64,000 bases of DNA, from positions 20,516,801-20,580,800 of the forward strand of contig OX438753.1 of assembly GCA_949316235.1 (NCBI GenBank), given 5' to 3'. This stretch comes from Oegoconia quadripuncta. Lineage: Eukaryota > Arthropoda > Insecta > Lepidoptera > Autostichidae. Of this stretch, positions 1 to 64,000 are shown in pieces (position 1 is the first letter of the stretch; the number at the start of each line of letters is the position of its first letter). The notes beneath the pieces are model-generated. The model ran no database searches, was not told the origin of the DNA, and saw only the letters and a program-made list of their open reading frames with translations. Position numbers and translations under genes: made by a program.

Positions 1-199
1 TTTTGGCGGCTTCTTGTGGGAACCCGAAAGCTCCGTTACGCACTTTAATTTACACTTCCCTTCACTTGTACACCATCACTAACGTTTGCTGCACAATATT
101 CTGCCATTATTAAGCTTCAAAAGTTAGAATGCACAAATTATAAGAATTATAAAGAAAAATGCAACTTCACACGCCGAGTTCCTGCCAAAAAACCCTGTC
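1..199. repeat. Dispersed repeat fragment, copy 1
   Basis: A block beginning with 'ttttggcggcttc' and containing 'tttacacttccc', 'cacttgtacacc' and 'attaagcttc' recurs with moderate divergence at 11935-12075, so this is a dispersed repeat cut by the window edge. No coding potential is seen. The family was not identified. Confidence 0.55.
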
Positions 200-569
200 A
201 AATATATTTTTTTTTACATACTTGGACATCTTGGACAGGTGGAGTGTGCTGAGTTCATACAGTTAAGGTGATTCCGAGGGGGACCTAACAAGCACGCCAT
301 TTGGATACTACTGCTAAATGTGTCTTCAATAAAAGTAGTTCTCTAAAAGGAGTCAAATTAAGGCAGTACCTAATTAAACGAGTGAGACCCTTATTCAAAC
401 CCTGAAAACGACTTATTTTCGAAACTGAATATTGAAATATACATTGTCACAAAGCAACGTTATGCATAATAATAATTACAGGCGTGTGTTTGGTCTAAGA
501 ACGTTATGCAACATTTACGAGCATAGAAGTGATAAAGAAATATTATAAGAAAAGAAAGATAATTGTAGT

Positions 570-1005
570 TGAATGGGGAGTGTTGGGCCATGTAGAAAAC
601 GAATGAAAGAAAATTACATGCATCAGAGATGAGAATTATTGAGATGGATGAGTGGAGTGACGAGGATGGATAAAATAAGGAATGAGTGTGTAAGAGGAAG
701 TTTAAAAGTGGCACCCGTGACAGAAAAATTGAAAGGAAACCGTAAACGGTTTCCAAAGCTAAAGCTCGGTATGGACATATTATGAGGAGGGATGAAACGC
801 ATGTTCCTAAGAGAGTGATGAATATGGATGTCGATGGTTGGAAAGGAAGAGAAAGACCATGGAAAAGATGGATGGATTGTGTGAAGGGTGATATGAACAA
901 AAAGGGCGTAAATGAGGAGGTAACTGCTGACAGAGGAGATTGGAAGAAAAAAGACTTACTGCGCCGACCCCAAATAAATAGGGCCCAGGGCAAGAAGATG
1001 ATGAT
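570..1005 (+). pseudogene. Non-LTR retrotransposon reverse transcriptase, 3' end (decayed)
   Basis: The plus strand, read across two frames with a stop near 593 and a frameshift near 640, gives the carboxyl end of a LINE reverse-transcriptase ORF: NERKLHA, then RWMSGVTRMDKIRNE, then a match to the widespread insect motif 'GHIMRRDETHV..RVMNMDVDGW', ending in a K/R-rich 'WKKKT' tail. Related pieces lie at 22922-23112 and, split, at 34685-34740 and 35095-35245. The open frame on the opposite strand over this stretch is a shadow. The element is dead. The clade (probably RTE/CR1-like) is inference. Confidence 0.7.
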
Positions 1006-2743
1006 TTTGACACTCACAAATAAATCGAAGTGCTCTAAAAACTTGAAACTGGCCCGAAGGGGAGTTGTTTGGCGCAAGAGAAGGAATAAATCCCATAATT
1101 GCTAATTTAAAATCCCTCGTGGTATAGCGTCAAACTTATCCCACCAAAAACATTCTGTAAAAAACTAGCCAAGTCTCGATGGAGCTGTTTGATTATCTCT
1201 AAAAAGTAATGAAATCTGTACAAAGTCGTGCCAAGTCTAAGGTTCCTTACTGCGATTTCTTTATTATTATAGTTAATGTTGTGTGACTTGGCCGTTGAAA
1301 CCCTTCAACAGGGGTACAAAACCAGGTGCTCCATGACACCATTGCACCAATCTGTCGCCCCCCCCCCCCCCCCCCCCCCGATATATTATGCGGTTAATTT
1401 CATAGAATGTCTATGTAACTAATTACATACTTAAGTTTGTCACTTTGAAAAGTGTACCAATGGGCATGTTAAGTACGAAACCCGCAGGGAATTACTTATA
1501 AATTTAGTTAAATTTGTGCAGCAGAATTTAATACATGTTTTTTAGTCCTCTTTTTTCAGGGTCAATGGCATAAATTATAATGACCTAAAGTCGTTTTCTT
1601 AGTAACTAAGTAGGTACTTACTTGATATTCAATATTTTTTTTATTGGTAAGTTCCTCTAGAGTCCCCAAAGAAGTTGTGTGAATGTGTTTTTACCATGAT
1701 GAAAAAAAAATTACGACGTAAAATTATTTCAATGCTGACTGATGATTCAATGATTTCAATATAACTGAGCGATTGGCCATTTGTGGTCTGTACCACAAAC
1801 TTTGTGTTGTGGTGTGTATCTGTATACACATACCTACAACTCTATTATAAGTTGTAACAGTTGTAGTGATTTTTACTATTTGTAATTCGATGCTTGTTGA
1901 TATTGGAAAAAAAAAAAAAAAAAAAACAAACAGTTTGAGCTGATGATTTCCACTCTCCGGAACATTTTCTTAATTTCTCCGTGTTTATGACGACGACGAT
2001 ATCAGCCCGCCTTGACGCCTAATTATATTGTAGCAGCCACGGTGATAATTGGTCTGCTAACAGGGTTAATTTAACACTCATTCAGTTTCACATCAGGAAC
2101 AGAGACCATTAAATACTTCTGCGCAATTAGGGCGGGAAACGGGCGTCCGGTGACGGTAGCCCTCAACGCAAACACAATGCGTGAAAATCTGAGAACAATA
2201 ACCTATAGTCGCAGAAGGAGCTTCTGGAGCTGGAGGAGAAACTAATTTGTTAACACCGATAGAAAAAAAAGAAGGTTGATAAAAAAACTTTGTCTTTGTT
2301 GGTTTAATCGCAGCACAAGTACCCTAGTTAATTACTGATTTAGGCACGCTCCACCAACTTATAAGCTGAGTGATGGCATTACCAAAGTGGGTAACTACTT
2401 AGAGCGCCCGGATCTCTGGCATTACGTATAAACTATGATGTAAAAGTTATATAACGTCCAAATCTTTAAGAATGTCTTTAGCTCTGATTGTCACCACTAG
2501 ATAAGTTGGTAGGACTATATTACAATACCAAATAATATGGTTGAATGAGCGAAGTGAAAAAACAAATTATATAACTTCGTCAGTAACGTTATCGATAAAT
2601 CAAAGATAGTGAGTAACGTATTGAAATATTATATTGATATCAACTTGTTTCGGAATTTAAATTTTATAATTTTTTGAGAAATCAATAAAATGGATTTTAT
2701 GGAAATAAATCTCTGACGATTTCATTTGCCTACAATAATATAT
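1006..2743. other. No gene seen; AT-rich host-like DNA
   Basis: Low-complexity runs include 22 consecutive C at 1358-1379 and an A run near 1905-1926. The stretch around 2090-2150 ('acttctgcgcaatta') has a short echo at 41720-41745. No ORF has convincing codon structure, and no RNA gene was recognised. Confidence 0.5.
1358..1379. repeat. Poly-C tract (22 C)
   Basis: Homopolymer of 22 cytosines in otherwise AT-rich DNA. Its exact length is likely to be polymorphic and sensitive to sequencing error. Confidence 0.95.
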
Positions 2744-2748
2744 AAAAC
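2744..2748. other. Target site duplication of BEL/Pao element (left)
   Basis: AAAAC lies immediately before the left LTR and is repeated exactly after the right LTR (9331-9335). A 5-bp duplication fits BEL/Pao integrases. Confidence 0.85.
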
Positions 2749-3109
2749 TGTTCGCGACTATTTAATGTATATAGATTTGTTCACGATTATTTTAATGTAT
2801 AGATTGTAAATGTGTTTTTCTAATAAAGGGGGCTCTCGTTAAGGTATTGCCGCGTTTGAGTACCACCAAACGATAGACGCGAAGTGCGCCACACGTCACC
2901 TTATAAATATAGGAATTTTTCGAAAAATTCATTCAGTCGCTCAGAGACGTCACATGGACAACATCTCTCACAGTGGTACCCAACGCGGCAGCACCGAGGC
3001 CAGACTCCAGTATTTGTATGCAAGCATCCTCTGGTTTTATTTTCGCCAGATCTGTGAAAAGGAAGAACCCGCACACATAGTTAAGCAGAGGGTAGAGCTA
3101 TCCCCCACA
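2749..3109 (+). repeat. Left LTR of BEL/Pao element
   Basis: 361 bp, starting TGTTCGCGAC and ending CCCCCACA. It contains a TATA-like 'ttataaatat' at 2901-2910, followed by a plausible initiator region with 'tcagtcgctcag' (2934-2945), so it probably drives the genomic transcript. An AATAAA-type signal lies at 2822-2827. The same sequence recurs at 8970-9330 with one substitution. Confidence 0.95.
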
Positions 3110-3113
3110 TTTT

Positions 3114-3133
3114 TTGGTCCATTTGAGCCGCGG
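3114..3133 (+). other. Candidate primer binding site
   Basis: Five bases after the left LTR the sequence reads TGGTCCATTTGAGCC, beginning with the TGG expected of a complement to a tRNA CCA end and containing a TΨC-arm-like 'TTTGAGCC'. The priming tRNA was not identified. Confidence 0.45.
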
Positions 3134-3164
3134 ATCCTACACAGAAGAAACGAAAATAATCAAG

Positions 3165-6100
3165 ATGCCAGTTACAAGAAGTATGCGTTCCGGTCCTTTC
3201 ACTACGCCCGTCAGCAGAGAAGAATCTTCAGAAGCCGTCACCGACTCCGATATGGTCACGTCTAACTCCGCGACCACGTCGTCGGGCGTCACGGAAACCA
3301 CAGTCACTGAAGAATCCACGACCAAGCTAGCAGCGCCCGACGTCCAACCCACGACCGAGCAAGAGGCCGCACCCGCACCGGGCCCGCCGTCTCCACATGC
3401 TCCACGCTCCGTCGCGTCACGCAGTCGACGCAAGGAGCTGGCAAGGGCACGGGAAGAGCTCCTCCAGAAGCAAGTTGAGCTAGCAGCAGCACGCGTCGCA
3501 GTTTTGGAAATGACATCCGATGATGAAGATTCAGAAGGGGCCACCGTTAGAGAAGAGAGAACTACCGACTGGGTCCGAAGAAGCACGTTAGCGTTAACAA
3601 TGGAGCCTCACAACAGAGTCACCGAGAGCGCCATGGAGGGGGGCAATCCCCCAATGCCTACAGGGGAACGGCGTCCCACGTCACAGCCACAACACTGTGA
3701 CGCCCCCTGTAGGAATATGGTCGATTCCATGCGCTTCGACGATCCGATGACCACAACTGTTCCTGAGAAGACGACTACTCCATACCTACGTGAAGAACTG
3801 CAACCAGCTGTCCAGCCACTACCGCGCCCCGAAGATCGACGACCGCCAAACGATTACCGCGAACTCGCCGCGGCAATTGCCTTCGCCGCGCGTGCTGCCC
3901 AGCCTGCGATTGCATCCAGAGTACAGGAGCTACCAATATTCAACGGTGCTTCCTGTGATTGGCTACCATTCAAGGTGGCCTATGAAGAGTCTGCCTATCA
4001 ACTATCAGAACAAGATAATCTGGCACGACTACGACGAAGTTTGAAAGGGGCTGCTAGAGAGGCAGCGCAATGCCTGTTCGTAGGCACCACATCACCACAG
4101 GAGGTAATGAAACTACTAGCTGCGAGGTTCGGTCGACCAGACGCGCTCGTCATGGCTGAAATGAACAAGTTGAGAAACCTACCACGCCTTAGCGAGCAAC
4201 CGAAAGATATTTGCATCTTCGCTTCGAGAATACAGACGATCACAGCAACAGTGAAGGCACTAAACAAGAATCACTACCTCTACAATGCCGAAGCGGTGCG
4301 CAGCGTCGTCGAAAAACTACCATCGGCGCTGCGATACCGATACTACGAGTTCTACAACGAGCAACCTGAGGACCAGCCCGACCTGATTACGCTGTCACAC
4401 TTTCTCAACAACGTCGCGAAGTGCTGCGGCAGTTTCGCCCCCGCCGAGGCCATACCCACTGACGACCGGCGGGATCACCTCGGCAAGAAGACAGCGCGCA
4501 CCCACCACACGCACGGTGCCTCCGATAACACCGCCTCCGCCGATCCCATGGACCCAGACGACCGGCGGGAGCCGTCTACGAAGAAGCCTGCCCTCACTTA
4601 CCAATCAAGTATGAAACCAGCGTCTCGGCCTACGTGTCCGGTCTGCAATAAAGAAGGTCATCAAGCATTCGACTGTACTGAGATGAAAAACTCCGAGGTA
4701 ACTGCGAGGTGGAACATAGCTAGAGACAACCGGCTATGTTTTCGCTGTTTGAGAATCCGCAGATTTCGACACATGTGTAAACCGAAGAGATGTACCGTCA
4801 ACGGGTGTCAATACATGCACCACCCACTGCTGCACGATGCTACGATGTCTTCTTCACCGACAGAGAAGTCTACGCACACCTACGATACGCCGGTCGCCGT
4901 TACTATTACATCAACGAAAGAAAAGCGAAGCTCCGCGTTCTTGAAAATTTTACCTGTGCAAGTATCGGGACCGAGCGGCACTGTCGATACCTACGCACTA
5001 TTGGACGACGGCTCTACGTGTACTTTAATTGAGAGAACAGTCGCCTACGAGATTGGCGCCACTGGACCGAGAGAGCCGTTCTTCATAGAGGGCGTTGCCG
5101 GCTCGAGAATAAACGCGAGTGACTCGGCCCGCGTTCGCTTCACTATACGCGGACGCGGTTCCGACGGCCACGACATCACCGCACGCACCATCGCAGACCT
5201 TCGATTATCTTCACAATCGATACCACGCCACGTCGTGACCACCTGCACACATCTCCGTGACCTAGAAGAATGCCTAACCTACGATGGAGCCTCACCAACT
5301 ATTCTACTAGGGCAAGATAATTGGCAGCTACTACTCACCCACGACGTGCGCCGCGGCGATAACACCCAGCCTATCGCTTCACTCACCGACTTAGGCTGGG
5401 TACTTCATGGTGCAATGGAGAGAGGGTTTCACCGAACCGACCGAGTCCACCGCGTCAGCCATTTCATCTCCACCGATCAAGAAGAATCAATGGAGAAGAT
5501 GATGAAGGAACACTTCGCCTTAGAATCACTGGGCGTCGAAGCGAAGCGTTCGTACAATAACGACGAACAACGAGCGCTGCGCCTCCTAGCGGAGAAAACT
5601 AGAAGGTTACCGGCGGGAGGATACGAGACGGGTCTATTATGGGAAAAGGACGACCTATCACCGCCGTATAACTACAACATGGCAGTGACGCGCCTCGAAC
5701 ACATTGAAAAGAAGCTCGACCGCGATCCTGTTATGAAAAAACGTTACCAACAGCAGATAGAGGCACTGTTGGAAAATAATTACGCCGAGTTGGCACCTCC
5801 AGCGAAATCAGATAAGGTGTGGTACTTGCCTCATTTCGCGGTCATTAATCCGCAAAAACCAGAGAAGCTACGCATCGTCCATGACGCCGCTGCGAAAACG
5901 AGAGGAATCAGCCTGAACGATATGCTGCTGTCGGGACCGGACCTGCTCCAACCGCTGCCCGGTGTACTCATGAGATTCCGGCAGCGCCCCATAGCGGTCA
6001 CAGCAGACATTCGAGACATGTTCATGAGAGTGGCCATCAGGGAGGAAGACAGGGACATGCAGAGGTTCCTGTGGAGAGACGACCGCCGCCTAGCACCGAC

Positions 6101-8909
6101 CGAATACAGAATGAAGAGCGTCATCTTCGGTGCTACATCGTCACCCTGCACAGCCATCTATGTGAAGAACAAGAACGCCGAAACCTTCCAAGCGACTCAC
6201 CCCGATGCGGCAGCCGCGATCGTCGACGCCCACTACGTCGACGATTATTTAGCTAGCTACGACACAGAGGAAGAAGCTATACGAGTATCACGCGACGTGT
6301 CCTACGTACATAGCAAGGGAAATTTCTTCCTTCAGAGATGGGCATCGAACTCCCGACGTGTGCGCACCGAACTAGCGCCCGACGCCGGGAACAAAGAAGT
6401 CGTCCAGCTAGATAAAGAAAAGATACTAGGAATGGCATGGCACACGGGGCCCGACACACTGTCATTCAACCTGAACCATCACAAGATACCTGCAGAAATA
6501 ATGGAAGGACGAAGAACGCCGAGTAAAAGAGAGGCGCTACGAACAGCGATGTCCATCTATGATCCATTGGGCATCGCCACGCCAGTCACCATTCAGGCGA
6601 AGCGAATCCTGCAGGACGCATGGCGTTCAGGCGTAGACTGGGACTCACCTTTGCGTCCCACCGAAGACGAAGCCTGGCAGAGATGGATGGAGCATGTGAG
6701 GCGACTCCCACAGCTGGCAGTGCCGCGCTGCTATCCAAAATTAGCGTGTGCACGCGCCATCGAAATACATACTTTCGTGGACGCCAGCTCATCAGCCTAC
6801 GCAGCTGCTTGTTATTGGAGAATCACTGATGAAGAAGGCCAGATACACGTCTCACTCATCACCGGCAAGGGAAGAGTCGCGCCGCTCAAAATTGTCTCCA
6901 TACCACGACTAGAACTGCAGGCCGCGGTCCTGGGCTGCCGCCTAGCACAGACCGCCATCGACCAACATCAACTGAAACCGTCGGCGCGCTACTATTGGTC
7001 CGATTCTCGTACGGTACTTACCTGGCTGCGTACCGGCCCGCGGGCATACAAACCTTATGTTGCCCATCGGGTCGCGGAGATCGCTGAGGCCACCAAAACC
7101 ACAGAATGGAAATGGGTACCTACTAAGATGAACGTTGCCGACGACGCGACACGCCACACCCCACACGACTTCGACGCGCAGCATCGGTGGTATCGCGGGC
7201 CCGACTTCTTATACTCACCTGAAACAGAGTGGCCGCGAGAAGACGTTGACGCCGACAACCACACAGTCACTGGGGAGGAACGTGTGCATGCAATTAGCAA
7301 CCTTATGCGCTTGACAGAAGCCCTACCCGACATAGAGCGCTTTTCGAGTTGGATACGCGTTATACGCGTAACGGCGCGTGTACTTCAATTCATCGAAACA
7401 CTGCGACCGGACGAGAGATGTACTGCGACTCGAAAACGCACTAAGAAGAACGAAGTCGGTGACCCCACCTGGTCGAGGTTGAAAATCAAGACCTCACAAA
7501 GACGAACGCCGGTGGTCGACGGTGGAGTGCGACCTACCATTAAACTCACACCCATCGCGGCCCGCCATCTACACAGAGCCCGGCAGTTGTGGGTACGCGC
7601 GCAACAACAAGAAGTGTTCGCTCAAGAAGTCAACGCTCTACAGAAGGCAATGTTCCCGGCATCCAACAGTCGATTATCACAGCTATCGGTGATTTTAGAC
7701 GATGAAGGAGTAATACGCCTGAAATCACGCATCGCCGCCGCCGCAGATATTACACCGACACAGCGCGCGCCGGCCGTTATCGATGGCCAACATAAGTGGA
7801 CCCGGCTATACATACACTGGGTACACTCTCAACTACACCACGGGGGTTTTGAGACGACTGCAAACGAGGTACGACAACACTACTGGGTACTTCGCCTGAG
7901 ATACGCAGTGCGCACCGTGGTGAAGAAATGCCAAGACTGCCGCATCAGAAACGCCAAGCCAGCCCAGCCGTCGACGGGCAACCATCCACGCAGCCGCCTC
8001 GCCCACCATCAGAGACCGTTCACCTTCACCGGTCTCGACTATTTTGGCCCTCTCCTGGTCACAGTCGGGCGCACCCGCCAGAAGAGATATGGTGTACTAT
8101 TCACCTGCCTCACCACCCGAGCCATCCATTTAGAGCTCGCAGGAAGCCTCGGCACAGACTCGGCAGTGATGGCACTAAGAAGATTCATCGGCCGACGAGG
8201 GTGCCCGACCGAACTCTGGTCCGACCAAGGGACGAATCTACGTGGAGCTGATCAAGAGATGAGGGCAGCTGCAGAAGGGGCTATGAAGGAAGAAGCATCA
8301 ATACGCTTCATTCAGTGGAGATACATACCGCCGAGCTCGCCATTTATGGGTGGGGCGTGGGAGAGACTCGTGAGAAGCGTAAAGACAGCCTTACACGTCA
8401 CGCTTCACGAACGTGCCCCCAGAGAAGAAGTTCTGGCCACGCTGCTAATAGAGGTCGAACACACAGTCAACAGTCGACCTTTAACGCACGTGTCTACGGC
8501 AGCGGACGAAGAAGAGGCCATCACACCCAACCACTTCCTGCTCGGCGGCCCGTCACGAGTCCCACTACCCGGCACGTTTACTGAACACGACTTGGCCGGG
8601 AAAAGAGACTGGAGAGCGAGCCAACGACTCGCAGACATGTTCTGGGCACGCTGGGTGCGTGAGTACTTGCCGGACCTCCAAAACCGGCGGGAGCCTCGCG
8701 CCCGCGGGACTATTCGGCTGAATGACCTCGTACTAATAGCCGACGGGACGCTGCCCAGAAACGCTTGGCCGAGAGGGGTCGTAATAGCTACTTACCCCGG
8801 TCCAGACGGAGAGGTACGTGCGGTGGACGTACGAACTAACAAAGGAGTCCTACGCCGTCCAACCAAGAAGCTGGCGATCCTGGATGTCAACCCAGAGGGA
8901 GAAAACTGA
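3165..8909 (+). CDS. gag-pol: BEL/Pao Gag-Pol polyprotein (1914 aa)
   Basis: One uninterrupted polyprotein. I chose the ATG at 3165 because the open frame upstream starts only at TTG codons inside the leader. Order of domains: a charged, low-complexity N-terminal gag; a CCHC zinc knuckle near residue 491 (CX2CX4HX4C) followed by a second, degenerate one with a displaced histidine; aspartic protease motif LLDDGST near 612-618; reverse transcriptase with YVDD at 1024-1027; RNase H with FVDAS near 1204 and a later YWSDS; integrase with an H/H...C/C zinc finger, then D near 1625 (LDYFGP), D near 1687 (WSDQGT) and E near 1733 (GGAWERL), spaced as in BEL/Pao. It makes the particle, copies RNA to DNA and inserts it. 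No frameshift or stop is seen. Whether the degenerate knuckle matters is unknown. Confidence 0.95.
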   Translation: MPVTRSMRSGPFTTPVSREESSEAVTDSDMVTSNSATTSSGVTETTVTEESTTKLAAPDVQPTTEQEAAPAPGPPSPHAPRSVASRSRRKELARAREELLQKQVELAAARVAVLEMTSDDEDSEGATVREERTTDWVRRSTLALTMEPHNRVTESAMEGGNPPMPTGERRPTSQPQHCDAPCRNMVDSMRFDDPMTTTVPEKTTTPYLREELQPAVQPLPRPEDRRPPNDYRELAAAIAFAARAAQPAIASRVQELPIFNGASCDWLPFKVAYEESAYQLSEQDNLARLRRSLKGAAREAAQCLFVGTTSPQEVMKLLAARFGRPDALVMAEMNKLRNLPRLSEQPKDICIFASRIQTITATVKALNKNHYLYNAEAVRSVVEKLPSALRYRYYEFYNEQPEDQPDLITLSHFLNNVAKCCGSFAPAEAIPTDDRRDHLGKKTARTHHTHGASDNTASADPMDPDDRREPSTKKPALTYQSSMKPASRPTCPVCNKEGHQAFDCTEMKNSEVTARWNIARDNRLCFRCLRIRRFRHMCKPKRCTVNGCQYMHHPLLHDATMSSSPTEKSTHTYDTPVAVTITSTKEKRSSAFLKILPVQVSGPSGTVDTYALLDDGSTCTLIERTVAYEIGATGPREPFFIEGVAGSRINASDSARVRFTIRGRGSDGHDITARTIADLRLSSQSIPRHVVTTCTHLRDLEECLTYDGASPTILLGQDNWQLLLTHDVRRGDNTQPIASLTDLGWVLHGAMERGFHRTDRVHRVSHFISTDQEESMEKMMKEHFALESLGVEAKRSYNNDEQRALRLLAEKTRRLPAGGYETGLLWEKDDLSPPYNYNMAVTRLEHIEKKLDRDPVMKKRYQQQIEALLENNYAELAPPAKSDKVWYLPHFAVINPQKPEKLRIVHDAAAKTRGISLNDMLLSGPDLLQPLPGVLMRFRQRPIAVTADIRDMFMRVAIREEDRDMQRFLWRDDRRLAPTEYRMKSVIFGATSSPCTAIYVKNKNAETFQATHPDAAAAIVDAHYVDDYLASYDTEEEAIRVSRDVSYVHSKGNFFLQRWASNSRRVRTELAPDAGNKEVVQLDKEKILGMAWHTGPDTLSFNLNHHKIPAEIMEGRRTPSKREALRTAMSIYDPLGIATPVTIQAKRILQDAWRSGVDWDSPLRPTEDEAWQRWMEHVRRLPQLAVPRCYPKLACARAIEIHTFVDASSSAYAAACYWRITDEEGQIHVSLITGKGRVAPLKIVSIPRLELQAAVLGCRLAQTAIDQHQLKPSARYYWSDSRTVLTWLRTGPRAYKPYVAHRVAEIAEATKTTEWKWVPTKMNVADDATRHTPHDFDAQHRWYRGPDFLYSPETEWPREDVDADNHTVTGEERVHAISNLMRLTEALPDIERFSSWIRVIRVTARVLQFIETLRPDERCTATRKRTKKNEVGDPTWSRLKIKTSQRRTPVVDGGVRPTIKLTPIAARHLHRARQLWVRAQQQEVFAQEVNALQKAMFPASNSRLSQLSVILDDEGVIRLKSRIAAAADITPTQRAPAVIDGQHKWTRLYIHWVHSQLHHGGFETTANEVRQHYWVLRLRYAVRTVVKKCQDCRIRNAKPAQPSTGNHPRSRLAHHQRPFTFTGLDYFGPLLVTVGRTRQKRYGVLFTCLTTRAIHLELAGSLGTDSAVMALRRFIGRRGCPTELWSDQGTNLRGADQEMRAAAEGAMKEEASIRFIQWRYIPPSSPFMGGAWERLVRSVKTALHVTLHERAPREEVLATLLIEVEHTVNSRPLTHVSTAADEEEAITPNHFLLGGPSRVPLPGTFTEHDLAGKRDWRASQRLADMFWARWVREYLPDLQNRREPRARGTIRLNDLVLIADGTLPRNAWPRGVVIATYPGPDGEVRAVDVRTNKGVLRRPTKKLAILDVNPEGEN

Positions 8910-8969
8910 AGATTCGTCGGGTCAGCGAACTCACCATAATCCAGCTACAAGAGCTGCGGCGGGAGAATA

Positions 8970-9330
8970 TGTTCGCGACTATTTAATGTATATAGATTTG
9001 TTCACGATTATTTTAATGTATAGATTGTAAATGTGTTTTTCTAATAAAGGGGGCTCTCGTTAAGGTATTGCCGCGTTTGAGTACCACCAAACGATAGACG
9101 CGAAGTGCGCCACACGTCACCTTATAAATATAGGAATTTTTCGAAAAATTCATTCAGTCGCTCAGAGACGTCACATGGACAACATCTCTCACAGTGGTAC
9201 CCAACGCGGCAGCACCGAGGCCAGACTCCAGTATTTGTATGCAAGCATCCTCTGGTTTTATTTTCGCCAGACCTGTGAAAAGGAAGAACCCGCACACATA
9301 GTTAAGCAGAGGGTAGAGCTATCCCCCACA
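8970..9330 (+). repeat. Right LTR of BEL/Pao element
   Basis: 361 bp, identical to 2749-3109 apart from one base (C at 9272). It is preceded by a purine-rich tract (gggagaa, 8961-8967) suitable as a polypurine primer. Confidence 0.95.
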
Positions 9331-9335
9331 AAAAC

Positions 9336-9774
9336 TTTGGCTTTAAAAACATAACTTATTTTAATAATTATTCACAATAAAGCAATAATTGGCCAAACAA
9401 ATATAAGTATTCGTATGCCAGTTTTATAGAGATTTAGTTAGTTTTATTTGGCGACCTCAATTTTTACTACTGTCTCTTCTATGACTTTATGTCATTGTTC
9501 TGTGGTGAAAATGTTGAAATAATTACGGCTAGGTACTCATAACTCACCATAACAATAAAACCGTCAATTTGGCGTTATTGTGGCAATATAGTTGTTCATA
9601 TTATTTTTTCATTGTTGCCTTGCATGAATAGAGCTATACTTAAAGTACTCTTTGAGGGTGGCTGTGCGAACGTCAGTTGTTCCCGTCGTGTTATACACAT
9701 CTCCATATGCACCGTTACGTACATACGTTAAGTCAACTAGGTACTGAGTTCAACAATAGAAAAAGTACTAGACA
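9336..9774. other. No gene seen; AT-rich host-like DNA
   Basis: AT-rich sequence without a coding frame or a recognised repeat. Confidence 0.4.
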
Positions 9775-9956
9775 GACGACCTGTTTGGTGTAGTGGTTAG
9801 CACTCTGACCACTATACCAAAAGGTTGCGGGTTCGAATCCCGCTAGGGGCATATGTTTGTGTGATGAATACGGACATGTGTACCCGAGTTATGGATGTTT
9901 TCATTTATAATAAGTATTCATTTACAATAAAAAACTGTATTTATGTATTATATTGT
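9775..9956 (+). repeat. tRNA-derived SINE (family A), 5' part, interrupted
   Basis: Has a tRNA-like head with an A-box-like 'tggtgtagtggttagc' and a B-box-like 'gggttcgaatccc', followed by the family body 'gatgaatacggacatg'. The body stops in 'tatttatgtatta' and resumes at 10437 after inserted DNA. The uninterrupted form is at 31574-31833. Confidence 0.85.
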
Positions 9957-9970
9957 GTATTATTATACTA

Positions 9971-10238
9971 TACACCGTGTAACGGTTAAGTGTAGTCATA
10001 TTTTAAGGGCTTGTTCTACCCATCAATACGAACAACTTTTACTATGGGGGCAACTTCGAAATCGCGAAAAAAAAATCAGCTGTTCCATAGAAAATTTCAA
10101 TAACCTCCCGATGCAATGTATGAAACAGCTGATTTTTTTTTTCGCGATTTCGAAGTTGCCCCCATAGTAAAAGTTGTTCGTATTGATGGGTAGAACAAGC
10201 CCTTAAAATATGACTACACTTAACCGTTACACCCTGTA
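9971..10238. mobile_element. MITE with ~118-bp terminal inverted repeats
   Basis: 268 bp. The arms 9971-10089 and 10120-10238 are nearly perfect inverted repeats (outer end about tacaccgtgtaacgg, against tacagggtgtaacgg on the other strand) around a short centre. TA at each end is a possible target duplication, which would suggest a Tc1/mariner-type mover. No transposase is present, so it is non-autonomous. It sits within a SINE A copy, so it is younger than that SINE. Confidence 0.85.
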
Positions 10239-10436
10239 TTGTGAACTCTTCCAACACTGTGACATAGACATACCAGCAGTAAAAAAATAATAATAATAAT
10301 TACCAGAAAGTTTCTGACTTCATCCATAATCACTTCTTCTGCTGAACCCGCCACACTTGGTTGATACCCGTCTGGTGCGGAAATTACCTTCTTCACTTTG
10401 AAGAAGAGAAATACATTGTATATAAATAATAATAAT

Positions 10437-10530
10437 AATATCAACCATCTGGTATCCACAACATAAGCCTTGCTTACTGTGGAACTAGATGGCGCTGTGT
10501 GTATATCTAAGGATATTATTATTATTGAAA
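10437..10530 (+). repeat. SINE A, 3' part (continuation of 9775-9956)
   Basis: Contains 'tcaaccatctggtatcc', 'ggaactagatggcgctgtg' and terminal 'aaggatatt', the 3' half of family A. The DNA at 10239-10436 between the MITE and this half is unidentified AT-rich sequence with TAA-type simple repeats. Confidence 0.8.
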
Positions 10531-10615
10531 AACATTCATAAATTTGTATTATGCAGGTCTGTATAGGCTTTTCAGTTTCAGACTGAAGGCTATCTATACT
10601 ACATTCATGGACCTA

Positions 10616-11012
10616 CCTAAAGTCACGCCTTTTTCCCATAGGGGTAGGCAGAGACCACAGACTTCCACTTGCTACGATCTTGACACACCTCTTTTGCTTT
10701 ATTCACTCTCATGAAATTGTTCATACATGCTCGTCGGTTTAGGGTACCTAACTCTTGACTTGGCCTTTCTTTAAGACGTCGCCGATTTGATCATGGTACT
10801 TTCACCGTGGTCTTCCCCTACCAACACTTCCATCCACATTCATTTCGTATACTCGTATTCTCTATCGTTACTCTGCTTTCATTCATCCGCTCCACACATC
10901 CAAACCATCCCAGCATACCTTTTTCATGTCACTACGTCTTCTTTTACACTGCTTAACTCCCTAATTACACTATTCCTGATTCTATCCTTCAAAGTCAACT
11001 ACTACCTAGGTA
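10616..11012 (-). pseudogene. Non-LTR reverse transcriptase 3' fragment (antisense)
   Basis: The reverse complement matches the plus-strand fragment at 40080-40410: 'gtaattagggagttaagcagtgt', 'gaagacgtagtgac', 'gatcaaatcggcgacgtcttaaagaaaggccaagtcaag' and 'agcaagtggaagtctgtggt'. That tract encodes the carboxyl end of a LINE reverse transcriptase. Several indels make it a dead copy. Confidence 0.75.
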
Positions 11013-11179
11013 CTTTTTGATCAACTTCCAAAAGGAGGTGGTTGTGTACTACTGTATGATTTTATTATTTTTATCTCCGCCAATTGTAATACAGTTTTAA
11101 TATTTTTATTGTTTCAGAGCGATTTTTCCAACGTCTACAGATTCCTAATTCCACAGATTTCCAATATTATAGAAACAGA

Positions 11180-11310
11180 TATTGCAGGGTCTGGCTGGAA
11201 GAAATCTCTTTTTAGAGACAAGCTAGTGCCTTTTGTATATCCTGTATCTATTAGGTATTTGACTTTTATGTGTACTCATGTGCAATAAATTATAAATAAA
11301 TAAATAAAAC
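11180..11310 (+). repeat. Probable retroposon 3' end with TAAA tail
   Basis: Short stretch ending 'gtgcaataaattataaataaataaata', a typical lepidopteran retroposon tail with a polyadenylation signal and a TAAA run. Identification rests on the tail only. Confidence 0.4.
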
Positions 11311-11587
11311 CCTTGTCTAAAGATTGCCAATACTACAGATTCCTGTCATGGTTTAGTGAAGATATAATGATGCATTCCGGGGATACAGATTCTATTAAAG
11401 TGCGGAATGCTTGTCATTTCATGAGCCTTAAGGTTGGCTGGCAGTACAGTTTTAGTTATCTATAACAGAATGAGAGAATGATTTGCCAATTCTGACGCGA
11501 AAGATATTTGAGTGCGATTCGCCTAAGTATTAAAATTCTGCAACTTCTACATAACTAAACCAACTTTTTTTACATAACATATTGCTT

Positions 11588-11645
11588 TCCACCAGGTGAC
11601 CCGCATGCTCGTTTGCCGCCCTCTCATATAAAAAATAAAAAAAAA
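11588..11645 (-). repeat. 'gggcggcaaacgagcatg' repeat, antisense copy
   Basis: The reverse complement reads 'tatatgagagggcggcaaacgagcatgcgggtcacctgg', a lepidopteran dispersed repeat head. Plus-strand copies start near 11890 and 33450. Confidence 0.65.
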
Positions 11646-11874
11646 ACATAAAATTATGTGTTTCCCAGAAATGCTAGATTTCTTTAGAAGAGTAGGTATT
11701 ACTAATGTAAATATTTTAAATAGTAATTTTTTCCACTTTCAGTCGTGCTACATTGTTATGTATCATGTTAAATTGTTATTTTGCTTTATATTTCATTTAT
11801 TTCCAATTTCATGAGTAGGTTAGGTTACCTACAAGGTAAGTATAATTTTTTATTTTTTGGAATACTTTTTTTTT

Positions 11875-12080
11875 ATTTGACTTTTTTTTTATATGAGAGG
11901 GCGGCAAACGAGCAAAAGAATGCTTTACTCACTATTTTGGCGGCTTCAATTTACACTTCCATTCACTTGTACAGCATCGCTCACTGTTGCAGCAGCCGTT
12001 ATTAAGCTTCTAAGCTCAGAATGCACAATTTTGTCGAAATACAAAAGTACTCGCTGAGTTCCCGCCTGAAATCCCCCTAT
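11875..12080 (+). repeat. 'gggcggcaaacgagc' repeat joined to the 1-199 repeat family
   Basis: 'ttatatgagagggcggcaaacgagc' is followed by a block (11935-12075) resembling window positions 1-199, including 'tttacacttcc', 'cacttgtacagcatc' and 'attaagcttc'. Together with the antisense piece at 11588-11645 the two heads form an inverted pair. Confidence 0.6.
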
Positions 12081-13198
12081 TAGTGTTATAGAAAAACTAG
12101 TACTCTAAAACAGATTATAATGCACTAAACCTGTTTTTACCCTGTATAGCCGCAACCGGCCGCAAGCCTATAGTTTTTGCTATAACGTTTCCTTAGTCAC
12201 CTTTTCCAGAACGCACCGGAAGTGAAGGGGTTAATCTATACCGCATAAAGCAATGTTACAAATTTGATAGCTATAATGTTTTTGTGTCTGTCTGTGACAT
12301 TATTTATAGCGACCATTTGAAAACGGTTTTATGTTTTCAAAGGCTAATTCTTGTGAGATGGTTGTTATTATTTGACGGAAATTAGTTCAGCCGCTTGAAG
12401 ATATTTTCCTACGGTTAATAAATCCCTCGAGTTTTTAAATTTTCAATATACTTACCGGTAGTTTCTTGCATAACAGTAATAGCACATATTACTAATAAGT
12501 TATATCAAGACGAATCTAACGATACCATGCACTTCGAAAACGGTCAAGTCGTTTAGACTACAGGATGCGCCAAAGGAACGGCCTTACATTCATACAGTCG
12601 AAAAGCATGACCCTCCTTTCTTGGGCTGTCGGGTAAAAATACGTGAACCAAGTTGGTGGTAATAGTAGCATGATAGGCGCGATAAACGCTTATGTCGCGC
12701 GATATAACATTTGTCCTGCTCATTCTCTTGGACGAAACATACAACTATCCCACTGTCACTCCTACGTATCGCGCGATAAATTATGTCGTGCTACGGGCCG
12801 GGGCAGGCTAGCGCTTATCCTATGGAGGATATGATAGCACAGTTGATGATAAGTGAAGATAAAAAGTGGAGCACTCACCCGAAACCCACAACTTATATGG
12901 GGACTTTATGTATAATATTCTCTTCCTTTATATTCCATAACCGATATATCCTCCTCCAGGGCCCAGGCTAATTAATTTACTTATCTATCAATTTTCAATA
13001 CGATCAGTTTAGAAGTTCAGTCGCGAGCAGGAGACAGATAGACAGTCAAACTGAGTTACTTTATTAGTGTGGATAATATTGTTTACGGAGAGACTTTTGT
13101 GTATAGAGCAATACTAGGTAATTTAGATAGATAAGCATTTATTTGCATCTATGTATGTACATACACATAACAAGTAATTTGTTAAGCATATATTATTT
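12081..13198. other. No gene seen
   Basis: AT-rich DNA. Around 12320-12420 there is a fragment of a degenerate family ('agttcagccgcttgaagatatt') with echoes near 23200, 43880, 36240 and 63400. The open frames here are short, overlap on both strands and show no domain. Confidence 0.4.
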
Positions 13199-13360
13199 AC
13201 TAGCAGCTGCCCGCGACTTCGTCCGCGTAGACTACATGTATCAACACTTTATTACTTTCCCACGGGAATACATTCAGCAGAAAAATTACCATGTAGAGTT
13301 TATCTCAAACAAGAAAAGACCCTGGGCAGATAACAGGTATGTGGAACCATGTTGATATTT

Positions 13361-14185
13361 GACCATCTTCATTTACGGGTGGACCAAGATACATGCATGA
13401 GCGGACCCAAGACGCCATGACGTATGTTCGTCACTATGGTCGCCCAGATCTATTTGTCACTTTTACATGTAATCCTCGGTGGGCAGAAATATCTGAAGAA
13501 TTATTTCCAGGTCAAAAGTCACACGATCGGCATGACATTATAGCTAGGGTGTTCCGTGTTAAAGTGAAAAAAATTATGGACTTATTAATTAAGGGAAAAA
13601 TATTCGGAGAAGTACGTTGCTATATGTATTCCGTGGAGTGGCAGAAACGTGGTCTTCCGCATATTCATATATTATTATGGCTATCACATCATATCACCCC
13701 CGATGTTATAGATAAAATTATTTGTGCAGAAATACCCGATCCACAAAATGACCCCAAACTATACGAAATAGTCAAGTCTAACATGATACATGGGCCATGC
13801 GGAAGTTTTAATTATAAGTCACTTTGTATGAAAAACAATAATTGCTGTAAAAGGTATCCCAGGCCTCTACTTAGCGAAACACAAACCGGGGACGACGGCT
13901 ACCCACAATATAGAAGACGTTCTCCAGACAAAGGGGGCTTTACTTTAGACATTAATTGTGTAGAGATTGATAACCGTTGGATAGTTCCGTATAATCCGGT
14001 ACTTTTAAGAACATTCAACGCGCACATAAATATCGAATTCTGTCACTCTGTTAAATCAATAAAATACGTTTGCAAATACATAAATAAGGGATCCGACCGG
14101 GCCACTTTTGCTCTAGAAAATGAAAAAGATGAAGTAAAGATTTACGAAAGTGGGAGGTACATAAGTAGTTCAGAGGCGGATTTCC
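13361..14185 (+). pseudogene. Helitron Rep (HUH endonuclease) fragment
   Basis: The open frame from the ATG at 13393 runs to 14241, with homology starting slightly upstream at 13363 (SSFTGGPRYM). It contains the rolling-circle endonuclease HUH motif (LPHIHILLWL, residues 88-97 from 13393) and the downstream KYVCKYINKG box that supplies tyrosine/lysine in Helitron Reps. Homology ends near 'YISSSEADFR' (about 14185), where the frame runs into a minisatellite. The rest of Rep, the Pif1-type helicase and any N-terminal zinc finger are absent, so this is a truncated relic even though the surviving part has no internal stop. Confidence 0.85.
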
Positions 14186-14199
14186 GATTCATTTCCACT

Positions 14200-14535
14200 T
14201 TACTTGACTTTGAGCCTTCGAATTTGAGCCTTCGTCTTTGAGCCTTCGATTTTGAGCCTTCGACTTTGAGCCTTCGACTTTGAGCTTTCGACTTTGAGTC
14301 TTCAACTTTGAGTCTTCGACTTTTAGCCTTCGACTTTTAGCCTTCGACTTTGAGCCTTCGACTTTGAGCCTTCGACTTTGAGCCTTCGAATTTGAGCCTT
14401 CGTCTTTGAGCCTTCGACTTTGAGCCTTCGAATTTGAGCCTTCGTCTTTGAGCCTTTGACTTTGAGCCTTCGACTTTGAGCCTTCGACTTTGAATTTCGA
14501 ATTTGAATCTTCGACATTGACTCTTCGACTTCGAC
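14200..14535. repeat. 14-bp minisatellite
   Basis: More than 20 units of a 14-bp motif (about gactttgagccttc) with scattered substitutions. Because three 14-bp units equal 42 bases, all three antisense frames stay open and give K/S/R-rich 14-residue repeats; these are artefacts, not proteins. The same motif recurs at 16930-17230. Confidence 0.95.
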
Positions 14536-14544
14536 ACCAATTTG

Positions 14545-15300
14545 AATTTGTGATTTCAACCCCTACCACTATCGCAACCCGTAAGGGGTTCGCTTCAAAA
14601 TAAATGTCATTTTCGCAATCAACGTCCCAAAAAACCTAAATAACGACACCAATATCGATTTTATGGTTTCAACCCCCATTTCACACCCCAGGGGGCTGTT
14701 TTTCGAAAAATCTCAACTCACCCTTATCTCATTCTCTAACCCCAAGGGGTCAGCTTCAAAACAAATGGCATTTTCGTAATCAACGTCCCAAAAAACCTAA
14801 ATAATGACACCAATATTGACTTTTTTGGTATCAACCCCCACCCCTATCTCAACCCTAGAGAGTTAACTTAAAATAAATGTCATATTCATAATCAACATCC
14901 CATAAAATCTAAATAACGACACCATTATCGATTATATGGTTTTAACCCCCATTTCACACCCCAGGGGGTTGTCCAATATAGACTTTTTTGGTAGCAACCC
15001 CACCCCTATCTCAACCCTAGAGGGTTAACTTAAAATAAATGTCATTTTCATAATCAACATCCCATAAAACCTAAATAACGACACCAATATCGATTTTATG
15101 GTTTTAACCCCCATTTCACAAACCAGGGGGTTGAATTCGAAAAATCTCAAAACACGTATTAGCTTATTTGTTCCTAGGAGTACTCTTGCGAAGTTACGAG
15201 TCGAAAATAGTCGAAATGTCCAAGTTATACTGTTTCTTCATACAAACTTCCCACCCCTGGTTCACCCCCTTAAAGGGTGAATTTTGAAAAATCCTTTCTT
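14545..15300 (+). repeat. Tandem array of ~110/~164-bp units, copy 1
   Basis: The marker 'cctaaataacgacacc' or close variants recurs near 14636, 14800, 14911 and 15071, giving alternating spacings of about 164 and 111 bp. Units carry 'aacccccatttcacacc' and 'aaccctagag' blocks. Noncoding. Confidence 0.8.
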
Positions 15301-15430
15301 AGTGCTCCCCTAGACCTCGTAAGGAACCTACGTGCCAAATTTGGAAACTCTAGACCCAGCGGTTTGGCCTGTGCGTTGATGTCAGTCAGTCAGTCAGTTT
15401 CTTCCTTTATATATTTAGATTTATATTATT

Positions 15431-15590
15431 ACTAGCAGCTGCCCGCGACTTCGTCCGCGTAGACTACATGAATCAACACTTTATTACTTTCCCACGGGAA
15501 TACATTCAGCAGAAAAATTACCATGTAGAGTTTATCTCAAACAGGAAAAGACCCTGGGCAGATAACAGGTATGTGGAACCATGTTGATGT
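15431..15590 (+). repeat. Composite element 5' module, copy 2
   Basis: Nearly identical to 13199-13358, from 'actagcagctgcc' through 'gtggaaccatgttgatg'. It directly follows the 3' end of copy 1, showing head-to-tail arrangement. Confidence 0.8.
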
Positions 15591-15685
15591 TTTGCCAGGT
15601 AAATGAATTAAGACATGGATCCATTAAAAGACCTTTCTATTTATTAAAGTACTTTATATTTATTAAAGTAAGTAGTTTATATTTA

Positions 15686-16140
15686 TTAAAGTACTTCCTT
15701 ATAAACAACATTTTTTGCCATGTTTGAAGGTGGTAGCAATAGAACCAAACTTTGAGGTGAACTTACACGGGAGCATGCCACATAGAACTGACCGTGAGAG
15801 AAACAGTCCTGTCGTAGGTCTACTCCGGCGAATTTGAGAGTTTGCCCCTGCGACTTATTTATTGTCATGGCAAAACAGACCTTTAGTGGAAACTGAAGCC
15901 TTTGAATTCAAAGGGAAGATCATTTGGTATTAATGGAATACGCGGTACAAACACTGTTTCTCCCTGAGCAGGTCCTGTTAAAATAGTGGCCTCTACTACG
16001 TTCCGGTGCAAAGCCTTGACTTGCAACCTAGTACCGTTACAAAGTTTGGGTGGCTTTAAATTTCTCAATAACATAACAGGTGCACCCACACGTAGTAAAA
16101 GTCTGTGATATGGCATACCCGGTGGGTTCAAAGTGTTCAA
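15686..16140 (-). pseudogene. Helitron helicase C-terminal fragment (reversed)
   Basis: On the minus strand two adjacent frames give the carboxyl end of a Pif1-like Helitron helicase: LNPPGMPYHRL, GAPVMLLRNL and NGTRL (16140 down to 15883), then after a one-base shift near 15880 FAMTINKSQGQT, FSHGQFYVACSRV and a terminal NVVYKEVL followed by a stop. These are helicase superfamily 1 motifs V and VI. The piece lies in opposite orientation to the Rep fragment in copy 1, so the two are independent captures or one was inverted. It is non-functional. Confidence 0.85.
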
Positions 16141-16610
16141 CTCACCCTTATCTCATTCTCTAACCCCAAGGGGTTAGCTTCAAAACAAATGGCATTTTCG
16201 TAATCAACGTCCCAAAAAACCTAAATAATGACACCAATATTGACTTTTTTGGTATCAACCCCCACCCCTATCTCAACCCTAGAGGGTTAACTTAAAATAA
16301 ATGTCATTTTCATAATCAACATCCCATAAAACCTAAATAACGACACCAATATCGATTTTATGGTTTTAACCCCCATTTCACAACCCAGGGGGTTGAATTC
16401 GAAAAATCTCAAAACACGTATTAGCTTATTTGTTCCTAGGAGTACTCTTGCGAAGTTTCGATTCGAAAATAGTCGAAATGTCCAAGTTATACTGTTTCTT
16501 CATACAAACTTCCCACTCCTGTTTCACCCCCTTAAAGGGTGAATTTTGAAAAATCCTTTCTTAGTGCTCCCCTAGACCTCGTAAGGAACCTACGTGCCAA
16601 ATTTGGAAAT
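16141..16610 (+). repeat. Tandem units of composite repeat (copy 2, first block) and 3'-module-like stretch
   Basis: Near-duplicate of 14700-15340: the same 'aaccccaaggggtta', 'acgacaccaatatcgatt' and 'cctttcttagtgctcccctagacctcg' blocks in the same order. It breaks off at 'tttggaaattct', where a 12-bp minisatellite begins. Confidence 0.75.
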
Positions 16611-16611
16611 T

Positions 16612-16928
16612 CTATTCACCCCTTTGACTATGACTTTGACTAAAACTTTAACTATGACTTTGACTATGACTTCGACTATGACATTGACTACGACTTTGAC
16701 TTTGACTATGACTATGACTTTGACTATGACTTTGACATTGACTATGACTTTGACTATGAATTTGACTATGACTTTGACTATGACTTTGACTATGACTTTG
16801 ACTATGACTTTGACTATGACTTTGACTATGACTTTGACTATGACTTTGACTATGACTTTGACTATGACTTTGCCTATGACTATGACTTTGACTATGATTT
16901 TGACTATGACTTTGACATGACTTTGACT
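16612..16928. repeat. 12-bp minisatellite
   Basis: About 26 units of a 12-bp motif (gactatgacttt) with 6-bp slippage variants. The open frame over it (MTLT repeats) is an artefact of a unit divisible by three. Confidence 0.95.
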
Positions 16929-17232
16929 ATGAATTTTACTTTTCGACTTTGAGTCTTCGACTTTGAGTCTTCGACTTTGAGCCTTCGACTTTGAGCCTTC
17001 GTCTTTGAGCCTTCGATTTTAAGCCTTCGACTTTGAGCCTTCGACTTTGAGCTTTCGACTTTGAGTCTTCGACTTTGAGTCTTCGACTTTTAGCCTTCGA
17101 CTTTGAGCCTTCGACTTTCAGCCTTCGACTTTGAGCCTTCGAATTTGAGCCTTCGTCTTTGAGCCTTTGACTTTGAGCCTTCGACTTTGAGTCTTCGACT
17201 TTGAGCCTTCGACTTTGACTCTTCGACTTCGA
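16929..17232. repeat. 14-bp minisatellite, second array
   Basis: The same 14-bp motif as 14200-14535, again followed by 'cttcgacaccaatttgaatttgtgatt', so the minisatellite and the tandem array move or duplicate together. Confidence 0.95.
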
Positions 17233-17239
17233 CACCAAT

Positions 17240-18078
17240 TTGAATTTGTGATTTTAACCCCTACCACTATCGCAACCCGTAAGGGGTTAGCTTCAAAATA
17301 AATGTCATTTTCGCAATCAACGTCCCAAAAAACCTAAATAACGACACCAATATAGACTTTTTTGGTATCATCCCCCACCTCTATCTCACCCCTAGAGGTT
17401 TGGCTTAAAATAAATGTCATTTTCATAATCAACATCCCAAAAAACCTAAATAACGACACCAATATCGATTTTATGGTTTCAACCCCCATTTCACACCCCA
17501 GGGGGCTGTTTTTCGAAAAATCTCAACTCACCCTTATCGCATTCTCTAACCCCAAGGGGTTAGCTTCAAAATAAATGTCATTTTCGCAATCAACGTCCCA
17601 AAAAACCTAAATAACGACACCAATATAGACTTTTTTGGTATCATCCCCCACCCCTATCTCACCCCTAGAGGGTTGGCTTAAAATAAATGTCATTTTCAAA
17701 ATCAACATCCCATAAAACCTAAATAACGACACCAATATCGATTTTACGGTTTTAACCCCCATTTCACAACCCAGGGGGTTGTTTTTCGAAAAATCTCAAA
17801 ACACGTATTAGCTTATTTGTTCCTAGGAGTACTCTTGCGAAGTTTCGAGTCGAAAATAGTCGAAATGTCCAAGTTATACTGTTTCTTCATACAAACTTCC
17901 CACCCCTGTTTCACCCCCTTAAAGGGTGAATTTTGAAAAATCCTTTCTTAGTGCTCCCCTAGACCTCGTAAGGAACCTACGTGCCAAATTTGGAAACTCT
18001 AGACCCAGCGGTTTGGCCTGTGCGTTGATATGTCAGTCAGTCAGTCAGTCAGTCAGTTTCTTCCTTTATATATTTAGA
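17240..18078 (+). repeat. Tandem array and 3' module, copy 2
   Basis: Units of about 110-164 bp with 'cctaaataacgacacc' markers near 17335, 17449, 17612 and 17724, then the 3' module 'aaatcctttcttagtgctcccc', 'gcggtttggcctgtgcgttgat', a run of five to six 'tcag' and 'cctttatatatttagat'. Copy 1 has three to four 'tcag'. Confidence 0.8.
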
Positions 18079-18140
18079 TTTATTCCAGCAGTGGACGTCT
18101 TTCGGCTGATATGATGATGATGCTGATGATATTATTTAAT

Positions 18141-18376
18141 GTTTGGTGTAGTGATTAGAAATTCTGCTGCTATACCAAAAGGTCGCGGGTTCGAATCCCG
18201 CTTGGGGCATATGTTTGTATGATGAATACAGACATGTGTTCCCGAGTTATGGATGTTTTTCATTTATATGTGTATTTAATTTACAAAAAAAAAGGATTTG
18301 TGTAGTTTATCAACCATCCGGTATCTATAGTACAAGCCTAGTTGCTTAGTGTGGAACTAGATGGCGCTGTGTTTAA
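18141..18376 (+). repeat. SINE A, nearly full length
   Basis: tRNA-like head ('tttggtgtagtgattag', 'gggttcgaatccc') and body ending 'ggaactagatggcgctgtgt'. More diverged than the copy at 31574. The preceding 18080-18125 ('cagcagtggacgtctttcggctgatatgatgatga') is a LINE 3' end with a GAT microsatellite. Confidence 0.8.
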
Positions 18377-19102
18377 AATAAAATAAAAAAATGGGATATA
18401 TTTTTTTATTTAGACAGCTGCTTTAACACTATCACTTTATTCATCCTTCATTATTTCATTAATTTTTCTTTATTCATATCATCTTCATCAAACTTTTTTG
18501 ATTTGATCTTATTAAACGCCGGCGAATTGGCCAGAAAATTAGTAATATATGAATCGCATTATGATCCTAACATGAATTGCTAATGCGGCCTTTTTAAATT
18601 CCCAACAGGCCAAAGCTTTACACTTCAGCGCAATCAAGCCGACAAAGTCGCGGGCGGCCGCTAGCGGATTTATATGCGGCTAGCGGGCTAACACATATAA
18701 TGCGGGCACACACTAGCGGAGGCCAGCTCTAATGGCTTCCATTACGCTGGCCGCCACCTGCGCTAATGGGTCAGAAATATTTAATTGATGAGAGCCGTAC
18801 AGATTCCCCCGATTCGCATTTTTCATCCATTCATAGTGCTTTATGTTTCGCTTTTGTTAAAGCAACGCCGGTCTCATTACATCACTGGGAATTGGTTACG
18901 TGCAACGTTTTGTTTCGTATCTGCTAATTGAAATTGTTGTCGTGCAATTTGAAACTAGCTTGCATCCGTGGCATCGACCTTTTTATTTTCACGAGTTAAA
19001 ATGTACTTAGCTAAGTCCTTTTCCGATTCATCGATACAAAAGACAATCATTCTGATCCTTTGTGAAAACGTGTCAGAAAGACATACACTATTTACCTGAA
19101 AT
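18377..19102. other. No gene seen; possible single-copy host DNA
   Basis: This stretch lacks the recognised repeats. At 18640-18770 it becomes locally GC-rich with repeated 'gctagcgg' words. No ORF is supported. Confidence 0.4.
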
Positions 19103-19352
19103 AACCGCCTCCGTGGCTCAATGTAAACAACATTGGGTTTCCCATTCGGAGGTCGCGGTTTCGATCCCTATTTTAAATGTCCGTTTGGCTAGTTACCACC
19201 ATCTTATATAAATCTGCCGCCAAGCCAAGCATTGTTGTGTTCCGGTTGTCAGAGATAAGATAGCCAGTCCCCCAAATGTAATGGGGTTTCCGGGTCAGTA
19301 CGCTTCCACCTTTGACCTCATCTTCACTTAACATCAGGTGTGATTGAGGTCA
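19103..19352 (+). repeat. SINE B (tRNA-like), internally deleted
   Basis: Begins 'aaccgcctccgtggctcaatgtaaac' (A-box region) with a B-box-like 'gcggtttcgatccc', lacks about 50 bp of body, then runs through 'agagataagatagccagtcccccaaatg' to 'acatcaggtgtgattgaggtca'. Confidence 0.8.
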
Positions 19353-19902
19353 AAAAATACAAAGCATAGTGACACAGCGGCGGCACCTTCAAATAAGTCT
19401 AAAAGCCCGGCTTGCCTTACTGAATAGGTACTCGATCGAGGGTAGCTCTTCATAGCTCGTTGCGTGACCTTGAGCTTTCTTATGAGGCCTACAGTGAGAG
19501 ATCACGTGGCAGTATCATAAGTCATCACTATATACATACATTGATTAAAGACTTTCGTCTTCAAGTATTAAGGTAATGTAAGGTAAGGTATTCTATTTAA
19601 TTGGTATAAATTTAAATATAGGTATATATTATATGTATTATTTTTTATATAATATTATGTATGTAATTTTGTATGTATTCAATGAACGTATGTATTTATA
19701 TGGGTGATTTATTTATTTTATTAAAATTAGTTCACCGCGCACGCTACCTACATATCATGTGCGTAATGCTTCCTAACCCTAAGGTTGACTTAGTGATAAG
19801 ACCGCCAAATTGTACTATGCCTTTTTTATATTTATCGTTGTTTTATGCTTTTTTTTGTTGTAATATTTTGTTTGTTTGTAATGCCAAACGCATTAGGTAC
19901 TA
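19353..19902. other. No gene seen
   Basis: AT-rich, with a 98-codon frame at 19673-19969 that is low complexity and runs into a repeat. I do not support it as a gene. Confidence 0.35.
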
Positions 19903-20028
19903 TTATTATCATCATCATCATCAGCCTGTAAACATCCCACTGCAGGGATATAGGCCTTCCCTCGTATGATGAGGGAGTATGGGCCGTAGTCCACCACGCT
20001 GGCCCAATGAGGGTTGGGGATAAGCATT
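19903..20028 (-). repeat. SINE C 3' part (antisense)
   Basis: Reverse complement of the end of family C: 'ccaacc..cattgggccagcgtgg', 'cctatatccctgcagtgggatgtttac', with an ATC/GAT tail. Confidence 0.75.
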
Positions 20029-20840
20029 TAAAATCTGAAACTACTGATCATTTTTCTAAGCTTCAGTTCGTAAAATACAGAAACAATTACTATAAGTGTA
20101 CACAGGTAATATGATGGCTGGCCTCACACAAGCTTGTGACCCCCACCCCCCTAATTCGACGGTTGATCCGTCCTTAAGATGAACACGATTCTTAGAAAAC
20201 TTGCTTTTCAAAATCCGTCTGTTTAGGCTATATAAGGTAAAATAGAGGTCTACATACATATCTCTTTACCCTCCTTTAATATATAGATTTAATTTTTATA
20301 TTATTAATACAAAACTGTTAATTTGCACATTAATTAATTAATGTACCTACCTGACATATTAGCCTCAGGTTTCAAACTATCACTCCGACAATTTCAATTA
20401 AATCATGCGAAATCTGCACTGAAAACAAACCCAACGGCAATGTATTACTAATTAGATACACCGGAAAATGTTTGAGCAATTTGCTCTGCCAAATAAACAC
20501 CGAAATTAGAAAGCAAATAGGTAGAGAGAGCCGTTCAAAAGAAGTATTTATGAGTTTTCCTACATTCTGTTTGTAGGCAAATTCATAAATACCTATATCT
20601 TTTATGAATTAGAAGTACGTCTAGAAAAATGTACTTACGGCGTCGTGTATTATTAAAGTAGTTTATTATTTATTTTGTTTCTTTTTACAATTTCTGCGTT
20701 TAATACTCAAGTAACACTACACGTGGTTTAAGCCTTAAGGGTACTTAAATTTGTGAGTGTGTAAGATGACTTTTAATTACTTCTTGATATCAAAAGGTAT
20801 TACGTACACAACTTATTTCAAATTAGTTTTGATTTTTATT
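20029..20840. other. No gene seen
   Basis: AT-rich DNA with no recognised repeat or coding frame. Confidence 0.35.
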
Positions 20841-21166
20841 TTATGCTTAACGGGTTGGTACTTGTCCTCAATCACACCTGATGTTAAGTGAAGATGAGGT
20901 CGAAGATAGAAGCGTACTGACCCGGAAACCCCAACCCATTTGGGGGACTGGCTATCTTATCTCTGACAACCGGAACACGACAATGCTATTAACATTGCTG
21001 CTTGGCGGCAGATTTAGATAAGATGGTGGTAGCTAGCCAGGCGGACATTTAAAATGCCCTACCACCAACCAAACCGAGTACTTAAACATGTACCCCGCTG
21101 GGGATCGAACCCGCGACCTCCGAATCGTAAACCCAATGTTGTTTACATTGAGCCACGGAGGCGGTT
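20841..21166 (-). repeat. SINE B, full-length antisense copy
   Basis: About 325 bp. The reverse complement starts 'accgcctccgtggctcaatg', has the B-box 'gcgggttcgatccccagcgggg', then 'ggtgtgattgaggacaagtaccaacccg' and a T/A-rich tail. A good reference copy of the family for this window. Confidence 0.85.
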
Positions 21167-21204
21167 TTTTTTATTGATTTTTTTTTATTAATTTTTTTTT
21201 ATTA

Positions 21205-21271
21205 ACTACAGGTTATCCCGTGACCTCAATTATACCTGGTGGTAAGTGAAGATAAGGTCCAAGATACCTAG
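21205..21271 (-). repeat. SINE B 3' fragment (antisense)
   Basis: Short diverged tail segment ('tgacctcaattatacctggtggtaagtgaag'). Confidence 0.6.
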
Positions 21272-21794
21272 TTTATAGTGTTTAGATGGGAGCGAAAGTT
21301 TATTGTTAAAATATTGTTTTTTTATGCTATTTTTTATTAATATTAACAACCTTCATTCTTCAAAGCTACCCTTGGGACCGTCCACGATTATTATACTTTG
21401 GTACATTAATAAAGAAAATATTTCCCATTACACGTCTAATTGGGGTTGGTGGTCTGTGGAAACATCCTACCGCATTTGGTTCAACCATTTTGATATCAGC
21501 GGCCAATCAACAATCAAAGAATATAATACACTACTCGAATAATAGCAATATACAGAGTGTAACTTAAGAACTTTTAAACCCAGAGTTTATATGTAAAGAA
21601 GAACTTATCGTGACGTGTAAAAATTTACCCAATCTTTTACTTTGTACATTTAGTATACGTTTTTTGAATAGTTTTTTTTCACTTTTTTTAAAAATTACGC
21701 TATATAGTAAGCAAATACATAGAATAACATATAGGCAAATTTATATTATGAATTATATAAAAACATACTTACGGCGAAGTGTAATTTTTATCAC
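21272..21794. other. No gene seen
   Basis: AT-rich. Two short frames (21303-21542 and 21610-21804) have no domain or repeat similarity. Confidence 0.35.
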
Positions 21795-22050
21795 AACGGG
21801 TTAACACTTAACCTCGATCACACCTGATGTTAAGTGAAGATGAGGCCGAAGGTGGAAGCGTACTGATCCGGAAACCCCATCATATTTGTGGAACTGGCTA
21901 TCTTAAATGGTGGTAGCTAGCCAGCCAGGCGGACATTTTAAAATGCTCTACCATCAACCGAGTACTAAACATGTACCCTGCTGGATATCGAACCCGCGAC
22001 CTCCGAATCGTAAACCCTATGTTGTTTACGTTGAGCCATGGAGGCGGTTA
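21795..22050 (-). repeat. SINE B, antisense copy with internal deletion
   Basis: Same boundaries as 20841-21166 but lacks about 70 bp of the middle (the 'aacaatgctattaac...ggcagattta' part). Confidence 0.8.
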
Positions 22051-22082
22051 AATAAATATATATATTTATAAGGGATTTATAA

Positions 22083-22380
22083 ATAAGCGGTTAAGACGCG
22101 GTCTCTCAATTTGGGAGGTCCGCGTTCAATTCCCAGGCAGGCCATGAACCAATGAGTTTTTAAATTTAATCTAATTACTTATGTGCATTTATTCGACTGC
22201 TCTTGAACGGTGAAGGAAAACATGGTGAGGAAACCTGCTTTCCTGAGAAATAAAAATTCAAAGGCAAGTAAAGTCCCCCAACCCGCATTGGGCCAGCGTG
22301 GTGGAGTTTGGCCCATACTCCCTCATTATACGAGGGAAGGCCTATATCCCTGCAGTGGGATGTTTACGGGCTGATGATGT
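22083..22380 (+). repeat. SINE C, near full length
   Basis: tRNA-like head ('gcggttaagacgcggtc', 'ggtccgcgttcaattccc'), body with 'tgcatttattcgactgctcttgaac' and end 'ccctgcagtgggatgtttacgggctgatgatg'. Other copies: 32982-33300 (antisense) and 61771-62010. Confidence 0.75.
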
Positions 22381-22921
22381 TGAAATATATAAATAAATAA
22401 TAAAACAAATTTCTTTTTTATTTGGTACTTTTTTATAATTTCTGGGGTTAATACTCTAGTAACACAACATGTGGTTTAAGCTTACCTTTACACCCTGTAT
22501 GGGATGACTTATAGATCCAGCAAAAGTAACTTCAAAACTGAAAGCAAGTTTAAAACTTGGATGCGAACGAAGTCACGAGCAAGAGGTAGTCTATAATAAT
22601 ACTTTAATGTACAATAAAGTCAACAGACACAGCCGTCCAACTCGAGGCCCAGCCTGGATAAATCGCTGCAATCTCTACGATACTGGGCTCGGATCCAACT
22701 CGAGGATTCCTTTCACATCGCTGATTTAACGAAACCCAGCTCTCTTGTCTATTGTGTGCCAGTTATTATTAGTGTTTTATGGGTCAACTGTTTCAGACCG
22801 ATGCAAGATGGCGTGCATTTTGATGCAATCGAAGTCTAAATCGACCTAGTTTTGTGGGTCAAGACTCAAGATACCTACAGTCAATATCAAATGAAATTGT
22901 TTATAGATTATATATTTTAGG
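22381..22921. other. No gene seen
   Basis: No recognised repeat or gene. Confidence 0.35.
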
Positions 22922-23112
22922 AAATAGCTGATGAATATGGATGTTGATGGTTGGAAAGGAAGAGGAAGAAAAGATGGATTGTGTGAAGGGTGATATGATC
23001 GAAAAGGGTGCGAATGAGGAGGTAACGGCTGATAGAGGAGATTGGAAGAAAAAGACCGTACTGCGCCGTCCCTAAATAAATTGGGACCAGGGCAAGAAGA
23101 CGATGATATTTT
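22922..23112 (+). pseudogene. LINE reverse transcriptase 3' end fragment
   Basis: Strongly similar to 820-1005 ('atgaatatggatgt.gatggttggaaaggaaga', 'ggagattggaagaaaaagac'), but 5'-truncated and lacking about 15 bp. Same family, dead copy. Confidence 0.75.
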
Positions 23113-23302
23113 AGGAAATACCTGAGCAACAATGATGATACCGTCCAGGTAACAAACCAACTGTGTTCCAAACTGCTTAAGAGGGTTTATACCGCACCGT
23201 ACAAACCTTAAAACCCAAAATGAATGAACCGATTCTAATGAAACTTTATATAAGCATAAAGCACGTATATTATATCTAAAAAGTTAGTAGACAATTTGGG
23301 TT

Positions 23303-23393
23303 TGACGCATTCCGTCCCATTCGCATTTCGTCACGACTTCAAAAACGGTCCCATTCGCATTCGGTCCCATTCGCATTCCGTTAACCTCGCGTT
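23303..23393. repeat. Short tandem repeat, 'gtcccattcgcattc' units
   Basis: Three to four degenerate units of about 16-17 bp, one interrupted by 'gtcacgacttcaaaaac'. Noncoding. Confidence 0.75.
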
Positions 23394-23394
23394 C

Positions 23395-23515
23395 GCGTAT
23401 TGACCAGGAAACCCGGAAACATTTGGGGGACTGGCTATCTTATGTATGACAATCAGAACACAACAATGCTATTAACATTGCTGCTTGGCGGCAGATTTAG
23501 GTAAGATGGTAGTAA
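23395..23515 (-). repeat. SINE B internal fragment (antisense)
   Basis: Contains 'gggggactggctatctta' and 'acaatgctattaacattgctgcttggcggcagattta'. Confidence 0.75.
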
Positions 23516-23665
23516 AAGTCTATTCAGGAACTTCCAGGTGGGCCAGTGGAGATCTTTCTTGGTGGCAGCTTATCCGCAAGGGTTTTATTATGGAACCTTT
23601 TTGTTACTCATTGAGCTGTTCCAGCTCGTAAGGGAAATGCCTGCTGGGGCATATAAATAAATAAA

Positions 23666-23876
23666 TATCCTTGGACATACACACAACGCCATCTAGTTCC
23701 ACATTAAGCAACTACACAAATACATATTTTTTTGTAAATAAATACATATATAAATGAAAAACACCCATAACTCGGGAACACATGTCTATATTCATCATAT
23801 AAACATAGCCCCAGCGGGATTTGAACCCGCAACCTTTTGGTATAGCAGTCAGAGTTTCTAACCACTACACCAAACA
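23666..23876 (-). repeat. SINE A, antisense copy
   Basis: The reverse complement has 'tttggtgtagtggttag', 'ggttcaaatcccgctgggg' and the 3' end 'ggaactagatggcgttgtgtg'. About 30 bp of the 3' body is missing. Confidence 0.85.
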
Positions 23877-23929
23877 CTCTCTCTCTGCTCTGGTGCACCG
23901 TTCTTGTCCGTTCGAAAAACTATCATGTA

Positions 23930-24592
23930 ACATATTATGCCTATTGCTATTGTTTTACAAAAACGAGCCGTTCGCGCAATTTATCAATTGAGACCTGCAG
24001 TGTCACTTAGAGACAGATTTAAAGAGTATAATATTCTAACCTTTTCGTCACAGTACATTTTTGAAAATCTAATATATGTCAAAAAAAATATAGCATCATT
24101 TAGGAAAAATAGTGATAAACATGATGTCAATACAAGAAATAAAGATAAACTTGCAGGTCACATAAGTCGCCTCCACAAAGTCAGTAATTCATTCAAAGGG
24201 TTATGTATACGCTTTTTCAATAAAGTTCCTGTTGATATACAAAATCTTCCTTTCAATAAATTTAAAGATACTATAAAACAGAAACTTATTAAGAAAGCAT
24301 ATTATAAAATATCAGATTATTTAGATGATAAACAATCATGGACATAACCAACCCGTTCGCATAACCAGGCTATTTCACAATTAATAATGAAATATTATAA
24401 TATAAAATAATAATTTTGTAATATAACAATCTTTTTTTAAAAGAGCGACCTCTCGAGTTTCTTGCTTGTTCTTCTCAGGGGAAAATTGCCTTTTGAACAA
24501 GCAGTAGCTTTAAAAATGTAAAAACTGACTATTTTAAGTGTACCCTGTGTACCTACAAAATAAAGCATTTTTTGATTTTGATTTTGATTTTG
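23930..24592 (+). pseudogene. Jockey/CR1-type LINE reverse transcriptase C-terminus and 3' end
   Basis: The plus frame 23937-24347 encodes the conserved tail downstream of the RT domain: QKRAVRAIY, FKEYNILTFSSQYIFENL, LHKVSNSFKGLCIRFFNKVP and a terminal DYLDDKQSW before a stop. It is followed by about 245 bp of 3' UTR, a polyadenylation signal at 24561-24566 and a (TTTTGA)n tail to 24592. The 5' end is truncated. A more decayed antisense relative is at 40970-41400. Confidence 0.85.
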
Positions 24593-24788
24593 CTATCTTT
24601 GCATCTGTTGACCTTAACTCAACTTTTACATACTGCAGCCGGGCCACTGCTGCTGGCGCTGGACTTTAACCAGCCCTCAGGAGAATATTTTTGATTCTGG
24701 CACATATGTTGGTAAGTAGGCTCCTCATGTCGCGATGAATAATTTGTTAAGATCACAAATGGACCATCTATATATATATATCAAATTA

Positions 24789-25029
24789 GACGTACATACA
24801 GCACCATCTAGTTCCACAGTAAGCAACTATAGGCTTGTGTTGTAGATACCAGATGGTTAATACACTACATAAATACATTATTTTTGTAAATAAATACTTA
24901 TTATAAATAAAATCATCGATAACTCGGGTACAAATGTCCGTATTCATCACACAAACATATGGCCCTAGCGGGATTCGAACCCGCAACCTTTTGGTATAGT
25001 GGCGAGAGTTGCTAACCACCACACCATTG
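24789..25029 (-). repeat. SINE A, antisense copy
   Basis: Full head and tail. Reverse-complement landmarks are 'tggtgtggtggttagc', 'gggttcgaatcccgctagggcc' and 'ggaactagatggtgctg'. Confidence 0.85.
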
Positions 25030-25489
25030 GTCATTGGGAAAGAGCAATTGGTCTCTGTCCAAGGATGTTCGTAAACCAATTATTATACTGCTTCAGATAT
25101 TCTCTCTTCCAAATTGATAATAAAAAATCTCAGTCGCAAATATGTGCTCCCGTTTCCCGCGCTGTCGTCTGAACGAAAATTCGGAAAATATTCCCCGACG
25201 TTTTGCGAGAGTTAATATCCAAGTCGGTTCCGGCTCTCACAGCGATTGGAAGTAAATTATCTCTGGTGCACGTTTTTGCGAGTACCGCCAGTGTGGCGTG
25301 GTGCTAATTGTTTTCATTTTTTGGCGGGGAAAATCCGAGCGCTCGGATGATTTGTGTATTCGGTTAGTGGCGACACACCGAGCTAAAAACGGGTATATTA
25401 GCCTTAATTTCATTTACTATAAAGTCAGTTTTGGAACAATTACGATCAGATTATCTGTGGTTAATAAGAAAACTGATTTAAGAATTGAA
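25030..25489. other. No gene seen; possible host DNA
   Basis: Locally less AT-rich (25120-25320) and free of the recognised repeats. The 72-codon frame at 25298-25516 lacks support. Confidence 0.35.
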
Positions 25490-25770
25490 AGCGAAAAGAT
25501 TATTGAACAAATCTAACTTACAATTTCATACTTTTCTATTGGCCGACGTGCCATTTATAAGGACCAAGCGTTTTAGGTCTTCGTTTCTCATGCGCACGGC
25601 TAAGGAGTGGAACGCATTGCCTCCGTCTGTGTTTCCAATCGCATATAACCCGCAGCTCTTTAAAGACAGGTTAAATAGGCATCTTCTGGGAAAGCTCGTT
25701 CCATCGTAGACCTTATCTCGACATTAGTCCAGATTAAGGTCAAGAGCGATCCCATTCTAATTAAAAAAAA
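25490..25770 (+). pseudogene. LINE reverse transcriptase C-terminal fragment
   Basis: Frame 25485-25709 contains the typical LINE tail 'RTKRFRSSFLMRTAKEWNALPPSVFP' region (RTAKEWNALP, LFKDRLNRHLLG), followed by a poly-A run at 25761-25776. 5'-truncated retroposed copy. Confidence 0.8.
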
Positions 25771-25776
25771 AAAAAA

Positions 25777-26220
25777 GGCCCTTTTCTTTCTTTTCATCCA
25801 CGACATTCTAAGGAAGAAACGAAGGTTGCCCGGTGACGCTGAAAAAGGCATAGGTCCATCAGCACTGTTTCTGTCAAAAATAAAAAAAATCGCGATGTTT
25901 GTATTAAATTCAAGTTTCCCTTTCTCCCCCCCTCCCACTCAAACCTTCTCAGAAGAGTCGCCTTTTGCGACACCCACGGAAAGAGATTCCCGTGGGTGTC
26001 GCAAAAGGTGACTACACCATCGTGAGCATAACAGCATACACCAGCTATGGGCAGAAGCGTAATAGGTGTGGAAGTTGTGGAATCCCGAAAAAAATCTGCG
26101 ATCGCCAATCTGCTTGTCCCGGGGTGGCGATTAGGGCAAATCGTCCAATGGAAGCGCTATCATCATCACCATTCTTCAGTTTGGGTTTGTTTGACTTGTC
26201 ATGTAAGATGTAACATGTTT
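25777..26220. repeat. Two LINE fragments head to head with a hairpin junction
   Basis: Minus-strand and plus-strand pieces of a non-LTR element meet at an inverted repeat (25956-26013). Reading outward, both arms start 'ccgtgggtgtcgcaaaagg.gact'. The left piece continues as 'cttctgagaaggtttgag', the right as 'aggtgtggaagttgtggaat'. The small overlapping frames on both strands here are explained by this symmetry. Confidence 0.6.
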
Positions 26221-26867
26221 TTTAGTTTTTTCAACAGTAATTCTTGATGACACAGAAGTAGGGATAACATTTTCCTCCATGTTGCTCTAAGTTTTTACAA
26301 TTTTATATCTATCATTAAGACTTATAACTTGAGTCGTGTTCAAGTACTATCGTGTCTAATTACTGCCCTTTCAAAGTATAGACTTCCGAATTAGTGGTTG
26401 TCGCTGTTTGGTCTTAGATTATTTTTTATGTTATTGATAATACAGAATTATGATTATTTTAGAAATATACTTAAATGATTTTTTACTAAGACGCTTTTTA
26501 CAAAATGTTACTCGAGCAGAGATCAACGCTTGAGGACAATTAAAAATGGACAACTTTATGTAACTAGTATAGCGGCATATCTCCTAACTATGGTCAAGCG
26601 CAGATCTACGCTTAAAATCGATTGAAGGACAGATAAACTCATATTTTTACTGCGAAAAATGAATGGACCCACAAACTTGAACGTTCTGTGAAGCAGATGT
26701 TAGACTTCTGCTGATGGTAGACGATCTCCTGCGTGACTAATTGCAATATTGGATGCCGGACTAATTTAAAGAAACAAATCTGGGAGTAAAATTAGGATTT
26801 AAAGAAATTTATTAGTTCCCTTTCGACAAATGGAAGTGCAGCCAGTGTATTGCAAACTCTTTTTTTA
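26221..26867. other. No gene seen
   Basis: AT-rich DNA with no recognised repeat or coding frame. Confidence 0.35.
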
Positions 26868-27088
26868 ATATTTGGGGCATTTACACCAATCATCTAGTCC
26901 CAAACTAAGCAAAGGTTGTACTATGGACACTAGATAACGGATAAACATACATAAATATTTATAAAAACATCCATGACTCGGGAACAAATGTTCGCATTCA
27001 TCATACAAACATTTACCCCTCGCGGGATTCGAATCCGCAGCCGTTGGTTTCGCTGACAGGGTCACTATCCACTACACCAATCGGTCGT
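26868..27088 (-). repeat. SINE A2 (subfamily), antisense copy
   Basis: The reverse complement begins 'cgattggtgtagtggatagtgaccctgtcag', has 'ggattcgaatcccgcgaggggtaaatg' and ends 'gggactagatgattggtgtaaatgcccc'. It shares the central 'gatgaatgcgaacatttgttcccgagtcatggatg' with SINE A but has a different head and tail, so it is a related subfamily. Confidence 0.8.
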
Positions 27089-27090
27089 AT

Positions 27091-27424
27091 AAACTTCTAT
27101 TTAACTTTATGGAAACGGAAGTCAAGTGAATTTTGACTCCTGCTCCTCTCTTTAGTCAGCAATAAATGAATAGCCGGCGACGCCACGTAATGCAGCGTAA
27201 ATCCGCTTCGTGTGTCGCTAGGCAAAAGGAGCCATTGACACTTTCGGTTGATAAATTGATTCAGGTTTTGTGCATTTTCCATGCAAACAACTCTACGTTA
27301 GCCTGGTATATTTCATTCTTATGTCGCTATAAGCAAAACTGTTTATTTTCAAAGGTGTGTAATAGATAAACAAGTCTAATTAACTTTCTTTTTATCATGA
27401 ATTTGTAGAAGAGATTGTTTAACG
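27091..27424. other. No gene seen
   Basis: Flank between a SINE and the LINE. No gene or recognised repeat. Confidence 0.35.
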
Positions 27425-27428
27425 AGAG

Positions 27429-27842
27429 TTGGCAACGTTCGTGGTTGTCAGCATCCCGGAGGACATAGCGAAGGAGATCGCAGCCCGGGAGAGAAGGCTG
27501 GCCTTTCACTTAGGGTCAGTCTACGTCAAGTTTCGCGGTGAAAGAGGGCAGTTTTACACCACCCTCCCAGAACCGGAGTCCACCTCTGTTCCTGGCCCCT
27601 CCCACGAGGGGACGGCGGAGACAATGGACACCACCCCCACCGCCAGTTCCGGCTCACAGCTTGCTGCTGAGGCGGCTACGGCGACACTCGCTGGAGGCTC
27701 CTCGGAAGGGCTGGCAGATGCGGAGGATTTATCCTCTGACGCCGGTCCTGAAGAGGCTTGGTCTTCAGAGTTGGGGGGGCTGAAGCTTGACGAAGAGGAT
27801 CCATTGCTTATCAGCGATGGCGTCCCCTTCTCAACCGATTAA
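27429..27842 (+). pseudogene. LINE ORF1 (gag-like) C-terminal remnant
   Basis: Open frame without a credible ATG, ending at TAA 27840-27842. Composition is A/E/S/P-rich and acidic toward the end. No zinc knuckle is visible in the surviving 137 residues. It overlaps the ORF2 start (ATG 27817) by 26 bases, in a different frame, as in many LINEs. Interpreted as the 3' end of a 5'-truncated ORF1. Confidence 0.65.
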
Positions 27843-30800
27843 GGCCGTTCAAATCAACCTCCATCACAGTCGCACGGCAACGGCTCAATTGCGACGTTGG
27901 TTGGAGGTTAACAGCGGGGCCATCGCCTTGATCCAAGAGCCGTGGATTAATGGCAACCGAATTTGCGGCCTCAACATCATCAGAGGTAAGATCATAGTTG
28001 GCACTGAGCCTAATCCAAGGACGTGCATTTACATCCCCAACAATATATCGACATTCGACATACACTATATCAGAGTTCTGTTCCAGAGATCTGACCACCA
28101 TCAGTGTCCGGCAAGCTCCAGCATCAAGCCTCCCTGAGGTGATCATCGCGTCTGCCTACATGCCGGACGGCGAGACTGCACCTCCACAAGACCTGGCGAG
28201 GCTTACGAATCACTGTGAGCGACATCACCTCGAGCTGATCGTCGCCACAGATTCGAATGCACACCATCCCCTCTGGGGGATGCCACACAGCAACAATAGA
28301 GGTGAGGAACTGGTAACTTATCTCTTTTCGTCAAATCTAAATGTATTAAATACAGGTACATCACCGACATACATCAATAGAAGAAGTAAAACCATCATAG
28401 ACCTGACTCTGGCCACAGAGAAAGCGTCAGATCTCGTCGCGAACTGGCACGTATCTGACGAAGCGCCGTGCTCAGATCACAGATGGATCCGCTTTGACCT
28501 TCAAGTCTATACAACGACACCAACACCGCGAAGGAATCCCCGCAAGACTGATAGAGATGTCTACAGGAAGCTTCTGGGGAGCCGCCTGGAAAGGCTGAGC
28601 TGTACTGAGCGGTTTGGTGATACTCAACAGATTGAACAACAGGTAACAACACTAACTTCCTTAATAACACAATGTTACCATACAGCATGTTCCGTAACCT
28701 GTCCACCTGCGACGCCCAAAACAGGGCAGTCGTGGTGGGGCCCGGAGCTGGAGCGCATCCGAAGGAAGGTTAGGAGACTTCTAAACAGAGCAATGAACAC
28801 CAGCAGCGACCAAGACTGGGACAGGTATAAGGAAGCCAAGTCCCACTACAAAAGACGCTTAAGATTTCGGAGCAAGTTCTGCACCAACATCGAATCCTGC
28901 TCCGAGGCGAACCGAGTTGGTAAAACACTAGCTGGAGGTTCATCTCAAGGGGTAGGTTCACTCCGCAAACCGGACAACACCTTCACTAGCTCCCGTGATG
29001 AGGCACGTTCGGTCCTACTTCAAACACACTTACCAGGCTGTCAACTAATACAAGACTCTAACTGGGCAGAGTGTAATCTAGCACCAACCGAAACCTGTTG
29101 GCACGTCGCCCAAAAGATTGTAACACTAGACACAGTCAAATGGGCCATCAGCAACTTCCACCCATACAAAGCAGCAGGCCCAGACGGTATCTTCCCTGCC
29201 CTATTACAGTGGGGTGGAGTGAAGCTCGCCTTGGTACTGTCGGCACTACTGCAAGCCTGCCTAGCCTACCGGTATGTGCCTAAGCTGTGGAGAGAAGTGG
29301 AAGTGATCTTCATCCCTAAACCAGGTAAAAGCGACTATACAAATGCGAAATCCTTCAGACCCATCAGCCTAACATCGTTCCTACTTAAGACGCTGGAAAG
29401 GCTATGTGACAGATATCTGAGGGACAACGCAATACGCAACATACCTTTACATCGCAACCAACACGCCTACAGTTCAGGCAAATCAACGGAATCAGCTCTC
29501 CATGCAGTGGTGGGTAGGATTGAGGGAGCGATTCAAAACAAATCGATATGCCTGGGTACCTTCATTGATATAGAGGGTGCCTTCGACAAGACAAACTTCA
29601 CCAGCATAAGCGCCGCCCTAGGAAAGCACCAGGTGGACGCCCCATTAATAGACTGGATCGAAAACATGCTGCGCATGCGTGTAGTAAAAATCGCCGGGGG
29701 AGAGTCACAGAAAGCATTAGTGGCTAGAGGATGCCCCCAAGGAGGTGTCCTCTCCCCCCTACTCTGGAACGCCGTGGTCAATGAAATGATCACTCGACTA
29801 AATGACGAGGGACTCTTTACAGTGGGCTATGCGGACGACCTAGCGATCCTGGTGATTGGTAACAACGCCGGGGTACTCTGCGATATCACACAAGCAGCCC
29901 TGCGTATCGTGGAAAAGTGGTGCACGGACCATGGCCTTTCTGTAAACCCCTCTAAAACGATAATGGTAATGTTTACCAACAAGCGAGTACTGGGTAACTA
30001 CCTGCTACCCAAACTCTTTGGCACATCGCTCCAGCTATCAACGGAAGTCAAATACCTCGGCATGGTGCTTGACAGTAAGTTGAACTGGAACAAACATCTG
30101 GAAAGTAAAATCACCAAGGCCTGTATCACGTTTTACCAATGCCGCAGGATGATAGGTAGGACTTGGGGCCTCAGCCCCAAGGTCATCCTGTGGCTATATA
30201 AAACTGTCATACGCCCGATCATCTGCTACGGATCGGTGGTTTGGTGGACAAAAACAACCCAATCCACAGCCGCAAGCAAACTTCAAAGCTTCCAGAGATT
30301 GGCTTGTGTAGCTGTCACCGGGTGCATGCGGACTACACCCACCGCGGCCCTGGAGATTATGCTAGACTTGCCTCCGCTCCACCTGTTTATCCAACAAGAA
30401 GCGGCCATTTCAGCGGTGCGCTTAAAAACCCTGAAACTCTGGAAAGACAGCGGGTGCTATCACGCTAGCATTCTTAACGATGTGGTCAAGGAGCAACCGC
30501 TCATAGAGGCTAGCAATGATAGGATCCCAAAGCAATTTATATTCGACAAGAAATACAGAATACATCTTAAAGAGCCTCCAGGTGGAGACTGGAGTTCCAA
30601 GGAGCTCATGATCTTCACGGATGGCTCTAAAACGAGGGACGGCACTGGCTCTGGGACTTTCTCAGAGGACCTACAAATCAACATCTCATCGCCTCTAGGT
30701 GCCCATAATACAGTTTTCCAGGCCGAGTGTATGGGCATCACACAAGCAGCGAAAGCGATCGCCAACAGACAGGTGCAGAACTACTCCATTCGAATCCTAT

Positions 30801-31432
30801 CTGACAGCATGGCGGTCTTACAAGCCCTGAACTGCAATAGCATAACTTCTGGGCTCATCTTAGAGTGTCACCAATCTCTGATGGAGGTGTGCTCGCACAA
30901 CGACATAACTCTTCAGTGGATTAAGGGACACAGTGGATCAAGGGGCAACGACGCTGCGGATGAGCTGGCGAGAAGGGGATCTGCAATGATGGTGCAGGGC
31001 CCTGAGCCAATCGTCCCACTGCCGTTCTGCTAAATCAAATCATGGCTTCATCAGCGAACTACATCGCTACACAACAATGACTGGACCATAAGGGTAGACT
31101 GCAGGCAAACCAGAGCGGCAATCCCAGCTCGGAGTGTGCGCCTTACTCGACAACTTATGCGCCTCTCCAAGGCGCAGCTGTGTTTGGTCACGGGTACACT
31201 AACAGGTCACGGTCATTACAACAAACATCTGTTTAATATAGGTGTTACAGACAGCCCCCTGTGCAGAGCGTGCATGGAGGCCGAAGAATCAGCCGCCCAC
31301 GTGCTCCTGGAGTGCGAGGAGGTGGCCTTACATCGAGCCACCCACCTTGGAAGACCGGAGTCTCTCCCCGAAGCCTGTGGCAACATCCCAAAGTTGCTCG
31401 GTTTCCTCCAAGAACTTGGGTGGCAGTATTAG
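27817..31432 (+). pseudogene. LINE ORF2: endonuclease, reverse transcriptase, RNase H (one frameshift, one stop)
   Basis: Starts at the ATG at 27817 in frame 1 with the endonuclease opening (VQINLHHSR, IQEPW). The frame then shifts between about 28062 and 28083 into the frame that stays open to 31033. There the endonuclease continues (DSNAHHPLWG, SDHRWI), followed by RT (KAAGPDG, KSFRPISLTSFLLKTLE, GCPQGGVLSPLLWN, catalytic YADD at 29828-29839) and RNase H (FTDGSK, AECMG, DSMAVLQAL, GNDAADELA). A TAA at 31031-31033 interrupts the frame. It reopens in the same frame to a C-X2-C-X-H-X-C-like end (CRACM..AAHVLLEC) finishing at 31432. Both lesions lie in otherwise conserved coding, so the copy is a recently inactivated element. 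Confidence 0.9.
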
Positions 31433-31573
31433 GTATTCCCCCGCACGCAAAATAGGCGCATCCAGACGTCGAGTTGCGGAAACCGGCCCGCCAACGAATA
31501 CGAATACGAATACGAGAGTTGGCAAGTTAGATAGATAGGTGAATAAATAGTTAGATAGATAGATAGATAGATA

Positions 31574-31833
31574 TGACGACCTGTTTGGTGTAGTGGTTAG
31601 CAACTCTGATCATTATACCAAAAGGTTGCGGGTTCGAATCCCGCTAGGGGCATATGTTTGTGTGATGAATACGGACATATGCACCCGAGTTATGGATGTT
31701 TTCATTTATAATGAGTAATTATTTACAAAAAAATATGTATTTATGTATTATACCAACCATCTGGTATCCACAACACAAGCCTATAGTTGCTTACTGTGGA
31801 ACTAGATGGCGCTGTGTGTATGTCTAAGGATAT
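31574..31833 (+). repeat. SINE A, full-length reference copy
   Basis: 260 bp from 'tgacgacctgtttggtgtag' to 'tgtctaaggatatt', with A-box-like 'tggtgtagtggttagc' and B-box-like 'gggttcgaatccc'. A tRNA-derived SINE transcribed by RNA polymerase III. It starts right at the end of the GATA-type tail of the LINE. Confidence 0.9.
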
Positions 31834-32540
31834 TAATTAATTTATTTATAAAGCCTTTATTTGTTTCCTCAGTCACACACATACATTTAGCTTATACATA
31901 TTTATACACAGATAAGGTAATACATCTACAACAATAACATAATATTGTAACACTAACGCATGTGTGTGCTGCAGCAGTACAAATGGGTCATAGCTCAGTG
32001 TATTAGATTGCTCATTGAGCAAAACACTGATTTTCAGCTATCCCCTAAGGAGCAGAGCAACTTGGAACCTAAACCAGAGGAAATAGTAAGTATTAATAGC
32101 AATTTTCAGACTCTTGAAATAGTGATTGATGTGATGAGTGATAGTAGGTACGAGTGAATATAAAGAGACGTAGTGTTTCTAAGTTGTGGGGCTCAAGAAC
32201 AGTATATACGTAACGTACGTTGTTCATTTTTAATTTTAATAAGCAGTGTAATTTGGAATTATGGAATAACAAATTCTTTTATAAGTTGCTCGCATTTATC
32301 CTCAGTCGTCTAGATGCGTAACATAATATAGCTGGTAACTATAGTTTCTTTTGATAGACTAAAATTTTTCAATTGTTAAACATTTAGTCAGTAGGCATTT
32401 TCATTCACCATGAGAATATAATTATATCTGTGGATAAACAATTCATTATTTGTGAATTCTGTGGCTGCATAGTTCCAATGTGGCGGACGCCACCGAATTT
32501 GAATTAAAAGGATTTTAAAAAGTGCCTATCAACGTTACAT
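31834..32540. other. No gene seen
   Basis: AT-rich. The 65-codon frame at 31960-32157 is unsupported. Confidence 0.35.
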
Positions 32541-32800
32541 AACTGCCTCCGTGGCTTAATGTAAACAACATTGGGTTTACGATTCGGAGGTCGCGGGTTC
32601 GATCCCCAGCGGTGTACATGTTTAAGTACTCGGTTTGTTTGGTGGTAGGGCAATTTAAATGTCCGCCTGACTAGCTACCACCATCTTATCTAAATCTGCT
32701 GCCAAGCAGCAATGTCAATAGCATTGTTGTATTCCGGTTGTCAGAGATAAGATAGCCAGTCACCCAAATGTATTGGGCTTTCCAGGTCAGTACGCTTCGC
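32541..32800 (+). repeat. SINE B, plus-strand copy, 3'-truncated
   Basis: Clean head 'actgcctccgtggcttaatgtaaac', B-box 'gcgggttcgatccccagcgg' and body to 'caggtcagtacgcttc', lacking the final 60 bp. Confidence 0.85.
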
Positions 32801-32981
32801 TACGCAGGAGTTTCCTACTTTTAAAATCTTGATTAATAAAGACTGAATTACCACCCAAAATAGAATATATGAATAGATATTCAATCTACATATTTCCAAA
32901 GTCTTCGATTCTGGGAAAATACTTAATCTTGAAGCCACATTCGTACATTAAAGGGCAATGAAGTAGCCAAATATTATTATA

Positions 32982-33300
32982 ATCATCATCGTCGTCATCT
33001 CAGCCCGTAAACATCCCACTGCGGGGATATAGGCCTTCCCTAGTATATGAGGGAAAATATAGTCATAGTCCACCACGCTGGGTCAATGCGGGTTGGGGAC
33101 TTCACATGTCTTTGAATCTTTATTTCTCTGGCATGCAGGTTTCTTCACAATATTTTCCTTCACCGTTCAAGAACAGTCGGATAAATGCACATAAGTAAAT
33201 TAAATTTAAAAACTCATTGGTGCACGGCCTGCCTGGGAATTTAAATCGGACACCCCAAATTTGGAGACCGCTTCTTAACCGCTGAGTCACAGACGCTCAC
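32982..33300 (-). repeat. SINE C, full-length antisense copy
   Basis: Spans the whole family, from the GAT-type tail and 'cccgtaaacatcccactgcgggg' to the head 'ccgcttcttaaccgctgag'. Confidence 0.8.
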
Positions 33301-33439
33301 TTTAAATATAAATACAAACGACGAATCGAACTCGGATGGGCAGAGTTCGGGAAGTTCGTATCACGTGGGAGTGATAGTGGGATAGTTATATATTTCGTTC
33401 AAACGAATGAGCAGGACAAATATGAACTCGGGCGAAATA

Positions 33440-33525
33440 TTTTTTTTTTTTATATGAGAGAGCGGCAAACGAGCATGCGGGTCACCCGCAACATCAACAG
33501 GGTCACAGATGCGTTGCCGGCCTTA
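33440..33525 (+). repeat. 'agcggcaaacgagcatgcgggtcac' repeat
   Basis: Poly-T, then 'atatgagagagcggcaaacgagcatgcgggtcacc' and 'cagatgcgttgccggcct', a widespread lepidopteran repeat. Relatives at 11588 and 11890. Confidence 0.75.
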
Positions 33526-34099
33526 AATATATAATATACAATCGTTTATTGCGCCTGTTATGCGTCTTAGCATTAGACTGGATACTAAACTAAACTAAAA
33601 AGCTTTTATCTTAGATCAACCTGCAAATTAAATTAGACCACAATAGTTTGAGTGAGATCCATGTTTATTTAACTTAGTACATTAAAGAATCTCTTATTTC
33701 ACTGCGACTTTCAGATGGACTTAGGTAATGTTACATTTTTAATGCAAGAAACGCGACGTCGAGGCCGCAGTAATGGTAGTGTAAATATCGCTGTGCTCCC
33801 AAGTCCTCCTTATGAATGAATAATATATATCGGGCTCTCTTAGAACGCTGCAAATATACCCGTGGGGAGTTTGGTCGGGATCTACGCTCGGATTACTGAG
33901 GTGAAATTGAGCTGACCCTAGGCGAATGCACCTAGGTCAATGTCAAAAGACCGGCCAAGTGCACAGTTTTTGGGATTTAAATTAGAATCATAGGTTTTTC
34001 ATTGTCATATTACTCCATAGGTTAAGCATGAGAAATAAATACGTGACGCCAAAATGCTCACTTAAAAAGCTGAACTACAGTGGCACACAGCGGAATTGC
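33526..34099. other. No gene seen
   Basis: Contains a short generic repeat word near 33945 ('aagaccggccaagtgcac'). No coding frame. Confidence 0.35.
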
Positions 34100-34289
34100 T
34101 ATGGTATACCGAATTACACTACCCCGAAACACGTTTGACTGAAGAACGGTTGATCGTGTTCCTAGTACATTGCGGAGTTGGTTTTAATTAAAAATTTTAA
34201 TGATGAACAAACTCCGCAATGTACTCGGAATTCGATCAAAGGTTCTTCGGTCAAACGTTTTTCGGGGTAGTGTAATTCGGTATACCATA
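34100..34289. mobile_element. MITE with ~80-bp inverted repeats
   Basis: 190 bp. The arms share 'tatggtataccgaattacactaccccgaaa' and 'tacattgcggagtt' read inward, with about a dozen differences, around an AT centre. No coding capacity. Confidence 0.85.
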
Positions 34290-34684
34290 TTTGTGGCCCT
34301 ACGTATGGTATACCTACATTAGCACATTTTAGCACAACTTTTTTACTTTATCAAAATAGCTGAATTCCTCTTTGCGTGTACTATCATCGCGTACGTAAAT
34401 AAACGATTATTCTTATTTCATCAAAATGTGCTAATGAAAGTATCTGTTTTTACTCGACTGTCCGAAGAGGAAGGGTATCGAGTGTATGTATATGTTGATT
34501 TCTAAATAGAAATTTACTTAGAAACTTAACATTAAGTCCCAAACGGCTTGGCCAATTTTGAAGTGTAATGTGTCTTTAGATTCGTCTTGGACCCAAGAGT
34601 GCCATTGGATACATTTACGGTAAAAAACCCACAAGGTGCCAGAAAAATACTAAACATGCTGTCGGATTTTTTTTTTAATAATAG

Positions 34685-35245
34685 GTTAGGAGTAATAGGT
34701 TAGCATGGTTTGGGCACATTATGAGGAGGGAAGAAAAAAAGAAATAAAGAAAGAAAAAGTATTTATTCGGTGTCACATATCGTAAACTAAACAATAATCT
34801 TAAATGGTCTTCCGTGGACTCCTTGAGCCAGACAACCACGCGCAGCACCGTCATGTTTGGACAAATTTATTTATGTAATTTACATAATACATACAAAACA
34901 TACCTACATAAGTAAAATATTATAAAATATTAAATAAACAATAAATAATTCACAATCACAAAGGGACGTAAAGAGACGAGTGCTAAGTATGAATATGGAG
35001 TGACTTTTTTTTCTTTTTTTTTTAATGCACGACGGGTTTGTATTTGACCTCAATCACACCTGATGTTAAGTGAAGATGAGGTCGAAGGTGGAAGGTGACT
35101 AGACTGCGTGAGGATATTATGTATGGGTGTGTATAAAGGGGTGAGTACAGAGATGACGGCTGATAGAGGAGAGTGGAAGAGGAAGACATAATGTGCCGAC
35201 CCCATCTTGAGTGGGATATGGGCAAGAAAATGACGAAATATTTCA
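34685..35245 (+). pseudogene. LINE 3' end, split by later insertions
   Basis: 34685-34740 ('ggtttgggcacattatgaggaggga') and 35095-35245 ('gctgatagaggagagtggaagaggaagac', 'gtgccgacccc') are the two parts of the LINE tail also seen at 780-1005. Between them lie an antisense retroposon end (34735-34900, 'gtatttattcggtgtcac') and an antisense SINE B tail (35030-35095). Confidence 0.65.
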
Positions 35246-35261
35246 TGCAATTTTATTAGTA

Positions 35262-35485
35262 TTTTTTTTTGGTTGGTACTTGACCTCAATCACATCTGAT
35301 GTTAAGTGAAGATGAGGTCGATTTCAGCGTACTGACCCGGAAACCCCAACACATTTGGGGGACTGGCTATCTTATCTCTGACAACCGGAACACAACAATG
35401 CTATTAACATTGGCGGCAGATTTAGATAACATGATGGTGGTTAGTCAGGCGGACATTTTAAAATGCTCTACCACCAACCACAGTA
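35262..35485 (-). repeat. SINE B, antisense, 5' head missing
   Basis: From the poly-T/'ggttggtacttgacctcaatcac' end to 'ggcggacattttaaaatgctctaccaccaacc'. The tRNA head is absent. Confidence 0.8.
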
Positions 35486-35727
35486 TATTGTAAGTAGGTA
35501 TTGCAGTCTCGATATGTGAAACCCTTTATATCCTGGATTCAAAATTGGAGCCACATCCACCGCAGGTAAGATGGATGGTCTATAATACATAAACACATCG
35601 ACGTAATCGATCGTTAGACATCGAAGTCTATTAATGTAATATACGAGTATGTTACGGTCATTGTAATAAATTTAGTTAGTATTAATAATACCGGTTATTG
35701 TTATTATAATAACCACAATTGGTCAGT

Positions 35728-35877
35728 GGTGTCGATTCGGATGTACACCACCTAAACTAAACTAAAACCAGTTTTAAAGTAGTACTGTATCTTTCTCCCT
35801 GGTGCAGTACGATGCGACGGCACCACTCTAAAAGTGGTTTTAGTTTAGTTTAGTTGGTGTACATCCGAATCGAAACC
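35728..35877. mobile_element. MITE with ~55-bp inverted repeats
   Basis: 150 bp. Arms 'ggtgtcgattcggatgtacacca' and its inverse 'tggtgtacatccgaatcgaaacc', each followed by 'taaactaaactaaaacc'-type sequence. No ORF. Confidence 0.85.
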
Positions 35878-35904
35878 AATACTTATTTTTAACAGGCACA
35901 GTAT

Positions 35905-36005
35905 TAACAATCATCATATTAACCACATGACGTCGACTGCTGAATATAGGCCTCCCCCACAGAATTCCAAAGTGAACGGTTGGAAGCGGCCTGCAACCAG
36001 TGACA
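35905..36005 (-). repeat. LINE 3' coding scrap (antisense)
   Basis: The reverse complement carries 'ggttgcaggccgcttccaaccg' and 'ggaggcctatattcagcag', the same tail-coding segment as 61644-61770. Confidence 0.6.
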
Positions 36006-36013
36006 GAAAACAA

Positions 36014-36073
36014 CGGCACCACTCCAAAACTGGTTTTAGTTTAGTTTAGTTGGTGTACATCCGAATCGACACC
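36014..36073. repeat. Solo arm of the 35728 MITE
   Basis: 'accactccaaaactggttttagtttagtttagttgg' through 'ccgaatcgacacc' equals one arm of the MITE at 35728-35877 without its partner. Confidence 0.8.
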
Positions 36074-36091
36074 ATTGTCATGAATACGGAA

Positions 36092-36156
36092 TGAAAAGTT
36101 ATTTTTGCCGGTGTTATTAGTAATTTTTAATAACACCGGTAAAAATTACTTTTCAC
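36092..36156. repeat. 27-bp inverted repeat (hairpin)
   Basis: 36092-36118 and 36130-36156 are inverted copies with two mismatches around an 11-nt loop, centred on 'ccggtgttatt'/'aataacaccgg'. Possibly a tiny MITE relic. Confidence 0.8.
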
Positions 36157-36160
36157 TGAA

Positions 36161-37663
36161 TATACCTTTTTTATTTGTGTAACCCCCGACGAAAAACGAT
36201 GGGTGTTACCTATGTGTTTGACAGCGTAATGCGTAGTCAGATGTGAGTGCGGTTTTTTAGCCCAGGAAAAATACGTTTAGACCTGGGAAAAATGTATAAC
36301 CGCGATTTTCTTGAAACATTTAATAAAGTGTTGTAAATGTAGTAACAAATGCTAAAAATTAAGCATTCGTAAGAAACGCAATTATGTATTATTTTTCCAA
36401 ATAAGTTAAAGTTGAAAAATGGATATTTCTTTTAATTCGAAACATTTAGTGAAATTATCGTTACAAAATATTAGTTCTCATTTTTATTTTTTAAGCAATG
36501 CAGCTCGACGACATTTTCAGCTAAAAACACATGCATGCTTAACTCTGACATACTTAGTTCTTTATCCATCAATAAGTTAACTGTGTTTAACAAGAGTGTA
36601 CCTAATTAAATATCAGTTAGTATTTATTGTTGTTAAGAAACAAATTAATAATAGGGTTTATTAAAAAAACATTTACTAAGTTATAATTTTGTTAGGCTTA
36701 GTTATTCAAAATTACATCTCTGATATACCTCTGTAAATTAGCAATTATAGAGGCATAAGTCCGTTCTGAATTCTAGCTAAACTAATTTTTTACCGTATTT
36801 TCCCTGGACTAGTTGTCACAGCGTGACAAGCGCTGTGATTGTTAAAAACGCACGTCGCGCCGCTTGTCGCGCAAGGGCGTAAGCGTGAAAACAATTTCTT
36901 AGACATGTTTCATGAAAGTTGATTAAGCCGAAGACATAAATATTTTATTTGCACATGGATTCATCGTAGATATTACAGATATTTAGCATTTATAAGCCAC
37001 TTTTTTCTGTTTATTTCGATGACGTCATAGTCTCTTGACGGTTTTAATTTTTTTTAAGCACTGGTTTGTTAGTTATGTTTGATGGTATTCAATTAAACGT
37101 TAGAACACTGTTGCTTTGGATGATAGGTATATCGCCTGTTTTCACGGAATTTTCATTTATAATTATTATAATATGAAGTGCTTTTGGTGGGATTAATCAT
37201 CATCATCAGCCGAAAGACGTCACCCAAAGATCTCCATAACGATCGGTCCTGCGCTGCCCAAACCCACCTCGTGGCTTATTATTATTATCTTCCGGTATGT
37301 AATTATTAACAATTCTCAATTTATTACACTGACCGCAACATGTATATTTAGTTAAAATACAACATACAACCTCAATAACCGCGCAGTCACTTTTAGAGTA
37401 AAATATGTACGAGCGGTTATTTATTCCGCTCGCTTCAACGGAACCGAACGGTCGATTGGATCTCAAAGCGTTTAATATAACGTGAGAGTTGTCTATTATT
37501 GCATATGGACGCATAACGTGTGAACACAAAATGAAACTGGCATTATTGGTGCACCAAACACAGGTTTAATATTTTGTATCCGCCATTTTGAGGGATAATA
37601 AATCGACACTATATACGGACGTTCATAATGGCAACACTAGAGAGGCATTTGGCTGAACGTAGG
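36161..37663. other. No gene seen; longest stretch without a recognised element
   Basis: AT-rich with a short dispersed-repeat start near 36180 ('aacccccgacgaaaaacgatgggtgtta'). At 36820-36890 there is a GC-rich patch with repeated 'ttgtc.cgc' words. The antisense frame 37206-37529 has no recognisable domain and I do not call it. This is the best candidate for native host DNA. Confidence 0.4.
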
Positions 37664-38068
37664 TAAGGTTGGCATTCCACTTATCAAATATCTTTGTCCA
37701 ATTTCGATGTTCAATATTTGATCAAATTTCTTTGAGGATACCCATTCCACTTGTCCAATATCTTTGTCCAAGATTTTGTATAGTCTGAGAAAGTTAAGGA
37801 ACGTGTAGCGATTTTAAGTGCTGTATTATCTTTTGATTATTCTTAAAAAAGAAAAAAGCGAAAAAAAAATTTTCGGTGAAGCCATGGTTCCAAAGGCGAA
37901 GAGAAAATTGCAATTCTCCACGAAATCTTACTTGCAACCATTTTGTTTTATGCCATTAATCTTTGATCAAAATCGGTGTAGTTAGTAATATATTTGATAA
38001 AATCGTTCAATTTATTTGATCAAATGTACATTGGACAAAGATATTTGATAAGTGGAATACCAGCCTTA
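37664..38068. mobile_element. Non-autonomous TIR element (405 bp)
   Basis: Ends are inverted: 'taaggttggcattccacttatcaaatatctttgtccaat' on the left, and on the reverse complement of the right 'taaggctggtattccacttatcaaatatctttgtccaat' (two mismatches). The motif 'cattccacttgtccaatatctttgtcca' is repeated inside at 37743-37772. No transposase is present. TA at the ends could be the target duplication. Confidence 0.85.
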
Positions 38069-38154
38069 GTCAATCTGAATCTGATAGAAGCATCGCTCAA
38101 GAGAAGAAGGTAGTAACATTTAATCCCGAGTCATAGATATTTACATTCAGTGTA

Positions 38155-39450
38155 CTAAGTATCGGGAATTTGTCAATAAAACAAAAAATACAAATTATTC
38201 ATCTAAATTTATTTTATCGCCTTCAAAGTAGGCCCCATCGCTTGCAATACAACATCTCCACCGCTTCACCCAGTCTTCCATACATTTTTCATAGGCTATT
38301 TGCGGTATGGCCTTTAGCTCATTCAGCGAATTTTCTTTTATGGCTTCTATCGACTCAAAACGTTTTCCTCGAAGTGGTAATTTTAACTTGGGAAATAAAA
38401 AAAAGTCAGACGGAGCCATATCAGGTGAATATGGTGCTTGGTCGAGAACTTTTGTTGAATTTTTCGCTAAAAACTCTTTCACTATAATGGCTGTGTGTGA
38501 TGGTGCATTATCATGGTGCAGCATCCATGAGTTGTGTTGCCACAAATCTGGACGTTTTCGGCGGATACTCTCACGCAAACGCTTCATGACGCCTAAATAA
38601 TATTCTTTATTCACTGTTTCTCCCTCTGGAAGGAATTCGGAGTGAACCACACCACGGTAGTCAAAAAAAACTGTCAGCATCACCTTGATTTTGGAGCGAC
38701 TTTGCCGCGGTTTTTTGGGTTTCGGCTCGTTTTCGAGACGCCATTCTGAAGACTGTTGGCTTGTTTGCATGTCGTACTCATAAACCCATGTCTCGTCGCC
38801 AGTTATTATACGTTTCATAAAGGTCGGATCCGTAGAAGCTCGGGAAACCATGTCTTCAGCGACATGCTTTCGCTGCGCTTTTTGAACAAAATTGAGCTCT
38901 TTTGGAACTAGTCGAGCGGCGACGCGTTTCATGCCTAAAATGTCAATGAGAATGTTGTGGACGGACTTAAAAGATATGTTCACCTCACTAGCCAACTCTC
39001 TCAGACTCATACGTCGATTTTCGAGCACTAGCTTCTTGATTCTGTCGATGTTTTCTTTGGTCGTAGCGGTTGAAGGTCTACCAGAACGAGGCAAGTCTAC
39101 TACTACTTCTCGGCCTTCTTTAAAAGCCTTATACCATTCATAAGCCCTTGTTTTCGATATACACGATTCGCCGTAGGTATTTCGCAACATTTTTAGTGAT
39201 TCACCACATGAAATATCATTTGAAACACAAAATTTAAGGCACACTCTTTGTTCAACAATATTTTCCATTGTAAAAATCGCCGAGGACTCAAAACTATGAC
39301 CAACAAAAAGTGTAGTTTAAAACAAATTAAATGACAGATCCCGCTCAAATTTTGCGCGCTAAATCAGTACAGTGCTACCAACATGCAGTAAAAAAATTAG
39401 AACAACCTCTTTTACGCGTGTCTTTTTATTGACATATTCCCGATACTTTT
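38155..39450 (-). mobile_element. Complete mariner transposon
   Basis: 1,296 bp flanked by TA at 38153-38154 and 39451-39452. The inverted ends share 'agtatcgggaat.tgtcaataaaa' (24 of 27 matching, by eye). It contains one intact transposase gene on the minus strand. The size is standard for mariner. Confidence 0.95.
38195..39268 (-). CDS. Mariner transposase, intact (357 aa)
   Basis: Cut-and-paste DDD transposase. The N-terminal half carries two helix-turn-helix units for TIR binding (YEWYKAFKEG, then SLRELASEVNIS), joined by a basic GRPS linker (residues 62-65, AT-hook-like). The catalytic triad is D158 (ITGDETW), D253 (HHDNAPSHT) and D288 (YSPDMAPSDFF), with 34 residues between the last two, the canonical DD34D of mariner. 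The WVPKEL-equivalent linker reads LVPKEL (120-125). The length is close to that usual for the family (about 345-360). No stop or frameshift is present. The antisense open frames inside it are shadows. The subfamily was not determined. Confidence 0.95.
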   Translation of the reverse strand: MENIVEQRVCLKFCVSNDISCGESLKMLRNTYGESCISKTRAYEWYKAFKEGREVVVDLPRSGRPSTATTKENIDRIKKLVLENRRMSLRELASEVNISFKSVHNILIDILGMKRVAARLVPKELNFVQKAQRKHVAEDMVSRASTDPTFMKRIITGDETWVYEYDMQTSQQSSEWRLENEPKPKKPRQSRSKIKVMLTVFFDYRGVVHSEFLPEGETVNKEYYLGVMKRLRESIRRKRPDLWQHNSWMLHHDNAPSHTAIIVKEFLAKNSTKVLDQAPYSPDMAPSDFFLFPKLKLPLRGKRFESIEAIKENSLNELKAIPQIAYEKCMEDWVKRWRCCIASDGAYFEGDKINLDE

Positions 39451-39764
39451 TACACAGAGTAGTATATAAATAAAAATGTTTACTTTCGCATATCAAGACC
39501 CATTTTGTTAGGAAAAACTAAAAATACAAGGTTAGTACTTCAAAACTACCAGGGTCTTAGTACACTGAATTAGGTGCTTGATAATTGTCACCTATTGGCC
39601 TAAAGATGTTCTTGCTGCACCCACGCTTTTTTAATCATAATAACGCTGAAGCTGTCTACCTCAGCATGTGCGAACATGGCCGAGGCACTGCAAAAGTATG
39701 GTATCCATAACCAGGGATACTTAGGGCATGTGAGTAAAACGAAAGGTATGATATTTGAGAGAGT

Positions 39765-40412
39765 GTGTAGATGACGGATTGCAGTATTTTGATAGACGGA
39801 GAAAAACTGGAGCAAGTGAGTGAGTTTGTGAATTTGCGTTCACTGTTTACAAGGGATGGAAAGTGTTACGAGGACATCGAAAGAAGAGTGAATGCCGGAA
39901 ATCAGGTTAATGGAGCACTGCATGCCTTTATGAGGAACCAGAATGTGTCCAGAAAAGCTCGTCTGGCTGTCCATGGTGGGGTGCTTGTTCCAACACTGAT
40001 TTACGGGAGTGAATGCTTGGTATGGCAGAAGAAGAATGAAAGGAGAATTAATGCAGTGGAAATGAGATTCATTAAGAAGTATTAACTTTGAAAGGTAGAA
40101 TCAAGAATAGCGTAATTAGGGAGTTAAGCAGTGTGAAAGAAGACGTAGTGACAAAGATTGAAAAAGGTATGCTGATATGGTTTGGACATGTGAAGAGGAT
40201 GAAGGAAGAGATATACATGCGAATGTGGATGGTAGTATTGGTAGGGGAAGACCACGGCGAACGTACCATGATCAAATCGGGGACGTCTTAAAGAAAGGCC
40301 AAGTCAAGAGTGGGTACGAACAATCTTAAAGCCGACGAGCATGTATGAACAATGTTATGAGAGGCAAATGAGGATCGTAGCAAGTGGAAGTCTGTGGTAC
40401 TTCATGGTATAG
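39765..40412 (+). pseudogene. LINE reverse transcriptase C-terminal fragment
   Basis: Frames 39771-40085 and 40088-40291 give the post-RT tail of an RTE-like ORF: FVNLRSLFTRDGKCYEDIERRV, GALHAFMRNQNVSRKARLAVH, VLVPTLIYGSE, AVEMRF, then after a stop and frameshift [30 protein letters not shown]. The antisense relative is at 10616-11012. 5'-truncated and dead. Confidence 0.85.
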
Positions 40413-40561
40413 TTAACCCACAGACTTCCCGTGTAGAGTTCAGAATGCAACGGGAGAATCTGCGTGCCAACATGTTCACCCTGACCGACGACACAGTATT
40501 ACAAACTCCCTAGGAAGATATTGTAATACTGTGCCGACGACCTACGTGTCCTTTCCATTTC

Positions 40562-40650
40562 GACTATTTATATAAATATTTATGCATGTTTATCCGTTAT
40601 CGAGTATCTTAAGTTTGAGACTAGATGATTGGTGTAAGATACCAAAATAT
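40562..40650 (+). repeat. SINE A2 3' fragment
   Basis: 'taaatatttatgcatgtttatccgttatcgagtatc' to 'gactagatgattggtgtaagat'. 5'-truncated. Confidence 0.7.
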
Positions 40651-40969
40651 TACTTTTTGTTTTTATTTTTTGGTATTAATAGTTAAATTATCGATTCTCT
40701 CCCTTTAAAACCACAGAGCATAACCATACCCACAGCTGATGTTTTTAACAATTTCGGAGTTGTAACGAAATTTTATTCCTAGTAAAAATCACATCAACGA
40801 CCTAGATGATAGTCATAAACATCTTATATTATATGCTTTGTTCCTTCACTACTTAATATTATGGTGTTAGCAACACCATCGTCGCTCCCTGTTACACGAC
40901 CTACGTGATGCTAGATTACACAAAGTGGAATTCAGCTATTTTGATAAATGTCAAGTGCTAAAACAGTCA

Positions 40970-41400
40970 AAATCAAATCAAATTAAAAATGTTTTATTTC
41001 CGTAAGTTATAAGAATAACATTTGAAATCTTCATGACATACAGTTATCGCTCATTCATTAGGCAGTCTCCCGAGAGAAGAACGAGCAAGAAACTCAGGAC
41101 TTGCTCCTTTTAAATAAGGCAATACAAATACAATTTGGAATAATTGTTAAATTTATGATTCGACAAAGAAAAATAAGAATAAAATATACTGGATATTGTC
41201 GAGCGGTTCATGTCCACGCATTCTTATCATCCAGATAGTCAGAAATTTTATAATAGCCTTTGGCACATAGTTTCCGTTTAATGGTTGTTTTAGGCAAATT
41301 TTGAATGTCTACCGGACCCTTATTATAAAAGCGTATACCTACATTGTCCCTTGAATGACTTACGAATGCGACGACAGTGCGAATAGTCAAAGGGAAAAGT
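40970..41400 (-). pseudogene. Jockey/CR1-type LINE 3' end (antisense, decayed)
   Basis: The reverse complement encodes RFYNKGPVDIQNLP and YYKISDYLDDKNAW before a stop, as in 24200-24347, followed by the UTR with 'gcaagtcctgagtttcttgctcgttcttctc' and a (TTGATT)-type tail at 40970-40990. Confidence 0.8.
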
Positions 41401-41959
41401 TAGAAAAACTGAAATTGAAGAGATGTTTATGTTAGATTTTACTTACATGTAAGTATAAGCATCACATTTACTATGCATTACTAAAGTGGCTGTATGAAAG
41501 AGAACAGTCGCGAACAATAGACGGGCGAAATGGTGATAAACATTGACTTATAAAATCAATGGTGATAAAGTTATTAAATGCAAGCCGCGGGCCGAAAGCT
41601 ACTGTGATTAAATACCGACAGCTGATGCGGTAGAAATTTTATTTAACTATTACTAAAGCCCGCACATAGAATCCAGCAAATAGCTCTGCTGGCAAACATA
41701 GAACAAGCGTTCATTAAACACTTCTGCGCAATTACACGGAAGAGTCGAGCGCTGGAAACAATGGTTTTATTTTGATGCCCCCTTCCAGAGAGGGAAACCT
41801 TCCAAAAACCTGCCAAGAGCATGTGGGGTACGCATCATTGGTTCTGTAGGTACAAAGTTATGGATGAACCTATTATATATAGGCTTATTTTTTTAGACAG
41901 AGTTAGTTGGTGCTTGTCCTTAATTACACTGAGGCCGAAGGTGAAAGATTAATATATAA
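41401..41959. other. No gene seen
   Basis: 'cattaaacacttctgcgcaattac' (41730-41755) resembles 2108-2132. Otherwise unremarkable. Confidence 0.35.
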
Positions 41960-42528
41960 TTTGACGCCCGATTGGTGTAATGGATAGTGACCCTATCAGT
42001 GAAACCAACGGTTGCGGGTTCGAATCCCGTAAGGGGTAAATATTTTTTTTTATGCACAACGGGTTAGTAATTGGCAATCACAGCTGATGTTAAGTGAAGA
42101 TGAGGTTGAAGGTAGAAGCGTGCTGACCCAAAAACCCCAACATATTTGGGAGAACTGGCTATCTTATCTCTGATATAACCGAAACACAACAATGATATTA
42201 ACATTGCTGCTTGGATTGCTATAGATAAGATGGTGGTAGCTAGCCAGGCGGACATTTAAAATGCCCTACCACCAACTAAACTGAGTACTTAAACATGTAC
42301 CCAGCTAGGGATCGAACCCGCTACCTCCGATTCGTAAATCCAAATGTTGATTAGATAAGATTGAGCCACGGAGGCGGTTAAAAACGTTGTCAGTATGATG
42401 AATACGAACATTTATTCCCGAATCATGGATGTTTACATAAATATTTATGTATGTTTATCCATTATCCATTATATAGTACAAGCTTTGCTTAGTTTGGGAC
42501 TAGATGATTGGTGTAAGTGTCCGAAATA
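41960..42528 (+). repeat. SINE A2 split by a SINE B insertion
   Basis: 5' half 41960-42044 ('cgattggtgtaatggatagtgaccctatcag', 'gggttcgaatcccgtaagggg'), 3' half about 42384-42528 ('agtatgatgaatacgaac' to 'gactagatgattggtgtaagtgtcc'). The interruption is the antisense SINE B at 42045-42380, so SINE B moved after SINE A2 here. Confidence 0.85.
42045..42380 (-). repeat. SINE B, antisense, nested in SINE A2
   Basis: Full-length family B from the poly-T tail and 'gcacaacgggttagtaattgg' to the head 'ttgagccacggaggcggttaa'. The short frame 42064-42255 on the minus strand is inside it and not a gene. Confidence 0.85.
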
Positions 42529-42694
42529 TATTTTTTTAAAGGTGTTTATTTGATTGCTCTTTTTAGGATTCCGTGGTCAACAAGGTACCTAATTATAACT
42601 TGATGTCCCCTACACCTAAAGAGGGGATGATTTTTTTTTATTTCGAACACCATCGTGTGATCTGTCGTTGGATAGGTCGTTTAAAAATATCAGT

Positions 42695-43660
42695 AAATGT
42701 CAAATCAAAAATCAAATCAAAATCAAATCGTTTATTTGCGATAAATGTGGTACATTAAAGTTGAACATGTATACAAAGGATCTCACATTTAACCATTTCG
42801 GCATGCAAAATTTGACATAGAATTTCAAAGCATCTCAGTTTGTCATAATAATGTACCTAAATATGATTACACATTACATTGCTTACATTTACTTACTTAC
42901 TATTATTATCATTATTTAATATTAATACAAAATGTCAAAAATTAAATTAAACGTCAATCAATAATTAATGTTGTCTCTTCATAATAATAACAATTGAAAG
43001 TCATGTTTAGCTTATGTTAATATGGCACATTAGTCATTCATATTCTTATATTATTACATTATATATATACATTGTTAAAGTAGATGAATACTTATTGAAG
43101 CATTATGACGGACGTTTGTCAAAATATTCTTTTATGGAATAGAAACAATTGCAAATGAGCCATTGAAGCAATAACCTTTTAAATATCCTATATTGAGCCA
43201 TTCTTATATCAGCTGGTAATCTATTATAGATTTTTATAGCCATAGAATAACCATTTCTAGCACATATATCTGTTCTGATATTGGGCAGCACGAGCTTGTC
43301 AGGGTATCTTGCATTGAATTTGCATACATTATCTCGTCTCTGAAATAGATTCAGTTGTTGTTTAACAAAATTACCGGTTTCGAATATATATAGCCCTGGC
43401 AATGTCAGCAGCCCCAATTGTTTAAATATAGGTTTACAGCTGGTAATGGGTGATACATCGCAGATTGCTCGAATGCATTGTTTTTGTGCTATAAAAGCTC
43501 GATTGATTTCTACCGAGTTTCCCCATAGCATGACACCATATCTGAGGTTTGATGCTACATATCCATGGTACGCTTTTAGTGCAGTGTCTTTATTGGCTAT
43601 TTTTTGTAATCTCCAGAGAGCATAAGCAAAACGGTTTATTTTAGTGCACACTTTATCAAC
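42695..43660 (-). pseudogene. LINE reverse transcriptase C-terminus and 3' end (antisense)
   Basis: The minus frame 43651-43103 encodes the end of a Jockey/CR1-group ORF2: FAYALWRLQKIA, ALKAYHGYVASNLRYGVMLWGNS, AQKQCIRAICDVSP, ARNGYSMAIKIYNRLPADIR, then a stop. The tail at 42700-42735 is (AAATC)n as seen on the plus strand. Another family than the fragment at 23930. 5'-truncated next to a MITE at 43661. Confidence 0.85.
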
Positions 43661-43855
43661 ATGTCGCAGGCAGATCGTTGAATTAGTCGTATTATGAAAT
43701 GTCTCGGATCGTTATGTATGGCGGATATTTCCTACATTATTGGAAACTGCTGCTCAGAGCGGATTGGTTAGGTTGTGCTAGGTTGCTTTGAATACTACCG
43801 AGGAGCCCCATGAAATGTAGAAATCTAGGCTAATTCAACGATTTGTCTGCGACAT
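43661..43855. mobile_element. MITE, 195 bp, 26-bp TIRs
   Basis: Left end 'atgtcgcaggcagatcgttg'. The right end read inward is 'atgtcgcagacaaatcgttg' with the following 'aattag' shared (24 of 26). No ORF. It sits exactly at the truncated 5' end of the LINE fragment. Confidence 0.8.
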
Positions 43856-44574
43856 ACACAAAATCACTAGCAACAGTGTTATATCTTAAATCGCTATACC
43901 GATTTTCATCAAACATGGCTTCTTAGCCATAGATAGATCTTAAATAAAACCACACTCAAATCGGACTATGCATTATTGAGATACATCCAGACAAAGACAG
44001 TGTTTTTGTTCGGGTTCAAAAATCGCTTCATAACTTGTGTTGGTGTGGCTGGCAGAGATAAGGGCTCCGGGCCGTTTTCACCATTTCGCTACGGGACACT
44101 AAAAAAGGTTGTAGGAAAGGGGCTTAAACTCCAGTCTATATGTAGGCACACAGAGCTACATGAGAGGCAAAAAACCCCAATTGTCCGACGTTTTCAGACA
44201 TTTCAATCTGTGAAACAATGCGCCAACTGTTTCCGAGACACATGACTGCACCGCTTTGTTGATTCGCGTGTAATTTAGTTTCTAGTTGCAAATTCTAGGA
44301 ATCTCATCTTAGAATTCCTGTTTGTAAGATCATATACTTGCTTTGTTATTATTTAATTGAGTTTTGTAATCAGTGGATTTTTGATAGGGGCGATGTTAAG
44401 GGCTCAGATGTGAATATATCCTAATAATAAAACTAACAGTTAGTCTCTTTCCATTTTTAAAATCGTCTGAAAGAGCACTATATTAAGGCCAATCAGTAAT
44501 GAATATCCTATTTTGTATGTATTATATTAATATATATTTAAGTACTTCTAGCACTCGTGGCGCAGTCCCATTAG
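43856..44574. other. No gene seen
   Basis: Begins with a dispersed degenerate repeat ('aaccacactcaaatcgga', 43945-43965). The 89-codon frame at 43976-44245 has no domain. Confidence 0.35.
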
Positions 44575-44885
44575 CTTCGTTTTCACTTTTTTATGCGTAA
44601 CGAGTAAGCACTTGGCCTCAATCACACCTGATGTTAAGTGTAGATGAGCCCGAAGGTGGGAAGCGTATTAACCCCATCTTACTTGGGGGACTGACTATTA
44701 TATATCTGATAACCGAAACATAACAATGCTATTAACATTGCTGTTTGAGGGCAGATGGGCTAGCCAGGCGGACATTTAAAATGCCAACCAAACCGTGTAC
44801 TTAAACATGTACCCCGCTGGGGATCGAACACGCGAGCTCCGATTCGTAAAGCCTGTATTTTTTACATTGAACTAGGGAGGTGGTT
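44575..44885 (-). repeat. SINE B, antisense, diverged
   Basis: From 'ttatgcgtaacgagtaagcacttggcctcaatcac' to 'acattgaactagggaggtggtt'. Older than most copies here. Confidence 0.75.
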
Positions 44886-45351
44886 AAAAATTTCATATAT
44901 GAAACCGATTTAGATCTCTAGATCAGCAGAAAATCTAACACAATTATTGTGCATAGAGTCCAAAATTGTACCTATACTAAAATAATTTGCAAATAATCCA
45001 TAGTTCCTAAACCATCGACGAGAATATCAAGCTCTACTCTTCGATAATGTACATCGACTGACCAAACCACTTCAAGTCGATCCTCGGTTCTCATTACCAT
45101 AAGACGCCTCTAGAGGCGCAGCCCGAAAGAGTTGTAAGGGTCAATTGATGATAGTCATGTGACTGATTTCGTGAATCAAAAAGATATCACGTCACATGCC
45201 AACAGATTTCTGGACATAAGCCTCTTCCATCACGCATCGCTATCCATTTGTCCTAGTCCATATTCGCCACGTAACCGGATTTATTGAGCTCTGAAGTCCG
45301 TATCTATGACGCTGATGCCCGTCACTGGTCTATGCTGTTTTGCTCAGATCC
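44886..45351. other. No gene seen
   Basis: AT-rich DNA with no recognised repeat or coding frame. Confidence 0.35.
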
Positions 45352-45543
45352 CTATTTTTTTTTAATGCATAACGGGTTAATACTTGACCTCAATCACACC
45401 TGATGGTACGTGAAGATGAGGTCGAAGATGGAAGCGTACTGACCCGGAAACCCCAACACATTTGGGGGACTGGCTATCTTATCTCTGACAACCCGAACCA
45501 ACAATGCTATTAATATTGCTGCTTGGCGGCAGATTTAGATAAG
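45352..45543 (-). repeat. SINE B, antisense, part 1 (split by the Polinton)
   Basis: From the poly-T tail to 'cttggcggcagatttagataag', then cut by the 15-kb element. It resumes at 60542 after a repeat of GATAAG. The family consensus reads straight through 'agatttagataagatgg', so the pre-insertion site can be reconstructed. Confidence 0.9.
45538..45543. other. Polinton target site duplication (left), GATAAG
   Basis: Repeated exactly at 60542-60547. Six bases is the usual duplication length of Polinton integrases. Confidence 0.95.
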
Positions 45544-46280
45544 AGTAGTACGTATTCGAGAGTTCTGGACCAGCCCCGGGCCCTCCCCCTAAAAAAAGGT
45601 CACCACGGTGTGTTCCCCCTTTCACGGTCTCATTGGCGGCTTTAATTGGGTCGTTATTGACGGATTTGCCAGTTAACTTTGTTTGCTAATTATAATGGCT
45701 AGTAAAAAATTGTCCTTATCTAACCTAATAATAGGTTCACACATAAATCAAGTGGACGATAACTCCTCGGCTTTTGGCGCTTTTGTGTACCTACAACTGA
45801 TACAAGTCTGAACTTGTTCATGGTAAGCATAGCGATTACAGCAGGTGTATGTTTTTAATATGGAAAAAAATTAAATTTATTGTCAGCAATGAAACTGCCT
45901 TTCCATTATTCTTTTATTTAGTTTTCTAATTTATGATCAATTTATATTTATGTCAGTAGTCGACAAAAAACATGCACCTTTTACGGTGAATAGAAACTTC
46001 GTAATTTAAGTTATTTCATTATAGTATACCATTTTTTCCTAGTAAGATTTGGAAACAGGTGAGACTTTTTTGCTCGTCACGTTGGAATGTGTACGCCTTT
46101 AGATGAAATGATAACGATCACCCACTGTCAAATTTATTTATGTTAGTTATTCTTTAGATCGCCATCTGCGGCATACGCAGTATTTTTTCTTAATTTTTTA
46201 ATTCGATTCAATAATAAATATGTAGGGTTAATTCTTAATAGCTACTACGTATGTGGTATCACCACTCTACCTGGATAGGG

Positions 46281-46288
46281 TATTTAAA
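46281..46288 (+). promoter_or_regulatory. TATA-like element of the TIR gene
   Basis: TATTTAAA about 105 bases upstream of the start codon at 46394. Mirrored in the right TIR at 59797-59804. Inferred from position and sequence only. Confidence 0.5.
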
Positions 46289-46393
46289 GCGAGACGGCTT
46301 GTACAGCACCACAGTCCAAATTCGATCGCCCGCCTCGCCTCGAGACACAGTCGTACATTTCATAGTGAAAAGTGTTAAACTACGCTTTCTGTC

Positions 46394-46970
46394 ATGTCGG
46401 TAAGTTTTTGTCTGTAACTACATTGTTTATGTGTTGTCTACTTTACCTGGACGATCTGTTTCGATGCAATTGCTTGACCTAACCTTCGTTTTCTGCTCGT
46501 TTCAGACGTCGATTCCTGACAGTGATTACACCTTTAAGAACTATTACTTTCCTACTGCCGATCTAAGCGACGATGATGAAACTCAAGATCCTCCTGCCTT
46601 GAAGGTCAAGCAAAACATTGCTAAGAGAAACATTGATTGTTTCTTTGAGAAGCCCAAGAAAAAGAGGGTCCGACTACAGTCTTCCAATATTGCCCAAGCT
46701 AACGGAGAAGGAACTTCATACATTTCATCGAATAATGATGACGGATCCTCAGCGAGTCATCTCATTAAAATAGAAGTGTATGAGATGAAAAAGTTGAAAG
46801 ATGTTCAACCAATTGATTACTGGAAATATGCAGATGTTCGTGTTAAATATTACGCCTCAGAAGACGACAAGCATTACCGAAATGTAAGAGATTTAATTTA
46901 CAATATAACAAAACAGGTGGCAACGAAGACCGACTGCACAAAGTACTACATAACAGCGGATAAGAAATAA
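46394..46970 (+). CDS. TIR-encoded two-exon protein, left copy (156 aa, unknown function)
   Basis: Exon 1 is only two codons (46394-46399). The intron 46400-46505 (106 nt) starts GTAAGT and ends with a pyrimidine tract and TTTCAG, and the phase is kept. Exon 2 runs 46506-46970. An unspliced frame also opens upstream but has no ATG in a credible context, so splicing decides the start. The protein is hydrophilic: an acidic stretch (SDDDE), a basic patch resembling a nuclear signal (KPKKKRVR), a serine-rich linker, then a conserved-looking C-terminal third (VYEMKKLKD..DYWKYADVRVKYY). No known domain was recognised. AATAAA at 47079-47084 may end the transcript. An identical gene sits in the other TIR, so the element carries two doses. 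Confidence 0.85.
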
Positions 46971-47113
46971 TTCCTGGAATAGCCCGTTTCTTGCGACTCC
47001 CAATAGAGCAACGTTATAATTTATGGGTTTCTTCTTAGCACATTAACTGTCGCGACGCAGACTCTACTGAAAAACAGCAATAAATTTTTCGTTCCCCACC
47101 GTTTTATACCTGT

Positions 47114-47121
47114 CTATAAGA
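47114..47121 (+). promoter_or_regulatory. TATA-like element for the shared exon, left
   Basis: CTATAAGA 60-67 bases before the ATG at 47181. The mirrored copy (58964-58971) lies upstream of the polymerase start, so both genes would have the same promoter. Confidence 0.45.
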
Positions 47122-47180
47122 TACACCTCATATAAGCCACATGCCACCGAGAGATACATTTGTCTAACGCAGGCAGAAGG

Positions 47181-47492
47181 ATGGCACACTTCGAAACTCA
47201 ATACGATGACCAACTGGTACGACTGTGTCTCGAAGCCGAACAAGACGAAATCGACCGACAACTCTATGAATTCCATGAAGAAAACCTAAATAATCTCCGC
47301 CAGTGGGCCAATTACGATTATGGTGGGTATTCAAGACCCTCACCTCCCCCTATACTAACATTTCTGCAGCGGCCAGCGAACCCACTCATGTCATTGGAAC
47401 AGGAAGAAGAAGTTTATGAAACGTCGTGGGCGTCTGAAAAATTGTTTTCATTATCACCGGGTGTCTATAGTCCAACCCCGCAGATAGATTAG
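47181..47492 (+). CDS. TIR-border protein (103 aa, unknown function)
   Basis: Start chosen at the ATG at 47181, the first ATG in frame, which lies inside the TIR. The first 30 codons are TIR sequence and are shared with the polymerase gene at the other end of the element; from codon 31 the sequence is unique. Residues about 9-45 are acidic and heptad-like (LVRLCLEAEQDEIDRQLYEF), suggesting a short helix or coiled coil. The second half is proline- and glutamate-rich (SRPSPPP, SLEQEEEVYE). No known domain. It converges on the leftward gene cluster, and the 143-bp gap between has polyadenylation-type AATAAA signals for both directions (near 47529 and, antisense, near 47625). Confidence 0.75.
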   Translation: MAHFETQYDDQLVRLCLEAEQDEIDRQLYEFHEENLNNLRQWANYDYGGYSRPSPPPILTFLQRPANPLMSLEQEEEVYETSWASEKLFSLSPGVYSPTPQID

Positions 47493-47635
47493 TTAGCTAC
47501 AATATTGTATTATAATGTTTAATTAGAAAATAAATAAAGTAAAACTGTAATTCTGATGTTTCATTATCTTCACTCTTCTATATCAAAATAGGATAATGTA
47601 AATAAAAAACAGATAATTGGTAAAATAAATTTATT

Positions 47636-48073
47636 TCAAAAAATGGTTTTAAATATTTTATTTATGAATATATCGTTATACAAAGGAATATCGCAAAAAT
47701 CTCTTAAAAACTCTGACATGCTCATATTCATAAACTTAAAGTACAGATACACTAAACAGTATTCACCACAAACAGAAGTTAAGTGACTTTGAAGAATTTT
47801 ATTATTGTAAAACCATTTCCGAGTATTTCTTTTCAAAAACGATTTATGGTGGCCGGTAGGCTTTCTACCATATGAATCAAAATATTCACCGATACCATTA
47901 GCATTGATATGAATGGCTACCCAATGTGATCCCGATTTTGTATCAGGATCCAAGTTAGAAATAAAGTAAGTGGGTGCTTCTATGTACATTGGTATTCTGT
48001 TAGCAGGGAACACGTTAAATTCTAGACTGTGATTTATCTTTTTCATAAATAGTCTAATTTCGTGTGTATCCAT
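47636..48073 (-). CDS. Adenain-like cysteine protease (145 aa)
   Basis: Predicted maturation protease of the virion. The catalytic residues can be placed by pattern: H50 in GSHWVAI, D66 in EYFDSYG, Q95 and C102 in LQSHLTSVCGEYC, the order H-D/E-Q-C of adenovirus protease and Ulp1-type peptidases. It is shorter than adenovirus protease (about 200 residues) because the N-terminal part is reduced, but the core is complete. It is the last gene of the leftward cluster, 109 bp downstream of the major capsid gene. Confidence 0.85.
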   Translation of the reverse strand: MDTHEIRLFMKKINHSLEFNVFPANRIPMYIEAPTYFISNLDPDTKSGSHWVAIHINANGIGEYFDSYGRKPTGHHKSFLKRNTRKWFYNNKILQSHLTSVCGEYCLVYLYFKFMNMSMSEFLRDFCDIPLYNDIFINKIFKTIF

Positions 48074-48182
48074 TATTGAAATACTTTCTTAAATACATAC
48101 ATTAAGGTAGTTTAACGGATAATGATGAAAAATATTATATGGAAATCTTATATACTATAATAGATACAAAAATGCTGAATAC

Positions 48183-49496
48183 TTAACTATTATAATCTAC
48201 ACTCACATCTCTATTTTTATTAATTTCTATAACATTGTCAAACTCTGCGTACACAATGCAGTTAAGAGTTTTTGCAAGAGCTGATTCAAATTGGACTTCT
48301 ATTCTAACACACCCATGTTTTATCAAATTCCAGTGGGAACTTGAGTTAGCAGATAGATCAGGAGTTAAATCAAATGCCATTAAGCAGTATCCATTTGCAT
48401 AGTCCTCAATCGATATGGAATTGCCTTCATTCAAAAAGTGAATACCTGTTCCAGTATATAACGTATGGTAACTACTCGTAAACACACCGCTACGGTATGA
48501 TGGCATTAGGGTTTTAGAAGGAATTTGTTGCCCATCTACATACAAGCTAAATACATTTATATCATGATTATCGAAGTTAAATGGATTGGTATTGAAAGTA
48601 CCATTAAAAGCAACATTATCAACAAATCCGATAATACATCTTTTCGGCACCTGACCAAGAAATACATTGTCAATTGTTTTTCCACGGACTCCTGATGGAA
48701 TAGTTAAAACTTTAACTTCAGCGCGAGTAATTGGATATTTTGCAGTTGTAGTGGTTAAAACTTTTTGATGAGCGAGTAAAACGGATGGATTTATTCTTGC
48801 CTTTCGCAATATAAGAGTAGCGCTATCAATTTGAACTTTATATTTTGAATTCACTGATGATGACATTAAATTAAAAGTGTCTTTGTTACGTACTAATTTA
48901 ACACGTATTTCTACCCCATTTATTAAGAACTTTTCTTGATTAAATAGATCACCGTGCAAATGTCCAATCATTTCAACTGATTTGCCGTCTTTTACCCGTT
49001 GATGTCTTTTGTGAAAGCCCTTGTTGTTGTCATCACATGAATCCATCTTTGAAGCTGTATCTTCGTACCACATACCACAAGTCAAGTGTGATTGTTTTGC
49101 CGCTGGTCCATAATTAAGTAGAGTCTCAATATAAGCCCGATAAGCATATGTGTTATTAGGAGGTGATACAAGTTTTTGATTTAGATAAACATCTAATTGG
49201 TTGAAAAGTGAATGCAACCAATTATTAACAGGTGCTGTCTTCTCATCAGGGGGAGGAGTGGTAGAATCTAGGTTTATAATTTTAGCTTTAACATGAAGGA
49301 GGGTGTGTGACAAATCAATGTAGTCATCTCCACTTCCTGGCATAACAAATTCAATTGGTCCTTCATCACTTAGCGATGATATCGGTGTACAATGAATCCA
49401 TTGCCCACTCTCAATACTTGTCTGTGTTGATGGTATAGCAAAAAGATCTAACTCTGATTTAACACACTCACAAGAATTATTATGAAGAAACGACAT
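48183..49496 (-). CDS. Putative major capsid protein, hexon-like (437 aa)
   Basis: Largest structural ORF of the cluster, starting two bases after the preceding gene ends. It is predicted as the double jelly-roll major capsid protein by its size, its position between the core-protein and protease genes, and sequence features that fit the hexon-like family of arthropod Polintons: an N-terminal 'ESGQWIHCTPISSL', 'FVMPGSGDDYIDL', 'NNWLHSLFNQLDVYLN' and a later beta-rich half. No signal peptide or membrane segment. The fold cannot be verified here; a structure prediction would be decisive. No internal stops. Confidence 0.75.
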   Translation of the reverse strand: MSFLHNNSCECVKSELDLFAIPSTQTSIESGQWIHCTPISSLSDEGPIEFVMPGSGDDYIDLSHTLLHVKAKIINLDSTTPPPDEKTAPVNNWLHSLFNQLDVYLNQKLVSPPNNTYAYRAYIETLLNYGPAAKQSHLTCGMWYEDTASKMDSCDDNNKGFHKRHQRVKDGKSVEMIGHLHGDLFNQEKFLINGVEIRVKLVRNKDTFNLMSSSVNSKYKVQIDSATLILRKARINPSVLLAHQKVLTTTTAKYPITRAEVKVLTIPSGVRGKTIDNVFLGQVPKRCIIGFVDNVAFNGTFNTNPFNFDNHDINVFSLYVDGQQIPSKTLMPSYRSGVFTSSYHTLYTGTGIHFLNEGNSISIEDYANGYCLMAFDLTPDLSANSSSHWNLIKHGCVRIEVQFESALAKTLNCIVYAEFDNVIEINKNRDVSVDYNS

Positions 49497-49498
49497 AG

Positions 49499-49948
49499 TT
49501 AATTTGAAAATATATCTTTTATATTACTTTTTTTCTTCCTGTCAACTCCTCTTCGCTTAGATGGTTTCAATGAAATGGTAGGTTTCTTTCGAAGTCTCTT
49601 GATTTTATACCCTGAGCCAGACATAAGCGAATCAATTTTGTTATCCGCTTTTCGTTTTAAATTAGCACTTGCTTCTTTGAGTCGAGACTTAATTGATTCC
49701 CCCATTGGTTGTGCCCTGACCATATCTGATAATAAACCTACTCCTGCGCTTAATGCCTCTTTCCCGACTGTCTTGGCACCACTTGCTATGAGTGGAAATA
49801 CAGATCTAAATAGTCCGCCCAAAAAACTTCCAATGCCGTGACCACGTTGATGCGGTACACCTCTGTATATGATACCTACACCTGATCCAGCTTGATTAGA
49901 ATAATAATGATGATAAGGACAAACGATATTATCACGCTTATAATTCAT
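49499..49948 (-). CDS. pX-like basic core protein (149 aa)
   Basis: Small basic protein. It has a glycine-rich hydrophobic stretch (GSGVGIIYRGVPHQRGHGIG, followed by SFLGGLFRSVFPLI) at about residues 21-55 and a strongly basic C-terminus (KRLRKKP, KPSKRRGVDRKKKS). This composition and the 'RG.PHQRGHGIGSFLGGLFR' pattern resemble adenovirus core protein X/mu-type proteins described for adintoviruses. A role in condensing DNA in the particle, possibly after protease cleavage at Gly-containing sites, is inference. Its ATG overlaps the stop of the upstream gene (ATGA, 49945-49948). Confidence 0.7.
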   Translation of the reverse strand: MNYKRDNIVCPYHHYYSNQAGSGVGIIYRGVPHQRGHGIGSFLGGLFRSVFPLIASGAKTVGKEALSAGVGLLSDMVRAQPMGESIKSRLKEASANLKRKADNKIDSLMSGSGYKIKRLRKKPTISLKPSKRRGVDRKKKSNIKDIFSN

Positions 49949-50754
49949 TTTATTCGTTTAAAATGTAGTTTAACACATGCAGTTCCAAACTGGAATGGAA
50001 CTCTATTACCAATGCTTGTTCTTATATCTATTTCGATTATGTCAAATTCTCTGCGCATTACTGGAAGATAATGAATTGGAGATAATACGTGCATTTTATA
50101 AGCACCATAGTTGTATTTTGATGGATCTAGCGGTATGATTCTAAATAATGAGGTCATTACATCTCCAACTATTTGAGGATGAATAATATCAGAGTAAATA
50201 AATAGCTGTGATGGTAATCCTAATTGTAAGTTCGCTGGGTATTTAGCGTATGGATCCGCAATTAAATTTGTATATGGCTCGAAACCGAGTTGAAGATTTA
50301 ATGTAGGTGACAAAATCAACGATGATACACTGCGAGTTAAGTTCGTAACAGTGATAAGTTTCGAGTCGTTATCAATTTGGAATGCCACTTGATTTTGTAG
50401 GAGGCTATTTTCATTAAATACTTTTAGAAAATTGTTGATGTTATCATAAGGAAATGAAGGAATTTGGGATTTATATTCCACTGATATTAATGATTCGTCA
50501 TCTCCTTCGACTATTACTTTCTTCTTGACGAAAAGAATATTCTCATTTTCTTGGACGTTAAATATAGCACAGGGATAATGAAATTCAGCTAATCCTACAA
50601 CCCATTCTCCTTCCAATTGAACAGTTTTAGGTAACTTTGTTACAAAGTTGGCGGTTGTATTTTGGGGGAAATATGCAGTTGAACTATTGCTTGGCAAAGT
50701 AAGATAAAAACTATCTTCCGTCATATTGTTTCTAAGTTTAATGCGGATATCCAA
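49945..50754 (-). CDS. Putative penton-like (minor capsid) protein (269 aa)
   Basis: Begins inside the 3' end of the integrase ORF (34-bp overlap) and ends on the ATG of the pX-like gene. Beta-rich with 'FYLTLPSNSSTAYFPQNT', 'EGEWVVGLAEFHYPC' and a C-terminal 'REFDIIEIDIR...FQFGTACVKLHF', features of the single jelly-roll minor capsid protein of Polintons and adintoviruses, which fills the capsid vertices. The assignment rests on these patterns and on neighbourhood; it is less certain than that of the enzymes. No stops. Confidence 0.7.
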   Translation of the reverse strand: MDIRIKLRNNMTEDSFYLTLPSNSSTAYFPQNTTANFVTKLPKTVQLEGEWVVGLAEFHYPCAIFNVQENENILFVKKKVIVEGDDESLISVEYKSQIPSFPYDNINNFLKVFNENSLLQNQVAFQIDNDSKLITVTNLTRSVSSLILSPTLNLQLGFEPYTNLIADPYAKYPANLQLGLPSQLFIYSDIIHPQIVGDVMTSLFRIIPLDPSKYNYGAYKMHVLSPIHYLPVMRREFDIIEIDIRTSIGNRVPFQFGTACVKLHFKRIK

Positions 50755-51803
50755 CTATTAAATTTATTAGGATATCCTTTCCATTTGACTAGCACTTCCT
50801 TTCTGTTGCCAGAATAGCGAGTGCGTATTATTTTATCTATTTTGTAGGTAATAGTGGGGTCATAGATTACTTTTTGTAATTCCCTTCCATAAAATGTACC
50901 AATTATTGATTCATTTTGTAGATCTTTTAATTTGTAAACCAACCAAGGAAGTCTTTTTACAATGGATTCTATTACAAATATTTCATCGGACCAATTTGTT
51001 TCATAACCTTTCTGGAAAATGTGTTTATATTTCGTTATTCTAACATAATCACCTACTTTAAATGGTAATCGGTCTGAAGTGTTTAAGTTGTACCTATCAT
51101 ATAAATTAGACCATACTGTCATTATATTACTGGAATTCACATCACTTGGACACATTTTTATACTTGAATGGACACTGTGATTATAAGAATATAATAAATC
51201 TTGTAAAATATCAACATACCTATACGTATTATTATGTGTGAAATATCGCCACATTTTCATTTTTAGGGTTCTTTGAAATCTTTCCACAATACTGGCCTTT
51301 ATGTCCGGATTGTTAGTTGTATAGTAATTAATATTTTTCTTTTTGAAGTACTGGTTTACATCTCTTGAAACAAATTCTGTACCTTTATCAGATTGTATAT
51401 GTCTAGGAGTAGCTTTCGCTTCAATAAATATGCTTTCAAAACATATCTTTACAGTTTTAGAATTTTTCTTTTTCATAGGTCTCGCAAATGCATACTTACT
51501 AAACACATCAATAACACAGAGAATATAATTAAATCCATCATTATATTGATTGTATGTTCGCATGTCACTTAAATCTGCTTGCCAGAGTTCATTAAAATTA
51601 GATAAAATATATTTATTTCTAGGAAATCGCCTATTGACAGGTTTATGTAAAGTATAAGTTTCTTGGGATTGTAACCACTTCTTTACATCCTTTTCATTCA
51701 TTTTCCCTTGCATAGCTTTCGTCAATTTTTCAATGCTACTGTATCCAGCTGGATGAGAGACATCATAATAAATTTTATTTATATTATCTATATGGGAGTC
51801 CAT
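50721..51803 (-). CDS. Retroviral-type integrase with C-terminal chromodomain (360 aa)
   Basis: Catalyses insertion of the element's DNA ends. The RNase H-fold core has D77 (WQADLSDM), D139 (IQSDKGTEF) and E174 (SIVERFQRTL), i.e. D,D34E within one residue. The C-terminus (about 303-350) is a chromodomain (YKIDKIIRTRY...VLVKWKGYPNKFNSWI), which in related elements binds modified histone tails and steers insertion. The upstream part is helical without an obvious HHCC zinc finger. The ORF overlaps its neighbours at both ends (16 bp upstream, 34 bp downstream). The 6-bp duplication flanking the element is its expected product. Confidence 0.93.
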   Translation of the reverse strand: MDSHIDNINKIYYDVSHPAGYSSIEKLTKAMQGKMNEKDVKKWLQSQETYTLHKPVNRRFPRNKYILSNFNELWQADLSDMRTYNQYNDGFNYILCVIDVFSKYAFARPMKKKNSKTVKICFESIFIEAKATPRHIQSDKGTEFVSRDVNQYFKKKNINYYTTNNPDIKASIVERFQRTLKMKMWRYFTHNNTYRYVDILQDLLYSYNHSVHSSIKMCPSDVNSSNIMTVWSNLYDRYNLNTSDRLPFKVGDYVRITKYKHIFQKGYETNWSDEIFVIESIVKRLPWLVYKLKDLQNESIIGTFYGRELQKVIYDPTITYKIDKIIRTRYSGNRKEVLVKWKGYPNKFNSWISALNLETI

Positions 51804-52555
51804 TTCTCCCAGTCAAGTTTTCTTTTGTGAAACAAGCCACCAGGTTTTTGCTTTGGCGTTTTAATTTGAGCTGGATCGTCTTTCTCTAAATCAGATGAAT
51901 GAATATTATTAATATATTCAAGCGTTTCTGGGTTACCTATACAAGATAACGGTATTTTTATATCCCTTAAAGCTGAAGCAAACTTCTCCCAGCCTAATGG
52001 TTTTGGGCGTCGTAATGGTCTTAGGGCATCGTTCACTAAATCCACAATATTACTGTTATCAATAACTTCGTCATTGATTACAACATGACCATTGGTATCC
52101 CATTTAATAATATTTTCATGATCCAATATACCTTCCAATAACAACTCGCCCTTCTTTTTATATGTTTTTGGTATATACTTAAATAAATAATTTGGAGTGT
52201 AACGTGATGAGATATGTTTTTCCGCTGCTACGTCTTCCTCTATTCTTGGCAATTCTGGAACTATTGTTTTAACATCACTTTCTTCCTTTTTAATAGTCTT
52301 AAAAACATCATACATAGAGTCATCTGTAACTATTGGTAATTTAATGGGATGACGTTCTTTATTAGCAAAATGTAAATATCTTTGTAAAATTTGCGAGTAC
52401 TGTGTCCACTTCTCACGATCATCAATTTTACTGTGTAAGATTTTACTCATTTCCTCATCAAGACGGGATAAGGGCTTTTCATGAACATGGTTACTGTCTC
52501 TAATCCTTTCTAGGATGTGGGGTTCCACAAGTATCATTTTCTTTGTATGTTCCAT
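51788..52555 (-). CDS. Conserved Polinton protein of unknown function (255 aa)
   Basis: Hydrophilic and charged, no membrane segment. It starts 'MILVEPHILERI' after a short lead and has a middle block (ILDHENIIKWDTNGHVVINDEVIDNSNIVDLVNDALRPLRRPKP shortened here to its key parts 'IKWDTNGHVVI' and 'GWEKFASAL') and a lysine/tryptophan-rich end (KLDWEKW). I recognise the general type from arthropod Polintons, where it accompanies the capsid genes, but know of no demonstrated role. The stop lies inside the integrase start. Confidence 0.8.
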   Translation of the reverse strand: MEHTKKMILVEPHILERIRDSNHVHEKPLSRLDEEMSKILHSKIDDREKWTQYSQILQRYLHFANKERHPIKLPIVTDDSMYDVFKTIKKEESDVKTIVPELPRIEEDVAAEKHISSRYTPNYLFKYIPKTYKKKGELLLEGILDHENIIKWDTNGHVVINDEVIDNSNIVDLVNDALRPLRRPKPLGWEKFASALRDIKIPLSCIGNPETLEYINNIHSSDLEKDDPAQIKTPKQKPGGLFHKRKLDWEKWTPI

Positions 52556-52563
52556 TGTAATTT

Positions 52564-52893
52564 TTACTTATTTAGAAACGAACTTAGTAATCCACTGAGA
52601 ACGGAACCTAAAATAATGGGTAGGAATGCTCCACCTTTCTGTATAATAATTCGTTTTCGAGAGTTACTTTTACCTTTAGACACCAATTTTCTCAATATAG
52701 TTTTGTATTTATTCAACTTGGATTTATCTTGATTCTTCAGAGGAATTTTACCATTTAAAATATTATAAATGCATTCACATAAACAATTTATTTCTTCATC
52801 CTTACAAACCTTCAATAAAGCTGTACAATACTTAGGTTTGAGTGTATGTAATGCTTTTAATAAGTCTAGATGCGTCGTCACTCTACCAACCAT
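52564..52893 (-). CDS. Small conserved Polinton protein (109 aa) with hydrophobic glycine-rich tail
   Basis: The N-terminal half is a helical, cysteine-bearing segment (LKALHTLKPKYCTALLKVC, then INCLCECIYNILNGKIPL). A basic linker follows, and the last 25 residues are hydrophobic and glycine-containing (QKGGAFLPIILGSVLSGLL), suggesting membrane contact or virion packing. This arrangement is common in arthropod Polintons; the function is unknown to me. The ORF at 52945-53163 is a paralogue of its first half. Confidence 0.8.
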   Translation of the reverse strand: MVGRVTTHLDLLKALHTLKPKYCTALLKVCKDEEINCLCECIYNILNGKIPLKNQDKSKLNKYKTILRKLVSKGKSNSRKRIIIQKGGAFLPIILGSVLSGLLSSFLNK

Positions 52894-52944
52894 TGTAAAC
52901 GACTGATAATATTTTTACAATGTTGTTAATATTAGAAGCAAATA

Positions 52945-53163
52945 CTAAGCAATGTTTGTTGAAAAGAAACAATGTAGATTTAAGAAGCTAAATTTTGATT
53001 CCCGGACTTCCTTTATGGGGATTTCATCCAAAGTATCTAAAATACTTTCACAGATACGATTTATTTTGTCATCAGTACATTCTTTTAATAGAGCTTTGCG
53101 ATATTTAGGTGTTAGTACTTGTAAAACTAACTCTCGATCTCGTGTCACTGCTTCTTCAGACAT
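52945..53163 (-). CDS. Short paralogue of the 109-aa protein (72 aa)
   Basis: Its start codon overlaps the ATPase stop (TAATG, 53161-53165). Residues 15-50 (LQVLTPKYRKALLKEC, INRICESILDTLDEIPI) align with the N-terminal half of the 109-residue neighbour, but the basic linker and hydrophobic tail are missing and replaced by a short phenylalanine-rich end. Probably a tandem duplicate, truncated or specialised. It could also be a dying copy. Confidence 0.65.
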   Translation of the reverse strand: MSEEAVTRDRELVLQVLTPKYRKALLKECTDDKINRICESILDTLDEIPIKEVRESKFSFLNLHCFFSTNIA

Positions 53164-53825
53164 TATCTACTGTTAACTGTAATTTTATCACGATACGTAT
53201 TATATTTATAACCCTTTTTCGATACATAAACTACACAATTGCTATTGAGGGGAAATATCTTAGTCTTAAAACGACACATATCGTCTGTATTTTGCTTTAA
53301 ATCAATCATTAGATAGCCATGTGCTTCTGACGTAGCATCTTTATAAGCTTCTTCTACGAACTTAGAGTTATCTGGGAACACTTGGCGCGCTAAATGGCGT
53401 ATTTGTGTTCTATCCCGGGGATTTTTAAAATATACTATGTAACTTGAATTTAAAGAAATGTCACGTTGTCCTCTGCCTTGATGAAATAAATTTTGTGTTA
53501 TATAAAACACGCTAAGGTTTCTATGATGACTACCTTTAGTAAAAATGTCCACTATACGACCATCGGATTCTCTCATAAGATCATCTATTATAAGTAATTG
53601 TGGTTGCTTCCCATCAAACATGTTTAAATCCGGTATACCTTGACTGTAGTCGACGTTGTTCAAATTATATAAAGGTTGCATTTCATCGTAACACCATACT
53701 ACTCGTGAAAAATTAGTGTTACATATTTCTTTCATAAATTTAAGAAAATTAGTGACAAAGTTTGATTTACCACACCCACTAGGACCTGCTACTATAGCTG
53801 TGAAGGGGTGTATGAAATGAATCAT
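53163..53825 (-). CDS. FtsK/HerA-type genome-packaging ATPase (220 aa)
   Basis: P-loop ATPase expected to pump the element's DNA into capsids. Walker A is GPSGCGKS (residues 14-21), Walker B is LLIIDD (77-82), with a sensor-like ITQN at 109-112. The compact size is that of Polinton and adenovirus-group packaging ATPases. It is the first gene of the leftward morphogenesis cluster, so its upstream gap (53826-54546) probably holds the cluster's promoter. Confidence 0.93.
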   Translation of the reverse strand: MIHFIHPFTAIVAGPSGCGKSNFVTNFLKFMKEICNTNFSRVVWCYDEMQPLYNLNNVDYSQGIPDLNMFDGKQPQLLIIDDLMRESDGRIVDIFTKGSHHRNLSVFYITQNLFHQGRGQRDISLNSSYIVYFKNPRDRTQIRHLARQVFPDNSKFVEEAYKDATSEAHGYLMIDLKQNTDDMCRFKTKIFPLNSNCVVYVSKKGYKYNTYRDKITVNSR

Positions 53826-54546
53826 TTTTCATTATTGAGCGTGTTACTTGCAGGCTGTAGAATGGGGGAATGGAATAAAAACAATAAAACACTTATTATA
53901 AACTTTAAATTTTTTACTATATCGCTTCAAAAAGGTGTTATGGCTATGGAGAAGAAGCGACCTAAGAAACTCCACAACAACACATCTTTTAAAATTAGTC
54001 ATCATACAGTATTATTATTATATGAGTGTCGATAAATATATTCATATACTTCCCACATATACACAGAAATTTCATTTAATTTTTACTTTGATTTTATCAG
54101 CATATATTATTATTATAAGCTCCCAATGTCCCACTGCTGGACAAAGGCCTCCTCTCCCTCATATATCAGCATATTATCAAAGTAAAAAAAAAAAAAACAA
54201 TAAAATCAATTTAACATCTCAATTAGTATTATCTTTCATTTTAAAATTACAAAAATAATAATTAACTATGTTTAATTTACTTATACATTTTTAGATTTTC
54301 TATACACATTAGTTGCTCAACAACCTGAGTTCTAGGACCCCCACAAAATACTATATACGTTATACTACGACTACAAAACTATTTTCATACAATGAAGCGA
54401 AACAAATTGCAAAAATAGTGCTACACGCTACATACGCATGTAATAAAAATTTGACACAATAGGTTAATTAATTATATAAGGCTACGACGTGTGAATAATA
54501 ACTTTTTTATATAAAACTAAAAAATGTTCCTGACGTAAAAAATAAC
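53826..54546. promoter_or_regulatory. Gap between packaging cluster and polymerase; probable promoter and terminator region
   Basis: 720 bp of very AT-rich sequence, the only large gap in the element. No coding frame of quality. It contains a scrap of a host LINE (54104-54160) with possible target duplications (see that entry). Regulatory function is inferred from position. Confidence 0.4.
54090..54185 (-). repeat. Tiny retroposon scrap nested in the Polinton
   Basis: 'cccaatgtcccactgctggacaaaggcctcctc' is the antisense of the LINE tail also seen at 35905 and 61700. It is bracketed by 'tatcagcatat' on both sides (about 54095-54105 and 54164-54174) and, outside that, by inverted 'tttttactttgat'/'atcaaagtaaaaa'. 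An 11-bp direct repeat suggests a true insertion after the Polinton formed. Confidence 0.55.
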
Positions 54547-57500
54547 TTAAAAGTGTTCACTTTTTCTTAATTTATAGTGTCCCCAAGCTAGAGTATCAGT
54601 ACAATTTTCCAGTAAATGCCTTTTGGTGTCATTATGCGATAAAGAAATCTTATTAATTTTTTGGGTATAAATTACATGTTTAATAGATTTGAATCGCAAC
54701 ATCTCAGAAATGTGAATCTTTTTTTGGAATAAGCAACTTTTATATTGCTCCATATTAAAATTCTTTGTCACATTTTTATTGACACCTTTTGCTTTTGCTG
54801 TAAATTTGTGGTCTACATCAATCGCATACATTTTTGATCTCAATCCAACAAACTCTCTAAATATTTTTCCATTATTTTCATCTTTAAAGAGACCTAGTTT
54901 CTTCCTATTAACTAGCGGTAACCCATACTTATTATCCATGGGATAATCAGATGTATCAAAGTAAGTCAATAAATCGGGCTTTATGTCATAATATATATTT
55001 TTACTATATATCTGATAGATAAGACTATCGGTATCAGTATAAAGTAGTTTTAAATTCTTTTGAAATTTAATTTTCATATAGTCATAGTGAAAGTCATACA
55101 TTAATGTTTTCGAAATATCTAATATGCAAAAACCTAAATATATAGGCTTGTTATACAGCAATTTAGTTTTTCTTAATTGTATAGCTACCAACGATTCTGA
55201 GAAAATTGAAAGACTGTGAAATTCAGGCCTCGATATTAATGATTGAGCACCTTCAACTTTACCTCGATTCTCCCAATGTGTGAGTAGTTTTACATTAACC
55301 CGTTTTTCGATATTTTCCATAGTTTTTCCAAAGACAGAGTTATTCATTAGTTTATAAAAATCCTTTTCAAAGTCTGAGACCGCTAAAGTACGCATATTTG
55401 TGTTTAAATCGATGTATTTTTTCAGCCATATACTTTGTTTAAATTTAAGTACTCGGTGTACTTTCGTTAATTGTAAACCATATTTTAAACATTGTTTTAG
55501 ATTCCTATAATGGATGATGTATTTAGTTTTATTGTTTAAATTTAGTATTAATTTTTTTTCTTTGCTATTTTCAGAGCATAAATTATCCGGACAGAAAGGT
55601 AGATCGGAATGAGAATCGTGTAAATTATCAGGATATTGTAAATCAACTTCTAACACGAATCCATATTCTGAATCATCTGAAACGTTGAAATTAGTATTTA
55701 CATCAACCCATTCAAACTCACCGATGGGGAGATATTGTGACATAGCCCAACCGTACAGGTTATTTGCATCTAGGTAGATCAAATAGGATGAAGGTAATTC
55801 ATTATTGTAGTCTTCCATGAACATATTATTAGCTTTCGCGTGTCTATTGCTACATTGAGAAATACCGCCTCTAATACCTTTTTTTATGAACGCAATTTTG
55901 GCAAAATCGGTCAGAAGTTCTAGGTTTACTTTTGTATACTTCAACATGGCATCCCAACTCAGACCGGGCGCAGTAAAATAATGAGCAGGGTCTAAATCAT
56001 AAGTAGATAAACATAAACTTCTGAAATTCTCAAATATGTCAGTTAGTAATAAGACGTCGGTTTTTAAATATAAATCTGAGTAATCAGACATATTTTTACA
56101 ATTAAAATGATTCCATACGTCTTCTGCGTGTTTATAACTTTCCAGTGAAACATGCTCATTTACCAGCGAGTTATAAAATTTATCTTGGGCTGGAAGATAA
56201 TCTTGTTTTAATATATTAAATGAAGTCATATATTCATAAGGGAAAATGCCTTTCCTAGTCAAACGCTTAAAATCTTCTTGATCCGGAAAATTTTTATGTA
56301 GTTCATGAAATTTGTCGGTTTTAAGATTTTGTGCTAACTTTTCCAAACTACACGACATGAATTTAAAAGAATCTAAAAATCTCAAGGTCATAGTATTATT
56401 TAAAACATTAATTTTTTTTGAAAATGATATATACTTTTCCTTGTTTTGGGGAATTATTTCAATATCTCCCTCATCAAAATTCAGCGCGTGAACAATGAAA
56501 TGTGCATCATAATTATTTAAGTTGTGCAAAAAGACAGGAACAAACCGGGGAGCTCTATAATTAGAAGCACACATCGAGTGAGCAACTCCTTTGTACAAGC
56601 CAGTATACCAATCACAATATACCGTGGAATCATTTTTCAATTCACTTTCACAAATAAAACATACCCTACTTTGTAACACATCCCGATTATTTTCGGTGGT
56701 CAATGGCACTGGACATATCTGAAAGGAGTTTTTTCGACAGATGTTAATTAAATCATTTTTAAGAAATTTCATAAAAACCTGGGCACAATCTTCACCCGTA
56801 TACTTTCTATAAACAGAAAGTTGATCATTGTATGAACATTTAATATAATAGCCGAAACTATACACTTCGTGTTTTTGTATATTGGCTGTGAAGGATTTAG
56901 ATGGGTCGTTTTTACATGTTTGTATGGGCTTTAAAAATGATTCGAAATCTGCGTACACTACAAACGGAATTTTTAATTTTTTCTCATAATTGTTGAAGGC
57001 TAATCTGTTATTAGGTAGCGGTTCTCCACACCATATGGTTTTCCTCGGCTTGTCATTTGGTAAATCAGTTTTTATATGATTACAATCGAACTGATAGTGA
57101 TTGTTTAACTGTTCCTGTGTTGGAAAATACAGCAAACAGCCGTCACAGATATAAACAGCGCCGTGTCTCGCAGTGATTTGATTACTAACTAATCTAGATA
57201 AATTCTTTATGTAGCAGTAATGGCCACAGTTACTAGCACCATTTTTCAAATATAATAAATTAATGTGAGTTTCTTTTCGATGTTTCGTGAAGTATAAAGG
57301 CCCAATGATTTGGTTTTTTTTCTCTTTAGCAACATATTCTAAACCGAAAACGTTTAAGCTGATATTATTTAGCTGTTCAAATTTATGAATATCTTTAAGT
57401 TTCATCGGGAAAGGAATGTTTGTGAAATTTAATTTGTTTTTATGACTTAAATATGACGTTACTCTGTCAGAATGTTGAGCAGCTGGATATAGTGCGGAAA

Positions 57501-58904
57501 GTACAGCCCATTGAAAACATTGTTGGTCATTATTTTTAACATTTACGATGGCTTTTTTGTGTTTTATATCAAGAGGCAAGTCTATATAGGAGGAACCGCG
57601 TAAAGGGTTAAATTTATTAACATTCATATCAAGATATATGATTTTCTCCAAACTCCAACCGCTGTCTTTCTTTTCAAAATTACTAACTTTTTCAGAAATT
57701 TCTTTAAAAATTAATGAAATTATGCTATCAGGATCATCCCCCACGCAATAGCTATAATTAAAAGTTTGAAAGTCAAAAGAATTGTGTAAATCTTTTGTTT
57801 GTTGCACAAAATCGGCATGTAAAATAAAATTTACCTTGATGAGGGTTAAATCACTAATGCATTTGCTCATCAGTTGTAATAAAGTGGATTTTATTCCTAA
57901 TAGAAATGATTCAGGCGTTTCGACTTCTAAATGTAATATATTGGAGTCTGAAGTTATTCGGTAAGTTTTTACCCTTTGTCCAAATGCACTCTCAATAACC
58001 TGAACATTTGCTAAGTTATCGTGAACAGTAATTAAATTATTTTTATGTAAATTACTCTTTAAATGGCTAGAAAAATATCGCTTGCTGACTGACACTTTAC
58101 ATATGGTACATTCTACTATTAGTTTATCTAAGTAACTCACAGTTGGGGGCACTATTCTTGATGTTGATGGTTCTTGATAATCTTGACATTCTAGTGTTCG
58201 ACGAGTCTTCGAAGCAGTTCCTTCACATGATTCCGATTTTCTTTTCCCGCCAACTTGAGAACTCGATCTGTAAAGAGGTGCATAGGTTAATAAGTATAGG
58301 TTAAAGTAAACATTCAAAATTAATATTACAATCGAGAACTCGATTATAATACTCACATTGCACAGCTTGCAATATGCTTGCATTAGCATAACACCATCAA
58401 TTTCATCGGTCTCTCCAGTAGTCACATAATTTTTTTTTGAATGACCACGACAAGGTGTATAATAGGGCATAATCTCTAAGTCCTCCAACATGGCATTAGG
58501 CAGTTTGTGACTAATATACCACATTCTAATACAACGATGAAATTTACTTATTATAAGTAATTTATTTAATGATAGTATTTCATCAGTCGACAAAGACAAC
58601 ATTGTTCTAAATTCAAAACTACGAATTAATTGTTAGTGATACCAATACCCCAGAACAACTCGTTTATATACCGACCCATACTCGCCCCCTCTACATTAGT
58701 TTGGTACATGTTCATACAAGTTACTCGTTCGGGTATAGAATCATAACAATAAAAACAAGGGAAAAAAAAAACTTACGATTTTGTTGGTCCTTGGTTTGCG
58801 ACATCATCGTAGAGTTCATAGAGTTGTCGGTCGATTTCGTCTTGTTCGGCTTCGAGACACAGTCGTACCAGTTGGTCATCGTATTGAGTTTCGAAGTGTG
58901 CCAT
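54547..58904 (-). CDS. PolB: Protein-primed family B DNA polymerase (1395 aa if spliced as read)
   Basis: Replicates the element from its ends. Exon 1 (58777-58904) lies mostly in the right TIR and ends at donor GTAAGT. The intron 58607-58776 (170 nt) ends TTTGAATTTAG. Exon 2 starts at 58606 and keeps the frame into the 1351-codon ORF whose own first ATG is at 58600-58602. Counting from that ATG: a C2H2-like finger near 165-186 (CTICK...HLKSNLH), a possible cysteine-peptidase-like block near 358-470 (NDQQCFQWAVL, GHYCYIKN), another finger near 486-507, 3'-5' exonuclease motifs DFESF (552), DSFKFMSC (744) and YLKTDVLLLTD (845), polymerase motifs A DANNLYGWAMS (945), B KLMNNSVFGKTMEN (1084) and C YTDTDS (1188), then LRSKMYA (1254). 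All catalytic aspartates are present. A second intron-like stretch (58268-58356) has good splice signals but would break the frame. Confidence 0.93.
58268..58356 (-). other. Candidate second intron in PolB (frame-breaking)
   Basis: On the minus strand this 89-nt stretch starts GTGAGT and ends with a pyrimidine tract and CTCTTTACAG, is AT-rich, and when translated gives an unlikely hydrophobic run (IIIEFSIVILIL). Removing it shifts frame and leads to a stop 14 codons on, giving a 140-residue product. Kept, the polymerase is full length. A weak alternative donor (GTGCAA, 58363-58368) would restore phase. Confidence 0.5.
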
Positions 58905-60541
58905 CCTTCTGCCTGCGTTAGACAAATGTATCTCTCGGTGGCATGTGGCTTATATGAGGTGTATCTTATAGACAGGTATAAAACGGTGGGGAACGAAAAA
59001 TTTATTGCTGTTTTTCAGTAGAGTCTGCGTCGCGACAGTTAATGTGCTAAGAAGAAACCCATAAATTATAACGTTGCTCTATTGGGAGTCGCAAGAAACG
59101 GGCTATTCCAGGAATTATTTCTTATCCGCTGTTATGTAGTACTTTGTGCAGTCGGTCTTCGTTGCCACCTGTTTTGTTATATTGTAAATTAAATCTCTTA
59201 CATTTCGGTAATGCTTGTCGTCTTCTGAGGCGTAATATTTAACACGAACATCTGCATATTTCCAGTAATCAATTGGTTGAACATCTTTCAACTTTTTCAT
59301 CTCATACACTTCTATTTTAATGAGATGACTCGCTGAGGATCCGTCATCATTATTCGATGAAATGTATGAAGTTCCTTCTCCGTTAGCTTGGGCAATATTG
59401 GAAGACTGTAGTCGGACCCTCTTTTTCTTGGGCTTCTCAAAGAAACAATCAATGTTTCTCTTAGCAATGTTTTGCTTGACCTTCAAGGCAGGAGGATCTT
59501 GAGTTTCATCATCGTCGCTTAGATCGGCAGTAGGAAAGTAATAGTTCTTAAAGGTGTAATCACTGTCAGGAATCGACGTCTGAAACGAGCAGAAAACGAA
59601 GGTTAGGTCAAGCAATTGCATCGAAACAGATCGTCCAGGTAAAGTAGACAACACATAAACAATGTAGTTACAGACAAAAACTTACCGACATGACAGAAAG
59701 CGTAGTTTAACACTTTTCACTATGAAATGTACGACTGTGTCTCGAGGCGAGGCGGGCGATCGAATTTGGACTGTGGTGCTGTACAAGCCGTCTCGCTTTA
59801 AATACCCTATCCAGGTAGAGTGGTGATACCACATACGTAGTAGCTATTAAGAATTAACCCTACATATTTATTATTGAATCGAATTAAAAAATTAAGAAAA
59901 AATACTGCGTATGCCGCAGATGGCGATCTAAAGAATAACTAACATAAATAAATTTGACAGTGGGTGATCGTTATCATTTCATCTAAAGGCGTACACATTC
60001 CAACGTGACGAGCAAAAAAGTCTCACCTGTTTCCAAATCTTACTAGGAAAAAATGGTATACTATAATGAAATAACTTAAATTACGAAGTTTCTATTCACC
60101 GTAAAAGGTGCATGTTTTTTGTCGACTACTGACATAAATATAAATTGATCATAAATTAGAAAACTAAATAAAAGAATAATGGAAAGGCAGTTTCATTGCT
60201 GACAATAAATTTAATTTTTTTCCATATTAAAAACATACACCTGCTGTAATCGCTATGCTTACCATGAACAAGTTCAGACTTGTATCAGTTGTAGGTACAC
60301 AAAAGCGCCAAAAGCCGAGGAGTTATCGTCCACTTGATTTATGTGTGAACCTATTATTAGGTTAGATAAGGACAATTTTTTACTAGCCATTATAATTAGC
60401 AAACAAAGTTAACTGGCAAATCCGTCAATAACGACCCAATTAAAGCCGCCAATGAGACCGTGAAAGGGGGAACACACCGTGGTGACCTTTTTTTAGGGGG
60501 AGGGCCCGGGGCTGGTCCAGAACTCTCGAATACGTACTACT
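58815..60541 (-). repeat. Polinton right terminal inverted repeat (1,727 bp)
   Basis: Mirror of 45544-47270, ending CGTACTACT at 60541, followed by GATAAG. It contains the second copy of the 156-aa gene, a TATA-like box at 59797-59804, and 90 coding bases of the polymerase first exon. Confidence 0.95.
59115..59691 (-). CDS. TIR-encoded two-exon protein, right copy (156 aa)
   Basis: Identical by eye to the left copy: exon 1 59686-59691, intron 59580-59685 (106 nt, GTAAGT...TTTCAG), exon 2 59115-59579. Transcribed toward the polymerase gene, whose first exon starts 211 bp downstream. See the left copy for its sequence features. Two identical copies imply gene conversion between the repeats during replication, or a very recent insertion. 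Confidence 0.85.
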
Positions 60542-60547
60542 GATAAG
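60542..60547. other. Polinton target site duplication (right), GATAAG
   Basis: Exact repeat of 45538-45543. Confidence 0.95.
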
Positions 60548-60597
60548 ATGGGGTAGTTAGCCAGGCGGACATTTAAAATGCCCTACCACCAACCAAA
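60542..60597 (-). repeat. SINE B, antisense, part 2
   Basis: 'gataagatggggtagttagccaggcggacatttaaaatgccctaccaccaacc' continues the SINE interrupted at 45543. The tRNA head is missing beyond this point. Confidence 0.9.
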
Positions 60598-60798
60598 AAC
60601 CTATATTAACTTTGAGGACCATATTACAGAATAAAGCTGGAGTCCGAGTATTATTATCATCTCTGTCCCGCCGCAAAAATATATACTTATCTATACCTTT
60701 TCAACTGTTTTTAATTCGAGATCATGACTTAATCATGGTTCGGTTCATATGGGTCTTATTGTCAATAAAGGGTTCCATAAAGGGTTCAAGTAAAGGGA

Positions 60799-60900
60799 TA
60801 AATGTATTTGTGTAGTGTATGAACCTGGTATCTATAACATAAGCCTAGTTGCTTAGTGTGGAACTAGATAGCGCTGTCTGTATATGTCCAAGGATATTTT
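60799..60900 (+). repeat. SINE A 3' fragment
   Basis: 5'-truncated. It runs from 'atgtatttgtgtagtgtatgaacc.ggtatctataac' to 'atatgtccaaggatattt'. Confidence 0.75.
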
Positions 60901-61054
60901 TTTAATATTTATTCTACTCTCTCGTGACCCTACTGCCGTATAAGCTACCGTCCCGCTCACTGCATTTAGGTACAGTCCGTAGTGTATACGTAAGCGGGGG
61001 ACGAGTTTCACTTGCCTTACTTCTTCCTCACAAGGTTTGCCTTAGTGCCGCTTT

Positions 61055-61350
61055 GCACTTCATAACTACACTCCCATTTACCGAGTAGGGAGAAGTAAAC
61101 CTTGTTTTCATGACTATACCCCCATTTGCCGAGGGGGAAGTACGAACTTTCGTTTTCATGACCACACTCCCATTTGTCTGGGGAGGGAAGTGCGATCCTT
61201 CTTTTCACGACTGCCCTATCATTTTCCGAGGGGGAAGTGCGAACCAGCGTTTCATGACTACACTCCCATTTGTCGAGGGGGTCGTACTTCCCCCTCGACA
61301 AATTATTCTTCTTTTATTACTTCTTTTCCATGATTACACTCCCTTTGGAC
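61055..61350. repeat. Minisatellite, about six ~49-bp units
   Basis: Degenerate units of the form 'catgactacactcccatttg.cgagggggaagt.cgaacc'. The last unit folds back ('gtcgagggggtcgtacttccccctcgac'). Open frames on both strands over it are by-products of the repeat. Confidence 0.8.
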
Positions 61351-61643
61351 AGGGGTTGATAAGAATCCCTAGCAGAGACGGACCTCACCCCCAATGGAAA
61401 CTGGCCATGGTATCATACAACATACCTAGTACTTGAAGAGGAAAGTCTCTAATCAATGTGTGTTATTCGTCGGGTGGGTGTCATGTCCACTTTTTTTTTT
61501 TTTTTCGCGGGGAAACGCCTTACTCGTACCGCTCGCCTAGCGGACGGCGAGACGGTTATGTGGGACTCCCCTCCCTGACGGGAGGGATACCCACTAAAAC
61601 CCCGCGGCGACCTTCTTCGGCAGTAGGGAGGACCTGGGAACAA
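61351..61643. other. GC-rich low-order sequence, no gene
   Basis: Poly-T at 61491-61505, then a GC-rich segment (61505-61640) with short frames on both strands and no domain. It may be a further LINE UTR piece attached to 61644-61770. Confidence 0.35.
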
Positions 61644-61770
61644 GGTGGACAAATGACCTCATAAAGGTCGCGGGAAACCGCTGGATGCAGGCCGCTTCCA
61701 ATCGGTCGCTCTGGAATTCTATGAAGGAGGCCTATATTCAGCAATGGGTGTCCTGTAAGCAAGTTCAATC
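61644..61770 (+). pseudogene. LINE reverse transcriptase C-terminal scrap
   Basis: The plus strand reads 'WTNDLIKVAGNRWMQAAS' and 'W.SMKEAYIQQW', a typical end of LINE ORF2 in insects. The matching antisense piece is at 35905-36005. It runs directly into SINE C. Confidence 0.65.
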
Positions 61771-62010
61771 ACCAGGTACGCCATGTGCCACTGAGTTTTT
61801 AAATTTAATGCATTTTATACGATTGCTCTTAAACGATGAGGGAAAACATCGTGAAGAAACCTACATACCTGAGAAATAAAAAAAAAATCAAAGGCATGTG
61901 AAGTCGCTAACCCGCATTGAGCCAGCGTGGCGCACTATGGCCCATACTCCCTCAATATAAGGGAATGTATATCCCTGTAGTGGGATGTTTACAGACTGAT
62001 AATGATGATG
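61771..62010 (+). repeat. SINE C, head-truncated copy
   Basis: From 'gccatgtgccactgagtttttaaatttaat' to 'ccctgtagtgggatgtttacagactgataatgatgatg'. Confidence 0.75.
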
Positions 62011-62394
62011 ATATTAATGATGGCGCCGATTCTTCTATTTCATCTTAATTCAACTACTCATGTATACTTCTGTGGCATTACATAGAGTAGATACTTATTG
62101 TTATCTAACAATTTTCTGTTATTAGATGACCCTTGTGACCGCAGCTTCCAATTTGTGACGGACTGAGGGACAAAATGATCTTTTGTTAACACAGACAACG
62201 CCTGAAGGTATTATGGTAGGTATATCGTGGTTACAAAGGTCTTGTTCTGGTAATTCATCCCTTTTACTGATGATAAGTTGACTAAGTCTGTGACTTACAA
62301 GTTGCCTACTACCACAATGTCTCCCAGAGGCTTTGGGTGGTCTGGTGGATTCTTTTTGTGCATTTCAGTAAATTCATTGGCTCTTAGTACCATA
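62011..62394. other. No gene seen
   Basis: No recognised repeat or gene. Confidence 0.35.
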
Positions 62395-62547
62395 CTATTT
62401 ATTTTACATTTATATTTATAATAAGTATTTATTTACAAAAAAAACATGTATTTATGTAGTATATCAACCATCTGGTATCCACAACACAAGCCTATAGTTG
62501 CTTAAAGTGGAACTAGATGGCATTGTGTGCATGTCCAAGGATATTTA
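62395..62547 (+). repeat. SINE A 3' half
   Basis: 5'-truncated. It includes 'tcaaccatctggtatccacaacacaagcctatagttgctt' and ends 'gtccaaggatattta'. Confidence 0.8.
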
Positions 62548-63779
62548 TATTATATATTATAATATGTTTTTTGTTTTTATTTTATTTAGAAAACCAATAG
62601 CTGTTTTACAAATAGAACATTACAATTGGTTTACCTGAACATTAGAGAATTACAGGTTTTCCTAAAGTAATAAAACGTAGTATATGTACTTGGAATGACA
62701 ATTAAATGTACACATAGTTACATTTATAAGTTGGTACGTAATTGTTGTGTGTGTGTATGTGAGAAGGTATGTATTAATGTCTATGAATCCTAATATAAAT
62801 ATTCTTAATTACAAACAAAATTATTAAGTTTAATAAATATAATCAAGTTGTTTGAATTATTTTATATTAGATTTTAAATCATGTAGCCTCCGCAAACGAC
62901 TTTTTTATTATACGATTATGTTGATGCTACTATTAAAAGCAGCCCTCGTACTAGTCGGTACTTTGCACCCTAGGAATACTTACATTTTTTTCGGAGACTC
63001 GCCGATTGTAACTTGTTCACAGCTGTGTGATTACCAAACCCCCTCATCCTTCAGCCTGTTCTTCCAAGACTATTGATTAGGTATCTTGAATTATTGAAAC
63101 ATTTTATGAAGTCTACATTTTTTAACTACCGGCCCAAAAAAATCGGGTGTTATGTGATGTGCGTTTGTGTATATATTGTATTAAATAATTAACTGTTTTA
63201 GAGACAAACGCAGTTCTTCAGTTTGACAGGTTTTTTTATTAGACTGACAAACAGATTTGTAGCAAAACCATGGAAACCTAAAATGTATAATTTGAACAAG
63301 GATTATAGATTCCAATATTTTGGTTTGTGTGTGTGTGTTTGCCAGTAATGCGTGGCCGGATTTGAGTGCGGTTTTCTTTTAGGTGAAAGATTAAACGACC
63401 CATGTTTAATGAAAATCGATTAAGCCGTTTTCGAAGATATTGATCTTGTAACATAGTTGTTTCTAAATATACGAAACATTATGGCCCCATCAAAAATGGG
63501 GTGGCCAGAATCATGCCATACAAAATTTTCAATTTATAGTTATTTATAATCTGTATCTTTCTAGTAGAATATAAAACTTGTTTCCTTCTGTCCTGCTTTA
63601 AAATTATTTTAGGTCATTTGCTTCAGATTAGATGCTGTGGATAATTTATACCATGCTACTCAGAATTTAACCTAGGTATATTAATATATAGGTATGTATT
63701 TATGTATACAGGTATTTATCAACTTATATGTAGGTTACTACATTTATATTCAAATATAATTTATATATATTATTTATTT
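62548..63779. other. No gene seen
   Basis: AT-rich. 63120-63200 ('aactaccggcccaaaaaaatcgggtgttatg') and 63355-63440 ('ccggatttgagtgcggttttctttta') belong to common lepidopteran degenerate repeats. The 74-codon frame at 62852-63076 is unsupported. Confidence 0.4.
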
Positions 63780-63830
63780 TCTTCCTCATATAAGAGGGAA
63801 GGGCTATATCCCTGCATATACTGGATTTTT
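63780..63830 (+). repeat. SINE C 3' scrap
   Basis: 'cttcctcatataagagggaagggctatatccctgcat' is a short piece of the family C end. Confidence 0.55.
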
Positions 63831-63907
63831 TTATTAAGATTTTAACCGTATGGAAAAAAATAGGGCATATTAGGCAAGTGAAAAAAACTCATCCGGAGTA
63901 ATATAAA

Positions 63908-63972
63908 TAGATAATATCATCATCAGCCCGTAAACGTTCCACATGTTTACGGGCTGAGGATGATATTATTTA
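63908..63972. repeat. Palindrome built from SINE C ends
   Basis: 'ataatatcatcatcagcccgtaaac' and its inverse 'gtttacgggctgaggatgatattat' face each other around a 9-nt spacer, each being the 3' end of family C. Confidence 0.8.
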
Positions 63973-64000
63973 TTTATATACTTTCCAAACTCTCTATAAT

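What the first reader, a model, noticed from the sequence alone, without database searches (positions are those of the whole stretch)
45544..60541. An apparently complete, very young Polinton/adintovirus-like element with full morphogenesis gene set
Seen directly: GATAAG duplications, 1,727-bp inverted repeats with all landmarks at mirror positions and no difference in the stretches compared, and uninterrupted ORFs for polymerase, integrase, ATPase, protease and predicted capsid proteins. Known: such elements combine transposon and adenovirus-like virus features. Inferred: this copy could still replicate, transpose or form particles in a moth or butterfly.
Basis: partly seen in the sequence, partly recalled or inferred. 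Interest (0 to 1): 0.9.

Follow-up and report, generated by a model that had tools for sequence, protein, structure and literature searches.

The report
Recently amplified giant virus-like transposon
The window holds one complete copy of a 15,000-base element that is half virus and half jumping gene; the same genome carries many almost identical copies of it, and small errors at their ends suggest how such elements copy themselves.

Summary
Window 45544-60541 has TIRs identical over 1727/1727 bp and a 6-bp GATAAG duplication. Between them lie open frames for an rve+chromodomain integrase, an S273R/C48-like protease, a P-loop ATPase, a PolB-motif protein and likely capsid proteins. It is a Maverick/Polinton (adintovirus-like) element; the PolB and capsid names rest on motifs, order and recall, not profile hits.

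The larger finding lies in the window's own genome. All 96 scored capsid places, of 205 candidates, are 437/437 aa identical and open. The 30-nt tip occurs 277 times, control 0. Thirty-one copies read at both ends each have a 6-bp duplication, all different. Over 4.3 kb, 30 copies average 0.7 differences from the window.

TIR variants differ between copies but mostly sit in both TIRs of a copy. Some tips carry an extra AGT or tandem reiterations of the outer TIR. This fits protein-primed, adenovirus-style replication. Homogenisation is imperfect, and present activity and particles are untested.

The parts
45538..45543 (.). target-site duplication GATAAG, left
45544..47270 (+). left TIR (protease end), 1727 bp, tip AGTAGTACG
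46431..46970 (+). 179-codon open frame inside the left TIR, GTG first codon; possibly spliced; function unknown
   Evidence: no Pfam or PHROGs match
47636..48073 (-). protease (Ulp1/adenain-like), 145 aa
   Evidence: S273R E 1.4e-4; C48 below cut-off
48183..49496 (-). predicted major capsid protein, 437 aa
   Evidence: position, size and recalled similarity only; no profile match; identical in 96 of 96 scored places
49499..49948 (-). p149, small basic protein, possibly a virion protein
   Evidence: open frame; no profile match
49945..50754 (-). predicted penton-like protein (TTG first; first Met at residue 11)
   Evidence: open frame; name recalled
50721..51803 (-). integrase, rve core plus C-terminal chromodomain, 360 aa
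   Evidence: integrase structures matched by alignment A2
51788..52555 (-). p255, unknown
   Evidence: open frame
52564..52893 (-). p109, unknown, hydrophobic C-terminus
   Evidence: open frame
53163..53825 (-). predicted packaging ATPase, 220 aa
   Evidence: Walker-like motifs; generic P-loop Pfam match
54547..58602 (-). predicted protein-primed DNA polymerase B, 1351-codon frame; first ~118 codons may be intron or absent
   Evidence: motifs by eye; 38.6% over 1101 positions to a frame of L001; no profile match
58815..60541 (-). right TIR (polymerase end), identical to the left; carries the mirror frame 59115-59654
60542..60547 (.). target-site duplication GATAAG, right

Best explanation
The element is an integrated Maverick/Polinton (adintovirus-like) genome, one of a family of roughly 125 near-identical copies (extrapolated) that spread through this genome very recently. 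Shown: TIR-bounded copies, 6-bp duplications that differ at every insertion read, minimal divergence, and TIR variants and small indels that usually occur in both TIRs of one copy. Inferred: each new copy is made as linear DNA by the element's own protein-primed PolB, starting opposite the AGTAGT ends with a jump-back step. The displaced single strand pairs its two TIRs, or an equivalent step copies one end onto the other, so that a mutation in one TIR passes to both. Occasional slips near the end leave an extra AGT or tandem reiterations of the outer 107-256 bp. The chromodomain integrase inserts the DNA at 6-bp targets enriched for a pyrimidine-purine centre. Packaging into particles is plausible from the gene set but not shown.
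For: Identity and completeness. Copy number: 96 of 96 scored MCP places identical and open, of 205 candidates; 141+136 exact tips, control 0/0; of 45 elements paired from the first 100 listed tips (ten redundant tips left out), 37 are 14,988-15,000 bp. Independent insertions: 31 of 31 copies with 6-bp duplications, 31 different; in a second set of 20 copies, 15 of the 18 with both tips found have adjacent duplications. TIR homogenisation: in 29 copies, 21 variant occurrences as aligned (20 if the split L046 insertion is counted once) are in both TIRs, 12 in one only. Equal-length changes in both TIRs: 1842/1842, 1725/1725, 1728/1728 and one inserted base in both TIRs of L125/126. At TIR position 156, 11 of 49 copies carry the variant in both TIRs and 2 in one; 18 discordant copies would be expected if TIRs were independent. 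End errors: extra AGT outside two tips; reiterations in 6 of 49 copies, four unit lengths. Precedent for (AGT)2 ends and jump-back: PMC8097293 and PMC4974454 (passages).
Against: Homogenisation is incomplete: position 156 differs between TIRs in L097/098 and L107/108, position 328 in L088 and L093; L046/047 has five tips at one end and three at the other, L060/061 two and one. Gene conversion between TIRs after insertion would also give shared variants. PolB and MCP match no profile and both structure models failed. One of 30 copies has a stop in the part of the integrase gene that was covered. No expression, extrachromosomal or population data were available. The copies were picked from rows with a perfect MCP match.
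Confidence: 0.72

Rival explanations
1. TIR pairs are evened out in the chromosome by gene conversion between inverted repeats 11.5 kb apart, and copies spread by another copying route.
For: Both-TIR variants private to one copy (for example in L050 and L070) could arise after insertion.
Against: 12 one-TIR differences persist in 29 copies, so post-insertion conversion is not fast. Of the variants carried by several copies, 118, 156 and 410 sit in both TIRs in 17 of 19 carrier occurrences (17 of 21 if 328, seen in one TIR only, is added), so homogenisation mostly came before spread. Conversion does not explain reiterations whose inner unit begins exactly at the tip.
Confidence: 0.2
2. Copies descend from repeated infections by a free virus rather than from amplification inside the germ line.
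For: The gene set is that of a virus, and several TIR haplotypes are integrated.
Against: No free form was looked for; nothing here separates the two routes.
Confidence: 0.25
3. Assembly artefact: one or a few copies multiplied, or TIRs collapsed, by the assembler.
For: The element is about as long as common long reads and the copies are nearly identical (inference).
Against: Each of 31 copies has its own duplication; copies carry private variants, one-TIR differences and different TIR lengths.
Confidence: 0.04
4. An old family kept identical by purifying selection or host use rather than by recent spread.
For: In the 4.3-kb piece the two variants carried by more than one copy are synonymous.
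Against: 7 of the 18 variable sites lie in the 953 bp outside the named genes, so that DNA is nearly as uniform. 7 of 9 private changes inside genes alter the protein or stop it. TIR pairs differ by only 1.2e-4 per base.
Confidence: 0.03

Closest known systems
Sf Maverick 1 and 2 of Spodoptera frugiperda cells (PMC5803895, passages)
   Same: Lepidopteran Mavericks with eight small tandem ORFs plus PolB; ATPase, adenain-like protease, integrase with a C-terminal chromodomain
   Different: That paper reports no homolog of the usual Maverick PY capsid protein and a parvovirus-like CAP instead. Its sequences are not held here, so identity could not be computed, and the passages seen give no TIR or insertion-site comparison
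Insect (group II) Mavericks in PMC10328495 (passages)
   Same: 12 intact insect elements are reported there
   Different: The VSR-insertion criterion for group II was not tested here; the passages seen do not deal with copy number or end errors
Vertebrate Mavericks (PMC8097293, passages)
   Same: 6-bp duplications, (AGT)2 ends, the same core genes, mean size 16.9 kb
   Different: TIRs there are 46-1447 bp (here 1727), intact copies reach at most 38 per genome, and 96% of copies are defective
Alpha adintoviruses (PMC11071296, passages)
   Same: PolB with an OTU-like domain and integrase with a chromodomain are part of the definition
   Different: Hexon reciprocity to reference adintoviruses could not be tested
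Adenovirus replication (jump-back from PMC4974454, passages; panhandle and end correction recalled)
   Same: Terminal trinucleotide repeat with jump-back; inverted terminal repeats
   Different: Adenoviruses have no rve integrase and do not form such families in the genome (recalled)

Membership tests
Maverick/Polinton | 6-bp target-site duplication | tested here: met
   window; 31 of 31 copies
Maverick/Polinton | TIRs ending in a short repeat such as (AGT)2 | tested here: met
   end motif as in PMC8097293
Maverick/Polinton | rve integrase | tested here: met
   Pfam rve 49 bits, cut-off 32.6
Maverick/Polinton | Protein-primed PolB | tested here: inconclusive
   motifs by eye, 38.6% to a frame of an IMG/VR contig; no profile match; model failed
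Maverick/Polinton | Adenain/Ulp1-type protease | tested here: met
   S273R E 1.4e-4; Pfam C48 below its cut-off
Maverick/Polinton | Packaging ATPase | tested here: inconclusive
   Walker-like motifs; only a generic P-loop family; no specific PDB match
Maverick/Polinton | Double jelly-roll major capsid protein and penton | tested here: inconclusive
   no profile or PDB match; model pLDDT 29.9
Adintovirus | Integrase with C-terminal chromodomain | tested here: met
   Chromo 36.2 bits, cut-off 25.1
Adintovirus | PolB with N-terminal OTU-like domain | tested here: inconclusive
   Cys and His motifs placed before the exonuclease motifs; no profile match
Adintovirus | Hexon reciprocally recognisable by BLASTp | not testable with these tools
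   no reference adintovirus held; protein database switched off
Group II (insect) Maverick | No VSR-like insertion in PolB | not tested
   criterion from PMC10328495

The most novel reading that the evidence does not exclude
This genome holds an ongoing or very recent germline invasion by a virus-like element whose copies are made outside the chromosome as linear, protein-primed DNA. Their ends record the steps: TIRs copied onto one another, jump-back slips of AGT, and terminal reiterations from switching at the end of the template. It would be evidence, read from one genome alone, that an animal Maverick replicates like an adenovirus.
Probability: 0.45. Interest if true: 0.9.

Novelty: new member of a known kind. 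Interest (0 to 1): 0.74.

Why it matters
That Mavericks replicate by protein priming with jump-back has been expected from their polymerase and end motifs (PMC8097293, passages). A family of about a hundred or more near-identical copies with differing TIR haplotypes lets that expectation be tested from sequence. It also gives a host in which activity, silencing, insertion polymorphism and possible particles could be looked for. At least 96 copies have an open, identical capsid frame, while PMC8097293 reports at most 38 intact elements in a vertebrate genome; full integrity of each copy was not checked here, so the two numbers are not strictly comparable.

Tried and rejected
Protein relatives: the 5.8-billion-protein database was switched off. 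Four protein scans of IMG/VR (PolB, MCP, ATPase, INT) found no relative; a degenerate PolB motif found one contig, L001, whose record shows no match to the MCP (without a positive control). Pfam, PHROGs, NCBIfam and PDB gave nothing for the MCP and nothing naming a polymerase for PolB. Structure models of the MCP (one sequence) and PolB core (two sequences) failed, pLDDT 29.9 and 28.9, so no fold search was made.

Not done because the genome search was busy: PolB integrity across copies, exact MCP count, empty-site search, other Maverick families in this genome.

Considered and set aside: cut-and-paste transposition alone (it would not copy variants and length changes to both TIRs); chance (shuffles; reversed-pattern control). 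An early reading that every multi-copy TIR variant sits in both TIRs was tested on 20 more copies and did not fully hold; it is given in the weaker form. TIR lengths 1941/1941 printed for L046/047 reflect cut fragments: one search shows five tips at one end and three at the other, so that pair is not counted as equal. An earlier count said 14 of 18 duplications in the second set; searches show 15 of 18.

Full report
OBSERVATION. The two TIRs (45544-47270, 58815-60541) match at 1727 of 1727 positions and the first mismatch is at the inner edge. Both tips read AGTAGTACG and both are bordered by GATAAG. Nine frames lie on the minus strand between the TIRs: PRO, MCP-like, p149, penton-like, INT, p255, p109, ATPase, PolB. 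They cover 9858 of 11,544 bp, and the longest open frame, 1361 codons, compares with a maximum of 226 in 200 shuffles.

GENES. Integrase and chromodomain pass Pfam cut-offs, and an alignment with the relative in L001 matches retroviral integrase structures. The protease matches African swine fever virus S273R at E 1.4e-4. The ATPase has Walker-like motifs and only generic P-loop matches. The 1351-codon frame carries exonuclease and polymerase motifs of family B enzymes; the motif names are recalled. It matches a frame of an IMG/VR contig, 38.6% over 1101 positions, beside an integrase-like frame, 29.6% over 284. No library names it a polymerase. Cys and His motifs before the exonuclease motifs lie where PMC11071308 (passages) describes a viral OTU domain; this is a lead, not a test. 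The capsid and penton names rest on recalled similarity, size and order.

THE FAMILY. The window lies in contig C12 of a 622.6-Mb assembly of 45 contigs. With the MCP as query, 205 candidates were seen and 96 scored; all 96 scored are identical over 437 residues with no stop. The exact 30-nt tip occurs 141 times forward and 136 reverse, and 0 times as the reversed control. The first 100 tips listed (C1-C6) pair into 45 elements after leaving out ten redundant tips; 37 are 14,988-15,000 bp and eight differ (4.3, 14.2, 14.4, 15.1, 15.2, 15.6, 18.4 and 21.5 kb). By this ratio about 125 elements have exact tips at both ends; that is an extrapolation. The gap between it and 205 MCP candidates is unexplained.

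DIVERGENCE. Thirty copies were compared with the window over 4311 bp each (46686-50996): 21 differences in 129,330 bases at 18 sites, and 16 of 30 copies with none. One of the 30 has a stop in the covered part of the integrase gene. The sample was taken from rows with a perfect MCP, so it leans young and intact.

INSERTIONS. Both ends were read in 31 copies including the window. Thirty show a 6-bp duplication at once, the last once its reiterated end is read further out. All 31 duplications differ; 20 of 31 have a pyrimidine-purine centre, against a crude expectation of one quarter, p 4e-6. In 20 further copies both tips were found in 18: 15 have adjacent duplications, and in three the fetched flank is TIR sequence at one or both ends, so the duplication could not be read.

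TIR PAIRS. In 29 copies with both TIRs complete in the fetched pieces, 21 variant occurrences as aligned (20 if the split L046 insertion is counted once) are shared by the two TIRs of a copy and 12 are in one TIR only. Eighteen of 29 pairs are identical as fetched; random pairing gives 4.1 on average and at most 11 in 10,000. One of the 18, L046/047, has two more outer units at one end outside the fetched fragment, so 17 is the safer count. Length changes are shared too: 1842/1842, 1725/1725, 1728/1728, and one inserted base in both TIRs of L125/126. A second set tested the claim. At position 156, over 49 copies, 11 carry the variant in both TIRs, 2 in one and 36 in neither; 18 discordant copies are expected under independence, P 6e-8. 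Against full homogenisation: 156 is discordant in L097/098 and L107/108, and 328 in L088 and L093. Copies are related, so the P value is only a guide; the stronger argument is the number of separate both-TIR events, several of them length changes.

AGE. The 12 one-TIR differences (11 substitutions, one indel) over 100,820 bases give 1.2e-4 per base. With 2.9e-9 per site and generation (a Heliconius value, recalled), that is about 41,000 generations, Poisson range 21,000-72,000, a mean for a sample biased to young copies. The window's zero differences are typical.

END ERRORS. Two tips (L050, L072) have one extra AGT between duplication and tip. Of six exact tips genome-wide preceded by AGT, two are these, two are internal junctions of L066/067, and two are duplications that happen to end in AGT. 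Six of 49 copies carry tandem reiterations of the outer TIR: unit 107 bp (L046/047, five and three tips; L060/061, two tips at one end), 115 bp (L066/067, both ends), 131 bp (L119/120, both ends; L127, one end) and 256 bp (L107/108, both ends). For the last two units only about 60 bp of the outer unit was fetched, so unit length is inferred from where it ends. The inner unit begins at the tip, after a filler of none, T or GT, the end letters of AGT.

MECHANISM. PMC8097293 (passages) reports (AGT)2 ends for vertebrate Mavericks and expects jump-back; PMC4974454 (passages) describes jump-back in adenovirus. Shared TIR variants, extra AGT units and tip-anchored reiterations fit replication that starts at the ends and passes through a stage where one end templates the other. 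Post-insertion gene conversion is the main rival; it does not account for the reiterations, nor easily for variants carried in both TIRs by several copies. Particle formation is only suggested by the gene set.

KNOWN OR NEW. Intact insect Mavericks are known (PMC10328495, PMC5803895; passages). My searches for print on TIR homogenisation or such a burst in Mavericks listed no paper whose title or shown abstract reports it; I saw listings and passages, not whole texts, and most subscription papers are not held. I file the element as a new member of a known kind, with new evidence on how the kind replicates.

Noticed in passing
3114-8909 (+): 1931-codon open frame of a Pao/BEL retrotransposon (Peptidase_A17, RVT_1, integrase zinc-binding domains).
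   Followed up: no
13393-14241 (+): 282-codon frame with a Helitron-like N-terminal domain.
   Followed up: no
27998-31033 (+): 1011-codon non-LTR retrotransposon frame with endonuclease, reverse transcriptase and RNase H.
   Followed up: no
38195-39268 (-): 357-codon mariner-type transposase frame without a stop.
   Followed up: no
45424-45543 and 60548-60661: The insertion site resembles a repeat common in moth and butterfly genomes (recalled); the empty-site search did not complete.
   Followed up: partly
G000 C3:4327507-4331830: A tip pair only 4324 bp apart, with a further tip at 4333910: possibly an internally deleted, non-autonomous derivative.
   Followed up: no
G000 C1:16658346-16679844 and C3:12425800-12444221: Tip pairs 21.5 and 18.4 kb apart, perhaps copies with later insertions.
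   Followed up: no
L001:522-6092: IMG/VR contig with a PolB-like frame, an integrase-like frame and a further 245-aa frame, apparently an uncharacterised relative.
   Followed up: partly
46431-46970 (+) and 58250-58602 (-): The TIR frame and the first ~118 codons of the PolB frame look as if they contain intron ends; splicing was not tested.
   Followed up: partly
window 49853; L007 and L030: One interior variant is carried by two copies with different TIR haplotypes: recurrent mutation, or recombination between copies.
   Followed up: no
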